The notes under the pieces were generated by a model. It was given only the letters and a program-made list of their open reading frames with translations. It was not told the origin of the DNA and did no database searches. 64,000 nucleotides of DNA from Bactericera cockerelli (Eukaryota > Arthropoda > Insecta > Hemiptera > Triozidae): NCBI GenBank assembly GCA_024516035.1, contig CM044964.1:17737084-17801083 (forward strand), read 5' to 3'. Positions within the stretch are counted from its first letter, which is position 1. Every line of letters starts with the position of its first letter. Position numbers and translations under genes: made by a program. Positions 1-64,000 of this stretch are shown in pieces.

Positions 1-670
1 GGTTGCAACCGTTTTCCATACCGTTTCAAATCCCCATAACGCACTCTTGAAGAGGCATAAAAGTAAAAACATGGTCGTAAAATATGAGAGTGGAGTAGCT
101 AGTAATAATACCTATTGTTCTTGTAAGAATTTCTACATTTCCTGGGTCTAAGAATTATTCTAAATCCATAAAACCAGTGCCAGAAAGGAATCTGCTGCAG
201 AACTACTTTTATTACCTATTACAGTAATACAAGACACATACATTATACAGAAAGACCAGAAGAAAAAATAAGATTTGATTTAATTTCATGAGTACAATAA
301 TTATTATGGATTTTACTGTCACTTTTTTGTTTAATGTATTTGGTAATAAGGTAGTCGCGTGAATAGCTGTAGACCATTTATGAATGGTATCCGTATTGCA
401 ATCTAGCCGCCCCTAAAACATCTCTTAAACATTATCCAAAAAGGCTGAGAAGTAAACAGGAAATGGTTGTAAACACTTCACTCGCCATTTTGGAGGTGCT
501 CTTCACTTGAAGTGGTGTCCCACCACTTCTACTCATTATCGTTATCCACAATTCCACACTTACCAAACTTTTGACAGTTTATACATATCCTATATCAATA
601 TGTCTTCCCAATTTCATGGACACGGAATTACATAATAGTAGTGTGTATTATAAATAAATAAATAATAATC

Positions 671-800
671 ACTGACGGACATCGGTTACTCGATCGATAA
701 GGCAGCTGACTCGAAACGTAGAAGTCTATGGTTTGAATCCCATGTACGGCAAAGTTTAGTGATCGAAGTGAATAAATTGTGACATCACCTTTGATTAACT
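671..800 (+). repeat. tRNA-derived SINE, family A (degraded)
   Basis: It has a tRNA-like head with an A-box-like GTTACTCGATCGATAAGGC and a B-box-like GGTTTGAATCCC, then the family-A body (AAAGTTTAGTGATCGAAGTG...TGACATCAC). Other copies of this family in the window read CTCAGTAGCTTGATCAATAAGGCGG. Confidence 0.7.
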
Positions 801-859
801 CAAAATAATATCCTAACTTGAACTGTATTGTGTTATTGTATTTTTTTTATGAAGGAAGT

Positions 860-970
860 ATTATGTCGCTCTCGCCATCAGAGGAGCATACTACGGGATG
901 GCAGGCTACAACACAGACCACAATCGCCTACTGTAGCTCCTGTTTCATAGCTACGAAATAACAAAATAAC
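860..970 (+). repeat. 3' part of SINE family D
   Basis: The stretch GCCATCAGAGGAGCATAC...CAGGCTACAACACAGACC...TAGCTCCTGTTT matches the body of the longer family D copy at 23836-24095. The tRNA-like head is missing here. Confidence 0.65.
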
Positions 971-1140
971 TGCGAAACACTCATCTAAAAAATAAAATAA
1001 ATAAAAAACTGGATAAGATACTACTAGTCTAGGTTAAACTAGATATCACAATAGACTTTGGATCACGACACCACCCATACAGACTGATGCTTCTGTATCA
1101 GAACACTGACCAACCATCGTCACCTAACAAATGACTGCAC

Positions 1141-1260
1141 GTGACAGATGTATGTGAGAGAAAGGCGTTCGACATACCACCGGTTGAAGAAGTTGAGTAC
1201 CGTACAGTGAGGATTCCTCAAGGAGGAATCATCTCACCAGTACCAGCACAATGGAATTAT
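1141..1260 (+). pseudogene. Possible reverse-transcriptase relic
   Basis: One frame reads DVCERKAFDIPPVEEVEYRT followed by VRIPQGGIISP. This resembles the AFD and PQGG-SP blocks of a non-LTR reverse transcriptase with the intervening codons deleted. It is too short to classify, and chance resemblance is possible. Confidence 0.3.
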
Positions 1261-4200
1261 TTTTATTTCTATTATCAGTACCTCTGCTATTATTATATTT
1301 TTAATATCTCAAGTATTATACTTTCTTTACTATTTTTATTTCATCATTATTTTATAGCAATTCAGTAGTAGCCTCACCGTAAATCGTAATCGTGAACCGA
1401 ATGTTATGAGATTACGTCTAAATATTATCACAAGAATGATTACAAGACAGTAGACTGATAATACATTCAAGAATATCTATCTCATTCTATGATGTAGATT
1501 AATATCACCACGATAAAACAAAATTATATTGTTATTAGTATATTATTTGTGTTTAAACAGAAAGCTAGATTTAAGTTGAAATTCCCTTTACACAGATACC
1601 TAACACCTAACATTAATTACACTCATAAAATAGAAATCTTCTGTAGGGTAATAATAAAAAAAAATTGATCTAGTGAATCTTTCTGCACCAAATTTTCAAG
1701 CTAATGCTCTCTGATTATCTCTTTTTTTTAAATTAGGTTTAATGTCGCTTTCAGTTGCATGGTCATATTACAACGGGGTATTTTTCTTGTAATTTCAACA
1801 TTACCGATGTTTGAGAGGATAGGGAAATATAAAGACATCCGAAAAACATGGGAAGAGGGATTTCCTAACACTAAAAATCTATACTTTTCCGAAGAAAGAT
1901 TAGGATTTGCTTTGTCTTACATCCTAAAATTTTCTCCGGTCCTGAGATAAGTCTCTTGTTGAATGTAAAATATAGAAAGGGAGATCTGATTTCCATCTAG
2001 ATATTCCTATCATTTCAATTTCCATTTCAATCACTAACATTCCGCTATGCTATTGTCACTGTCACTCGTGACATGTCATCTCTATGTGGTCCCAAAATAA
2101 GTCTTCTTTTAAATATCTCTAGGACACCTATCATTTGTAGAATCCTTGTGTTTTGGTGTACTTACTTTTTGTTGGGTTACACATCAGTGTGGTCGCCAAA
2201 TACTTACACTTTTCTTCAAATACCTCCTCATGACAGTAAATCTGTAGAGTTCTTCTATATTTTTGGGCACTAAGTGTTTGATTACCCATGGTATTTTTAG
2301 GCTATATAATATGCAAGAAAAATTAAAAGTTCAAAAATTATTCCTAAAAATTTTACGAGCATGCATTCTTGAAATAACTGCATTTCATTGTGGTCCCATA
2401 ATTTTATTAAGTTTCCTTCAAAATTGCCTAAAGACAATATAAAAATTTGTTTGTTCCAATTCATTTGGTCTTGTCATTGTTTTGTTATAGTGCTCAACGC
2501 ATATTATATAGATGTGTCAGGACTAGAAGTAAGACAAGAAGTACAACTATAAAAATAGAATAAATTTCGTTTAATAATTACAGTTTTGTTTTATTTAATG
2601 TTTTATTCCACCCAAAAGTGTTAGATTTGGGTTGCAAAGTTTCTCTACACGTGAAACCACCACACTATAACATAGACTTTTAATTTGAATTTACCATGTC
2701 TAACATGTCTTGGGACTGACAAATTAAAGTTCTCCTTGGGTTGGATAGGAGATGACAGGCTCACTCCTATTAGGCTCTCCTCGTTGAAAAGTTGACAGAT
2801 GAAGCTTACGCTAGCTAGTCATGATTTCTCAGGCTTCCATTAGGATCAATTTTTACTGAGTCATTGTCGATTCCAAATGAATCGAAAAGAGAGCTTTCTA
2901 GAATAACAACAATAAAAAATATATTAAGAGGAAGTATAATTAATCACTACAGTAAATGGAAGGAGAAGAGAACAATCTATTTGCTTTAATTCATACTGTA
3001 CCTGAATAAATAGGTGCCTATCTAATAAATTTCTTAATACGTATAAAGCCTTACTCTCAAGAATATCTGTTTATGACCTATCAAGTATTTACAATTAATT
3101 CTACACACATATTTCCAGTATTTGATTTAATTGTTCTCTCTATTTCCTATTGTAAAGTCTGAAGCACTGGAGATTACCTATTAACTATCCGTTTGTTTGT
3201 TATTGCAATGTCTGGTCTGGTCTTCAATTATTTGTCTGGGCAGGCTTCGTGTTTGTTCAGCCTGAAGAGTCCTGACACTTCTCACGCATCCTGAGTCTTG
3301 ACACCTGGTATCTGCAGGTATGTCAGACACTCCAGGATGTTGATCCAATCCTTTCCCCAGAGTTATGATAATGTTTTCTCCGTTTCATTTCAGTATTTCT
3401 TTTCTGTCTTCATTTTCATTTTTTTTCCTCGTCCATTTCAATTATTTGTTACGTGTGGCGGTCCTCCGTGGTTCAATTTAGTAGGTGCACACATTGTGTG
3501 TCCGATTTGCACGGTGTTGGAAAAGTTTTCGTTCCAGGTGTTTTCCAGTTGGTTTTGTTGGACGCGCGTCATGCTGATAATCTCACATGGGCGTCATTAG
3601 GACTGTCAAGAGCGTCAACAGCGTCGATCTGTCTACTCATCAGATAGCCAACAAGTATAAAGAATATGAAGATTGTAGTAGAAACGTATGAGTAGTTAGA
3701 TTAGGTTGCCAACTATTTTTCTTCATTTGGTATGATCTAGTACCAAACTATAAAATAGGATTATAACAAAAAATAAGACAGACCATTCCTCAAGTCTGAG
3801 TTTCAACCAATCACAGCACACTAAAGTCCGACTTGAGAAAATAGTCTAGCTTACCTATCTTTGTTGGAATCCTATTATTTAAATAATTCGACCCATAGTC
3901 ATTGATGTAATTTCGACATCCAAGTAAATATGCGTCTCTGTATAGGTCTATTCATAGTAGTTTTGAACACTCAGATTACCTTTACACCGCTTCCGTTTAT
4001 ACGACGTCCTTCTTGTTTTGCTATACAATCCACCAGTTGTGACCATAGAATCAGTTAGTGCAAATTTTGGGAAGTGAAGAAAATGATCTGTTTCCCTTTT
4101 AAAAACATGACTACTTAGTACTTACCTACGTCTAAAAAGATTACCCTCTATTTTTTTCCTCATATTATGTACATACGAGTCCGAAGATTTAGGATAATTA

Positions 4201-5190
4201 TATCTTCATACCTACCTATAGGTACGTGCACAGGTACACAGCTTCCACTCTTATAAAATCCAAAAATAAAAATAGATACAATTATTAGAAGTTTGGTATC
4301 CTTATTAAATATAAAAGCATAGGTACAGGGTAATAATAGAAATGCCAATTGAGTCATTTCAGGAATCGATTTGCTAAAAAAATAACACTGGAATTTGATT
4401 AACCTGTAAAAAAAATGATATAGGAGCAAAGAAATATTTTTTTTTACAAAAACGAACACAATACTTTGTATTATTAAAAAATTATCGGAAGTACAACTCA
4501 ATACGATCGCTATTTCATTCACGTTGTCAATTAGTAGGAGTATTGTGTCAAACTTTTCTGACAGGTTACCGCGTAAATGATTCTGTTTGGCACAATAGTT
4601 TGGCATCAACATTATTTCATCACATCACAAGAAAGTACTTTCGATGTAGGAAACCATCAGAATTTTCTATGATAAATACATTCTTGTTAGAACATCTCAC
4701 GTTGTAATAATTATAATAATTGTGTGGGACTCGATTTTTCGTGGTATCCTCGTCATTTTTCGTGGTATCTGTTCTCTATTCTTCAATCGACCTTCTTGAA
4801 TGAGACTGTAATTGGATATGTCAGTCCAGTAGACTGGAAAATGCGCAAGAAGATATTATTGGGGAATATCAATAAAACATTTAGGTAAAAAATACACCCT
4901 GACTTGACTTGAGAAAGACGCATGTTTATTTAAATGTACTTAATACAAGACTTTCACAATACATAAATAGGTATACAAGGAAACAAAGTTTTCACCTTCA
5001 TATAAATGGATTATCCTGTTTATCGTCAATCCATCTATCGACTGCTGTATGAAACAATTCAGAAGTACCCTAAACTTTATTTAAGAGACGCCAAATTTCA
5101 TTACATTATTCAATTATTGATTTATTTGTCAGTTGACCACCTACTTGAACCCCTTGAACACTGCATTCGTGAGCGCAGCGATCACATGAT

Positions 5191-5410
5191 TGGTAACTTT
5201 TCACAATTGGTAACTTTACACAATTCGTAACTTTTCACAATTGGTAATTTTTCACAATTGGCAACTTTACACAATTGGTATTTTTACACAATTGGCAACT
5301 TTACACAATTGGTAACATTTCACAATAGGTAACTTTAAACAATTGGTAACTTTACACAATTGGTAACTTTTCACAATAATTGGTAACTCTACACAATTGG
5401 TAACTTTTCT
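5191..5410 (+). repeat. Minisatellite, 17-bp unit (TTGGTAACTTTACACAA)
   Basis: About a dozen imperfect copies of CACAATTGGTAACTTT(T/A) run head to tail and end about 40 bp before the 3' splice site of the Osiris exon. The tract is intronic. Its pyrimidine-poor sequence leaves only CTCTTTCCCATGTCCACAG as the polypyrimidine tract. Confidence 0.85.
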
Positions 5411-5452
5411 TCTGTTCATCAAGTAAACCCAACCTCTTTCCCATGTCCACAG

Positions 5453-5771
5453 GTAGAGGCAAGAAGCAGAACTTGGGCCCTCTGATCGCCGCCGGAGTGA
5501 TGAAACTCGGTATGCTGAAAGCTCTCGCCTTCAAAGCCCTCGCTCTGCTGGTCGGCAAGGCCCTTCTGCTGTCCAAACTGGCCCTCCTCCTCACAGCCAT
5601 CATCGGACTCAAGAAGCTGCTGAGTCAGCCCAAGCACGTGACCTATGAGGTGGTCTCCCACCCCCACCATGCAGAGCATGCGCACGAGTCGTACGCAGCG
5701 GGCGCCGGCTGGGGTAGAGCTTTGGATGCGCAGAATCTGGCCTTCGCCGGACAGAAGCCAGCAGAAACCTC
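5453..5771 (+). CDS. Osiris family (DUF1676) protein, penultimate coding exon
   Basis: The exon lies between an acceptor (CCATGTCCACAG) and a GTGAGT donor at 5772. It encodes about 106 residues with the DUF1676 signature: a basic stretch (RGKKQ), a long hydrophobic helix rich in Leu/Ala (about LGPLIAAGVMKLGMLKALAF onward), the conserved GLKKLL motif, then the TYEVVSHPHH segment and a Tyr-containing tail (GWGRALDAQNLAF). Osiris proteins are secreted or endosomal membrane-associated proteins of insect epidermis and trachea with roles in cuticle formation. The 5' exons (signal peptide, Cys pair) were not found. It is clearly of this family, but the paralog number cannot be assigned. GC content is much higher than in the flanking DNA, as expected of a real exon. 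Confidence 0.88.
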
Positions 5772-6361
5772 GTGAGTACCACTGAGAGTATGTCTTTTAA
5801 AAATATGCTAGAACAAACTAAATTTTTCCACTATATTGGTTCATGTATGGCCTCAAATTTAGAGTTTCAAAAATTCTTTATTGTTACACATCTGGAACTC
5901 ACTGAAAAATGTTTCGATTAAATCCCCTAGATAAATTATCTGCCATAAATGTAGCAAACGTCAGCCTCTGAACGATCACATACATAAATACATCTGATTG
6001 GGAAGACTGGTGAAAAATATCAACCCTTTAACGAGACATGGTGTAGGATCCTTCATATGCAATACTTTGAGCTGCAATAACTTAATGAGAAAAAAATCAG
6101 TAGCACATTTTACATCAGAAAGTTTTGGCTCAGAGCATTTCAAAAATCTCATCAGTGTATGAATAAAATTTCAAAAAGTTATGTATTTGACACTAGTAAA
6201 TTTAATATACTAACTATGGCAGCTGCACTTAGTGGAATACCTCATTTCCACTGTCCCTTCTTCAATTTCTGCCAGAACAAACGCACTAAATCTGCCAATA
6301 TAAAGGCCAGGAAAACCCAAATTATACCATCCTAGCAGTATATGTATACAAATGGTTTCTG

Positions 6362-6545
6362 ATTTCCTGCTAGCTCGTCAAGGCATCGCGAGTTCGAAGC
6401 CTAGCCGAGATAATGTATGTCAAGTTATCCTATTTGAGATTTTGGTTACTTAATGAGACGTCTTGGGACTCTTGGGCTTACTGCTGGAATAATGGGACTC
6501 AGTGTCCTTATCCGTCAGTATAAATAACACGATATTAATATTCTA
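6362..6545 (+). repeat. SINE family C inside the last Osiris intron (decayed)
   Basis: GCATCGCGAGTTCGAAGCC (B-box-like) is followed by the family-C body: TTATCCTATTTGAGATTTT...CTTGGGCTTACTGCTGGAAT...AGTATAAATAACACGATATT. The tRNA-like 5' half is poorly kept. Confidence 0.65.
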
Positions 6546-6571
6546 ATTTTACCTGTTTCCATCTGTTGCAG

Positions 6572-7290
6572 AAGCTGATTTCCCTGACCAAGGACATACC
6601 CAAGTTACCTGTTGATACCAAAACCCCAACCGGACTTCCAACCCCTGTCTACCATACTTTCTGAAACTTGTACAAATTTTCAAATTTTCTTGAAATCCTT
6701 TACTATTTAGTTATTTATGTTAAAACTTTTTAATTCCAATATATACTGTGTATATAAACCTGTAATGCTTAATTGTATAAATTATATTTCCTCTGGAAAC
6801 TTCGTTTATGGTGCTGACCTGGTGCTCTCTTTGTTTTTTGTCAGTCTGTTTTTAAGACCACAAAGACATCTATTCTTAACTTTGTTATTTTATCTAGTAC
6901 AAATATGAATTGGCAAGCGATGACATTTTTATTGTGACGTTATTATTACTTTTCTCTGAAAGGGTGCAATTAAGATCCCTGAAAGAGAATTAGGAATCAT
7001 CTGATAACAAATTCTGTTATTTAGAGATCTTCTCTCTGTTTGAGCAAAACAGTGTTCAGAAACATGATCTCAATCACTGTCGCAAATCTTGCCAATTCTC
7101 GTTCTCCTATGAATTCTAACAAAAATATCATGAACTGACTAACAGACTATTTTTCATTGTAATCTCAAGACTTTCTTGTTATTCTTTTTGTTTACTTTGT
7201 TTCTCTATGATTGTATTTCTATTTTTGAAAATAAACTGTGTAAATATGTTTTCATATGTACTCTCGAAATAAAACGTCTTTTTTATTACC
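6572..7290 (+). CDS. Osiris gene terminal exon (two codons, stop, 3' UTR)
   Basis: A good acceptor (CTGTTTCCATCTGTTGCAG) precedes AAGCTGATTTCC. Joined to the TC left by the previous exon, it reads Ser-Ser-stop, with the TGA at 6576-6578. The protein would end QKPAETSS. The rest is 3' UTR up to an AATAAA at 7268. The same intron end, exon and UTR recur in decayed form at about 8620-9515, which supports the exon call. Confidence 0.65.
7268..7273 (+). terminator. Poly(A) signal of the Osiris gene
   Basis: An AATAAA hexamer about 690 bp after the stop codon, followed by T-rich sequence. A counterpart (AAATAAAACGC) is found at the equivalent place in the downstream duplicate. Confidence 0.6.
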
Positions 7291-7919
7291 TATAGGTACA
7301 TATTTCTATTTCACAATAAATAATAGTGTTATTGTTTTTTTTATGCTAGTTACTAATACTGATAAATATGTACCTTTTTAAAAAAGAACTTATTAGTTGA
7401 ATCATCTTATAGGAGATGTATTGTGGGTAGTATTATTCTCAAAGAAATAAATGAAAATAGTCAATTAATTTATTTCAAAATGTTGTGGACGTACATAATT
7501 CATCTACATCAGCACACTAAATTCCATCACGAATTGCTACAATTTAACTACTCTTACAATACAAAAAACTGAGCGTACAATTTGAGTCATCGGTTTAAGT
7601 AGGACACCTTATATTTGCGTAATCCAAAGAAGATAAAAATGATATCGGATTTCAGTAACTTTCAGAGTCATTCTTACTTTCCTTATCCAATAGATAGGAA
7701 AATAATGGAATCACCCAAAAATTTCGATAGTCAGTTTTCAATGCCAAAAAAACGTTTTAGGGTCCCCAGAACCTAAATCCAAAGTTTTTTTTTATAACAT
7801 TCCTACATAGGTAATATAGAAAAAGGTTCATTTAAGCATAGGTATAGATATTACCACGATATAGAAGCTTAATACTTATGAAGACTTGAAGAGTAAATGA
7901 ATAGCAATTACGCCTTTTA

Positions 7920-8077
7920 CAGTCGAACCTGGATATAAGAGAACAACTGGATATAAATTTCAAGTCAAATTTACCTCTGTAAAAGAGAAAATGACCTCTT
8001 CATAGGATAAACCTGGATATTGATGAAAAAATTCCGGTCCCTTGAGTTCTCTTATATCTTATAGCCAGGTTTGACTG
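7920..8077. mobile_element. Pogo/Tigger-like MITE, 158 bp, TA target duplication
   Basis: The element starts CAGTCGAACCTGGATATAAG and ends with the near-complement CTTATAGCCAGGTTTGACTG, flanked on both sides by TA. The CAGT-GAACCT type of end is typical of pogo/Tigger elements of the Tc1-mariner superfamily. It has no coding capacity. Related ends are seen at 39330-39575 and 62745-62855. Confidence 0.75.
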
Positions 8078-8207
8078 TATTAAAGATAATCCCATTTACA
8101 TTGGTACGGTTGTATTGTAAGTGAAGCATTGGAGTCTTTAGCATCTCCACTATTTTTAGAGGATGTGACAACATTCCCAATCGTACCTGACGGATTTAAC
8201 AATTAAA

Positions 8208-8618
8208 AAAGAGATTAAGTCCAACTATCAATCCTACATCCAGAAGTTATCCACTGAATTCAAACATAACAGTAAAAGTTTCTGGAAATACGTAAAAAAG
8301 GAAAGATCTAAGGGTAAATCGACAAACATAATCTTTAAGGGGCAGCAGTTGAACTCTCAAAAAGAGATTGTTGACTCCTTTGCAGATCACTTCATTACCT
8401 CATACAAACCATGCTCTGTGGACTTAGATAAAATCTGTTCGCTGAACGATCTCTCTACCAGTATAGAGATACCTTTGTTCATAGAGCAACAGGTCTTGGA
8501 TGAAGCTATGAATATAAACCCAAATAAGCCCGCGGGAAGGGATGGAATACCCCCCAAAATAGTGCGAGAATGCGCTCCATCACTCGCCAAACCTCTTACT
8601 TATTTATTTAATTTAAGT
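8208..8618 (+). pseudogene. LINE reverse-transcriptase fragment (Jockey/CR1-like)
   Basis: An uninterrupted frame of about 137 codons covers the linker and the first RT block of a non-LTR retrotransposon. It includes SFWKYVKKERS, a DSFADHF segment, and NPNKPAGRDGIPPKIVRECA followed by LAKPLTYLFNLS. The PAGRDGIPP block replaces the usual PxGPDGxP, with Arg where Pro is expected. Both ends are missing. The 3' break coincides with the start of the duplicated Osiris segment. Confidence 0.75.
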
Positions 8619-8619
8619 A

Positions 8620-9515
8620 TAATAAATTCAAAAGTTTGTATTTGACCTAGTAACTTAATAATACTAACTATGGCAACACTGTTACCTCACATGCTTCTTG
8701 CATTTTGGGGCCAAGAACCATAAGCACTAATCTTGCCAAAAAATAGGGAGGAAACCAATTATACCAATCCTTAGCAGGTCAAGGTTTTTTTTTCCCTTAA
8801 GCGTAAGGAATATTCAAGCCTAGCCGAGGATAAGTAGTCACAGTTATCCTGAATTTCAGAATTTTGGTTACCTTAATGGACAGGCTTGGGCTCTTCTTCA
8901 CAGATGCTGAATAAGGGATAGTGTCCTAAATCTCACATAAATAACATATAAATAAATTTTACCTGCCATCGATTTGTCAGAAGCTGATTTTCCACCTACC
9001 AATAGGACAACCCAAGTTAAATGTTGATACACAAAACCCCAACTCGGCTTGCTCAAGGCTCCAAAATGTCTACCATACTTTTAAACTACAAATTTGCAAA
9101 ATTTTACTTGAAATCCTTTACTCCTTTAGTTATTATGTTAAAACTTTTAACAAATATACTTAACATAAACTGTAATGCCTAAAATTGCAGAAGAATTCTC
9201 AACATAGTTAGACAAACCCTTCCTTTGTTGTTTGTAATTCCAGTTTTCAAACAAAACAAATTCACTGTTTTATCACATATGAAAAAACGTGACAATATAA
9301 ACTATAATTCCTAAAAGGTAGGACATCTGTATAATAAATTGTATTAAATTCTCCTAAAAATTTTGAGATCTCAATATGTAAATTGCACCCGTGCATAATT
9401 TAACGAACATGTGCTAAAACATGCTTATTAAGACGTATCTTTTGATTACTTGTCTCTAATTGTATTCATTTTCGAAAATAAACTGTTAAGATATTTGATG
9501 TATCTAAATAAAACG
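8620..9515 (+). pseudogene. Decayed duplicate of the Osiris last intron and terminal exon
   Basis: The segment follows 6170-7275 in order: ATACTAACTATGGCA, the family-C SINE remnant, the acceptor region (GATTTGTCAG then AAGCTGATTTTCC), CCCAAGTTAAATGTTGATAC, GTCTACCATACTTTTAAAC, TTGAAATCCTTTACTCC and a final AATAAAACG. Intron sequence is retained, so this was a DNA-level duplication, not a retrocopy. The DUF1676 exon itself was not found in this copy. Many small indels separate the two copies. Confidence 0.8.
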
Positions 9516-11764
9516 CTTTTTTATCCATAGTAGATTTCTATTGAGAAAAAATAATCAACTGTATTATGTTTTTATCCTATACTAAATATTAAAAATAAAA
9601 CCTATTGAAAAAAAATTATAGTCCACGATTTTGTTAGATTACCTAATAAAAAAGAAAATATAATTTTATTTACCATGTTCGGCGTAATATTATTCCACTA
9701 TACACTAAACATTCTAAAATTGCTCATATTAATACTCTTAATAAAAACACTGGGGTGCCTTACCTTTATAATTACCTTTATGGTAAAGGACTATCAAGAC
9801 AAATACTTACAAATGTACTACAATTGAGATATACATAAAAATTAAATAATATTTGATTATTGTCCTAACTTAAAGGGCGGTTTGCTTTAGTCCTTCCAAA
9901 TTAAACCATCGTTTGATTAACCACCTTTATTCACTATCAAAAAAATAAAGAAAAAAAATTTTATCCGATTACTAGGGTTCATTTTATGACTATATACCTA
10001 TGATTTATTTATAATATTGAAAAAATTAATTTAATTTTAGATAAAAACGGTGTTACTACTTGCGTAAAACTATACGTAACCCATTTAAGAATAGGAAAAT
10101 TGCAAAACCTTCACGTCCTATCAGCCTAAATTTACTAACCATAGAAGTGAATCGCTGCAGACTGAAGAGCAATGAAATTTATAATTAATCGAATTTGAAC
10201 ACTATATACATAGAAACTTTTTCATCTTTACTATGTAAGGGAAATACTTTAAAAGAAATGTTAAGACAAATGCTTAGTTTTTAAGCTTTCGCTATATCAT
10301 GTTTTTACAGTTTCTTAATTAATTTTTGTATATTTTTATTGAACTTGGTATCAGTTTCTATTCAATTTTGTATAGTTTTATAAGAAGGTTTGACTTTTGA
10401 AAAACCAATTTAATGGTCTTATTAAAAAAACGAAAAAACAAAAAAAATAACAGTAGAACGGAATCGAACCCTACCTTATAGCCTTCTTAGAAAGAAATCT
10501 ATAGTAGTTCTGTGAACTGTAGCCCTTACTAAGATACCAATTTCCCTGATAAACATAGGTAGGTAGGATTACCTAAACTCTATGTCAGGGCAAAGAATAT
10601 TAGTAAGCTGAAATTTGATAATGTAGCGATGATTTTTTTTCTCTTTCTCTTTTCCTGGGGGTGCTGCAGTACCTTTATTACATTCACAGCCGCCCCTGGG
10701 TAGGTATATCTACTCATAAATATTTTTATTCAAAAGGTATATATGATAATTAATTATCATAATTATTATGAGATCCTGGCAGCGAAGTGCTATATTATTA
10801 TTTATTGGATTTAGCGTCGCTTTCAACTACATTGTCAATTTCTATTACGACGAGTCATAGTTTTTCCGCACTATGTTTGTGGGGCCAACAACCCAGTGAC
10901 TCAAATTAACCTCATTCAGCTGAGAGATGCCGGAAAATAACCAGAAGAACATGAATGCTATGATGACCATGGCAGGATTCGAAACTAGAATGGTCACCAA
11001 TCATTCCCTCACACCCTGGGAAGTGGCTAGACCACCAGGAAACTTTGTTTGTCCACCCTTCAGCTCATATTTCATAAAAAATCGAACCTCAAAAGCAATC
11101 TAACCGATTAAAGCCAAAAATCGATCAGTTTTATTCTCAGACGGAAAATTAATACGATCTGAAAATTAATACGGACAATCTAAACAATATTTTACACAAT
11201 TCCTGAAAGTTTCATCTTTAGTAGGTAAAAAACTAAAGACCTTTGTACATAAGTTTTTGCGTATGCTTGTATTCTCGGATGTACGCCCTTGAATTTTTCT
11301 TCAATTAACCATGAATTCAACACCACTGAATATATTAGCATCAAACTTTCAGGAAATGGCTGAACTATTGTCGAGATTACCCCTGCATTTTTTTATCAAT
11401 AACTTTAAATTTATCAATAACTTGAAAATGTCAACAAAAAGAAACTGATGGGCTGTTTTTGTCTACGTACCCTACACATATTATTTTCATACAAATCAAA
11501 TTCTGATGATATTTACATTACACTAGTGTTTTCGCTCTATCTACGATCGAAAAATCTTTTGGCATCAAATATTTTGCCAGTTGGTGGCGTTCCAACAGAG
11601 AGTCTGTGGCTATTAGAAAGTGAAATATGTGATCATGTATACTAGTACATAGTGAATATGTATAATAGAAGATAGTGTAGATACGGATTTCAAAGTAAAA
11701 TTCCAACAGGTAAAGAAATGGAGTTGAAATGTGACCGATGAATAGTTTTATTAATATACGAGTT

Positions 11765-12215
11765 TTATTAATATACTCGTATCTGTGGATGAGGAAAATG
11801 AGAGATTAAAAGAGGAGGGGGAGTGTGAGAGGGGAAGTATGAATAGAAGTGGGAGTGAATAAGAATGTAAGATAGAGGAGAGAGAGAGAGAGAGAGTGGA
11901 GGAGAAAGAGAGAAGAGGGAAGAAAGGGAGATAGGTAGTAAGGAGAGACAGGGAGATGGAAAGAAGGAGTGAGAGAGAGAGTATAAGAACAGAAGTGGGA
12001 GTGAGAGGGGATAGAAGGAGGAGGAGGAGGAAGAGGAAAGTAAAGGAGGAAGGTAGTGAGGAACTACAGGGAGATGGGTACAAGGAGTGAGAGAGAGAGA
12101 GTATAAGAACAGAAGTGGGAGTGAGAGAGACAGGGGGAAGAGGAAAGTAAAGGAGGGAAAGGGAAACGGACACAGGGAATGAGGGTGAGGGAAATGGGAG
12201 TGAGAGAGATAAAAA
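11765..12215 (+). repeat. Purine-rich (GA)n / GGA low-complexity tract
   Basis: About 450 bp is almost purely A and G on the + strand, with (GA)n runs and a partly repeated longer unit (GTATAAGAACAGAAGTGGGA twice, near 11981 and 12100). A long open frame on the - strand encodes only Ser/Leu/Pro runs and is an artefact of the composition. Confidence 0.9.
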
Positions 12216-13254
12216 AAATAGAAATGTTCATTTGCCTAATTGACTGATTACTTATTAATTTGTAGTGGTTTTCAATAGTTAAAAAAAATAATAATCAAAA
12301 ACCTCTATTACGTATAGAAGGCAGTGCCGTGCGTCGCCACCGTTTGGTTTAAAGACCATCTTCCAGCAGGTCATGGGAACTTTTCAACCGTATAACCTAA
12401 AGCCTACAGCACAAAACACAACAATTAAAGATCATCTCTTAGCAATGCACCTCTGAAAAGAAACCAACTTTCAGTTTCTCTCAACAGACCAAACTTTTTT
12501 CTGCACGCTTGAATCCTGAAATAGATTTCGATACCCAAATGAAACATTCATGTAGGTACACACGTATGTACGTATACATAATTTATGCGAATATCAATGT
12601 AAATCAATGTTTATACATACTGATACTTAAATAATGTACATATGTGGGCTAGGTACTAAGCAAGTACAAGATATCGTTGTGTGTTTTCGAGAAGATATAC
12701 ACGAAACTATGGCATATTTTAATTAAAGCAATCAGTAAATAAATCGTGGGATAATTAGAGCTATCTTCAAGTACATACAAGCGCATGCGTGATCTGTGAG
12801 AACTAAATGAGATGAAAGTAGGTATACCTAAGTATGCTGTGAGATTTTCAGGAAATTATAGGTAAACTTGTTTTTAATAGATTTGATAATGTTTAAAATT
12901 AGTAAGTTGGTAGATAAAATAATAATTTAGTGTTTTTACTAAAGTACATGTATAGGAACTGAACTGAAATAGTAGAAAGTTGATAAACATTTATGTTGGT
13001 GAGCCTACCTATGCTTAAAAACAATGCTAAAGCTGAGTTATTCAGTGAAAATATATTAATTTTTTTATGGTGCTTTAACATCGATGGTCATTCCCACCGT
13101 TCCCAGGTTAAATATTTCTAAATAAACGAGATCTCTTAGGTATAACATTAGAGAATCAATCCCGTCTTTGCTATCCTCAAGAGAAGGAGGAGTGGGTAGG
13201 GATGCGCGAATAGGTGCAAGAAATAATAGGGCAATCCAAGATGTGTAAAACCGT

Positions 13255-13345
13255 TAGTAGAACTCCCCTTAGGGATCCGTTGGTTCGAATCCCAACCTCG
13301 CCTGGTGGTTACCTTCCACTAAAGAGTATTATTATTATTATTCTT
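13255..13345 (+). repeat. Internally deleted SINE family B
   Basis: GGATCCGTTGGTTCGAATCC (B-box end of the head) is joined directly to CCTCGCCTGGTGGTTACC and the (ATT)n tail. The middle of the family-B consensus is missing. Confidence 0.75.
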
Positions 13346-13985
13346 TGGAAGTATTTACTAGCACATAGTCATGTATCTTGTCGGCCAAAAGAGCTATAGA
13401 AATACCTAAATTTAACAAACTATTTTGTGCTTGGAAATAGCATAGGTCAATATGAAAGACCTTATCCAGAAGATCGTGAGCACAAAGACTATGATCAACG
13501 ATAAAATAAAAGAAAGAAGAAGATCAAAGATTGAGTCCGATAAGATAGTAAATTGATTTTTCAAGCGAAACTTTTTTTAAAATTGTATTCGGTCAGCAAG
13601 AAGATATTTTTATCCTGCAACACATGGTCTCCAATTAATTAGTGGAAAAGGTTACTTTGTTCAACGGGAAGTTTTTTTAAAATATCAATTGACTGCAATT
13701 ATTTGATTTTATTTTAACTGAAATTACATCTGAATTTTGGAATCGAATGACTGAGGTTAAAATAATAAAACGTTAATTGTAGACTTGCTAACCATTTGTT
13801 GTAACGTATACATCGCGTGACGAAAGAACGTATAGGAAAGTATCACTTTGTGCAATGCATTCAGGCAGTCTGATTGTTTCAGTAATCTGCCCCACTCAGT
13901 GTGGGTGAGGTTAAGAAGCCAAAACAGGTTATGATTAGAGAGCAAATTTTATATATAAAAAAATTACTAAAAAGAGTATTAAAAA

Positions 13986-14136
13986 AGTCATCATATTTGT
14001 GTTAATCACGATGTGATATCACAATAAATTATACTCAAACTCGCTTTACTAAATCCTTGCTTGACTTGGGACTTGAACTACACCTTCAGATTACAAGGCT
14101 GCCGCATTATCATTTATGCTACTGAGGTCGGTCAAA
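13986..14136 (-). repeat. SINE family A, antisense
   Basis: It reads on the complement as GACCGACCTCAGTAGC...GTTCAAGTCCCAAGTC...AAGCGAGTTTGAGTATAAT...ATCACGAT...ATTAACACAAATATGATGAC. Full head and body are present. Confidence 0.75.
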
Positions 14137-14336
14137 AATCTTACTAATAAAAACAAAAAGTTTATTCATAACAAAAAGTTTATCCGCCGTAAGTCGAACA
14201 CGCAAACAAATCTCTAGGTAAATAAATAGATTGAATAGGTGTATGGAGGTCTAATAAAATTGCCGGTACATACAGATTGACCCAGAAAATAAGCATTATG
14301 TACGTTATATTATTAGGTATATGATTGTATTATATA

Positions 14337-14781
14337 CAGGGTGGTCCAGAAAGTTTGCACCAAAATGATAGGGGTAATAAAAGAGACCATTTCCAACAAA
14401 AATATTCCCGGACATTTTCCTTTATTTTTTGTCGTTTTCAAAATGGCGGCCAAAACGTGGTGTTTTCAAATATTCCGACTTTGGTTTGGCTTTTGATTTT
14501 TTTAATTTTTTCTGTACCACCTAGAAAAAAACGGATTGCATTTTTGAATTGAGAATAAAATTTTAATTAAAATAAGTTAAATTAACCCGTTCAATGTTTT
14601 AATGATAATGCTCATTTAGGCTGTCAAGTTTCTGAACGCACATATTTGAAAAACACACGTTTTGGCCGCCATTTTGAAAACGACAAAAAATAAAGGAAAA
14701 ATGTCCGGGAATATTTTTGTTGGAAATGGTCTCTTTTATTACCCTTATCATTTTGGTGCAAACTTTCTGGACCACCCTGTA
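14337..14781. mobile_element. Foldback MITE with about 145-bp inverted arms, TA-flanked
   Basis: The left arm starts CAGGGTGGTCCAGAAAGTTT and the right arm ends with its complement (AAACTTTCTGGACCACCCTG). The arms match to about 145 bp, through AAAATGGCGGCCAAAACG. The flanks are TA dinucleotides. The CAGGGTG end is shared with the larger foldback at 27230-28288, so both probably belong to one mariner-related group. The central 150 bp shows no coding sequence. Confidence 0.8.
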
Positions 14782-14889
14782 TTTAAACATAATAATATCC
14801 CATGTGAATGAGGGCCATACTATAGAATGGGCATGCTATACCTAGCACAGACCAATATGTATGCTAATACAGCAGACCAAACTATTGCT

Positions 14890-15165
14890 TAGCGGAGGTG
14901 TCCCGCGTCACTGTGAAAACAATTTGAGTTAGGGGTGATGTCGCTGATGATTCTGGGGGAGTCCGGCGAATAAATGTCTCTACTTTTGGACATTTTTGTT
15001 GTTGTTGAGTATACGAAGAAAATGAAATAGTTTCTATCATCATAGGGTGGCATCATCGTGAACGATGGTAGCCAGACAAAGGAGGAATGTCTCAGCACTT
15101 CTACCTCTGTAATTGGAGGCTGATAATTGACAAGGGCCCCCAGAACCAAGCCAAGTTTCTATATC
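14890..15165 (-). repeat. Dispersed repeat, family G
   Basis: Segments around CATCGTGAACGATGGTAGCC...ACAAAGGAGGAATG...CTCAGCACTTCTACC recur in the opposite orientation at 42315-42420, and a diverged piece lies near 38965-39040. No tRNA-like promoter was seen; the class is unknown. Confidence 0.5.
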
Positions 15166-15208
15166 AAAGAAAATTTCAGAACTTTGTGAATCCCTCGGAC
15201 ATTCAAAT

Positions 15209-15290
15209 AATAATACTCTTTAGAGCAAGGTACCACCACTAGGCGAGGTTAATGCTCAAAGCATTCGCTACCACTCCCAGAGTGTCTTAA
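15209..15290 (-). repeat. SINE family B fragment, antisense
   Basis: AATAATACTCTTTAGAGCAA...AGGCGAGGTTAATGCTCAAAG is the complement of the family-B 3' body. Confidence 0.65.
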
Positions 15291-15599
15291 TTACTGAAAT
15301 AAATGCTTAGATAATCAGATAAATGATGAAAAAATACAAGCTAGATTTTTTACAGTAAAAGTCCAGCGCCTCCAGAAATAGAGCTAAAGCTGAACACCAA
15401 TAAGTGAGGCAAACCCTGTCAAGTAAACATTGGAAAAAGGAGTCCTGAACAAAGAGTTGTCTTTACCCAGGGAACCTATAAAAAAGAGTTCCGTAAGCCA
15501 AGGCATTATTGCATATTGCAGTGCACTGATAGTCAAGTGGTTAACGCGACATTTTCTAACACCAAAACCTCAGAGTTTTATTAAGTCTTTAGTTTAACG

Positions 15600-15812
15600 T
15601 GCACTTGTAGTCAAGAGGTTAACGCGCTAGCCTGGTAATTCAGGTAGCGGAGCGATCCGTTGGTTCGAATCCCACCCAGTGCATGAATTTTTCTTTATAA
15701 TTTGAGTTTCTGACTACATTATAATAAGACTCTGAGGGTAAGGTGGTAGAAAATGCTTTGAGCATTAACCTCGCCTGGTGGTTACCTTCCACTGAAGAGT
15801 TTTATTATTATT
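15600..15812 (+). repeat. SINE family B, near complete
   Basis: The tRNA-like head shows an A-box (TAGTCAAGAGGTTAACGCGC) and a B-box (GGTTCGAATCCC), ending CCCAGTGCATG. The body follows: TTTGAGTTTCTGACTACATT, ATAAGACTCTGAGGGTAAGG, ATTAACCTCGCCTGGTGG and an (ATT)n tail. A truncated second head (CACTGATAGTCAAGTGGTTA) lies directly upstream at 15519-15599. This is one of the clearest copies in the window. Confidence 0.85.
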
Positions 15813-16555
15813 GCACCAGGGGCCACCAGACTTGCCCTATTACCCTCTCCCTAAACGCGGCCCTGAGCTGTGTGTGTTACATTCTTCACTTGTTGGCAAC
15901 TATTTCACTTTATAAGGCGCTGCGTAGCGTCGCGCCGCTGTGGCAAGAGTGGACAAAAGAGAGAAATGCAAATTGGAACTATTTAAGCTGCCGTCGGAAG
16001 ACTGAAAGTGAAGAGTCCTAGGCCTTGAATTAATAAACGACGCGATGGTAAAGCAGAAACTGTCATAAAAATGTCCACCACAGCAGCACCCTAAAATTTC
16101 CAAATGTAAGAAGAATTTGCTAAAAACGTGGAAAGTAAGTTGACGACAGTCGATGGCAGGTTGAATACATTAACTGCTGCTGCTTTTCACAGCTTGATTC
16201 AGGCTGGGTGAGGTTAATGTAGGGTACAGATTAATGGAGAATGGAGGATAAAAATTTTAAACCCCAAAACATACAACCTATATGAAGCTCATAATAAATC
16301 TACAATTCTATACTATACAGTAAGTAACGAATGAGAAAAGAGAACTAGATTGAAGATAAGCTAGACTGTGCCTACAGTTGTGCTAATGATGGCTAGAAGT
16401 TTAACTTGCGGGAGGGTCAGTCTTATGTTAATTTTATTTGCCCCTAAGCCTTGAAAATTTAATAACTCGAGGTCATAAAGGAACACTTATTATTATTTAA
16501 TTTTTCCTCTCGGACATGTAACATTGTAACATATCAGATTCATGTTAATAAAATA

Positions 16556-16772
16556 ATAAATAATAATACTCTTGAGTGGAAGGCAACCACCAGGCGAGGT
16601 TAATTCTCAAAGCATTTTCTACCACCTAACCCTCAGAGTCTTATTATTATGTGGTCACAAACTCAACTAAATGAGGAAAAATCCAGGCACTGAGTGGGAT
16701 TCGAGCCAACGGATCCCTACGCTACCTGAATTACCAAACTAGCGCTTTAATCACTTGACTACCAGTGTACGG
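16556..16772 (-). repeat. SINE family B, antisense, near complete
   Basis: The complement of the family-B consensus from the (ATT)n tail to the tRNA-like head (GTGGGATTCGAGCCAACGGA...AACTAGCGC...TGACTACCAGTG). It lies about 220 bp upstream of the Mlc2 MEF2 site. Confidence 0.8.
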
Positions 16773-16794
16773 TTAATTATACCATGTTAATTGA

Positions 16795-16914
16795 TTGTCA
16801 TGTCACAATCACTCAAACTCGTCTTAATACTTTTTTGATGTAATTGAGACTCGAGCCACCGACCTCTAGGTTACAAGTACGCCGCCTCATTGATCAAGCT
16901 ACTGAGGTCAGTTC
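16795..16914 (-). repeat. SINE family A, antisense, next to the Mlc2 promoter
   Basis: Complement of the A-family: GACTCGAGCCACCGACCTCT and CATTGATCAAGCTACTGAGG at the head end. It ends about 75 bp before the MEF2-like site, so it marks the upstream limit of well-kept promoter DNA. Confidence 0.75.
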
Positions 16915-16987
16915 TCGGAGAATTTCTCTTTCACTTTCTTCCCCTTGTCGGGGCATGAACAATACCGTCCGTACACTCTAGCGGTGG

Positions 16988-16997
16988 CTATTTTTAG
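16988..16997 (+). promoter_or_regulatory. MEF2 binding site in the Mlc2 promoter
   Basis: CTATTTTTAG is a perfect match to the MEF2 consensus YTAWWWWTAR. It lies 127 bp upstream of the Mlc2 ATG. MEF2 drives most muscle structural genes in insects, so the site fits the gene. I see no TATA box in the usual place; TCAGT at 17084-17088 could be the initiator. Confidence 0.6.
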
Positions 16998-17049
16998 CCG
17001 CTGCCGTTTCGACCGAATGAGAGGCTCAGAAAAAACTTATCCCATCCAG

Positions 17050-17117
17050 TCAGAAAAGAGGAGCTCCAAACTCCTCTTCATATTCAGTGCCAGTGTTAAG
17101 AACCCAACAGAATCATG
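17050..17117 (+). CDS. Mlc2: Mlc2 exon 1: 5' UTR and ATG only
   Basis: The sequence AACAGAATCATG is followed at once by a strong donor, GTAAGT (17118). Only Met is encoded. Exon 2 opens with GCT GAC AAA GAG, so the product starts MADKEKK, as expected for this family. The transcription start is a guess (between about 17045 and 17090). An initiator-like TATTCAGTG lies at 17081-17089. Confidence 0.75.
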
Positions 17118-20100
17118 GTAAGTGATCAATATAAGTTCTTTTGTATTATTATTGCAATTAATTAAATTTATTTCTTTTATCGAAATAATTCTACTTTCTA
17201 TATTTTTTATTGATAAACCGTTTTACTTAGCCTAAAAATCTGATGAAATGGAACTTTTGTTCTTACTAAAAAAATCCTTTAATAAAGTCAAAGGCATTAA
17301 GTAATGTCTTTTATTTTCGGGAATATCTATTTTTCTTTTTTCATATTCATTTATTATTTCTATCCCATTCATAATTATTAGACAAGGAGGTATAGATATA
17401 CCTGTGTACGTACCACCACAAAATTTCTAACTCTTTTTGTAATTCATAAATACCTCTGTTCTGAAATGCTAGAGTTCGTATGAAGGGCTGAAAGGGCTCT
17501 TTCTAATCACCTATTTCTCGTAATATTATCTCCATGCGAATGGTTTGTACCACTACATCTGGAGCAACCCTAAACTTAATGATACTTACTTTGCGTATCC
17601 ATGATAGTTGTGGTGGTGGAAGAATTGATGGGGGTATTAACTCCCCCGGACGCCCAGAAGCAATGTTTTGGGCTCCTTCCATGTCTTGTGTAGTGTTGTG
17701 ACATATCTATTCAAGCATGGCAACTTTAGTTCTTTTATCACATAAAATACGAAGATCGCATTATTTGCATTCTTGCAGATGAATCAACTTTTACTATCAT
17801 GTTCTTCCTAAACATTAGAAACCAGAACATTACTCTTCAATATACTCCTATCGTTACGTGAATTTTTTGGACTATTACCTGTAGTAAATTTGCCTCATAT
17901 TTACTCATTCTTACCTGTAGTAAATTATAGTGACTGGTAACTAGTTTATCAAGTAGGTTCAAGAAATTATTTAACATTTCTTCTTTTTAAGAAAGTTTAA
18001 TGTTGATCTGGGGGACCACTTGTCAGAATCTGAAATACGGTTCGCATTATTGAATGGAGTTGGACATGGTAATATATTTTGAGAAATATATCTCTCTTGT
18101 CAAAACTACCAGTTTATTTCACTGTGAATAACCAACTATTAGAATGCGATTAAAATGCCATCAACTGAAGAGATGGTTTGTTGTTAGGTTTTCTGTTTTG
18201 GTTTGAGCTGAAGGACTTTCATCTGTTGAGGACATAATATATTATCTTGAAATAAAAGAAAGAGTTTTTGGTAAAGCAAGTTTATACAGAGAGGAAAATT
18301 AGAGGACCAAACTAGAACACTGGTAGAAGGCACGTTAATCTGGCAATTGATAGTTAATATTTCCGTGAAAATAATTGCCTGCGGTTAGACTCAACAGTTT
18401 GGAGGATGAGGGTTAATTGGTAGAAAATGCTTTGAGAATTAACCTGGTGGTTAACTTCCACTAAAGAGTCTTATTTTTATGGCCGGGTCGAGACTTGACT
18501 GCTGGGTCCCAGCTCATGTAGATCTAGCGTCACGTGATTAATTTCCACCAATCACAGAGCTCTAAATTGATGACTCCGAGTCTCGTCGAGTCGAGTCTTG
18601 ACCCAGCCATTAGAGATTTGGAGAAATGATCATTTATTATCTTCATAAATCTTAATACATATTATGTATATCAAGAGAAACGGTCGTTTCGCGGGAGAAC
18701 GCCTCCCAGAATCTACAGTGCTTGTATCTATATCATTAACAACTAAGTCGTCATTCAAACTTTTTCTCTAAAAATGAATGCTATAGCGGCCAAAGAATTT
18801 CCTAATTTTACAAGGTTCCTCTGTGTGCTGTGATTGGTGGAAAGTTCATGCTAGCTTTCAGCTGCTAGCTGGCAGGAGGATTTCCACCCGGCCAATGAAT
18901 CCGCAGGATGGATGTTCAATAAACAAACAATATTCTAATAAATTTTATGTCTATAGGGTCATTATGTCTTCCCAGAGTCCCAGATATTAATATTACTTTC
19001 AATTGGTCTGGCAATAGAGCTGTGGTTTGAAGTATTGAGAGTGAAAGATCGCTTTCTAGAACTAATATTTGTAATGCGGTAAAAAAACAAGTTATTTAAA
19101 TTTATTGCTGTAAATAAATTGTGATGTCATACCACGGACGAAATTGAATTTGAAAAATATGAAATGTTTTAAATAAACATAACTACTCCTATAGAGGTCC
19201 TGGATTTACATCAGCCACAGAGTCATCAATCATGTGCTTACGAGCACTTGGTCAGAACATTTCTCCTTATTGAATGACTTTTTGTCCTCAAATAATGATG
19301 GTAAAATAAAAAAATATTCCCTCAATCTGCTTCTTCTTCTTTTTTCTCTGTGCCTTTTCCTACAGTGAAATAGGAATACAGTAAACAGTTGTACACCCAT
19401 AAATTACACCTCATATCATTTCCAAGTATACTGTACGATGCAATATTACAAGTCCTATACATACCCATGGCAAACTTTCAGCATTCCACCAGATCTCATC
19501 AGGCAAATTGTACCAAACCATAACAAAGTCGTGAAAAGAAAGTTATCGCACGCGCGAACTCAAGGTGTTGATTATTTTCGAATTGGTACTCTCGACTTTC
19601 GGGTAGGTGCTAGTTAGATTGGTACTTCGGTTCTTTCGGAGGCCAAGATCAGTTACAAAGCTCTGAAATACATACCAAAATAATTACACCTATATTTATA
19701 GGAACGCCCTATACAGCTATGTTTGGCCGCAGTATGGCGTAAATATCCGCTTTCATATTTCTCTCTCTCGTTTTTGATCTGCTATCTTCATCTGCATAAT
19801 ATTCCTGATGATGAATGGTCCAGTGGGTGGGGTACTCAACAGGGGTCACTCGGTGAGAGAAAGGTCTATTAACCCAGAGACCTTTCTGTTTCTACACGTG
19901 GATATTGATATTTTATACACAATCAATCAGTCTGTTACTAACTATGCACCGACCTCAGTAGCTTCATCAATATGGTGGCGGACTTGTAACCTGGAGGTCG
20001 ATGGTTCAAGTCTCAGTTTCAGCTTAGATTTTGTAAAGCGAGTTTGAGTAGTTTTTATATCACGAAAGTGATTCACACAAATATGATGACTTAACTGAAC

Positions 20101-23100
20101 TTACTAACTATGCAATCCGCAGCTAATCAGCAAATTGAAACCAGAAATCCCATAATGGAGGTTTTGTGTACGCCAAGAAAACAGTCTAAACTGAACAGAA
20201 ACAGAAAAGAGGTCACTTTCCCATGTACATATTTCTCATCCATATCCAACTTCAATCATTTCACAGCCTCAAACACATTCAGAGGCTTCAGAGAATTTAT
20301 TTTTAAACCTCCACTCGAGAAATGTGAGCACCATTTCGACGCCCCGTGATGGCTGGCACCTCGCCAACACTCCTCATAAGACGATGAATAGGACGCTCTG
20401 GGCTTACAGGGTTTAGTCGGTTCACTGTCGACCTGGAGGCCGCAGGTTGCGGGTTCAAATACCGTCTGCAGCGGTCTTTGAGGCAGATAAAATATTTACC
20501 TTTAATATTAGGTCTCCTTAATATTTTATCTCATCACTTTGAATCATTAATGAGTTTGACAAAATAAACTCATCCATATGAGTTTATGGCCACATAATAA
20601 TAAGACTCTGAGGGTTAGGTACGTAGATTTTGTCATATTGTTGATTTTCAAAAGCAATGAATATGAGATGATTGTAGTAAGTTTTTTTATGGAAATAATT
20701 ATGACTTAATAAGTTATTAGTTATGTTAGGAAATTGAAGGAAATGGTCATTTCTACTGTTTCTAGAGATAATACTGATTACTGATCAATGCTACTTGATT
20801 TCCATCTCCATATTCGAGATCTACCCCGCTCAGCACTGGGACTTTCAGTCTTTTATCTCTATCTATGACTCTTACAACACCGATGATTATAATTTTTAGC
20901 TTTCCATACTTTTATTGTTGACATGATTATTATGTCATACCTATACCAAACAAAGTTTAAATTAGGCCATCCAGAATACCAGTAGCATAATCATAAAATT
21001 AAGAGAAAATCTTGATTTTATTATGATTAAGGAACGATCATATGATTGCATTTTGTTATACCTAGATAATATATGAAACTTTTAGAAGTATAGTCACACA
21101 GGCCACCAAGTACCAATTTTAATTTATGCCATGTCTCAATGGCACAAGTACCTAGAACCTATTCATTTGGTGTTTGGTCAGATGTGAGTCTCACTTTATT
21201 ACGTTGTCCACTCCTTACGTGTGATGGTAAAAGTCCTATGAAGAAGGAGATTACGAGTGGAATCACATTTGCTTATAAAGATTTTAGTTCATATATATTT
21301 TTTAAAGATGGTTAGACTTTCTCTAGTTGGCCAATACAAATAGATCGACTTCAGCGCAGCATGCTTAGACACAGGGGTGGATTAAAGTCACAGGTCTATC
21401 AGATAAAATGAACATAATATCTGACGAAAAGCTTCGCTATAAATATATCTCCCTTGCCATTATCCGAAATTAGCTTATGTTGCTATTGTGGTCGGCATTG
21501 TTCAACCACATGGTTGAGGTTGGTAGGGTGGAGCACGTTTTTTTATGGCTGGATGAACTTCCTAACGATAACGATTCTATATGGTTTTTATTTCCTGATC
21601 AGGAGGGGTCGCTACCCACATTAACCTCACCCAGCCTGGGTATATAGGGCCTGAAATACCAGCCTCACGTGTTTGGAGGGAACAGAATTTTCTTCGAAAA
21701 ATCTGCTCCGACCGGGGATCGAACTCGAGATCTCTGGACCAGGGGCAGTAGTCACTATACCGTTATGTCAAGGAGGCTCACTATAAATGTGTTGTGTTAC
21801 CCATGGCTTGCGCCTAGTCGACCAAATGCCTGATCCACAGCGTGTTCTTATTTCCATGTTTCTTGATTGCATCCATACTTTTTTACTACAAATGTAGGTA
21901 CCTGATAATAATTCGATCAGAAGAACTACAGTTCAGTTTCCAGAAAGTTATACATAAGCGACCGATCGTTCGGTAGTTTCTTAATCTATGTGAATCACAA
22001 GATGTCACAGTTACTCAAACTCGCCTTACTAAAGTTTCCAAAGCTTGGGGCTCGAACCACTGATCTCTAGATTACAAGTCCGCTATGGTCACAATCCATG
22101 AACCGAGCTCGTTTAGAATTCAAAATACTTCCGATTATTAATACTAGAAATTTCTCGGAAGTCAAAAGTAAAACAATATTGGAACATTTTATCAATATCT
22201 ATGAAACTTCATTAATCAACCAAGCTCACAATTTCAAATCAGAATGTTAATGGCATTTCTCATTCCTTAAGTCCAATCCTGGACCCAGCAGTTAAGAACC
22301 ACAGGTCTCATGAGTTCCTGAGATATAGATTAGAAAATGATAGCACAGAGCTTTCATTAGACTAAGATACATAAATACATAATGTACATATTGTTTTGTA
22401 CGCGTCCACATGTATTAGTATGAGAACTACCATTATATGTACATACATACGTAATATACTTCAATACAACAGCTGATAAGAAAGCATTAAGAAGTAGTAT
22501 GTATGATAATTATGTATGTGCCTTGTTTAGTTTAGGTAGGTAATTTAGGCTGTTAGCATAAGAGAGGAGGTATCATTATGACATTATCTAACATTCTAAT
22601 AAATCTCTCTTCTAAGTACCTCATTACCTATACATTTAAGGTAGGTACCTACCTTAAATGTATATGTAAAGAGGAAGAGATTTGGGTTGGGTGGAAGAGA
22701 TTGCCGCAGGTAATAACCCCACCCTTTAGTTAGGACATATGAGTATATTTAAAATACTTTCAGCATTATCCTCGCCTGGTGGTTACCTTCCCCTAAAGAG
22801 TATATCATTATTATTATGTAGGTACCCTATGCGTAAGAAACACTGAAATCGCGATACCATCGGATGTAAAGTGGAAGCATATACAAGAGAAATTAGTACC
22901 CACCTACCTGTGTGTCTTGTTCACTTCATACAATATTTTAATTACAATAGAAGTTAATATGAACCTATGCTTACTGAAATTACAAATGCAGTGCAGGTGA
23001 GTACACTTAAATCACAAAGAGATAGAAATTTCTTCTAGCGTAATGTGCAGAAAGAAATTCCTGAGTAATTTGTTAAGCTGGAAAGATTGGTATGGGAGAT

Positions 23101-26100
23101 TGCAACTCCAGCAGTCTGAAGATTAGGAATATTTACCGAGAAATATAAGTGCATTTTTTGCAGCCCGTTGAATGTAAACTTTCGAGATTTTGCAAGTTTA
23201 TTATTAAATATCGTTACATTATGTATAGCACTACACATACATAGAACAGGACAGTCCATATTCTCCTAGTTTCCTGACCCTGTTCCGGCTGGGTGAGGAT
23301 AATGTGGCATTTTTATGAAGTAAATGAGAAAAAATCCTTGCACTAGTTGGATTTTAAATTCACGAATCCTCACGATCCACCACGAAAGGATTGGATGGCA
23401 GGGATTGCCATAGGCAATAATCACGACCTTTTTTACATTAGTTGCAATCTTGTAATTTCAAATAAAAGGCCTTATTATAATTATTATAAAGGATTCATTT
23501 ATTCATTAGTTTGAGCATTAGGACCCACTGTCACACCTACGCCACCAATGAGACAAAGTACTGCAGGCTATCAGCGTCTGACCTCTGCAGAGATCATCTC
23601 CCTTTATGGTCAACGACGAAAAATGAAAGTGACTCTAATACCGTAATAAATAGCCTATGAACGGGCATGCAACCAGTCAAAAAGAATGTTCGCAGTCTGG
23701 AGGAAGAGCTTATTAATGGTCAAAAGTTCCAGCGCAGGGTTCAAAGGTCAAGCATTAGAGCTTAGAGACGAGGAGGTAAAAGTTAGTGGATTTAGAAAGC
23801 TGAGGCCACACGACCCACGTGTCTGTTGCTACTGCTATTAATAGCCAAGTGGTTAAGCACTCGCTTGCGATGCGGAAGGTCCCGGGTTCGAACCCCCGCG
23901 CTGACAAAAAAATGTATTGGTTACAGTTGTTTGTAAGGGATACCTTCCGGTGCGCTCGTGTTGACCGAGCACCTAACTGGGAAGTATTGTGTCACTTATC
24001 GCCCATCAGAGAGGAGGCATACGACGGGATAGGCAGGCTACAACACAGACCGCAAGCGTCTACAGTAGCTCCTGTTTATGGCTACAAAAAAAACTTTGTC
24101 ACCAGAAAAAAATTCCGTGGTTGGCAACAACTTTGGAACTAAAAATTCCAGTACTTTCCTTTCATAGGATAAGGAAAGTAAAAAATCTTTACTCCATAAT
24201 TTATTTTGACACTACAATTGAAACTGTTGAGTAAAATTACCGATCTCAGTAGCTCGATCGATAAAGCGGCGAACTCGTAACATGAAGGTCGGTGGTTCGA
24301 GTTCCATGAACGGCAAAGTTTAGCGATGCTAGTTTGAGAAATTGTGTCATCACGCAGAACAGTTGTGTAAAATTTCTCTCCGAAACTCTATCGAAGTTTC
24401 AGTCAGTGAATAAATCAAATTTTCAAAGATAACAGATACCTAACTTGTGCTATGTACAGTTTTTACTAGGTATCAATTTGTTCTTATCACTTTCGTTATA
24501 TCACAACTACTCAAACTTGCTTTGCTAGATCTATGCACAAACCGGAATTTGAACCACCGACCTCCAGGTTACAAGTCCGCCGCCTCATCGATCAAGCTAC
24601 TGAGGTCGGTCATATTGTTTACTATTATGGTTGTTAATACTATGACTACTGAGCAGATAGCAAAAAGCACGCATGGCATAGTGTCATTAAAATGTCATCA
24701 AGTTAAAATAAAATCCAGCGTCCTGGGTTGGACATAATACCATTCAAAATAAAATTACAGAAAGTTAAAGATTCTGCGTGAGATAGATGACATATTATAT
24801 TTATACATACATAAGATCTATGTAAATATCTATGTAGTAACCTCTTGGGTAACCAGTGGTGGCCAGGTGGCATCACCAAAAATATTGTTAGTAATAGTGC
24901 TGTGCTACCTACAAAAGTTGTGAAGAGGCTCATGCATAGATTCACTACAAATAATTCATACTGGTAAATAATCAGAATGATATGTAGACTAAACTTATGC
25001 ATATCATAACACCAAGTACATACAATATACATATATATATGTACATACATACCTATACTTACCTTATAAAAACACTTTCGAGATGCTATCATAGTAAAAC
25101 TTTACAACATACATAAGTGAAATTTAAAACTCTTCACAGCCCACACAAAATCGTCAACCAACCCAACATTTTTTTTTGAACTTTAATCCTGCTGTTAAGT
25201 TTGGGTTCATGCTTCATTACAGTGTACTCCAGACTTCATAGGGCATCTTTCATTTACAGACCATGATCGGTAAGATTCATATACAGGATATAAGTGTTGA
25301 GGCTAAAGATTTTGCCTATTTTTTTAAAATGCTGAAGTTAAGGCAAAATTACCGGGAGCGAAAACGAACTTTTAGCAGAGATTAAATAACAAAACATCAT
25401 CTAACAATAACATACATATCTTGATAGAAAAGCGTATCTATATGTATAGCACTATTAGCTGGACCAGGTAGATATATCTGAACGTACCTATACCTACAAG
25501 TACCTTCTAATGAAAACAGGCCGATAAAGTTAATATACTCTCCATGCTAATTTTATTCTTCAATTTTCAAGACCCATCAACCTGGATGATTGCATAGTTG
25601 TATACCTATCACTACATAAATCTAGTGAGTCCCTACATATAAATTTCAGCTCCCTCCGATAGGTAGGTATATCATGTGCCAAAATGTTGCTGAATCATGT
25701 ATGCAAATGAGAGTTCCCGTGGCTAAATCTATTACTGATATATATTATGAGTACAAACACTCAATTCATCACTTTATGATACCTAATGATTACAGGCATA
25801 TTACTATTAAATATTAATTTCAGTTTTCATTCATCAAACACATAGGTAAAACATTTATCATACGGACAGAGGCACTAAGTATGAATAGAAATATTAATTG
25901 CTTCATGGGAGCACCTTACGAGGGAATTCATTTATCTTACCTATATGTAAGCTAGTATACGAGTAAACGAGTCAGTAGTATACCTACTACTGACTACAAT
26001 AATTTAGGTACTTATAATATATCCTCACTCCTCAGGAGTTTCAGATAATCTTTTAGATAGAATTGTGTGTACTCAACTTCATATCGAGTTTTTCTTCCTT

Positions 26101-29100
26101 AATTGTCTGATCGACCTCAGTAGCTTGATCAGTAAGGCGGTGGACTTGCAATCTGGAGGTTGGTGGTTCAAGTGCCGGTTTCAGCGTGGATTTAGTAAAG
26201 CGAGTTTGAGTAGTTGTGACAGAACGAAAGGTAACAACAGAAATATGATATTTTTTCCTCCTCAGATTAGGGTAAAAAGATTAAATGAACAAACCCAGTG
26301 GTTATGGGTACAAAAATATTTTCAAAAATATTGATCTCGGCCAATAATCAAATCAAAGACCCTGAGGTTCAGTGACAGGACCGCCAGACTTTTAACTAAA
26401 CAGACGGACGGATTTTCATTCAGTTGCCACCAGCGATATTTTCAAGGAAAAAGACACGACCCATGTACCTAGTTAGAGTATTATGGCATTATAGCCCTCT
26501 TTTTATGCCCATTTTTTGAAGAATTTGCCTTGCTAATGCTCGTTGTTGTTCAACTAATTCTCGTTATTGATCAACCTCAGTTGTTGTTCAATTAATACTC
26601 GTTATTGTTCAACCTCAGTTGTTCAACTAATTCTCGTTGTTTTGTTCAACCTCAGTTCTTGTTCAACTAATTCTCGTTATTGTTCAACCTCAGTTGTTGT
26701 TCTACTAATTCTCGTTATTGTTCAACCTCAGTTGTTCAACTAATTCTCGTTGTTGTTCAACCTCAGTTCTTGTTCAACTAATTCTCGTTCAACCTCAGTT
26801 CATCCGCAATAGAAAAGAGATTATCTTTTTTGATGACTTGAACCCTAATATTCTTGGATGTCAGTCTTAAGTCTGGTGAGAAAGCTCGACAATGACACCC
26901 TGTATATACATAAGAGTACCCGAGCAGAGAACAGCATCAGGTCCACAAATCATATCCGAGTTGGCTATTTTTACATCTCGACATTTTGTTACCTATCACT
27001 ACATAAATCTAATGAGTCCCTACATATAAATTTCAGCTCCCTCAGACAATGACACCCTGTATATACAGAAGAGTACCCGAGCACAGAACAGCATCAGGTC
27101 CACAAATCATATCCGAGTTGGCTATTTTTACATCTCGACATTTTGTTACCTATCACTACATAAATCTAGTGAGTCCCTACATATAAATTTCAGCTCCCTC
27201 AGACAATGACACCCTGTATATAGTGTATACAGGGTGATTCAGAAAAGTACCGTCAAACGTTAACCACATATTCTATGGGCTAGTTAAGGAGGGGTCAACT
27301 CTATAAAAGAAAGTGCGCAAATGCCTCCTAACGGAGGTACACGCCCCTTAAGGTGTTTTTAAACAATCGAAATTTTCATTTTACGGCTTACCTATTTGGG
27401 ATATCGCAATGTGGTAAAAAAATCACTCTCAATACTAGATAGCACCTTTCTTTTGGCACAAAATTTAACACCATTCCAATGTCAAGGGCGGTCTCAGGAG
27501 GGTCAGATGGTAGAAAAAAGGTTCTAACTTTTTAGTCGTTGCTTGTAATTGAATTTGGTTTTCACCCTATTAAAACGTCTGTCATTGTCTACAAAAATGT
27601 TCTGAATAATTTTTTTCTCAAACCAACACAAACTCTTGAAAATTGAAATTGAAGATTTTAAAACCGCATTAAGTTTTGAAACCTATGCAACTAGCATACA
27701 ATTTTAGAACAAGAATTTTCAGCCAATTCATTATTTAGCAAAGTTATACACCTGGAATATTTGAACGTGTTCGTCAATCTTTTCGAAGGCGTATGGAGGT
27801 CTGCATTGAAGCCAGAGGAGCCCATGTGGAACATTTGCTGTAAATCTTATTTCGGCTTAAGCCCCTCAATTTCGATTTTCAAGCGTTTGTGTTGGTTTGA
27901 GGAAAAAATTATTCAGAACATTTTTGTAGACAATGACAGACGTTTTAATAGGGTGAAAACCAAATTCAATTACAAGCAACGACTAAAAAGTTAGAACCTT
28001 TTTTCTACCATCTGACCCTCCTGAGACCGCCCCTGACATTGGAATGGTGTTAAATTTTGCGCCAAAAGAAAGGTGCTATCTAGTATTGAGAGTGATTTTT
28101 TTACCACATTGCGATATCCCAAATAGGTAAGTCGTAAAATGAAAATTTCGATTGTTTAAAAACACCTTAAGGGGCGTGTACCTCCGTTAGGAGGCATTTG
28201 CGCACTTTCTTTTATAGAGTTGACCCCTCCTTAACTAGCCCATAGAATATGTGGTTAACGTTTGACGGTACTTTTCTGAATCACCCTGTATACAGAAGAG
28301 TACCCGAGCACAGAACAGCATCAGGTCCACAAATCATATCCGAGTTGGCTATTTTTACATCTCGACATTTTGTTACCTATCACTACATAAATCTAGTGAG
28401 TCCCTACATATAAATTTCAGCTCCCTCAGACAATGACACCCTGTATATACAGAAGAGTACCCGAGCACAGAACAGCATCAGGTCCACAAATCATATCCGA
28501 GTTGGCTATTTTTACATCTCGACATTCTTGGCAAGCGTCGCGCGAGAGTGAAAGAAATATTTGAAGGAATTAGGTCGAGTAATCGTTTCTCTTGGATTTG
28601 AAAATTTTACCCGTCGGTCATTTAATGCCTCCGACACTAACAATCCCTCTTGATAATAATACTCTTTAGTGGAAGGTAACCACCAGGCGAGGTTAATGCT
28701 CAGAGCATTTTCTACCACCTAAGAAGTTAGCCCTCAGAAGTTAGACTTAGCTTATAGGAGATGTATTGTTTATAATATCATTCTTGTAAAAATAAATAAA
28801 AGTATTCAATTCAATTCAACCCTCAGAGCCTTATTATTATGTGGTCATAAACTCAAAAATTAATGAGGAAAAATACATGCACTGAGTGGGATTCGAACCA
28901 ACGGATCCCTACGCTACTTGGATTACCAAACTAGCGCGTTAACTACTCGACTACCAGTACCTTTTGATATATAAGGTCATAGTTAAAACCTGATTGTGTC
29001 GTGATATGATCATGCAGTTCAAAGCGATGCTAAGCCAAAAAAAAACCTTTTTATTCAAGGAATTGTTTTTATGTACTTACCACAAATATATTATTAAATA

Positions 29101-32100
29101 GAACTCTACTATGCCCTCATGATGAGTAGATACTAAACTTCTGTTCTCTAAGCTCTGTCTTTGGGACTCGAACCCACAACCTGCAGGGTACAAGCTACTG
29201 AGGTCCGGTGTCCAAAACTAATGAATAGCAGAAATAATAACCAATTCTAATTATTCGCAAATTTGGTACTATTTCTTGGTCCCAATCAACTCCCCGGTAG
29301 ATCGCTATCGCTTAGACCGGAGAAAAGGTGAGCGCATTTCACGCGCATTTTTAATTGCTGATTGGTCTGAAATGAAAGTTCAAAATATTTGCCTCAAAGA
29401 ATGATAGATGACCCAACTCTCTCTATGAGCCTTCTGGTTTTATACCTGTGTAATCAAAATACATACATATCTTTATTTATAATGAAGCTTAGAATAATTA
29501 TCTACATCAATTATAATAATGAACTTGAATGCTTCTTTATATCTAATAAAATTTATTATATGTATATTTAATTTATGTATTTAATACATAAATCATATGT
29601 ATAATCTATAACTACCTATAAGTAAGTAAGTACACTAAGTAAAGGTACAGATAATAAAATACATAGGTGTTTATTGTTTCTTATAAAACTCATGCATAAA
29701 TATTATAGCTTTGAGGAGTGAAGATATTATTAATTAAAATCCTTCTTTGATTTATGTTTATATCATGTTGATAAGGTTATGAATATTTAACATGATGAAA
29801 ATAAGTAAGTTTATATGTATCTACAAATGTACATTTATATTAAGGGCATGAAATGTGTATAGTAAATTTTTAAATGTAAGTAAATGCGTTTCCTACCAAA
29901 GAAACAACAATGGTTGTGTGGAAGAGCTCAGGCAATTTGAGGATTCTGCCATTAAAGACTTAAAAAATAAAATAAAATATTGAGGTTTTTTAAGAGATTG
30001 AATCATACATAATGCATTTAAGTCCGTCTGTTGGTTTATCGAACCAAAAAGAAATTCACCAATTTTCTTCTTTCACATTGCTTTTTCCCAAACCTAATTG
30101 CGGTCGGCATTGTTCAACTGGGGTTGGCCTACATGGGTTCGGCATTGTTCACCTCCACCAACCAACTTAATGGTTGAAGTTGGTTGGTTGGTTGTGGCAC
30201 ATTTTCTTAGATGACCTTTCCTAACGAATCGTTGAGATTCGATTTGATTTAAAGTTCTGAATAGAACGGGGGTTTTACCCGCCATTCGCTGGGAATCGTA
30301 CCAGCTACTCACATTAACCTCACCCAGCCTGGGTAGGACTGGAAATGTCAGCCTCTCATGTTCCGAGGGATCAATTCACCAATCAATTATTTCCTGTCTC
30401 GGTATATAGCTCAGTGGTAAAGGCGATACTCTGTGAATCCAAAGATTCCAGAGTTCGTGGGTTCGAAACCTAGCCGGGACATGACAAGTTATTCTCCCAT
30501 TGGGGATTTCACATAAAAATATGTCTTGGGCTCACTACTGGAATAACTTGCTGGGACTTTAATAGTCCTGATTGGGCAGTATAAACAGGCGATATTATTA
30601 TTTTCACATTAAAAATGTTTAAAAAATTATTGCGTCGAATTGGATAAAATCACCCCGTACCTACTTAGTAACTCTTACTCCAAGCCTACCTTGCAAGGCC
30701 GAGGGGGCAATGAAGATGACCAGTTCAAGACATCCTGGTCAATAATTCAGAGCACAGGTACATACATTTATCTGGCGGGCAAAACGGCATCGGAGAAAGT
30801 TCAATTCGAATGGAGATGCTAGTAAAAAGTTATGTATGGACACTAGAAGATGTAGAACTATTCAACTATAGCGTACAGAACAGCTTCAAGCATCTCTTTG
30901 GTCATGGGAGGAATTGAAAAGGTTTGCTATAAAATATAAAGCTCGCTAGAAGGAAGAACATTATTTCATTTAGTATTTAGATCGAGAGATTCAGTAAAAA
31001 GATCGCGTAAGACTTTTTGGAAACCTCTTTTTCTTGTTAGAGGAAATGCTAAAACTACCAAAAATTGTATTTTGGAAAGTTCTCTAATGAAAAAAGTATT
31101 TATTTTTCTTATTGAAAAAAAAAGATTAAATACAAATTTACATTATTTATGAGATAAAATTATTAAAAAAATATTTACATACATCCTACATAAAAACTTT
31201 CTACAATTTTCAGTTCATTCAATTGTATTCTTGTAACTACTATTATAGTAGACATTTCAGAGAAATTGATCTTCAAATCTACATAGAGCGAAGGACCGTA
31301 GGTCTTTGGTGTCAGTATTACAATCCAGATGGCACCAAATATGGAGCCAAGTTATTAATATTTGGTGTACGGTGGCATGTCCCGCCGCAACCCACACATG
31401 AACAAATTTGGCTCAACTTTCTTTCGAGTGTCATGATTTTTGACGAAATAGATACTCATAATGGGTGGCTGAGCAGAAGATGTCAGAATCCTTCCGACAT
31501 TTATTTGAGTCACTATTTTATAAATAACTAGCCGTTTGCCCGTGCTTTGCAAAGGGACTAAATTTCAAATTTACTAAGGCATGGCCGTACTGCTGGACAG
31601 CAATGCCTTTTTGAACTTTTTATAATTTTTCTGGACAAAGCAATAAGGTTTTGGGGGGGTCAATTCTGAGACATTTTTCGCTATCTCTTACCGTTTTGGC
31701 TAAACAACTCCGGACAAACAAACATAGGTAGGTAGGTAGGGTCGAAGACCACTAAAAGAGGCTAAAAAAAAAAAAAAAAAAAAAATATATTATTTTAGTT
31801 TCTTAAATAAAGTTCTTGTTTGTATTATGTTCGAGTAGCCATGTCAGGCACTCAAAACGGGGGAGGAGAAAATCTCAACCCCCCTGGAGATAAAAATGTA
31901 AATAGTGATGTAACTATGATAGATCAAGATTCTAACTCTGGTACGGGTCAGGGGGGTGATCAACACCCCGAGCCTTCCTCGAAGAGTACCGAGAGTGCTG
32001 TAGTCACGGGGAGTGTCGCCTCTGCAGGCTTATTATATGATTTTCCTTCTAATGTTTTCAGTGACAGCGAGGGTGAATATCAGGCGAATACATATTATGC

Positions 32101-35100
32101 TAAGGGAGGGGAAAATCCCAGGAAGCGCAAGCGTGACATAGATGGTTCTCCGGAAATAGAGGTGATTGAGGGAAACAAGGATATACTAAATATGGTGGTC
32201 AATGTTAGAAACGCAATTTTGGCCCTATCTAAAACAGCTGCTCAGGAAAGAAATACAAAAAAAGTTATAAAAGAACGGATCATACTGCTTCAAGAATTGA
32301 ACAAAAATTCCCTAGAAAAAGTATGTCGATACTTAGGTTTGGTAGGTAAAGCTAGTAAAAAGCTTGAATTCGAAGACGAAAAAGGGAAAAAACCAATAGA
32401 GAAAAAAGTTTTGATTTGTAGCAGGTGTAATGTAGAGATGGACAGACAGGAAGAAGAAATAAAGGAAGTAAAAGCGGAGCTCCAGTTAGCGAGTGAGATG
32501 GAACAGGGCAAGTATAGTGAGTTTATTAAGAAGAAATGGAATGAAAAAGTGTTTGAGAAAACTACTGTAGTACAGGGAAATCCATTGACAACGAAGGAAG
32601 GAGATATTATTCTCTTCTGCAAGGATAGAAAAGAGGAATCCGCCTTATTAAACCTAGCTAGGACCCGCTACCCAGAGATAGAAGATATCTTAGAAGGCGG
32701 GGATGAGGGAGAAGACCAAATCCAATATATTGAGAGCGTGGTGACTAGTAAGAGAGGCGTTAGAAAGAGAAGAGTACACGTGGGGGAGATAGGAGAAGTG
32801 TGGGATCTGAGAGAGATGCTAAACAACTTTAAAAAAGAAAAATTGAGCAAAGAATGCAAAAATATGGTAGTTGCTGTGAGTAATAAGGAGTGCAGAGATA
32901 TTGTGAGAAAAAATATTGAAGTAATATTTAAAGAAGATCATCTTTCAATAGAACTGTTTACGCCGGAAGAAAAAGATAAAAAAAGAGTACGGGACTTTTC
33001 GACAGACAGGAGGGAGCGCACCACAGAAGCAGTAGTTATTAAGACTAATATAAGTACTTACGCGGAAACCTTGCGGAATATCCGAGCTGTAGTAGACCCG
33101 GCAGAGATAGGAGTCGATATCAAGGCAGTTAAAAAAACCAAGGATAATAACATAGTGGTAGTTACCAACAGCGGTAAAGCCGAAGCTCTGCATAGGGAAA
33201 TAGCGGCAAAAATCACAGGGGTTGAAACTCACGTGACCGGAAACAATAAGACTCTTCTTATTTTTGACGTGGATGCAACAATTAGGGGAAGTGAGGTCGA
33301 GGAGATTATCAAGAGGGAAACTCGCGAGGACGGGACACAAGTAAGGTTCATAAGAACTACTCAGTCCGGCTCACAGGTAGCCACCGTGGTGATGCCCGCG
33401 CGGGCGGCGGACGCTCTACTAGCCAAGGGGGAGATTAAGATAGGATGGACAAGGTGCAGGGTAAAAATTAAAATTGATATTGTGCGGTGTTATAACTGCT
33501 TAGGAGTGGGACATCACTCGGACATTTGTCCAGAGCCAAGGCGAGAGAAACGGTGCCTTAAGTGCGCGCAAGAGGGTCACATGAGCAGAAACTGTGAAAA
33601 CGTGAGCTATTGTACTTCGTGTGAGAGGAGTGGGCACCATACTGAGTCCACAGCATGTCCGGTTATTAGGAAACTTGTGCAGAACTCCCAGCAGGAGTTT
33701 ACGGCAGGGAGAACGGACAAGGGAATGTTAGATACAGGTAATAGCGAAAACATAGCGGAAGAGAGAGAAAAGGAAAAGGAAGAGGAAAAAAATGGAAATA
33801 GAGGAGGAAAAGGGAGCGGATCAGACTAAAACCTAATGATCAATATTTTACAATGTAACTTGAATAGGTCACCAGCGGCCCATGACCTTTTGGAGAAAAC
33901 GGTAATGGATAGGGCAGTCAGTATAGTTTTGCTAAGTGAACCAAATAAAAAGTGTGTTGATAGTAATGAGTGGTTTAGGGACAAGGCGAGTGACACAGCG
34001 ATTAAGGTAACAAGTGGAAAGTTAAGCGTAAGAGAAAGTGGAAATGGAAAGGGGTTCACATGGGTTCTTGTTAACAATGATATTTTAATTTTTAGCGTAT
34101 ATATCTCGCCTAATGTACCACTTCTATCATTTCTGGATTTTTTAGAAGGTCTAAAAAATGAAGTCTGTCGGCTAAGTCACAGACAGGTAGTGATAGGGGG
34201 CGATGTCAATGCCAAGTCCTATGCTTGGAACTCGGCAGTAGAGGATGATAGAGGCGCTGTGATGTCTGAGTGGGTAGTGGAAATGGGAATGGAGGTAGTG
34301 AACGTCGGGAATACTCCCACTTTTGTCCGAGGAAGAAGTAAGTCCATCTTAGATGTTACAATCTGTTCTAGAGGGATGATGAGAAAAGTTAAAAATTGGA
34401 GAGTAAGTGATGATGAAAATTTAAGTGACCACCAATATATTTTTTATGAGATAGGGAACATAGATGAACAGGTGAATAATAATATAAGAGAGAAAGAGGA
34501 AAAGGCGAAGTGGAAATTTGAAGAGAGTAAAAAAGAGAGATTTCAAGAATTAATAAGAATGAAAATTAATGACTCAATAGATGATGCTGAGTTCTGTATT
34601 TTAAAACTGCAGGAATCATGCCAGGAAATTTTTCAGAGAGGGAAAGGGAAAGGAAAAGGTAAGAAAAGAATATATTGGTGGAACGAAAAAATAGCTGAGA
34701 AAAGGAAGGTATGTCACGTGCAAAAGAGAAAAATGGTAAGAGCAAACAAAAGGAGAGATTTAAGTGAGAGAGAAAAAAAAGAGGTGAGAGATTTGTATTT
34801 TAAATGTAAAAATGAGCTTAGGCAAGAGATAAACTATTCTAAACATTGTAAGTGGATGGAGCTTTGTAGTGATTTAAATAGAGATGTGTGGGGAAAAGCG
34901 TATAAGTTAGTGTGTAAGAAGTTTAAATTGTTCCCTACAATTCAATTAAAGAGTGAAGAGAAAATGAAAATAGCTATAGAATTGTTCCCACAAGATGATA
35001 GGTTAATATGGGAGAGAGTAGAGGTAAAAGAGAGTGATATTCCTTTGTTTACTTTAGAAGAGGCGGGAGAAGCTTTTCTGGGATTAAAAAATAAAAAAGC

Positions 35101-38100
35101 ACCCGGACCAGACGGGTTAAGCTCTGAAGTAATAAAAACATTTTTTGAGACAATTCCAGAAGCATGTTTAAATGTATGTAATAAGTTACTAGTTCAAGGA
35201 ATATTTCCAAAGTGTTGGAAAACTGCGCAGTTAGTGTTAATTGAGAAAGGGAAAAAGGAAACAGGTGAAATGGCATATCGTCCTATCTGTCTTCTAGATG
35301 TGTTTGGAAAGACAATGGAATCACTTCTGAAAATGAGATTAACTGAGGAAATAAAAAAGAGTGGAGATTTGTCTGACAATCAATTTGGATTCAGAGCAGG
35401 ACGGTCTACCATAGACGCCATGAGTAAAGTGTTGAGTATAGGAGAGGAAGCAAAGAGGAAGAGTGAGTTATGTGCGATAGTGATGGTTGATATTCGTAAT
35501 GCCTTTAATTGTGTCCCCTGGGGTGGTATATTGGAGGAAATAAAGAAGAGAAGAGTGCCAGGATATATTGTGAACATGTTGTGCAGTTATTTTGAGAGTA
35601 GAGAGTTGAAAATTGAGGAAGGTAGAGCGATTGAGTTGTCCTGCGGCGTACCCCAAGGATCAGTCTTGGGGGGTTTACTGTGGAATGTCTATTATGACCC
35701 GCTGCTAAATCTTGAGATACCGTCCAACTCCAAACTTGTAGCCTACGCGGATGATGTGGTTGTAGTCACGAGAGGTAAAACCAGGATTGAGATAGAGAGC
35801 GAGATAAATGAGGTGATGAAGATAATTTGTAAATGGCTAATGGAACATAAACTACAAATAGCTCCACATAAAACAGAAGTTGTACTGCTAGTCGGAAAGA
35901 GAATATGTAGAGAGATCAGTGTGAGAATAGAGAATATAGAAGTGAAGTCGACTAAATCAGCGAGATATCTGGGGGTTTATTTTGAACAGGGACTTAAAAT
36001 GTCAGAGCATGTGAAAAGAGCAGTCGAGAAAGCAGGAAGAACAGCAAACAACTTAGCAAGAATAATGCCCAACATAAATGGGCCAGATAATGATAAAAGA
36101 GAATTGTTAGCGTCGGTTGTTTATAGTGTGTTGTTGTATGGTGCACCAGTATGGGCAGCGGTCACCAGATGGCAAAAGTATGTGACAGAGCTAGAGAAAG
36201 TACAAAGGAAAGTTATGTTGAGACTGTGTAGATCATACAGGACCGCCTCTACTCCTGCGCTTCAAATTATTTCTCGAAGTTTACCAATAGAACTGATGGT
36301 ACAGGAGAGGGCAGAAATGTATGCTATACAGAAAATTAGGGAAGAGAACGAGAGGAGAGAAAAAGAGGAAGAGTTGAGAGAAAAATTGAGAGAAACGTGG
36401 ATGGAAAAGTGGGCGAATGAAGGATCGAGAGGACAGTGGACAAAGAGAATAATAAGGGACGTTAGAGCGTGGATAGAGAGAAAGCATGGGACCGTGACCT
36501 ACCATCTGAGTCAATTCTTGACCGGTCACGGTAATTTTGAATATTATTTAAAGAGAATGAGAAAAGTGCGTACAGAGAAGTGTAGATATTGTGATGTGAA
36601 TAGGGATGACGCTGCCCATACCTTTTTTGTGTGTGAGAGATTTAAGGGACAGAGAGAAGAGTGTTATACAAAGTTAGGGAGAGTGTTAAGTGTAGAGAAT
36701 ATAATAGAGGAAATGTTGATGAGCAAAGAGAATTGGGAGTGTATAGAGAAAATGGTGAGAGAAATCATAGTTATAAAAGAGAGAGATGGGAGGGCCCTAC
36801 AACGGAATCAGTAGAGTCCTACAGCGCCGCACTTGAAGTAATGATATTTTTCGGTCCCAGGTGCGGTTAGCTCTTTGAGAAGGTGGGTTTTTAGTGGGTG
36901 GAAATCCCACACCCCAAGTCAGGATGACCTGGGTGTCTTTAAAAGATTTTTTCCTGCCTTCAACCAAAAAAAAAAAAAAAAAAAAAGGTAGGTAGGTAGT
37001 CCTTTTTTCTGTTTTATATATAGAGATAATTTATTTATTCTACCGGTGCCACTCTGCCGGTGCTGGTGCCGGCATACGGCGGCGGCGGGCGGAGTAGGCC
37101 AAATACAAATTCTCTACTCCACCTAGGTGCATAAGTTTAGTGACATCAGACAGTAGAGAACTTTTAGGTATTTCATCATCGGTTATTCAAATAAGTAGGT
37201 ATTCTTTTAGTCGACTCAAAACAATATAGGTATGCAGGAATTATATTGTTCACCTCGAAAGATCCTTACATTCGCAACCAATAATTTTCAAACACCCTGC
37301 CCGTTAGACAGGCAAAGTAGCTGCACTTTTCAAATACCCTGTCCCGTTAGACAAGCAAAGTAGCTGAACTTTTCAAATACCCTGTCCCGTTAGACAGGCA
37401 AAGTAGCTGAACTTTTCAAACACCCTGTCCCGTTAGACAGACAGGCAAAGTAGCTGAACTTTTCAAATACCCTGCACGCCAATTATTCGTCCTGGAAGAT
37501 GCACGTTCGGTCAATAAAACAGGCGGATGACCATTTCAAACCTATAAAATGTATTAAGTACTGGTACCTCTATATTTAGCAGTACCTATGCAATGTATAC
37601 AATATACATAGTACAATGTATACAATATACATAGTATTAAATGTACCCAGTGGACTTGAAGATTTTACTTTTCCTTCTCGCCGAGGAATCGAAAGTTGTC
37701 TGAGGCGGAGGCAGTTCACTCCGGCCGGTTCTCGAGACATCACTCTCGGCCTTAGCTGAGGATTTCAGAGCCTCTTCCGTCACATGGAGTAAGAACTCGC
37801 TGTGAAGATAGACATTTGAAGTCGTTTTATTAACGAAATACATTGTGGAGAGACAAATCACAATATATCAGGAAAAAAGTTGCTCAAAAGCTTATGAAAC
37901 GTCCGGAAATATGAAAAAAATTGAAATCGGAGCAAAAAATATTTAAAAAAAAAGAACACAATATTTCCGATTTCTAATATTAGAAATTTATCGGAAGTAA
38001 AATCAAGGGTCAAACTCAGGAGATTCTTCTGACCATTGTATACATTAGATGGAACCCGACCCACGGATCCACACAGTACAGCTATAGTTTACAAGTCCAA

Positions 38101-41100
38101 CGCTCTGACCACCTTGTCCACCAATGTGTGGTGGTCGTTTTCAGTAGAAACTAAGCGGAATTAATAGACATTTTTCTAATACCTCTGTGACGCTAAGTCA
38201 CGGATTGCGTACTGTGTAGTAAAATAGGGAAAAACGACGCTTAGCAATGACTAGAGATATAGTCGTTTTATCACAAGGTAGGTAGGTTTTAGGTAGAATT
38301 AATTGCGCCCTAAGACCTGAATGGCTGAGTTAGACAAACAAAGACCAGAGACTCCCAGGGAGCAGCCTTCCTCGTTCAAAGGATCTCACTGGCAGTTCAA
38401 AGAGGAAACTTTTGGTCGGTAGTTATACTATTTCTTTGATTCTACTTCTCCTGATACCTGAACAACTCTGCCCATACTAATTGTCACAGGTGGCGGGTAA
38501 AGAAAGCAACAGTTACTGACGGTCATACACTCTTGGGCAAAACATCAAAGTACCTACCTACTGACTATTAGGTACTCCTGACGCCACTCTGGTGTAAATA
38601 AAGAAATCATATGGGTAGTTAAATATGCTCCACTTCGAATAACTCAAGTCCATCTCTGGTTAATAGAGATAATTGCAGCTATCGCCTGGAGTAATAGTTC
38701 GTACCGATCCAGGTCTACTCGTAGGCTAATGAAACTAATTATAACACATCTAGATGTTCAGAACACTTAAGTACACCTATGTGGAGAAATTTTTCTTCAT
38801 TTCAAGAAATCAAGAAAGGTATTTAGGTAAATCGCCAATGAAATTCATAGATCTGTGTAGTTTGAATTACAGGCTATTTAGTTCGTATCATCATTTGAAC
38901 TGGATGATGTTATTATTTTATAATTGATAGCATAGGTATTTCGAGTTGGTTTATTATTCATCATCATTGAGTAGCATCATCGTGTTCGATGGTCGTCAAA
39001 CTTGATATTTTCACCAAGTTTATCCAAGGAGGCTAATTTCCTTTTCCTTCTCCGAGTAAAATGGGACTTTTGGTGTCTCCTCTAAAATTAGTAGATTTTC
39101 TGCTCTAATTGTAGACTGAGAAACAAGAAAGCTCACTTGAACAAAGAAAGTTCCCAAGGCAGTTTCCAAGTCCCAATAATATATAGCGAATTTCAGTACG
39201 GCGGGATGGTGTGATTGTGACATGACTTTTGTAGTTAAATCAATATTCTTGAAGTTGGGTGTCAGAGAGCTCAAGGAATTGGAAAAAAATTCACTGATAT
39301 CGTGGTTTTTCTTAGAAGTTATTCTCTCTTATAGAGGTAAATTTTAGGCCACCCCAACAGCGTAAATCGTTGACATGGACAAGCAAATGGAGATATATAT
39401 TTATACTCGTACATAGGGGTAAATTTGACTCATATGTTGTTCTCTTATATCCTGGTTTCTCTTATTAAAAAGTTAATTCCGCTTATAGAGAGGTAAATTT
39501 GACCTAGAAATTTGTCTCTTACCTACATACCTATGTATAATATGTATATACAGTTCTCTCATATCCAGGTTTGACTCGTTGGTATAGATATAGATCATTT
39601 TTGATTTGAGTACAAACCTCACTCTCATCAGATCAGCTAGAATCTCTAACAATCTATAGCTTGAAACACTCTCTCTATGTATCTTTCGGTCTAACTTACC
39701 ACAAACAAATAAACAAAATCAGATGACATCAGATTAGATTACTTTCAAAATCACGGGCAAATATTTTTACGGGTGACTCTCCCATTTCAGGATAAGCTAT
39801 TACGATGACTGGCACTTCTAGGTTTTTTTAACATCCACATATAGCTAGAAACAGTACCTAAATAGCACATTTCATACTTTAGTATATATACCAATACCTA
39901 TACTTATGTATGAGAAAGTCATAAGACAAATCTTGAAGTTGGACTAATCTTGTAATCTTTCAACAAAAAATGTAATCATAAAACATATAGGCGGTACCTA
40001 TTATAATATATAATGTATCTATGTTTAGGTAAATGTAAGCCAATTCATCTGAGAGTTCTAAAATAGTATTCAAGCAGAGTTTGGTTAAAAAAAATAGCCC
40101 TCTTCTATCTATCTCTAATTTCGACATCCATCAAAATCAAATTAATGAACTTCTCTTACTGTCGAATTTGACGTGATTGAAACAGAGAAAGGCGGCTTGC
40201 CATCTGCAGCCCACTCGGCTATGAATTTTAACATTGCCTCGAGACTAGCAGGTCAAAACAGTACATTACTAATTTCCTAGACCTACTTTTTTTATTATTA
40301 TTATTTTTTTTTATACATTTTTTGTGTCTCTCTCCCTAAGGAATTCATGGAGCTTTCAATTCATGGAGCTAATACCTATGATAGAGTCATAAAGCTATTA
40401 GACTCGAGAAACGGATCAATACTAAAATTAGACCTAATTTTCTATACTTAAAAAAAAAAAAAAATGCGTAGCCCAGGGTTAACTCATTCATTATCAACAA
40501 GATTAAAAATGACTGTAAGCCAACGTCAATGCCACGTTGAATACACCAGTTCTGTCACTGAAGTTAAGCAACGTCCAGAGAAGGTGACCATTCAAATTTG
40601 AATGCTCATGATGCTGGCTATGTCTGGACTAACTCAGGCTGGGTGAGGTTATGTGAGTAGATAATTATGTATATTGTGAGTTTCCAGCGAATGAGCCTGG
40701 GGTCATTGATTAGAAACTCGAGAATTTCAAATTTCATTAGCGCTGCTTTGAGTTATTGTCAAATGGCTCTTGTGATCTGCACCAAACATACATAAACATA
40801 CATACTACATAGGTACAAACTGACTACTGAGCCATTGTTTTCATAATTTAAGTAAGTATTGAAAAAAAAAACAAAAAAGAAAGAAGATAGTTGCTTCGTT
40901 AAATGCTAAGATTGTTTTCTGCGGCAAACACGTCTAAAAATAAATGAAATCCATACGCTGTAGGTAATCCTAGAAGTTAAAGAACGTTACAGATTGTATG
41001 GTAAAATTATGCTTGTGAATGGAGAGCAGCCAAAAAATTGAAATAAACATTGTATGACTCAACACGGCCAAAATGTATTGAATATAAAATATATCTTTAT

Positions 41101-44100
41101 AATTTTTATATAATTTGATGAAGAAATTGTTCTATGGCTTAACTAGCTCAATCCCAACACTTCGTTACTGGAAAGGTTTTTCACCCATGGCTGTGGCGTG
41201 TCCTTTAGAATGTAAAAAATGTTTTCCAAAATTTCAGCTTCCAAATTATTGTCATTGCGATCATGCAACAGTCAGAGAGTAGATCAATCAGTTAGTCAGT
41301 GAGTCAATCAATCAGAGAGAAGATTGCGCTTTCAGAAGTGGATGCTAATCACATATCAAGTAAAATCACACATCAACAAACTATGGAATATCATGAGGTG
41401 ACAGCAATCCAAGTGGCCATATTACAATGATCGAAGTGACAGTATATGGTGTGTGAAATTGAAAATCTACATTCACGACTGGAATTTGGATTAGGTCAAT
41501 CCAATCCAAGTTTTCAATTCCGATTTTATCCAATTCTGACTTTTCTCTCTCTCTCTTCTTCGCATGAGATAATTAAAATTATGAATGACCAAAATTGACC
41601 ATTCATTCGAGATAACAACTTCTCACATTTAAGTTTCCTGCAAGAGATAGTTCCCAATTATGGGAAGATACCTAGTTCTACAAAGAAGGAACCAAGTAAA
41701 TTTTCTATCCTGGTAGCTCAGTAGTAAAGGCGGCGATCTGATAATCCAGAGGTCGCGGGTTCGAAACCCTGCCGAGAAATGGCATGTTATTCAAGTTACG
41801 AAGTTCTGAGTTCACCGCTGAATTTTTCTGTTGCTGGTTGCACCATCAACTTAAATTTCTTCATTTTCTTCGATATTTGTGACATAGCTAGGAACCGAAT
41901 TGCAACCTCCTGGTTCTGAGTCCACCGCTGCTATGTCCTGGGAGAGTTCCATTATCCATGCATCACCCATGTTAGTCCCACGTCTTATCCGTGTATATGT
42001 CGATTATTCTCAGTCTCACCACTGCCATCAGTATTGGTGCTATTAAACATCACTTCTGCCATCAACAGTAGGTATTATTATTATTATTCCTACTGTTCTG
42101 TGGCATAACAATGTGGCGTGGATGCGGCATGTCGCATGCTTCATCGGAATGTGACGTGCGACAGATGTGGGTCCCCACAGAGATAGTGAACGCTATCTAG
42201 TATTGTTGGAACTTGGGTCTACTTATTTCTGTATTGAAACACACAGACACTCAGAGTAAAAATGTGAGCCGGGATGAACTTAAAATACAATACTTTCCTG
42301 ATTATAGGATAGGGTAAGTCAATTATTAGCCTCCTTCTAAAGACAGTGGTAGAAGTGCTGAGTCATTCCTCCACTGTCTGGCTACCATCGTTCACGATGA
42401 CGCCACCCTATGATGATGAAGTAAAAAAAGATGAGAGTTTCCCAGGAAACGTTTTTAAACCTGAAATCCGATACCCAAGTAAAGATTTGTGTCTTTGAAT
42501 GTTTTTTCCTTTCCTTTTTTTTTTTCAAAAAAGAAAATAATTAACGTTTTTTAATTCTTGATTTTTAGGCTTGGTTATAATTACCAATATCTTTCGTCTT
42601 TTGGGACTAATATATCTCCATGAGCCAGACTTATGTAGTACGAGTTTCTATCCTACTTTTTATGATGCTGAGTGTATTAAATATGTCAATCATACTGTAC
42701 AATGATCATATTATTCATCTCTACTATCTTGTGTGATCTCTAGTTGTGGTATTGGTGGGTACATATTCTGTGGTATTGGCACAGTTCTGGTATTATTATA
42801 GGTACATATTCTGTGGAATTAGCACCTACAATAGTACGTCAGTTATGTTTCTTACTTTTCAGGGTGTCGTCAGGTAGGGGTGCCTAGCGTTGAATAATGA
42901 GTGGAGTGACTGACGAATTGACGACGGGTAGTGGTCTGTTTTCGTCTTCAAATCCTCATCAGACCACACCTGAATTTACGTCTTCGTAATTTACGTCCCA
43001 TAGCATGAAATATGTAGCAGTTTGTTAAAAATAATTTTTAACTGTTTCTCTCTTCTTCTTCTCTACTTTATTTGCTCGACATTACATGAGCAAGTTTAAG
43101 TCCCTCTGAATTAACTACATTTACACAATTATGTATGCAATTAAGACAAGTGGTTAACGCGCTTGTTTGTTAATCCAGGTAGCGTAGGGATCCGTTGGTT
43201 CGAACCCCAGCCAGTGCATGCATTTTTCCTCATTAATTTGAGTTTGTGACCACAAAACAATAAGACTCTGAGGGTTAGGTGGTAGAAAATGCTTTCAGCA
43301 TTAACCTCGCCAGGTGATTACCTTCCACTAAAGTATTATTATTAATATTATTATAAGCTTTGTAATACCTCTTTCTTTCTTCAAGTCTTGGTATTGTATT
43401 AAAATAAATGAGGAACATTCAGAACCGTAACGAACTCTCTGATTTCCTTATTTGAGCCTACCAAAGGAGAGAGCACATTTTCTAGTCAATCTGGAAACCC
43501 CTGATTTTTGTTCGTCCTTAAAGCGTCACACTCCTGACTCTTCGGTTTGGTGGTTTCAATAGTGAAAGGAGAGCTATTATTATTATTAGAACCAGATCGA
43601 TCTTGTTATTCCTCATAATATTATTTCCACACAACTTACTATTATTATGGAAATATATCATAATACCCACAATCATGACTATTATTACCTAAAATGTATC
43701 TGTATATACATGAATGTATATCTACATTATCATGAATAGTAGACCTATCTTGTACATATTATCTATAATTATAAATCGTTGCAGTTCTTGATCTGAAAAT
43801 CCCATGTCACTTGTCAGGAAGACTGGTATCTGGTATGGTTCGCGGAGGAATGTCCCATAAGCTGTCAAGGACGGGTATGAATTACCGGGGTGTCAGAACC
43901 CAGTGATCGATTCCGGGGAAATGATGTGTGGAGTGCTGTGGACGTGCTATGGACCTGTGTAAGCTTTCCCGTGTGGATGAGATATAGATTGGGAGATGAG
44001 GAGGATTATTGATTAGGAATAGGTAGATGCGTTTAGGAATCTACTTTTACCTCTTGCAAGTCTCAGGTAGTAAAAGTATACAGATACATAGTTACATGAG

Positions 44101-47100
44101 CTGCACCAGAATTCCGGCACAAGGCATGGCCCTATATTTATTTTTCTTAATCCTACTCTTCACAATGAGGCATTGTCGTACATGTTTTTGGGCCTGATAT
44201 TGGCGCCATCGACCTACATAAATGACGGTAAAATACAATTTGTCACAGACTCTTTTACTTCTGAATAGCAATTTATTGCGATTTAATGTAGCTAGATTTG
44301 TATCTAGCGTGATTTCGGGGAGCGGCACCTGTATTTAGACCTATCCGCAAGACTCATTTACCTATAAAGATCCTAAATCTCAAAATAAGTTTTTAACCAG
44401 AAAATATCTGTCTTCTTGTCAACAGTTTAAACTTTAAACTGATAGGATATGACCATGCAAGATGTAGGGTAAACCCGTCGTGATGACCATGCAGTTGAAA
44501 GCGACGTTACCCCAAAAAAACAACAACAACATAAAATGATAGGAATTTCAAACGAGTTGAAAAGTATTTTTGTCTACATATTTTTTAACGGATCAAAGAT
44601 TCGGCGTATCAAGGTTACCACAACAACCAAAAAGCATAAATATGAAACTTTCGTTGTGCTTTCAAAGCTTCTACTTTCTTCTGCAACTTTCATAAGGTGT
44701 TAGATTAGTATACAAAATAATAGCGAACCTCCACATTGATCCACAAACAATAGATCCGGTCTCACGACCTGGTGGCTATAATAGAAATCGGAGCTACCTA
44801 AAACCACAGAAAAATATACCTACTTTGAACCACCAATGAATGATTGATTCAATTATAAGATCCAAGTACAATAATACAACTTTACAGACTGTATAATAAT
44901 TATATTAATTATTCATAATGTACACCATCAGCAGGCACGGACGGTGGTAAAATGCTTTGGGGGTGCTGCCACATAAACCGGACTAAAATGGGATTTATAA
45001 AGAAGCTCTTTCAGAGTCTAAAGAATTTGAGTGTTTTTTATCATACTAATCATATGCATAATAACTATGCATTAATTATTCTAGAAATGTGTGATAGTTT
45101 TTCATTGTGTACGAGCTAGAACTTGAGAAAAAACTCCTTTTTCGACTGGGGGTTCTGCAGTTCCGCAGCTCCTTAGCACCGGTCGGTCGCGCCTGGCCAT
45201 CAGTATACCTATACCTACGTATGTAAGGCACCTCACAGAAGTGAAGTTCTCAGACCATCAGTATACCTTTACCTACATAATGTAAGGCACCTCACAGAAG
45301 TGAAGTTCTCAGACCATCAGTATACCTTTACCTACATAATGTAAGGCACCTCACAGAAGTGAAGCTCTCACATTTTTTTTCAATTGAATCAAGTACCTAA
45401 GTACTCAATGAAATAATTAACTGAGAGAGATAAAAAACTACTCAATGAAACAATGAAAGAGGGAAAATACACGAACACACTTCCGATATCTACAGATAAA
45501 CCTACTAACAAATTTGAGTACACTGGTAGTCAAGTGGTTAACGCGCTAGTCTTATATTCCAGGTAGCGTATCGATCCGTTGGTTCGAATCCCAACCAGTG
45601 CATGAATTTTTCCTCATTAATTTGAGTTTGTGACCACATAAGAATAAGACTCTGAGTGTTAGGTGGTAGAAAATGCTTTGAGAATTAACCTCGCCTGGTG
45701 ATTACCTTCCACAAAAGAGTATAATTATTATTTTTTACTTAGTTATATCTTTAGTTTTATTTTTAACTAGCCGTTTGCCCGTGCTTTGCAACGGGACTAA
45801 ATTTCAAATTTACTAAGGCATGGCCGTACTGCTGGACAGCAATGCCTTTTTGAACTTTTTATAATTTTTCTGGACAAAGCAATAATGGTTTTGGGGGGGT
45901 CAATTCTGAGACATTTTTCGCTATCTCTTACCGTTTTGGCTAAACAACTCCGGACAAACAAACATAGGTAGGTAGGTAGGTAGGTAGGTAGTCCTTTTTT
46001 CTGTTTTATATATAGAGATTTTAAGACACTTTTGTAAATGGCCCAAAAAATTGGTCAATCTCATACCTAATAAATAATTGTATGGACTTTCCAGTCTTTC
46101 CACTGAAACCCTATAACCAGGTCAAGTGATTTCTATGGTGTGGTGCTAGGTATATTCCTGCTATCACAATGCTTAGGCATATTACTATCGATTAAAGTTG
46201 CTATCCTAGGAAGTTAAATACAAACATTAAATTACACGAAGAACAATCGCAGGAACTTCTAATAGCTTTACATCTAGGAGATTAATTGGTTTGGGTGGGA
46301 AGTTTACCTGTGAACTTGGCCATCAACACTTGGCAGAAAGTTGATATACCTATGATCTACATAGAAATAGAATATATATATATGTGTAGCTAAGAGTGAA
46401 AGCTCTGATTATGGGTGATTCCGACTCCAGGTAACAAGATAAATAAAATTACCATTTTAAATATGGATTTTTTAAAATGGTAATTTTATACACCAGGGCC
46501 GGGGCTTTTACAAGCCAACGACTGTCATTGGCAGTCTCGTGTGGAAATGTCTCGAGCCTGGTAGGCACCATGTGTCGGAAGAAGAATGATGACATGTTTG
46601 TCATGTAATTATGTTTTATTAAATTGAATGTATATGTATAGGGTATTGGAATTTTAATATGTATGGATCTTTTTAGGTTCACACCCAACATACCTTTCAA
46701 GTAGGTATTCAATGGCTGAAATTCAAGCTTCTAAGCCATAACCACTGCAAAAAAAATCAAGTAGATTTCTGCATAGAAAAAACATAGAGATAATAAAATC
46801 CTTATGAACGGTCCTTAGTATGTTTACTAATCTTCTAATTATACATACCTACATGAATATAACTATATCATACAAACCATACATATATGTACAATGTACA
46901 TAGGTACCTAGAATGTTTTACATTCTATAAATACAAATCTCCTTTACAAGTGAAAAGAGCTAGTTGGAGATCTTTTTGTCAGGACGTGGAAAACACCTCT
47001 GAGACATCAAGACTCCAAAAAATCATGTCAAAAGACCCCATAAATCCGGTAGGGACGTTAAAAAAACCTGACGGAAAATACACGGTAACAGGGAAAGAAA

Positions 47101-50100
47101 CAATGGAATTACTTCTACAAACACATTTCCCTGAATCAGTTGTGATTAATTCAGCCGAGAACCATTTGCCTTCCGAACTCCCTCATAGGAGACCCTCAAT
47201 GGCAGACTGGAAAACCGCAAGAATAATAATCACATATAAGAAAATTGAGTGGGCAATCAACTCATTCAAACCTTTTAAAGCCTGTGGACCTGATGGAGTG
47301 TTTCCAGCTCTCCTACAGGAAGGCAGGGAAACAATCATACCAGTCCTCTGTAAGCTTTTTCGAGCGAGTATAGCTGTTGGCTATATTCCATCCACCTGGA
47401 AAGCTGCAGAGGTGGTATGCATACCTAAACCGGGTCGAAAAACATATGCTGAGGCTAAGGCATTCAGGCCCATTACCCTGTCGTCCTTTATCCTCAAAAC
47501 CCTCGAAAAGCTTGTTGATAAATATGTCAGAGAATCTTTCCTTGTGGAAAAACCTCTACATTCAAATCAACATGCTTACCAAATGGGAAAGTCATGTGAA
47601 ACAACTTTACATCACTTGATGGTAAAGATCGAAAGTACAATAATTAACAAGGAAGCTTCTCTTGGAGCTTTTCTTGACATTGAGGGTGCATTTGACAATA
47701 CATCCTTCGAATCTATGATCCAAGCTGCCAAAAAGCGTGGATTTGATGACACCTGCTGTAGGTGGATAGAAACCATGCTGAGGGACAGGACCATAAGAAT
47801 CAATCTATTCGGAGAAACCGTAAACGCACTCATCAAGAGAGGATGTCCGCAGGGAGGAGTTTTATCACCCCTGTTGTGGAACCTTGTTGTTGACGAGTTA
47901 CTGGAAAAACTGAATAGTCAGGGATACTACACCCAAGGATATGCAGATGACATAGTTATCTTGATTCAGGGTAAGTATCTAGAGACAATCTCGGATGTTA
48001 TGCAATCCGCGATGAAAATAGTGGAAAAATGGTGTAGGGACGTTAACCTTAGGGTTAATCCAAACAAAACCACCCTCATTCCATTCACTCGCAAAAAGAA
48101 ATTGGAGGGGCTTCAACCTCCTTTTCTCTTTGGGAAACGCCTAGAGATGGTTCACGAGGTTAAATATCTGGGAATTATTCTGGATACTAAACTAACGTGG
48201 AACTCTCATCTCTCTAAAGTTACCAATAAATGTACTAGAGCGCTCATGATGTGCCGAAGAACATTTGGTAAAAGCTGGGGTCTGAAACCTAGCATGATGG
48301 CCTGGCTATACAATGCAGTAATCAGACCAATGATCACCTATGGTTGTCTAATCTGGTGGACAAAAACAGAACAAGTTCAAGCAAAGGCAGCTCTTAGTAA
48401 GCTCCAACGTCTAGCATGTCTCTGTATTACAAGTGCAATGAAAAGCACACCAACTGCAGCAATGGAAACCCTCCTAAACCTGCCCCCTCTAGATATTATT
48501 ATCAAAGGGGAAGCCAGGATGGGGGCGTACAGACTGCAACAAAACGGGGGCGCATTACGATTCGGCCCAAAAAGGTTTATGAGAAAGGTTTTCGATTTCA
48601 GGTAAAAAAAGTCACCGAACGATTCGTCCCAAAACGTTATCTTGACCAAAAAATAAACAACACGATTCGGCCCAATGCAACATTCTAAGTACCGTACATA
48701 TTGAGGGATTTTTTATTATTCAACATTAAATTACGAAATTACCTTCTATGAATATCAGGCTTTGGCCTTCTATGTATTATCCCTAACCCTACTATATTCT
48801 TGATGCATGGCCTTCTATGTATTTTACCTAACCCTACTATATTCTTGAGGCATGGCCTTCTATGTATTTTACCTACCTAACCCTACTATATTCTTGAGGC
48901 ATGGCCTTCTATGTATTTTACCTAACCCTTCTATATTCTTGAGGCATGGCCTTCTATGTATTTTACCTAACCCTACTATATTCTTGAGGCATGGCCTTCT
49001 ATGTATTTTACCTAACCCTACTATATTCTTGAGGCATGGCCTTCTATGTATTTTACCTAACCCTACTATATTCTTGAGGCATGTAATTCTATGTATTTTA
49101 CCTAACCCTACTGTCAAACACTCAAATAAACACTAATAACAGAGATGACTGTTACTGGTTCAAAACAATGTTTCCATACTATTTTATAGGGATTTTTTGG
49201 TGGAATGAAAGTGGGACTTTTTGTTGGAATAAAAGTAGGATTTTTTGTGTGGGATCAAAATTTGATAGTGTGTTTTGGGACGAATCGGGTTATGGCCGAA
49301 TCATGCTGTGTTTTTATGATTTTTTTTTGGGGCCGAATCATGCTATGGAAAAGGTCTACTCAGGTAATTTGGGCCGAATCGTGAAGTTCCCCAAAACGGA
49401 ATCTGGAAAGGTCGACTTCTGGGACATTCCAAAATCACAGCACTAATTGCGGAACCTGTTTTATACATGGCTAGCGATCAGATGACTGTTAAAACGTCTT
49501 TCGAAAAATCCTTCAAAACCGGCACCTTCAAACTGGTAGAAGATTGGGTAACGAAAGAAAGACAATTGCTGTCCAAAGGTTGTCTTGTGTGGTACACAGA
49601 TGGCTCCAAGACAGCAGAAGGCTCGGGATCTGGAATACATGGAGTCAATCCCAAGACAGATATAAGTATCTCATTGGGAAAATATGCCAGTGTCTATCAG
49701 ACCGAGATCAAAGCTATTTGCACCTGCGCTCAGATGAACTTGGAGAGTGGCTACCAAGGTAGAGATATCTACATTTTCACTGACAGCCAGGCTGCTATTA
49801 TGGCACTAGAAAGTCCACAGGTTAAATCAAAAATAACCTGGGAATGCCAACAAACCATACAAAAACTGGGACAACTTAACCGAGTTAACATAGAATGGGT
49901 CCCAGGACATAAAGGTATTGCTGGAAACGAGAGAGCTGACCAATTGGCAAGGAAAGGCTCCACAACCCCCTTCATTGGTCCCGAGCCAGTGATGGGGATA
50001 ACCAAATCTGAAGTAAGAGGAACAATACGAAGATGGATACAACAAAAACATCACAGGTATTGGACTGAGACTTCAGAACAACGACATAGCAAACTGATGA

Positions 50101-53100
50101 TGACCGGACCAACATCATCCTTAACTGCTGACTTCCTTCGGCTTAGCCGAAGACAAGCGAGGATAGTCACTGGCCTAATTACGGGACATTGCTGCCTAAG
50201 AAAACATCTGTACAATATGAAGATCTTTAGGGAACCTCCTATTTGCAGATTATGTAGAGAGGACGAAGAAACTGCTACACATGCAATCTTAGATTGCAAT
50301 GCCCTCTCAGAATGGAGAATAAGTATCATTGGGACCCTGAACCCAAGAGAAGCACTTATTCAACACAATCTAATCAAAAGACTTCTCAGACTTTCTGAGA
50401 AGCTTAAACTTGATTAGATAACGAAGCTAAATCTTCCACACACAAAGGGCCCAATGTGGCTGAGGTGTACGGGCAACCCAAACCTATAAGAAGACTTGGC
50501 TTTATGAAATGAAATGAAATGAAAATGCTATCCTAGGTAGATAAATACAAACATTAAATTACACGAAGAACAATCGCAGGAACTTCTAATAGCTTTACAT
50601 CTAGGAGATTAATTGGTTTGGGTGGGAAGTTTACTTGTGAACTTGGCCATCAACACTTGGCAGAAAGTTGATATACCTATGATGTACATAGAAATAGAAT
50701 ATATGTTGTGTACCTAAGAGTGAAAGCTCTGATTATGGGTGATTCCGACGCGGCTAACAAGATAAATAAAATTACCATTTTAAATATGGATTTTTTAAAA
50801 TGGAAATTTTATACACCAGGGCCGGGGCTTTTATACGCCAACGACTGTCATTGGCAGTCTCGTGTGGAAATGTCTCGAGCCTGGTAGGCACCATGTGTCG
50901 GAAGAAGAATGATGACATGTTTGTCATGTAATTATGTTTTATTAAATTGAATGTATATGTATAGGGTATTGGAATTTTAATATGTATGGATCTTTTTAGG
51001 TTCACACCCAACATACCTTTCAAGTAGGTATTCAATGGCTGAAATTCAAGCTTCTAAGCCATAACCACTGCAAAAAAAATCAAGTAGATTTCTGCATAGA
51101 AAAAACATAGAGATAATAAAATCCTTATGAACGGTCCTTAGTATGTTTACTAATCTTCTAATTATACATACCTACATGAATATAACTATATCATACAAAC
51201 CATACATATATGTACAATGTACATAGGTACCTAGAATGTTTTACATTCTACATATAAATACAAATCTCCTTTACAAGTAAATGTAGTGATGGTCTTCACA
51301 GAATGGCCAGCAGGTATAGAGAAACTCTTACGAGGTACGATGGTACAAAACCTGTATCCCATTCGATAACAGTTCCCATGAAAGTCGAATCAACTAATCA
51401 TTCTTCCGGCCAAATACATTTAATGCTTTTCAATTTGATTTGGAATTGTTTACGATTTACTTAAAGGATAACTAAATTGTTTACATTCTTATAGGGATTA
51501 AAACATAAAATGCATAAAAAAACATAAAATGCAAGAACGTAATTAGCTGCGTAATTAGAGTGTGTTCAATGGTATTAAATTGGTACCATCGATTGTAATT
51601 CTACGTTAATGAAGTAATTACTCCAGCCCAGAACTCTACTTATTCATTCTTTCTTCGGGTTAATAAGAGTTTATTTACACTCTAATAAAGTCTAATACCT
51701 CCAGTAGAACCTTCCAAACCTATGTCTTGCGGTTTCGGATACACGGCTTCCTCCCTTTTACCTATGTAAAACAGTTCATCTTAGGTAAATCTCTCTCTCT
51801 CTCTCTCTCTTCCACACCTTCTCTATCACTCCTCAGTTGAAAGTTATCAAATTTGTGTTAATCACTTTCGTGATAGCACAACTACTCAAATTCGCTTTAC
51901 TAAAATAACGCTGACACCGGGACTTGAACCGCCGACCTCCAGGTTACAAGTCCGTCGCATTATCGATCACTACTTAGATCGGTTGTTGGAAGGAAAAGTT
52001 CACTTGTGGTTATGAACCCATATACATATACCTAAACATTGTCAGTATAGTACCTACTCCAACAATAAAATTAGGTTAGATTGATGGCCTTTTTAAGAAG
52101 GTAACAACAACTAGGAGAGGTTAATTACTGAAGATATACATATCTGAGACTCATTTCAGAAAGCACTTTCACTCTCAAAATATCTTTTTAACCTATGTAT
52201 TTCGTTCATATAACGCCCTACGATTGAAAGGAAGATTTGGGGATTTTGAGAGCCCGAATTATAAAACAGGATTAGATTAACTAATTCTACATTAATCCAA
52301 GTTTGCCTGCATTGTGCTGGACGCGTCTTGAAAATTTAGGTGGGGCCAGTGCAATGTTAATCAATACGGGTGGAGACGCACCTTAATACATTACACGGTT
52401 TAAAGGGATATTTGGGGATTTTGGAGTCAAGAGTGTTTTCTAGAATGAGGTCCATCATCGGTTGTCTACGACGTGGCTGAACAACTAATTTACTACATAT
52501 CTGTTGTTGTTGTTGTAGCCAGCTTGGCTACAGCTGGAGGGATGAGTGATGGTCTCCAGCCAACTTTATTTCAAAGTTGGCTCGTTCTGAACCACATATT
52601 TCTATGTGCAATCAACCATCATGAGGACTTTGACTTTTCTCTATAAGCCATTATTAAACCCTTAGGAAACTGCAAGCTAGCCTGGCTTGTAATGGTTGGC
52701 TAGTCTGTTCTCTGTTTATAGTCTGTCTACTTCGACCTCACCTAATCATCCTTTTCTTCTGCCCCCAGGCTGACAAAGAGAAGAAGGTAAAGAAGAAGAA
52801 GTCCACCAAGGAATCCGATGCCCCCGCGGCCGAGGAGGCGGCCCCCGCCCCCGCCCCCGAGCCAGAGTCCGCCCCCGTCTCCAAGCCCGCCTCCACGCGC
52901 GCCTCCAGTCGCTCCTCCAGCAAGAAGGCGAAGCGCTCTGGCTCCACCGTGTTCTCCATGTTCTCCACCGGACAGATCGCTGAGTTCAAGGAGGTGAGTT
53001 GCTTTTTTTTTTTTTTTTTTTTTTTAATAAATTTTTTTGAACGTGGCAGGATTCTCCCAAGGGAGCTCTTCCACCCAACAGCTCAGCGCGATGGTTGAGA

Positions 53101-56100
53101 AAGTGAAATTTCTGCTACTCGAAAAAAAAAAAAAAAGTTCCCGTAGAATCACTGAAGTTAGGCAACATCCAGTGAGGTGAAGAATTTGTGATGCTGGCAT
53201 TCCGGCCCCACCCATTTCCTGCGAATGGAGGGTAACACCCCCGTCGTGTAGTTCAAAGCGACGTTAATCCCAAATTTAAAAAAAAAAACAACACGTGGGT
53301 ACAACACTAAGGCCGAAATTAATGGACAAAATAAGATACCAAGTTCAGACTAACATTTAAAGCAATACCCAAAATCTAGACTTAAGTGCACGGAGGTATA
53401 GTAAAAACGTGTATTAATGCCTCGTAAAAACAATATTGAAATTGAAACAAAGGGTGTTTAGATTTTTTATCATGAAAAGTCAGGTGGTATCCCTTACAAA
53501 CAACTGTAATATAGCCTTATCGATCAAGCTACTGGAGTCGGTTAAGAAAATTTAATAACACAAAGTCCTATTCTGCGCTACCTACCCACTAATTTGTTGT
53601 GATATAATAACACAAAGAAATTTCGAAATAATTTGAAATGGAAAACAATTGGCTTTTTTGTTTTACCTAATTAAAAAAAAAAAAAAAAAAACAAAAAAGC
53701 CAAGTGTTTTCTATCTTCAAATTATTTCGATGTTCACTTGTTTTACCAAGAGTTGTGTATAATTATAAGATTTTTCTGAGAACTTATATACTTCTTTGTT
53801 ATACAAAGAAAGTATAAGTAGTGCCTTATTTAGACTGTCAGCGCAAGACAGGTAGTCCCATTATGCCAACAGTTTAACAAAGCACCTCTTTATTTATTTG
53901 AGTATTTCACACAAAGAAACACACTGATTGATGTATATTTCCCTCCGGCCAGGGTTTCGCCATGATGGACGCCTTGTGATATAACACATTAACACAAAGA
54001 AACACAATTATTTATGTATATTTCCCTCCGGCCAGGGTTTCGCCATGATGGACGCCTTGTGATATAACACATTAACACAAAGAAACACACTGATTTATGT
54101 ATATTTCCCTCCGGCCAGGGTTTCGCCATGATGGACGCCTTGTGATATAACACATTGATTTATGTATATTTCCCTCCGGCCAGGATTTCGCCATGATGGA
54201 CGCCTTGTGATATAACACATTAACACAATTTTTTATGTATATTTCCCTCCGGCCAGGGTTTCGCCATGATGGACGCCTTTTTTTATTTATTTATTTTTAT
54301 TTAGAAACTCTTTATTACCAGAACATATATACAGACAAACAATGGTAAAATTAAATATAAAAAATTGACAGTATTAATAATATAAACAAGATAAAAATAA
54401 ATAAAATATATACATATGTCCTAACTAAAGGGCGGGGTTATTGCCTATGGCAATCTCTTCCACCAAACCCTTTGTGATATAACGCAAAGAAACACACTGA
54501 TTTATTCATATTTCCCTCCGGCCAGGGTTTCGCCATGATGGACGCCTTGTGATATAACACACTGATTGATGTATATTTCCCTCCGGCCAGGGTTTCGCCA
54601 TGATGGACGCCTTGTGATATAACACACTGATTGATGTATATTTCCCTGCGGCCAGGGTTTCGCCATGATGGACGCCTTGTGATATAACACACTGATTGAT
54701 GTATATTTCCCTCCGGCCAGGGTTTCGCCATGATGGACGCCGACAAGGACGGCATTCTCGGGAAGGCGGATCTGATCAAGATCTACGACACTGTCGGCAA
54801 GCTAGTGTCGGAGAAGGAGGTGGATGACATGCTGGCGGAAGCCACTGGCCCGGTCAACTTCACCCAGCTGCTGTCGCTGTTCGCCAACCGCATGTCGGGA
54901 GGCGCCACTGATGACGATGAGGTGGTGGTCGCTGCCTTCAAGGCTTTCGACGAGGGGGGTGTCATCAACGGAGACAAGTGAGTAGACGCCAGATTTATTC
55001 TGTCTGTCCCATTAGCTCAGAAAATATAATACTTTCCTTATTATTTTTTATCCCATAAAATATATATGACCTGTTTGACTGCTGGAGTAAAGGGACTTTT
55101 CAGTCTTACCTCGGCAGTATAAACAAGGTATATTCTATTCTATTCTATTATAGGATAAGGAAAGTAAAAAAAGTCAATACTCCCGGTAGCTCTGTCCCGG
55201 TAGCTCAGTGGTAAAGGCGGCACTCTGTGAATCCAGAAATTCCAGAGTTCGTGGGTTCGAAACCCAGCCGGGACATGACAAGTTATCCCCTCATTTGGGA
55301 TTTTTACCACATAATAATATGTCTTGGTCTTACTGCTAGAGTAATGGGGACTTAATAATCTTAGTCGGGCAATATAAATAAGGCGATATTATTGTTATTA
55401 TTACTCTGTGCCGGGGTGTAAACGTCGCGTTGATCTGGTAATCGTGGGTTCGAAACTTAGCCAAGCCAGCATCTATGACACATTGAATATACCAGTTCTC
55501 GTTCTATCACTAAGTAATAATAACACCCTTTAGTGGAAGGTAACCACCAGGCGAGGTTAATGCTCAAAACATTTTCTACCACCTAACCCTTAGATTCTTA
55601 TTATTCTTATCTTTATTAGAGGAAAAACTCATGCACTGATTGGGATTTGAACCAACGGATTACAACACTACCTGGATTACTAGACTAGCGTGTTAACCAC
55701 TTGACTACCAATGCAGATTTATTATGTCCCGGTGGTCAAGGTGTCGGTAATCTAGTGGTCGTGGGTTCAAAACCCAGCCGAGCCAGCACCTATGACACAT
55801 TGAAATACCAGTTTTTGTACTGTCATTGAAGTTAACACGTTCATGGACACTTTGGACATGAATGCCATAGCATTCACAAAAATCTAAAGGGGCATACAAA
55901 AATCTAGAATGCTACAGCAGTCATGTCCATGAACGTGTTAAGGAACATCCAGCGATGTTAGGACATGGGTGAGTGACTCAAATTTGAACCCTCGTGATGC
56001 TGGCTATTTCCGACCCAACTCAAGCTGGGTGAGGTTAAGTTGAGTTTGTGAGTTTCCAGCGAATGAAGGGTAAAACCCCCGTCATAATATAAGAATGCTG

Positions 56101-57161
56101 TTGAAAGCGACATTAAAACCAAATAATAAAAAAAAGCTCAGCCGGAACTAGACAAGTTATAGTACGATTTGGATTTTTTTCATGGGGAATTGGTTCATGT
56201 TGTATGGAAAGTATTTGAATAGAAACCACAAAACACATTATAATATAACGCCTAGGTGAAGCATGCATAGACAATGCGCATTGCATCACGATGAACAGAA
56301 GGAAGAGTATTCCTGCTAGGTATACCGGAAAATGGCGGGTTAACATGACAGGTATAGGTTTATATCTTTTACATATTATAAAATAATTCGTTTGTGTGTG
56401 ACTTGTAGAATGATATAGGGCTCAAGGTTGTAGGGTTTCAGTAGAAATACCTTACTTCTCGACCTAATGAGATCTCTAGTGATCTTCCTCATGGTACAAT
56501 CCCACCTAGGGCGTGATTTTTTCCTCATTAATTTGAGTTTTTGACCACATAATAATAAGACTTAGAGTGTTAGGTGGTAGAAAATGCGTTGATCATTAAC
56601 CTCGCCAGGTGATTACCTTCCACTAAAGTATTATTATAAGTTTAGTAATACCTCTTTTTTTCTTCAAGTCTTGGTATTGTATTAAAATAAATGAGGAACA
56701 TTCAGAACCCTATCGAACTCTCTGGTTTCCCCTTGTTTGAGCCTACCAAAGGAGACAGCACATTTTCTAGTCAATCTGGAAACCCCTGATTTTTTGTCCG
56801 TCCTCAAAGCGTCACACTCCTGACTCCTCGGTTTGGTGGTTTCAATAGTGAAAGGAGAGCTATTATTATTATTATTAGAACCAGATCGATCTTGTTATTC
56901 CTCATTATATTATTTCCACACAACTTGCTATTCCACTAAAGTGTTTTATAATTATTATTACAAGGGGATCTTGGCAGCGAGCTAAACCTATGTTTTGTCT
57001 GGTGTTGCAGGATGCGCCACGCCCTGATGAACTGGGGAGAGAAGTTCACCAAGAAGGAGGTGGACGAGGCTTTCGACGCCATGGAGATTGACCGCAAGGG
57101 CATGATCGACACAGAGGCCCTCATCCAGATGATGATCGGTGGAGGTGACGACGACGCCTAA
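17115..57161 (+). CDS. Mlc2: Myosin regulatory light chain 2 (muscle), four coding exons
   Basis: Coding exons are 17115-17117, 52769-52993, 54721-54977 and 57011-57161, giving 211 residues. The protein has a Lys-rich and Pro/Ala/Glu-rich N-terminal extension (residues 2-50), as in insect flight-muscle regulatory light chains. A basic patch and phospho-site region follows (KKAKRSGSTVFSMFS; Ser60/Thr61 align with Drosophila Ser66/67, the MLCK targets). The first EF-hand is intact (DADKDGILGKAD, residues 82-93), with Asp at position 12 of the loop as usual for this family. The conserved VNFTQLLSLFANRM and the C-terminal lobe come next, and it ends GGGDDDA. The light chain binds the IQ region of the myosin neck and tunes stretch-activated contraction. 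Its most unusual features are the 35.7-kb first intron right after the ATG and the repeated decoy acceptors before exon 3. Confidence 0.93.
18410..18476 (+). repeat. 3' part of SINE family B
   Basis: AGGATGAGGGTTAATTGGTA...TGCTTTGAGAATTAACC...CTAAAGAGTCTTAT is the family-B body without its tRNA-like head. A MITE has inserted in its tail. Confidence 0.65.
18480..18609. mobile_element. Harbinger-like MITE, 130 bp, TTA target duplication
   Basis: It starts TGGCCGGGTCGAGACTTGAC and ends with the near-complement GTCGAGTCTTGACCCAGCCA. Both sides carry TTA. A three-base TWA duplication is the mark of PIF/Harbinger elements. No coding sequence. Confidence 0.6.
19948..20090 (+). repeat. SINE family A, near complete
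   Basis: GACCTCAGTAGCTTCATCAA...TAACCTGGAGGTCGATGG, GGTTCAAGTCTC (B-box-like), then AGATTTTGTAAAGCGAGTTT and ATCACGAAAGTGATTCACAC. A good reference copy for the family. Confidence 0.8.
20410..20475 (+). repeat. tRNA-like SINE head of uncertain family
   Basis: TTTAGTCGGTTCACTGTCGA...GGCCGCAGGTTGCGGGTTCAAATACC shows A- and B-box-like elements. The downstream body does not match families A to F. A family-B scrap (AATAATAAGACTCTGAGGGT) lies at 20590-20618. Confidence 0.45.
21487..21785 (-). repeat. SINE family F, antisense, near complete
   Basis: On the complement, a tRNA-like head (CATAACGGTATAGTGACTAC... GAGTTCGATCCCCGGTCGGA) leads into a body with CCCAGGCTGGGTGAGGTTAA and a 3' end with GGTTGAACAATGCCGACCAC. 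A second copy without a good head is at 30095-30360. Confidence 0.75.
22000..22085 (-). repeat. SINE family A fragment, antisense
   Basis: GTTACTCAAACTCGCCTTAC...GGGGCTCGAACCACTGATCT matches the complement of the family-A body and B-box. The head beyond the B-box is cut off. Confidence 0.65.
22683..22825 (+). repeat. LINE 3'-end piece followed by SINE family B 3' end
   Basis: GTGGAAGAGATTGCCGCAGG...AATAACCCCACCCTTTAGTTA is the same 3'-end repeat as the insertion (antisense) at 54284-54472. It is followed by TCCTCGCCTGGTGGTTACC of family B. The parent of the 3'-end repeat is not otherwise present in the window. Confidence 0.5.
23836..24095 (+). repeat. SINE family D, near complete
   Basis: The tRNA-like head is well preserved: ATAGCCAAGTGGTTAAGCAC, then GGTCCCGGGTTCGAACCC. 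The body runs through TTGACCGAGCACCTAACTGG, CCCATCAGAGAGGAGGCATA and CAGGCTACAACACAGACC to TAGCTCCTGTTTATGGCTAC. Although close to a tRNA, it has an extended 3' body and no proper acceptor stem, so it is a SINE and not a tRNA gene. Confidence 0.75.
24238..24350 (+). repeat. SINE family A, sense
   Basis: ACCGATCTCAGTAGCTCGAT...AAAGCGGCGAACTCGTAAC, GGTTCGAGTTCC, then AAAGTTTAGCGATGCTAGTT. It is closest to the variant at 671-800. Confidence 0.75.
24500..24612 (-). repeat. SINE family A, antisense
   Basis: Complement of the family: ACTACTCAAACTTGCTTTGC, GAACCACCGACCTCCAGG, then CATCGATCAAGCTACTGAGG. It lies 150 bp from the sense copy, so the two could pair as an inverted repeat. Confidence 0.75.
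26105..26250 (+). repeat. SINE family A, sense
   Basis: GACCTCAGTAGCTTGATCAG...GGCGGTGGACTTGCAATCTG, GGTTCAAGTGCCGG, then GGATTTAGTAAAGCGAGTTT. Head and most of the body are intact. Confidence 0.8.
26535..26810 (+). repeat. Minisatellite with unit about 35-40 bp
   Basis: Seven or so imperfect units of GTTGTTCAACTAATTCTCGT followed by TATTGTTCAACCTCA. Units vary by short internal deletions. Confidence 0.9.
27230..28288. mobile_element. 1,059-bp foldback element, mariner/DUF4817-related, TA-flanked
   Basis: It begins CAGGGTGATTCAGAAAAGTA and ends with the exact complement, with TA on each side. The two arms are about 425 bp each (27230-27655 and 27865-28288) and differ at only a handful of positions, so the element is young or its arms are homogenised. 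The central 200 bp still holds the last codons of a transposase (see 27769-27843). It sits in one unit of the 157-bp array. Confidence 0.88.
27769..27843 (+). pseudogene. C-terminal remnant of a mariner-like (DUF4817-type) transposase
   Basis: Twenty-four codons and a TAA read VRQSFRRRMEVCIEARGAHV followed by EHLL. This matches the C-terminal signature of IS630/Tc1/mariner-type transposases of the DUF4817 group, which end in a similar ...CIEA-GGH-EHLL tail. It lies between the two inverted arms of the foldback element. The rest of the transposase is deleted. Confidence 0.65.
28650..28955 (-). repeat. SINE family B, antisense, with an internal insertion
   Basis: The complement of the family-B consensus runs from 28950 (TAGTCGAGTAGTTAACGCGC) to the tail near 28650. 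About 95 bp (28728-28820, ending GTATTCAATTCAATTCAA) interrupts it, bounded by a repeated CCCTCAGA(A/G). The insert resembles a tiny LINE 3' end with an A/T-rich tail. Confidence 0.7.
29150..29208 (-). repeat. SINE family A head fragment, antisense
   Basis: TTTGGGACTCGAACCCACAA...GTACAAGCTACTGAGGTCC. Only the tRNA-like part remains. Confidence 0.55.
30095..30360 (-). repeat. SINE family F body, antisense
   Basis: CGGTCGGCATTGTTCAACTG at one end and CATTAACCTCACCCAGCCTG at the other match the family-F body at 21487-21785. A 38-bp segment (GGTTCGGCATTGTTCACCTC...) is a partial internal duplication. Confidence 0.65.
30397..30603 (+). repeat. SINE family C, near complete
   Basis: The tRNA-like head has TATATAGCTCAGTGGTAAAG (A-box) and GAGTTCGTGGGTTCGAAACC (B-box). 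The body runs CCGGGACATGACAAGTTATT...GATTTCACATAAAAATATGT...CTTGGGCTCACTACTGGAAT...GGGCAGTATAAACAGGCGAT and ends (ATT)n. Confidence 0.85.
31841..33829 (+). CDS. LINE ORF1: gag-like RNA-binding protein
   Basis: The first real ATG (31841, context GTAGCCATGTC) gives 662 residues; an upstream in-frame TTG extension is unlikely to be used. The N-terminal half is charged and coiled-coil-like. The C-terminal third carries three zinc knuckles near residues 549-610: CYNCLGVGHHSDIC and CLKCAQEGHMSRNC are CX2CX4HX4C, and CTSCERSGHHTESTAC is a CX2CX4HX6C variant. This arrangement is usual for ORF1 proteins of the R1 and Jockey groups, which coat the element RNA. The C-terminal tail is rich in Glu, Lys and Gly. 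It ends in TAA two codons before ORF2, in the same frame. Confidence 0.9.
   Translation: MSGTQNGGGENLNPPGDKNVNSDVTMIDQDSNSGTGQGGDQHPEPSSKSTESAVVTGSVASAGLLYDFPSNVFSDSEGEYQANTYYAKGGENPRKRKRDIDGSPEIEVIEGNKDILNMVVNVRNAILALSKTAAQERNTKKVIKERIILLQELNKNSLEKVCRYLGLVGKASKKLEFEDEKGKKPIEKKVLICSRCNVEMDRQEEEIKEVKAELQLASEMEQGKYSEFIKKKWNEKVFEKTTVVQGNPLTTKEGDIILFCKDRKEESALLNLARTRYPEIEDILEGGDEGEDQIQYIESVVTSKRGVRKRRVHVGEIGEVWDLREMLNNFKKEKLSKECKNMVVAVSNKECRDIVRKNIEVIFKEDHLSIELFTPEEKDKKRVRDFSTDRRERTTEAVVIKTNISTYAETLRNIRAVVDPAEIGVDIKAVKKTKDNNIVVVTNSGKAEALHREIAAKITGVETHVTGNNKTLLIFDVDATIRGSEVEEIIKRETREDGTQVRFIRTTQSGSQVATVVMPARAADALLAKGEIKIGWTRCRVKIKIDIVRCYNCLGVGHHSDICPEPRREKRCLKCAQEGHMSRNCENVSYCTSCERSGHHTESTACPVIRKLVQNSQQEFTAGRTDKGMLDTGNSENIAEEREKEKEEEKNGNRGGKGSGSD
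33836..36814 (+). CDS. LINE ORF2: APE endonuclease and reverse transcriptase
   Basis: The 992-residue protein starts MINILQCNLNRSPAAHDLLE, the typical start of R1-clade endonucleases. Endonuclease landmarks are VVIGGDVNAKSYAWNS, SILDVTICS and LSDHQYIFYE (residues about 1-205). The reverse transcriptase shows KKAPGPDGLSSEVIK, FGFRAGRSTIDAM, VDIRNAFNCVPW, CGVPQGSVLGGLLWN and the catalytic AYADD (about residue 636). A CX2CX8HX4C knuckle (CRYCDVNRDDAAHTFFVC) lies near residue 916. No RNase H follows. All catalytic motifs look intact. It inserts by target-primed reverse transcription in the nucleus. Clade placement is from motif style, not a tree. Confidence 0.92.
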   Translation: MINILQCNLNRSPAAHDLLEKTVMDRAVSIVLLSEPNKKCVDSNEWFRDKASDTAIKVTSGKLSVRESGNGKGFTWVLVNNDILIFSVYISPNVPLLSFLDFLEGLKNEVCRLSHRQVVIGGDVNAKSYAWNSAVEDDRGAVMSEWVVEMGMEVVNVGNTPTFVRGRSKSILDVTICSRGMMRKVKNWRVSDDENLSDHQYIFYEIGNIDEQVNNNIREKEEKAKWKFEESKKERFQELIRMKINDSIDDAEFCILKLQESCQEIFQRGKGKGKGKKRIYWWNEKIAEKRKVCHVQKRKMVRANKRRDLSEREKKEVRDLYFKCKNELRQEINYSKHCKWMELCSDLNRDVWGKAYKLVCKKFKLFPTIQLKSEEKMKIAIELFPQDDRLIWERVEVKESDIPLFTLEEAGEAFLGLKNKKAPGPDGLSSEVIKTFFETIPEACLNVCNKLLVQGIFPKCWKTAQLVLIEKGKKETGEMAYRPICLLDVFGKTMESLLKMRLTEEIKKSGDLSDNQFGFRAGRSTIDAMSKVLSIGEEAKRKSELCAIVMVDIRNAFNCVPWGGILEEIKKRRVPGYIVNMLCSYFESRELKIEEGRAIELSCGVPQGSVLGGLLWNVYYDPLLNLEIPSNSKLVAYADDVVVVTRGKTRIEIESEINEVMKIICKWLMEHKLQIAPHKTEVVLLVGKRICREISVRIENIEVKSTKSARYLGVYFEQGLKMSEHVKRAVEKAGRTANNLARIMPNINGPDNDKRELLASVVYSVLLYGAPVWAAVTRWQKYVTELEKVQRKVMLRLCRSYRTASTPALQIISRSLPIELMVQERAEMYAIQKIREENERREKEEELREKLRETWMEKWANEGSRGQWTKRIIRDVRAWIERKHGTVTYHLSQFLTGHGNFEYYLKRMRKVRTEKCRYCDVNRDDAAHTFFVCERFKGQREECYTKLGRVLSVENIIEEMLMSKENWECIEKMVREIIVIKERDGRALQRNQ
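37290..37480 (+). repeat. Minisatellite, unit about 45 bp, 4-5 copies
   Basis: Copies of ACCCTGTCCCGTTAGACAGG followed by CAAAGTAGCTGAACTTTTCA. One unit carries an extra GACA, and the first and last are truncated. Confidence 0.88.
39330..39575. mobile_element. Decayed pogo-like MITE remnant
   Basis: Several copies of TTCTCTTATA(T/G)...GG and a terminal CTCATATCCAGGTTTGACTC recall the ends of the 158-bp element at 7920. The left end is not clear. Confidence 0.4.
40519..40705 (+). repeat. 5S rRNA-derived SINE (family E)
   Basis: GCCAACGTCAATGCCACGTT, GAATACACCAGTTCTGTCAC and TGAAGTTAAGCAACGTCCAG follow the order of a 5S rRNA 5' half, including the internal promoter A-box (AAGTTAAGCA). A non-5S body with AACTCAGGCTGGGTGAGGTT and GAGTTTCCAGCGAATGAG follows. 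Other copies are at 53135-53285 and 55410-56135. Divergence from 5S and the added 3' body exclude a functional 5S gene. Confidence 0.7.
41705..41800 (+). repeat. SINE family C head
   Basis: TCCTGGTAGCTCAGTAGTAA...AATCCAGAGGTCGCGGGTTC, GAAACCCTGCCGAGAAATGG. The body diverges after about 41800. Confidence 0.7.
42315..42420 (+). repeat. Dispersed repeat, family G
   Basis: GTGGTAGAAGTGCTGAGTCA...TCTGGCTACCATCGTTCACG is the complement of the segment at 15030-15110. Confidence 0.55.
43142..43352 (+). repeat. SINE family B, near complete
   Basis: Head from AAGTGGTTAACGCGCTTG to GGTTCGAACCCC, then the full body and an (ATT)n tail. The following DNA (43353-43620) recurs after the family-B copy at 56512, see findings. 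Confidence 0.8.
45195..45372 (+). repeat. Minisatellite, about 58-bp unit, three copies
   Basis: CCATCAGTATACCTTTACCT, ACATAATGTAAGGCACCTCA and CAGAAGTGAAGTTCTCAGA repeat almost without change. The high similarity suggests recent expansion. Confidence 0.88.
45521..45730 (+). repeat. SINE family B, near complete
   Basis: Starts CACTGGTAGTCAAGTGGTTA, B-box GGTTCGAATCCC, then the body to CCTCGCCTGGTGATTACC and an AT-rich tail. It is close to the inferred family consensus. Confidence 0.85.
45766..46019 (+). repeat. Uninterrupted copy of the TAGG-microsatellite repeat (empty site)
   Basis: Reads ACTAGCCGTTTGCCCGTGCT through CTAAACAACTCCGGACAAAC, six GGTA units (45968-45991), then GTCCTTTTTTCTGTTTTATA and TATATAGAGA. 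It is almost identical to the two halves flanking the LINE at 31741-36986. It represents the same family without the insertion. Confidence 0.92.
46199..46950 (+). repeat. Left copy of a 752-bp direct repeat flanking a LINE
   Basis: Starts TGCTATCCTAGG and ends ATCTCCTTTACAAG. The right copy (50526-51277) has the same length and about 98 percent identity by eye, with differences such as CTGTGAAC/TTGTGAAC and GACTCCAGG/GACGCGGC. No tRNA-like promoter, coding sequence or LTR signals are visible in it. Confidence 0.92.
46951..48547 (+). pseudogene. LINE reverse-transcriptase domain (5' part of broken ORF2)
   Basis: Open frame with the RT blocks FKACGPDGVFPALLQEG, FRPITLSSFILKTLEKLVDK, HAYQMGKSCETTLHHLM, GAFLDIEGAFDNTSFESM, RGCPQGGVLSPLLWNLVVD and the catalytic GYADDIVILIQG. 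It runs on to a thumb region (KYLGIILDTKLTWNSHL) and ends at the transposon in ...YRLQQNG. The frame starts at the truncated 5' edge, so there is no native start codon. The only damage in the RT region is the insertion at its end. Confidence 0.9.
48548..49391. mobile_element. 844-bp DNA transposon, GGG...CCC ends, 8-bp target duplication
   Basis: The target site CAAAACGG is present on both sides (48540-48547 and 49392-49399). The left end GGGCGCATTACGATTCGGCC and the complement of the right end GGGAACTTCACGATTCGGCC match at 20 of the first 24 positions. More GATTCG(G/T)CCC motifs lie inside both ends. An 8-bp duplication with GG ends would suit Merlin-like or MULE-like elements. There is no transposase; the centre is a minisatellite (48765-49110). 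Confidence 0.85.
48765..49110 (+). repeat. 45-bp minisatellite inside the DNA transposon
   Basis: About seven units of GCATGGCCTTCTATGTATTT followed by TACCTAACCCTACTATATTC and TTGAG. Because 45 is a multiple of three, both strands show repetitive open frames, which are not genes. One unit has an extra ACCT. Confidence 0.92.
49400..50417 (+). pseudogene. LINE RNase H and zinc-knuckle domain (3' part of broken ORF2)
   Basis: It continues the reading frame of 46951-48547 with no shift (IWKGRLLGHSKITALIAEPV). The RNase H core shows WYTDGSKTAEGSGSG (first Asp), YQTEIKAI (Glu), FTDSQAAIMAL (second Asp) and WVPGHKGIAGNERADQLA (His and last Asp), so all four catalytic acids and the His are present. 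A CX2CX8HX4C knuckle (CRLCREDEETATHAILDC) lies near the C-terminus. The stop is at 50415-50417. Confidence 0.9.
50526..51277 (+). repeat. Right copy of the 752-bp direct repeat
   Basis: See the left copy at 46199. It starts immediately after the (ATGAA)n tail of the LINE and ends ATCTCCTTTACAAG, after which the sequence (TAAATGTAGTGATGG) differs from the LINE start that follows the left copy. Confidence 0.92.
51278..52768 (+). other. Last part of Mlc2 intron 1
   Basis: AT-rich; contains a (CT)n run at 51790-51811 and a family-A SINE, then unique DNA leading to the acceptor at 52768. No exon seen. Confidence 0.5.
51848..51985 (-). repeat. SINE family A, antisense, near complete
   Basis: ATCAAATTTGTGTTAATCAC, TTCGTGATAGCACAACTACT, then GGGACTTGAACCGCCGACCT and the head end TAGATCGGTT. 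Confidence 0.8.
52769..52993 (+). CDS. Mlc2: Mlc2 exon 2: N-terminal extension and phosphorylation region
   Basis: Seventy-five codons in phase 0 between CTTCTGCCCCCAG and GTGAGT. GC-rich and Pro/Ala/Ser/Lys-rich (residues 2-76), ending IAEFKE at the start of the first helix. Its composition contrasts sharply with the AT-rich introns on both sides. Confidence 0.93.
53135..53285 (+). repeat. 5S-like SINE family E, 5'-truncated
   Basis: TCACTGAAGTTAGGCAACAT...CCAGTGAGGTGAAGAATTTG, then TTTCCTGCGAATGGAGGGTA, CCCCCGTCGTGTAGTTCAAA and an A-rich tail. Confidence 0.6.
53624..53729. repeat. Strong hairpin (41-bp arms) in Mlc2 intron 2
   Basis: CGAAATAATTTGAAATGGAA...GGCTTTTTTGTTTT pairs with AAAACAAAAAAGCC...TCAAATTATTTCG across a short loop with an A-run. 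There are few mismatches. It looks like a miniature foldback element. It lies between exon 2 and the decoy array and could hold the intron RNA in a stem. Confidence 0.75.
53925..54742 (+). repeat. Tandem copies of the Mlc2 intron 2 / exon 3 junction
   Basis: The unit is GATTTATGTATATTTCCCTC, CGGCCAG, then the exon start GGTTTCGCCATGATGGACGC and C, then TTGTGATATAACAC. Decoy exon starts are at 53953, 54036, 54119, 54184, 54257, 54526, 54591 and 54656; the true one is 54721. Spacing is 65 bp in the copies nearest the exon and 65-83 bp in the distal ones. One copy has GATTTC in place of GGTTTC, and another has CTGCGG in place of CTCCGG. In the decoys GCC is followed by TTG TGA, an in-frame stop. 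Confidence 0.95.
54284..54472 (-). mobile_element. Short LINE-type 3'-end insertion within the decoy array
   Basis: About 190 bp with a T-rich left end (reading as an A-rich tail on the complement) and the segment GGCGGGGTTATTGCCTATGG...TCTCTTCCACC. The complement matches the repeat at 22683-22735. It interrupts the fifth decoy just after GGACGCC. Short target duplications (CCTT) are possible. Confidence 0.65.
54721..54977 (+). CDS. Mlc2: Mlc2 exon 3: first EF-hand and central domain
   Basis: 257 nt, phase 0 at the start and two bases left at the end (donor GTGAGT at 54978). It encodes GFAMMDADKDGILGKADLIK, the KEVDDMLAEA segment and VNFTQLLSLFANRM, then DEDEVV-like DDDEVVVAAFKAFDEGG. It is the only copy of the junction whose frame stays open. 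Confidence 0.94.
55178..55402 (+). repeat. SINE family C, near complete, partly duplicated head
   Basis: TCCCGGTAGCTC occurs twice in tandem, then TCAGTGGTAAAGGCGGCACT, GAGTTCGTGGGTTCGAAACC and the body with CTTGGTCTTACTGCTAGAGT and GGGCAATATAAATAAGGCGA. A 3' end of a related copy with (TTCTA)n tail is at 55075-55150. Confidence 0.8.
55410..55513 (+). repeat. tRNA/5S composite SINE (family E), first copy, interrupted
   Basis: A tRNA-like piece (ATCTGGTAATCGTGGGTTCG, AAACTTAGCC) runs directly into a 5S-like piece (AAGCCAGCATCTATGACACA, TTGAATATACCAGTTCTCG). It stops at 55513, where an antisense family-B SINE is inserted. Confidence 0.6.
55514..55716 (-). repeat. SINE family B, antisense, inserted in family E
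   Basis: Complement of family B from AATAATAACACCCTTTAGTG to TGACTACCAATGCAG. Nearly complete. Confidence 0.8.
55722..56135 (+). repeat. tRNA/5S composite SINE (family E), second copy with nested MITE
   Basis: Head TCCCGGTGGTCAAGGTGTCG...GTGGGTTCAAAACCCAGCC, 5S-like part (GAGCCAGCACCTATGACACA, TTGAAATACCAG, GTCATTGAAGTTAA), a nested element at 55836-55937, then GGAACATCCAGCGATG and the 3' body (CTCAAGCTGGGTGAGGTTAA, GAGTTTCCAGCGAATGAAGG, CCCCCGTCATAA, A-rich tail). Confidence 0.75.
55836..55937. mobile_element. 102-bp MITE with TTAA target duplication (piggyBac-like)
   Basis: TTAA lies on both sides (55832-55835 and 55938-55941). The ends are CACGTTCATGGACA and its exact complement TGTCCATGAACGTG. 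The host SINE sequence continues cleanly on either side (GAAGTTAA / TTAAGGAACATCC). TTAA duplication is the mark of piggyBac-type transposons. The middle contains a palindromic CTAAAGGGGCATACAAAAAT-type segment without coding sequence. Confidence 0.85.
56512..56642 (+). repeat. SINE family B 3' body
   Basis: TTAATTTGAGTTTTTGACCA, ATAATAAGACTTAGAGTGTT, CATTAACCTCGCCAGGTGAT then the tail. It is followed by about 270 bp (to 56930) that also follows the family-B copy at 43142-43352. Confidence 0.75.
57011..57161 (+). CDS. Mlc2: Mlc2 exon 4: C-terminal lobe and stop
   Basis: Acceptor GTCTGGTGTTGCAG. It completes the Lys codon (AA + G) and encodes MRHALMNWGEKFTKKEVDEA and the last EF-like region to GGGDDDA, TAA at 57159-57161. 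The 3' UTR contains a tandem duplication of about 50 bp (AAACCAACCAA...CCAATGA(C/G)GAACATCTCAAC). Confidence 0.94.
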
Positions 57162-57370
57162 ACCAACCAACCTCAACACATCCCACCAGCCAATGACGAA
57201 CATCTCAACGGCTAAACCAACCAAACTAAACACATCCCAGCCAATGAGGAACATCTCAACAAGCAAGACTTAACATGAAAAGTCCGGATAACAATGGACT
57301 ACCAAACAAACAAAATATTTGTGTCGGAAATTGTATCTTGCAAAAAAAAAATACTAAAAGCTTTCCATTG

Positions 57371-57376
57371 AATAAA
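57371..57376 (+). terminator. Mlc2: Poly(A) signal of Mlc2
   Basis: AATAAA 210 bp after the stop. A second AATAAA at 57902-57907 could serve a longer 3' UTR. Confidence 0.55.
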
Positions 57377-57479
57377 ATTTCAACATTGGTTTTCCAACTT
57401 GAAGTAAGCCTGATATTCAAACTGTCACGGATAACTTTAATTATATTTTTTATACGTGAAACAAATTCCATCATTTAAA

Positions 57480-58460
57480 TGCCTATACCACAGTCCAAAC
57501 CGTTTTAGGTTTCAGGACCATGACGTACTAATTGAGAGACAAGCTAACAAAAAAGTTGTACGACAAACACACTGAAAAACTAAGGGCCGATATAAAAAAA
57601 GATTTTCACTAAAGCATTTAAAATAATTTAGACCAGTACTTATCACACCATCACAAATGAAAAGAAATATTTTTGGAACAACACATGAAAAACGTACAAC
57701 TTTTGGCTTGGTATTTCTTTTTTTTTCTCTTTTTTTTATCTGTCCTATAAATGGGGCAGTTATTTTTTTTACTTTAAAAAACTGTGCCATACCTCCTAAT
57801 TTGTTAGATTTAACTTCAATTAGATTTTATATTAAAATTCCCCTGAGCAACCTTAATTTTGTGACAAAAAAGTATTGTTTTTTATTTCTTTCTTAGTAGG
57901 CAATAAAAAACCATCTTCAAGATGAATATTTCACAGCCTTTTTTTAATTTCTAGCCATAAAACAGCAGCTACTTCCTCATCTCGTAGCATGCTTACTCTG
58001 TGATGGTCGAGAAGTGATACTTCCCGTTAACGTGCTGCGGCAACACTGGAAGGTATCCCATATCAACAACTGTAACCAAATTATGAATACAATTTTTTGT
58101 CGGCTCTTAAGTTCCAGCCCGGTATCTTCAGAAGATCTCAACACTCAGCTCAAACCATTTTTCATATTTTGAAAAATCAAAATTATTTTCACTCACTACC
58201 GATGGCGGAGTGAAATATTCAGTTCAGCCAATCTGTTCCAATAGGGTAAAAATCTAGTAGTTTATCAATTAGTTCTATCCTTGGTAGGAAATCGAAATTA
58301 TCATGTGTACACGTGGAATTATCAAAAAAATTAGGATGTACGAAAACAGAATATGAGGAGAGTGTAAAAAATAATATTTCAAAGAAGTAAGGTTCACATT
58401 TTATTTAAAATTTTATTTTATTTGAGGACGATACAAAACCAATTCTCCAATTTGAAGTCA
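57480..58460. other. Intergenic region between Mlc2 and the MST-HMG gene
   Basis: AT-rich, without SINEs or clear repeats. It may hold the far 3' UTR of Mlc2 and the promoter of the next gene. No TATA box is obvious close to the start at 58466. Confidence 0.45.
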
Positions 58461-58465
58461 TAGCA

Positions 58466-59920
58466 ATGATAACTCGATCGATGGCTCTATGTCGGTTAAA
58501 TGAGAACAGCGTTATCAAGATGGACCCAAATATCGAGATTCAAATGTGGACACAAGAAAAGACGACGAACGGATCAAAATCCACATCTGACTCAGACGAT
58601 AGGACCAAAATCGCCTCGATGGATAAAACCAAAAACGATTTGAACGACAAAGCAAAAAACGACCGGAAGAGACGTCGTCATAGCGAGAGAGACAATGATA
58701 ATTCGAAAAAATCAAAACACAGGAGTGAAAACAAGGATACAGAAAAAGGAAATGAAACAGGTAACAATGTTACGAGCTACATAGGCGACATCTTCAAGAT
58801 ATTTCTACCGACTGATGATAATCAATCTGTCACTACTGAATATGAACAAGTGGATCTCGCCAGCAAATATGACGAAACAGAAATGTCTGTTTCATCCAGG
58901 CATTGTAGGTTAAATAGAATTCCAGCAGCCAGCACTGTTAAAGTCGAACCCATCAATAGTGATATCCAAGTTGAGAGAAACCGAACCAATGCCCGACACC
59001 ACAGAAAAACGAAGACCACACAAGCACTAAACGAGGTTGCTGCGAACGTTGCCAGTACGTCTGACGGTCGCTATTCCACCACTCTCAAGGACAATAGCAA
59101 ACCTGACAGCAAAAAGTTTCACGAGGTGTCACATAAAAATATTAGACGTTCTCATACAGGGAAGAAAAACATTACGGATGGGAGAAATTCCCCTCTACTT
59201 ATCGAAAGACCTGGCAAAGCACTTGTCAAGGAACACCGTAAAGGTTTCCAGAAATTAAGCGACCAATGTAGGGTCGAAATTAATAAGACTATTGCTTCTA
59301 TAAATAACCTATGTACGGAAGAAATTGATGAAAATAGTTATTCTCGTGACCGATCTACTGTCGAAATAGATAAAAGTATTGAGTCTCTGAACATAAATGA
59401 CCCATCTACATCCAATTTTAATAAAAATAGTTGTTCTTATGACCACTCTATGTTCGAAATTGATAAGAATAGTTTGAATAGTAGTTCTCGGCACACAAGT
59501 GACCAATTTCAAATCGAAAGACATCGAACCCATAATAACTATCGGAAGAGCAATAATAGAAAGAAAAACAAAGACCAACAGAATCATAAACTCAAGAAGA
59601 TAGTGAGCTTGGAAACCAGTACTGATCTAAACAACAAAAATGCTCCCTCCTCAACGCGATGTCAGCGCCTCTACCGGAACCCCTACCTAAACTTCTATGT
59701 TCCCCTGTTACGTAACCAGTGCCGTCATCTACCGGCCAGTCGCGTGGCTCAGTACGCTGGGTCCAAGTGGAACGCGATGCAACAGGCGCAGAAACAGAAG
59801 TACAGGGACATGGCGGCCGAGGCAGTGAAACAGAGGCCCGTGAGGAAACTTGGAGGAATGAAACAGACGAGAGGTGGAGGTAGGAAACAGAGAGTTGTGA
59901 AGCGAAACGGTGGTGGATAA
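58466..59920 (+). CDS. Basic nuclear protein with C-terminal MST-HMG-like box (protamine-like)
   Basis: A single open frame of 484 residues with no sign of splicing. Residues 1-400 are low-complexity and disordered, rich in Ser, Asn, Lys, Arg and Asp, with short clusters such as DRKRRRHSERD. Near residues 403-452 is a compact domain: RNPYLNFYVPLLRNQCRHLP, then SRVAQYAGSKWNAMQQAQK and QKYRDMA. This matches the MST-HMG-box pattern (NPY-NF-, a hydrophobic helix, KW--M---QK-KY) of insect sperm nuclear basic proteins such as the Drosophila protamines and Mst77F. The tail is Arg/Gly/Lys-rich (GGGRKQRVVKRNGGG). It likely binds DNA in developing sperm. It is much longer than classical protamines, so a testis chromatin factor of another type is possible. 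Start chosen as the first ATG; Met7 or Met19 could also serve. Confidence 0.7.
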   Translation: MITRSMALCRLNENSVIKMDPNIEIQMWTQEKTTNGSKSTSDSDDRTKIASMDKTKNDLNDKAKNDRKRRRHSERDNDNSKKSKHRSENKDTEKGNETGNNVTSYIGDIFKIFLPTDDNQSVTTEYEQVDLASKYDETEMSVSSRHCRLNRIPAASTVKVEPINSDIQVERNRTNARHHRKTKTTQALNEVAANVASTSDGRYSTTLKDNSKPDSKKFHEVSHKNIRRSHTGKKNITDGRNSPLLIERPGKALVKEHRKGFQKLSDQCRVEINKTIASINNLCTEEIDENSYSRDRSTVEIDKSIESLNINDPSTSNFNKNSCSYDHSMFEIDKNSLNSSSRHTSDQFQIERHRTHNNYRKSNNRKKNKDQQNHKLKKIVSLETSTDLNNKNAPSSTRCQRLYRNPYLNFYVPLLRNQCRHLPASRVAQYAGSKWNAMQQAQKQKYRDMAAEAVKQRPVRKLGGMKQTRGGGRKQRVVKRNGGG

Positions 59921-60334
59921 GAGAGAACCCAGTCATTAAATGGGCAATGGATGGAACCAACCATGTGTTTCATTCTTAGGTGAAATGTGAAATATCAAAA
60001 AATAACTCACAAGTCCAGACTTGAATTTCTTTAAATTATTCCTTTTTTAAAAACTAAAATACTTTTTTCTACGTAAAGGACAAGTTTAGTAAGCAATCCT
60101 GGACATTTTTTCCGAGCATTGAATAGGCAAAGAGACAATATCAAATTATCAACCAAAGTAATTTTTATTGAAAAGCTTCCATTCATGAAAAGATTTCCAA
60201 TTACTTTAACCATTATAAATCTGTATTATTTTCAATTTAATAATTATACAAGTCGATGGGTTTGTTTGAGAAAAAAAAATCTTGCTGATAGAATAGTACA
60301 ATCCGTCTATCATTGACAGTCGTCATCAAGAAAT

Positions 60335-60340
60335 AATAAA
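60335..60340 (+). terminator. Poly(A) signal of the MST-HMG gene
   Basis: AATAAA about 415 bp after the stop codon. It lies about 30 bp from the poly(A) signal of the gene on the other strand. Confidence 0.5.
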
Positions 60341-60369
60341 AGTGCTCTTGAAATGAAAGTAATAAGACA

Positions 60370-60375
60370 TTTATT
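60370..60375 (-). terminator. Poly(A) signal of the PELP1-like gene (minus strand)
   Basis: TTTATT on the + strand reads AATAAA on the minus strand, 255 bp past the stop codon. Cleavage 10-30 nt further on would fall at or beyond the + strand signal at 60335. Confidence 0.5.
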
Positions 60376-60630
60376 TATTGAACAAGTCATCAAATTTAAT
60401 CAACGATAATTAAAAACTCCTCTATATACAATTAGAATATTGCATGTTTGGTTTTCTTTATCACTTCTCTGTGAGAATAACCTAAAACATAACAGTGGAG
60501 TAACAATAAAAGAGGTATTATAATTTAAACTTATAATTAAATTTCAATGCCTTCTGTATTTCACATAGTATATCAGCTTCTTTGAAAAACTCGATAGGTA
60601 TAAAAAAAAGTCACCTGCTAAGTCTTTTGA

Positions 60631-62043
60631 TTACTCTGCATTGAACAGTTTCAAACAATCATCAATTTCTTCTGCAACATCATCATCAGCCTCTTCTTCA
60701 TCAACTTTCTTTGCTTCCTCTTTGCTGTCATCATTTTTCTTGCCCAGCTCTCCCTTCTCCTTCACTTTATTATCACAAGCAATCACATCTTCATCTTGAC
60801 TATCACTGGACAGAGTGATTTCCTCCTGGGTTGACACTACTTTCCCATCCTTTTTAGCATTCTGTTCACCAACATCCTGACTACTCTCATCATTGCCCAA
60901 ATCAATCACATCGATCTCCATTTTCTCACTTTCTCCTTTATTTCCATCATTCTTGCTTTCTTTTTTACCTTTCTTAATTTTACTATTATCTTTCACGCCT
61001 TTTTTATCTTTCTTTGGACTGTTTTTAACAAGTTTCTTATTATCTTTCTCACTTTCACTGGATTTCTCAGCTTTGTTTTTGACTGCTTTACTATTTTCCT
61101 CGTCACCTTGGTTTTCATTGGTTTCAACAGTGGCCGTGGTTTCTTCCTCTACTATTTCTGTGATGACAACACCTTCTCGACTATCATCACTCTCGCTACT
61201 CTCCTCGTCCTGGGATTCCCATTGAACTAATGAGTCGTCAGAATCTCCACCCACCATGGAAGAATTCACTCTGAAACCATCTAGAATTAAATCACCAACG
61301 TCTTCATCACTTTCAACATCTGATTCATCACTATCCTCACTGTCGCTCTCACCCTCATCCTCATCAGAATCATCATCTTCAAAGTCATAATCACTGTTAT
61401 TCCCCAAGGCATTAACCAACATCATCGCAACACTTTCATCACCAAAGTCATCACTGTCATCTGACATGTCAGAATCATCACTGTCCTCTAAATCCTCATC
61501 AGTATCCACAGAGACAATGTCATCACTGTCCTCCAGATCCCAAATTGATCGTTTCTTCTTCTTGCTCTTTTTAGAATCAATCAGAGCTAATTGTCTGTCT
61601 CCATCATGTTTCTTTTTATTCTGTTTCTTCGCCTTCTTACTATCCTCATTTTTGCTACTAGTTTCTTTAAGCTTTTTACTTTTTCTTCCATCCTCTTCAT
61701 CAATCATTTCATCTCGCTTTTCGTTACGTTTTCTTTTGTTTGTTTCTTTGCTCATTTCGGTTGGCTTTTCTTTTCCTTTAACATTATCCTTACCTTGACG
61801 ACCCTTATTCTTATTAGCTTTCTTATCTACCTGACTCTCTTCTTCACTTTCTTCTTCAGAATGGGATTCGTTTCCATTGATTCCATTCGTCAAGATTGAC
61901 TGTTTTCCTTCCTTTGAGATCACGGTTCCGATGAGCTTGAGTTTTTCTTCTTCCAGATTTTCCAGCACGAAGTTGAGGGAGTCTGCCTTGGGGTGATGAA
62001 CCTTCTCCAGGACTTCAATGCCGCGCTGGCACACCTCTCTGAT
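60631..62043 (-). CDS. PELP1-like last coding exon
   Basis: The acceptor on the minus strand is CATCGTTTTCCCCACCAG at 62044-62061. The frame stays open for 470 codons to TAA (60631-60633). No internal Met start is needed, because the frame continues from the previous exon. Confidence 0.8.
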   Translation of the reverse strand: MREVCQRGIEVLEKVHHPKADSLNFVLENLEEEKLKLIGTVISKEGKQSILTNGINGNESHSEEESEEESQVDKKANKNKGRQGKDNVKGKEKPTEMSKETNKRKRNEKRDEMIDEEDGRKSKKLKETSSKNEDSKKAKKQNKKKHDGDRQLALIDSKKSKKKKRSIWDLEDSDDIVSVDTDEDLEDSDDSDMSDDSDDFGDESVAMMLVNALGNNSDYDFEDDDSDEDEGESDSEDSDESDVESDEDVGDLILDGFRVNSSMVGGDSDDSLVQWESQDEESSESDDSREGVVITEIVEEETTATVETNENQGDEENSKAVKNKAEKSSESEKDNKKLVKNSPKKDKKGVKDNSKIKKGKKESKNDGNKGESEKMEIDVIDLGNDESSQDVGEQNAKKDGKVVSTQEEITLSSDSQDEDVIACDNKVKEKGELGKKNDDSKEEAKKVDEEEADDDVAEEIDDCLKLFNAE

Positions 62044-63377
62044 CTGGTGGGGAAAACGATGAGAATCAGGCCCGAATTATGAAACAGGATTAACTTTAAG
62101 ATATAATAATAACACTCTTTAGTGGAAGGTAACCACCAGGCGAGGTTAATGCTCAAAGCATTTTTTACCACCTAACCCTCAGAGTCTTATTATTATATGG
62201 TCACAAACTCAAATTAACGAGGAAAAATTTGTGCACTGGGTGGGATTCGAACCAACGGATCCCTACGCTACCTGGATTACCAGACTAGCGCGTTAACCAC
62301 TTGACTACCAGTGCATGCATAAGATAAGTCAGACCCTCCCTTAAGTTCGTGTTTCAACCAACCACAGCACACTATAGCCTGACTTGAGAGGGACAGTCAA
62401 GCTTAATTCATGTTCTATAATTTGGACCGTAGGGGAAAACCACGCCTAACCGGGAGACCATGATAAAGCAGCTCTACAAAAAGTTAATATTCTTCTATTT
62501 AGAGGTTACAGTGGAATATCCACATGTGTATAGACTGCGCGGGGTTGGTCCCAGGGACTGTGTGGTACCCGGGAATATAATAGGACCACGGGTTTTTCCC
62601 CCTGTCGTACGAGACACCTAACAGGAAGGCAAAACCCTTCACCAGTCGGTCTCGTCTCTAGCTAGCTAGCTGGTCTCGTTTAAAAGTCTACTGAGGTTTA
62701 CAACAGATAAAAACGCCTAAAGTCCCTACGATGAAATACCATTTGTCTGAACCTCAATACAAGAGAAACTGGATTTAGTAGACACCTCGATATCAGAGGG
62801 GGAAAAATTGGTCTGTTGAATTCTCTTATATCCAGGTTCGACGTTATACGGATGGTGATTTTATAAACATACATACTTTTACTTTCCATGTCCATGTGTA
62901 ATTCCGTGTCAATGTGTGTCACGTGTCCATGGTAGTGGAGGGGTAGTGAACCCCTTGAACGCCCAGAAGCAATCTTCAAGGCTCCTTCCGTGTCCTTTGT
63001 GTGTATCAAGGGTTGACTAGTTAATGCTAAGGGCGCTAATACTATTGCATGTACTTAACATGCACTTACCTCACAATGGCTATCATTCAGGCCGGCATGG
63101 TAGAACACGGATGCGTAGTGGGACAGAATGCTAAGGGCGCTAAGACTGCAGCATGTACTTAACAAGCACTTACCTCACAATGGCTGTCATTCAGGCCGGC
63201 ATGGTAGAACACGGACGCGTAGTGAGACAGATCAGGCACCAGAGGAGCAGAGTAAAGGAGAAGGGATGCCAGACTGGAGTACAGGGCCAGTCGAGAGGCC
63301 ACGCAGGTAGAGTAGGGAGGTACAGGGGCCCCTGTGGTCAGGGGCAGTAGCAGACCACAGATCTGGGTTTGGATGTT
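60631..63377 (-). CDS. PELP1-like acidic nuclear protein, 3' part (last two exons)
   Basis: Coding exons are 63174-63377 and 60631-62043, joined in phase 0 (538 codons plus stop); the 5' exons lie beyond the window. The upstream exon is Leu-rich and helical (LLLPLTTGAPVPPYSTCVAS, RLALYSSLASLLLYSAPLVP). The junction reads FYHAGLNDSHCE / IREVCQRGIEVLEKVHHPK. It resembles the part of PELP1/Rix1 proteins that precedes their acidic tail (DS-EV...C...L-HPR-P-L). The rest is very acidic with Lys-rich blocks (SIWDLEDSDDIVSVDTDED, DFEDDDSDEDEGESDSEDSD) and contains GGDSDDSLVQWES, ending DDDVAEEIDDCLKLFNAE. PELP1 works with TEX10/WDR18 in 60S ribosome maturation. Identity is likely but not certain; another acidic nucleolar protein is the alternative. 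Confidence 0.6.
62106..62317 (-). repeat. SINE family B, antisense, complete
   Basis: Complement of the family from the (ATT)n tail to TTGACTACCAGTGCATG, including GGGATTCGAACCAACGGATC. It sits in the last intron of the PELP1-like gene, in the same sense as that gene's transcript. Confidence 0.85.
62745..62855. mobile_element. Decayed pogo-like MITE
   Basis: TGTCTGAACCTCAATACAAG at one side and TTCTCTTATATCCAGGTTCG at the other recall the ends of the element at 7920-8077. Ends and TA duplications are worn. Confidence 0.45.
63021..63128 (-). repeat. Tandem copy of a 5' splice site and exon end (PELP1-like gene)
   Basis: On the minus strand, the last 55 nt of the 63174-63377 exon (CACTACGC(A/G)TCCGTGTTCT...CAGCCATTGTGAG) plus GTAAGTGC and about 45 nt of intron occur a second time downstream. 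The copy has GATAGCC for GACAGCC and GCATCC for GCGTCC. Both donors are perfect GTAAGT. Confidence 0.9.
63174..63377 (-). CDS. PELP1-like penultimate exon seen in the window
   Basis: Exactly 68 codons, phase 0 at both ends, between CATATTAATTTCAG and GTAAGT on the minus strand. It is GC-rich and Leu/Ser/Pro-rich. Use of the first donor keeps the frame; use of the downstream copy would run into a TAA five codons into the intron. Confidence 0.8.
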
Positions 63378-63683
63378 CTGAAATTAATATGGAAACAAAA
63401 TCGTTGGATTGGTTGGTAAAATAATATGTATCTAATCATTTTTGTCATAATTATATGAAAGGTTCGTGTTTCAAATTAATTCATATTTATTTACAAAACA
63501 AAAGTTCTAAAATAGTTTAATGAATTAATCCAAGGTTCAAAGTAACTTTTACATATTACAGCATTAATCTAGAGTGGATATTTTTTTCTCTTGGACTCTT
63601 GGTGCCAAGAAAATTAATACCTATAATATGAAAGTATTTTCTAGTTTAAAAAAATACCTGACAGGTATTGTGAATATTTCATT

Positions 63684-63713
63684 TCCGGTCTTACCTGATC
63701 AGGTAAGACCGGA
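63684..63713. repeat. Perfect 30-bp palindrome in an intron
   Basis: TCCGGTCTTACCTGA is followed at once by its exact complement TCAGGTAAGACCGGA. Both strands contain CAG|GTAAG, so a splice-donor-like sequence exists in each orientation. Confidence 0.85.
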
Positions 63714-63726
63714 TTTGGGGTGCAAC

Positions 63727-63943
63727 AGATCTAAATAATAATAATAATATCGCCTTATTTTTACTGCCCAATTAGGACAATTAAAGTCCCATTATTCCAG
63801 CAGTAAGCCCAAGACATATTATTATGTGGTAAAAATTCCAATTGGGAGGATAACATGTCATGTCCCAGCTGGGCTTCGAACCCACGACCTTTGGAGTCTT
63901 TGGATTCACAGTGCCGCCTTTACCACTGAGCTACCGGGACAGA
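63727..63943 (-). repeat. SINE family C, antisense, complete
   Basis: Complement of the family from the (ATT)n tail (AATAATAATAATATCGCCTT) to GCTACCGGGACAGA, with GGCTTCGAACCCACGACC as the B-box. Confidence 0.88.
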
Positions 63944-64000
63944 CGGGGTATAACGACAAATTTAATAATGAACGGGGTACGTAGGAATTCATTTGGAAAA

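Follow-up and report, generated by a model that had tools for sequence, protein, structure and literature searches.

In the genome assembly of the psyllid Bactericera cockerelli, the boundary between intron 2 and exon 3 of the Mlc2 gene is preceded by eight tandem extra copies of itself, all of which lie ahead of the real acceptor at 54721 (positions are those of the window, that is, the whole 64,000-nucleotide stretch of DNA that was analysed). We will call these eight copies decoys. We consider it likely that a young minisatellite formed by chance over this boundary, that the ninth acceptor wins, and that the decoys are a mostly ignored by-product. If the copy number is real, nature has here set up the classic competing-splice-site experiment with many copies at once, in a muscle gene that is presumably highly expressed, and it provides a natural test of how cells choose the right site among near-identical acceptors. 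A comparable array was not found in the titles and abstracts of the literature on duplicated or decoy splice sites, intronic minisatellites, psyllid repeats and Mlc2, in which subscription papers are thinly covered, and the words "tandem" and "minisatellite" are absent from the main text of a paper on three psyllid assemblies (PMC12203342).

The Mlc2 gene and the array ahead of its exon 3

Exons 2 to 4 (Table 1), once joined, give a translation of 210 residues followed by a stop; exon 1 was looked for and only weak candidates were obtained. Judged from its predicted sequence, the gene product is a muscle myosin regulatory light chain (Mlc2). Its best PDB match is 3jbh_E (E 5.7e-43), a full-length match that spans query residues 1-208 of 209 and includes the N-terminal extension, and three EF-hand Pfam models exceed their own cut-offs. 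The closest named proteins are those of Cacopsylla melanoneura (90% identity), Diaphorina citri (89%) and Cyamophila willieti (88%), with a second, partial Diaphorina citri model at 93% over 62% of the query, and the top three relatives lie at 90-97%, P0001 and P0002 reaching 97% and 94%. These two sequences, which come from relatives and not from B. cockerelli, resemble spliced transcripts with the canonical junction, since the whole protein fits on contigs of 1300 and 1253 bases. The PDB, Pfam and the relatives all agree with the earlier note on this DNA, which had called the gene a Mlc2 muscle gene.

Table 1. Coordinates in the window of the Mlc2 exons, the decoys, the insert and the likely source of the filler
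Feature	Positions	Exon start	Strand	Remarks
Mlc2 exon 2	52769-52993		+	75 codons, ADKEK...AEFKE; donor GAG/GTGAGT; insect proteins align
Likely filler source	53597-53620		+	TTGTGATATAA...TAACACAAAGAAA; local alignment score 39
Decoy 1	53938-53973	53953	+	acceptor plus 21 nt of exon 3
Decoy 2	54021-54056	54036	+	
Decoy 3	54104-54139	54119	+	
Decoy 4	54169-54204	54184	+	G>A at exon +2, gives DFAMMDAL
Decoy 5	54242-54277	54257	+	interrupted directly past the exon copy
Insert after unit 5	~54278-54470 (approximate ends)		-	A-rich tail on the minus strand; blastn within the window
Decoy 6	54511-54546	54526	+	
Decoy 7	54576-54611	54591	+	same sequence as the real site, -72 to +21
Decoy 8	54641-54676	54656	+	C>G in the pyrimidine tract
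Mlc2 exon 3	54721-54977	54721	+	real acceptor; donor CAA/GTGAGT, GT at 54978; protein alignment
Mlc2 exon 4	57011-57161		+	includes the stop codon

Several smaller features accompany the gene. A 54-bp tandem duplication (2 copies, 57154-57260, found by TRF) covers the last Mlc2 codons, the stop codon and the start of the 3' UTR, while an inverted repeat at 53638-53714 in intron 2, with 27-nt arms that are 93% complementary, could be a small hairpin element. ARAGORN reports two tRNA-Thr-like genes on the minus strand (55631-55715 and 62231-62314), one of them inside intron 3, which could be tRNA-derived repeats. The D. citri models are irregular at the start of exon 3, as P0005 is devoid of GFAMMDADK and P0040 begins with MDADKDG; these broken models may reflect an array there too, a plain misprediction or a gap.

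At all nine sites, on the plus strand, the acceptor TTTCCCT[C/G]CGGCCAG leads into the first letters of the exon. The eight repeated acceptors lie where the earlier note had placed them, and a scan of the reverse strand found no boundary copy. An exact match to the 36-mer TTTCCCTCCGGCCAGGGTTTCGCCATGATGGACGCC is present 7 times within the 64-kb window, where simple arithmetic would not lead one to expect an exact 36-mer even twice, and the remaining 2 copies of this 36-nt core (decoys 4 and 8) bear one change each. The exon portion common to the copies is 21 nt of exon 3, not the 22 nt claimed earlier. Apart from these two single changes, the AG, the tract and the 21 exon nt are intact at 9 of 9 acceptors, as for competing 3' splice sites. 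The acceptor-to-acceptor spacings are 83, 83, 65, 73, 269, 65, 65 and 65, and the 269 step holds an insert of ~190 bp, so that the interruption reported for the fifth unit stands and now gains a size and an A-rich minus-strand tail. Partial copies of this insert are found at 22684-22750 and 23388-23431 (blastn within the window), and it is probably the truncated 3' end of a retroelement.

With head-to-tail units that fall within the ~10-100 bp of minisatellites (TRF periods of 83, 65 and 65, with 96, 90 and 97% matches), the array resembles an intronic minisatellite or VNTR made of 65-83 bp units with variants. Unlike these, its unit holds an acceptor and 21 coding nt, and the array reaches a live exon. 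Units 7-9 are near-identical to each other (blastn within the window) and could have been miscounted, which raises the question of whether the assembler expanded one or few boundary copies; however, the spacings vary along the array and the units differ in sequence, one of them with an insert, while a faulty assembly would be expected to repeat the same unit without change, and we regard such an artefact as quite unlikely. A search for proteins in the antisense frame of the array returned no candidates. A 114-codon open frame runs on the minus strand through units 6-9 (54438-54782), for which a related protein was not found. The core, taken as 25 or 24 nt, has 0 matches in viral contigs and prokaryote genome contigs, as expected for an insect sequence.

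Predicted consequences of splicing to a decoy

Translating each junction confirmed the phase of intron 2 and the GFAMMDAL or DFAMMDAL ending that had been deduced for the decoys. Use of any decoy would add 8 or 15 residues and then meet an in-frame stop, within 15 codons for 8 of 8. When one Met is counted for exon 1, the product would end at 84 residues for 7 of the 8 decoys, in keeping with the earlier figure of about 84, which does not extend to the fifth one, where the stop comes at 91. The conserved GFAMMDADKDG reading and the full protein are reached from the ninth acceptor only. Poison exons are known for unproductive splicing coupled to nonsense-mediated decay, and use of the decoys, with their early stop, is likewise expected to yield a substrate of this decay. 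They differ from poison exons in that they come without a separate cassette exon. We also considered and rejected a microexon using the GTGATA motif that follows the decoys, as this motif looks weak as a donor on visual inspection, and a stop is met whether 1, 2 or 3 such microexons of 23 nt are placed before exon 3.

The decoy product EFKEGFAMMDAL was read in 0 of 11 protein matches, from a database that may lack B. cockerelli transcripts. Of these matches, which were obtained with the predicted decoy product as query, four (P0122, P0124, P0125 and P0130) show the normal junction with exon 3, and the other seven (P0121, P0123, P0126, P0127, P0128, P0129 and P0131) continue beyond exon 2 with different sequence, as expected of unspliced DNA. 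The missing product is a weak argument against decoy products.

The earlier note had offered as an alternative that the array works as a tunable poison switch through nonsense-mediated decay. Regulated use of the decoys would then send a variable share of the Mlc2 pre-mRNA to this decay and set the dose of light chain. The stop found soon after each of the eight decoys is what such a switch calls for, as are the exon junction and the long untranslated stretch that, by the structure of the gene, would come after it. However, this stop is a single feature of the unit, inherited from one event and copied with it, and thus does not count as eightfold evidence; the decoy product is missing from the 11 matches, among which the species itself may not be represented, and the array has the features expected from ordinary repeat expansion. 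The sole hint in favor of the switch is that the units vary less in their acceptor/exon core than just ahead of it, a pattern recognized post hoc, and we find this alternative very unlikely.

Probable selection of the ninth acceptor

As decoy 7 and the real site share 93 contiguous nt, the identity of the acceptor must reside outside that stretch, and the choice must lie deeper in exon 3, in exon definition with the GTGAGT donor, or in position. The GC content of the +22 to +100 segment is 0.56 at the real site and 0.16-0.44 at the 8 decoys, real-exon bases being left out (0.60 for exon 3 overall and 0.36 for intron 2). The exon running to the shared donor measures 257 nt from the real site, and it would measure 322-1025 nt from the decoys. 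It had been claimed that exon definition or the interior of exon 3 must make the choice; the identity of decoy 7 and the GC content speak for this by inference, but position is also a possible cue.

The introns flanking exon 3 measure 1727 and 2033 nt, and both are long by the 250-nt limit given in a human study (PMC9225289), so that exon definition is likely. According to that study, the upstream acceptor is preferred where sites lie 20 nt or more from each other, which speaks against the ninth site, but exon definition significantly weakens this preference, and the authors conclude that the sites closest across the exon are then favored; it also cites Reed and Maniatis for the choice of the upstream one of competing 3' sites. 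Tandem acceptors are described without order preference in a human library study (PMC6783452). The two proximity rules set out in PMC10228655 would rank the nine near-equal sites of Mlc2 differently, the intron-proximity rule putting decoy 1 first and the exon-proximity rule decoys 8 and 7. The frequent preference for upstream acceptors in human data (PMC9225289) would also suit a damaged allele, in which the decoys take most of the splicing, this copy of the gene is weak or dying, and the protein comes from another copy; however, exons 2-4 are intact and conserved, and this scenario strikes us as extremely unlikely. The literature on splicing preferences is human or general, and insects may differ.

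Duplicated sites were reportedly used, and an effect of exon sequence is said to have been seen, in the competing 3' splice-site constructs of Reed and Maniatis from 1986. In Mlc2, as in these constructs, one donor would have to choose between similar acceptors in cis, but the Mlc2 case is natural, with eight extra copies, a long intron and probable exon definition. NAGNAG motifs, for their part, are tandem alternative acceptors of one exon. Several acceptors serve one exon in Mlc2 too, but they are spaced by 65-269 nt, have their own branch-point region each, and all the upstream choices give a stop.

Other means of silencing the decoys were tried and rejected. An RNA structure hiding them is not favored, since the 53900-54800 region has no better fold than its shuffled versions (z +1.59), 18 of 20 of which equal or surpass it; local RNA accessibility did not set the real site apart from the decoys either. 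The loss of branch points was set aside as the silencer, as decoys 1, 7 and 8 keep the 18 nt that surround CTGATTGATG in the real site. We give no weight to counts of purine-rich enhancer-like motifs, because they rely on a short list of our own and because one match of decoy 8 is in fact a motif of the real exon.

We infer that the ninth acceptor would be chosen because it alone precedes the real exon, whose coding sequence is GC-rich beyond +21 and which reaches a GTGAGT donor after 257 nt, while the decoys would define longer exons (322-1025 nt) that open with intron-like DNA. Decoys 7 and 8 may plausibly leak to some extent, and nonsense-mediated decay would remove the resulting transcripts. 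The real tract TATATTTCCCTCCGGCCAG is short and interrupted and may need help, and one could thus imagine that the array aids splicing, the repeated branch-point and tract units raising the local concentration of U2AF/U2 and boosting the terminal acceptor of a strongly expressed gene. The cores are retained among the units, in line with such a role; however, bound decoys would themselves be substrates, and we think it highly improbable that the array serves in this way.

Origin of the array and variability of its core

The array looks like a boundary-spanning minisatellite, given the resemblance of its filler to 53597-53620, its variable unit lengths and the retroelement-like insert in one unit. 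Indeed, the sequence between the exon copies, TTGTGATATAACACATTAACACAAAGAAA, matches this likely source with a 5-nt gap, and the alignment score of 39 was reached in none of 2000 simulations under a first-order Markov model and in 0 of 67 other tiles of the window. The extra boundary copies probably arose through ordinary repeat expansion. The segment that starts near 53597 and reaches codon 7 of exon 3 would first have been duplicated in tandem, its 21 exon nt being thereby joined to upstream intron DNA, and a deletion between two copies of the short direct repeat ACACAAAGAAA would have come next. Expansion via unequal exchange or slippage may then have been followed by another deletion, of 18 nt, yielding the 65-bp form, and by the arrival of the retroelement-like insert in unit 5. 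The near-identity of units 7-9 implies that the last expansion was recent or that these units were homogenised.

Tandem arrays are common enough in this region for such an event. Counting as arrays the TRF rows with a period of at least 15, merged by hand, we obtained 19 tandem arrays that make up 4.9% of the window, of which 2 belong to the Mlc2 boundary array. The other 17 cover 4.0% of the window, and it is thus not improbable that an array landed on one junction: under blind placement of these 17, the chance that at least one of seven junctions (five in Mlc2 and two defined by eye in an Osiris-like exon) falls inside an array is ~0.25.

The variability of the units is distributed unevenly, with 2 variable columns of 36 in the acceptor/exon core versus 6 of 18 in the preceding 18 nt (Fisher p 0.012; p 0.003 by permutation within base classes), although this split was chosen after the data were seen and repeat units are not independent. 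The lower variability of the core leans against a purely neutral array, which would not predict it. One could go further and propose a rheostat, in which the number of poison acceptors sets the share of Mlc2 pre-mRNA that decays, array-length variants tune the dose from one individual or stage to another, and the cores have been preserved by selection; we give this idea very little credence.

The array that lies just ahead of an Osiris-like (DUF1676) exon, a 17-bp unit repeated 12.7 times at 5189-5407, was considered as a second case and rejected, since it stops short of the acceptor. The window also contains two non-LTR retrotransposon-like sequences, one at 31811-36814 with reverse transcriptase and endonuclease domains and the other at 46863-50417 with reverse transcriptase and RNase H domains.
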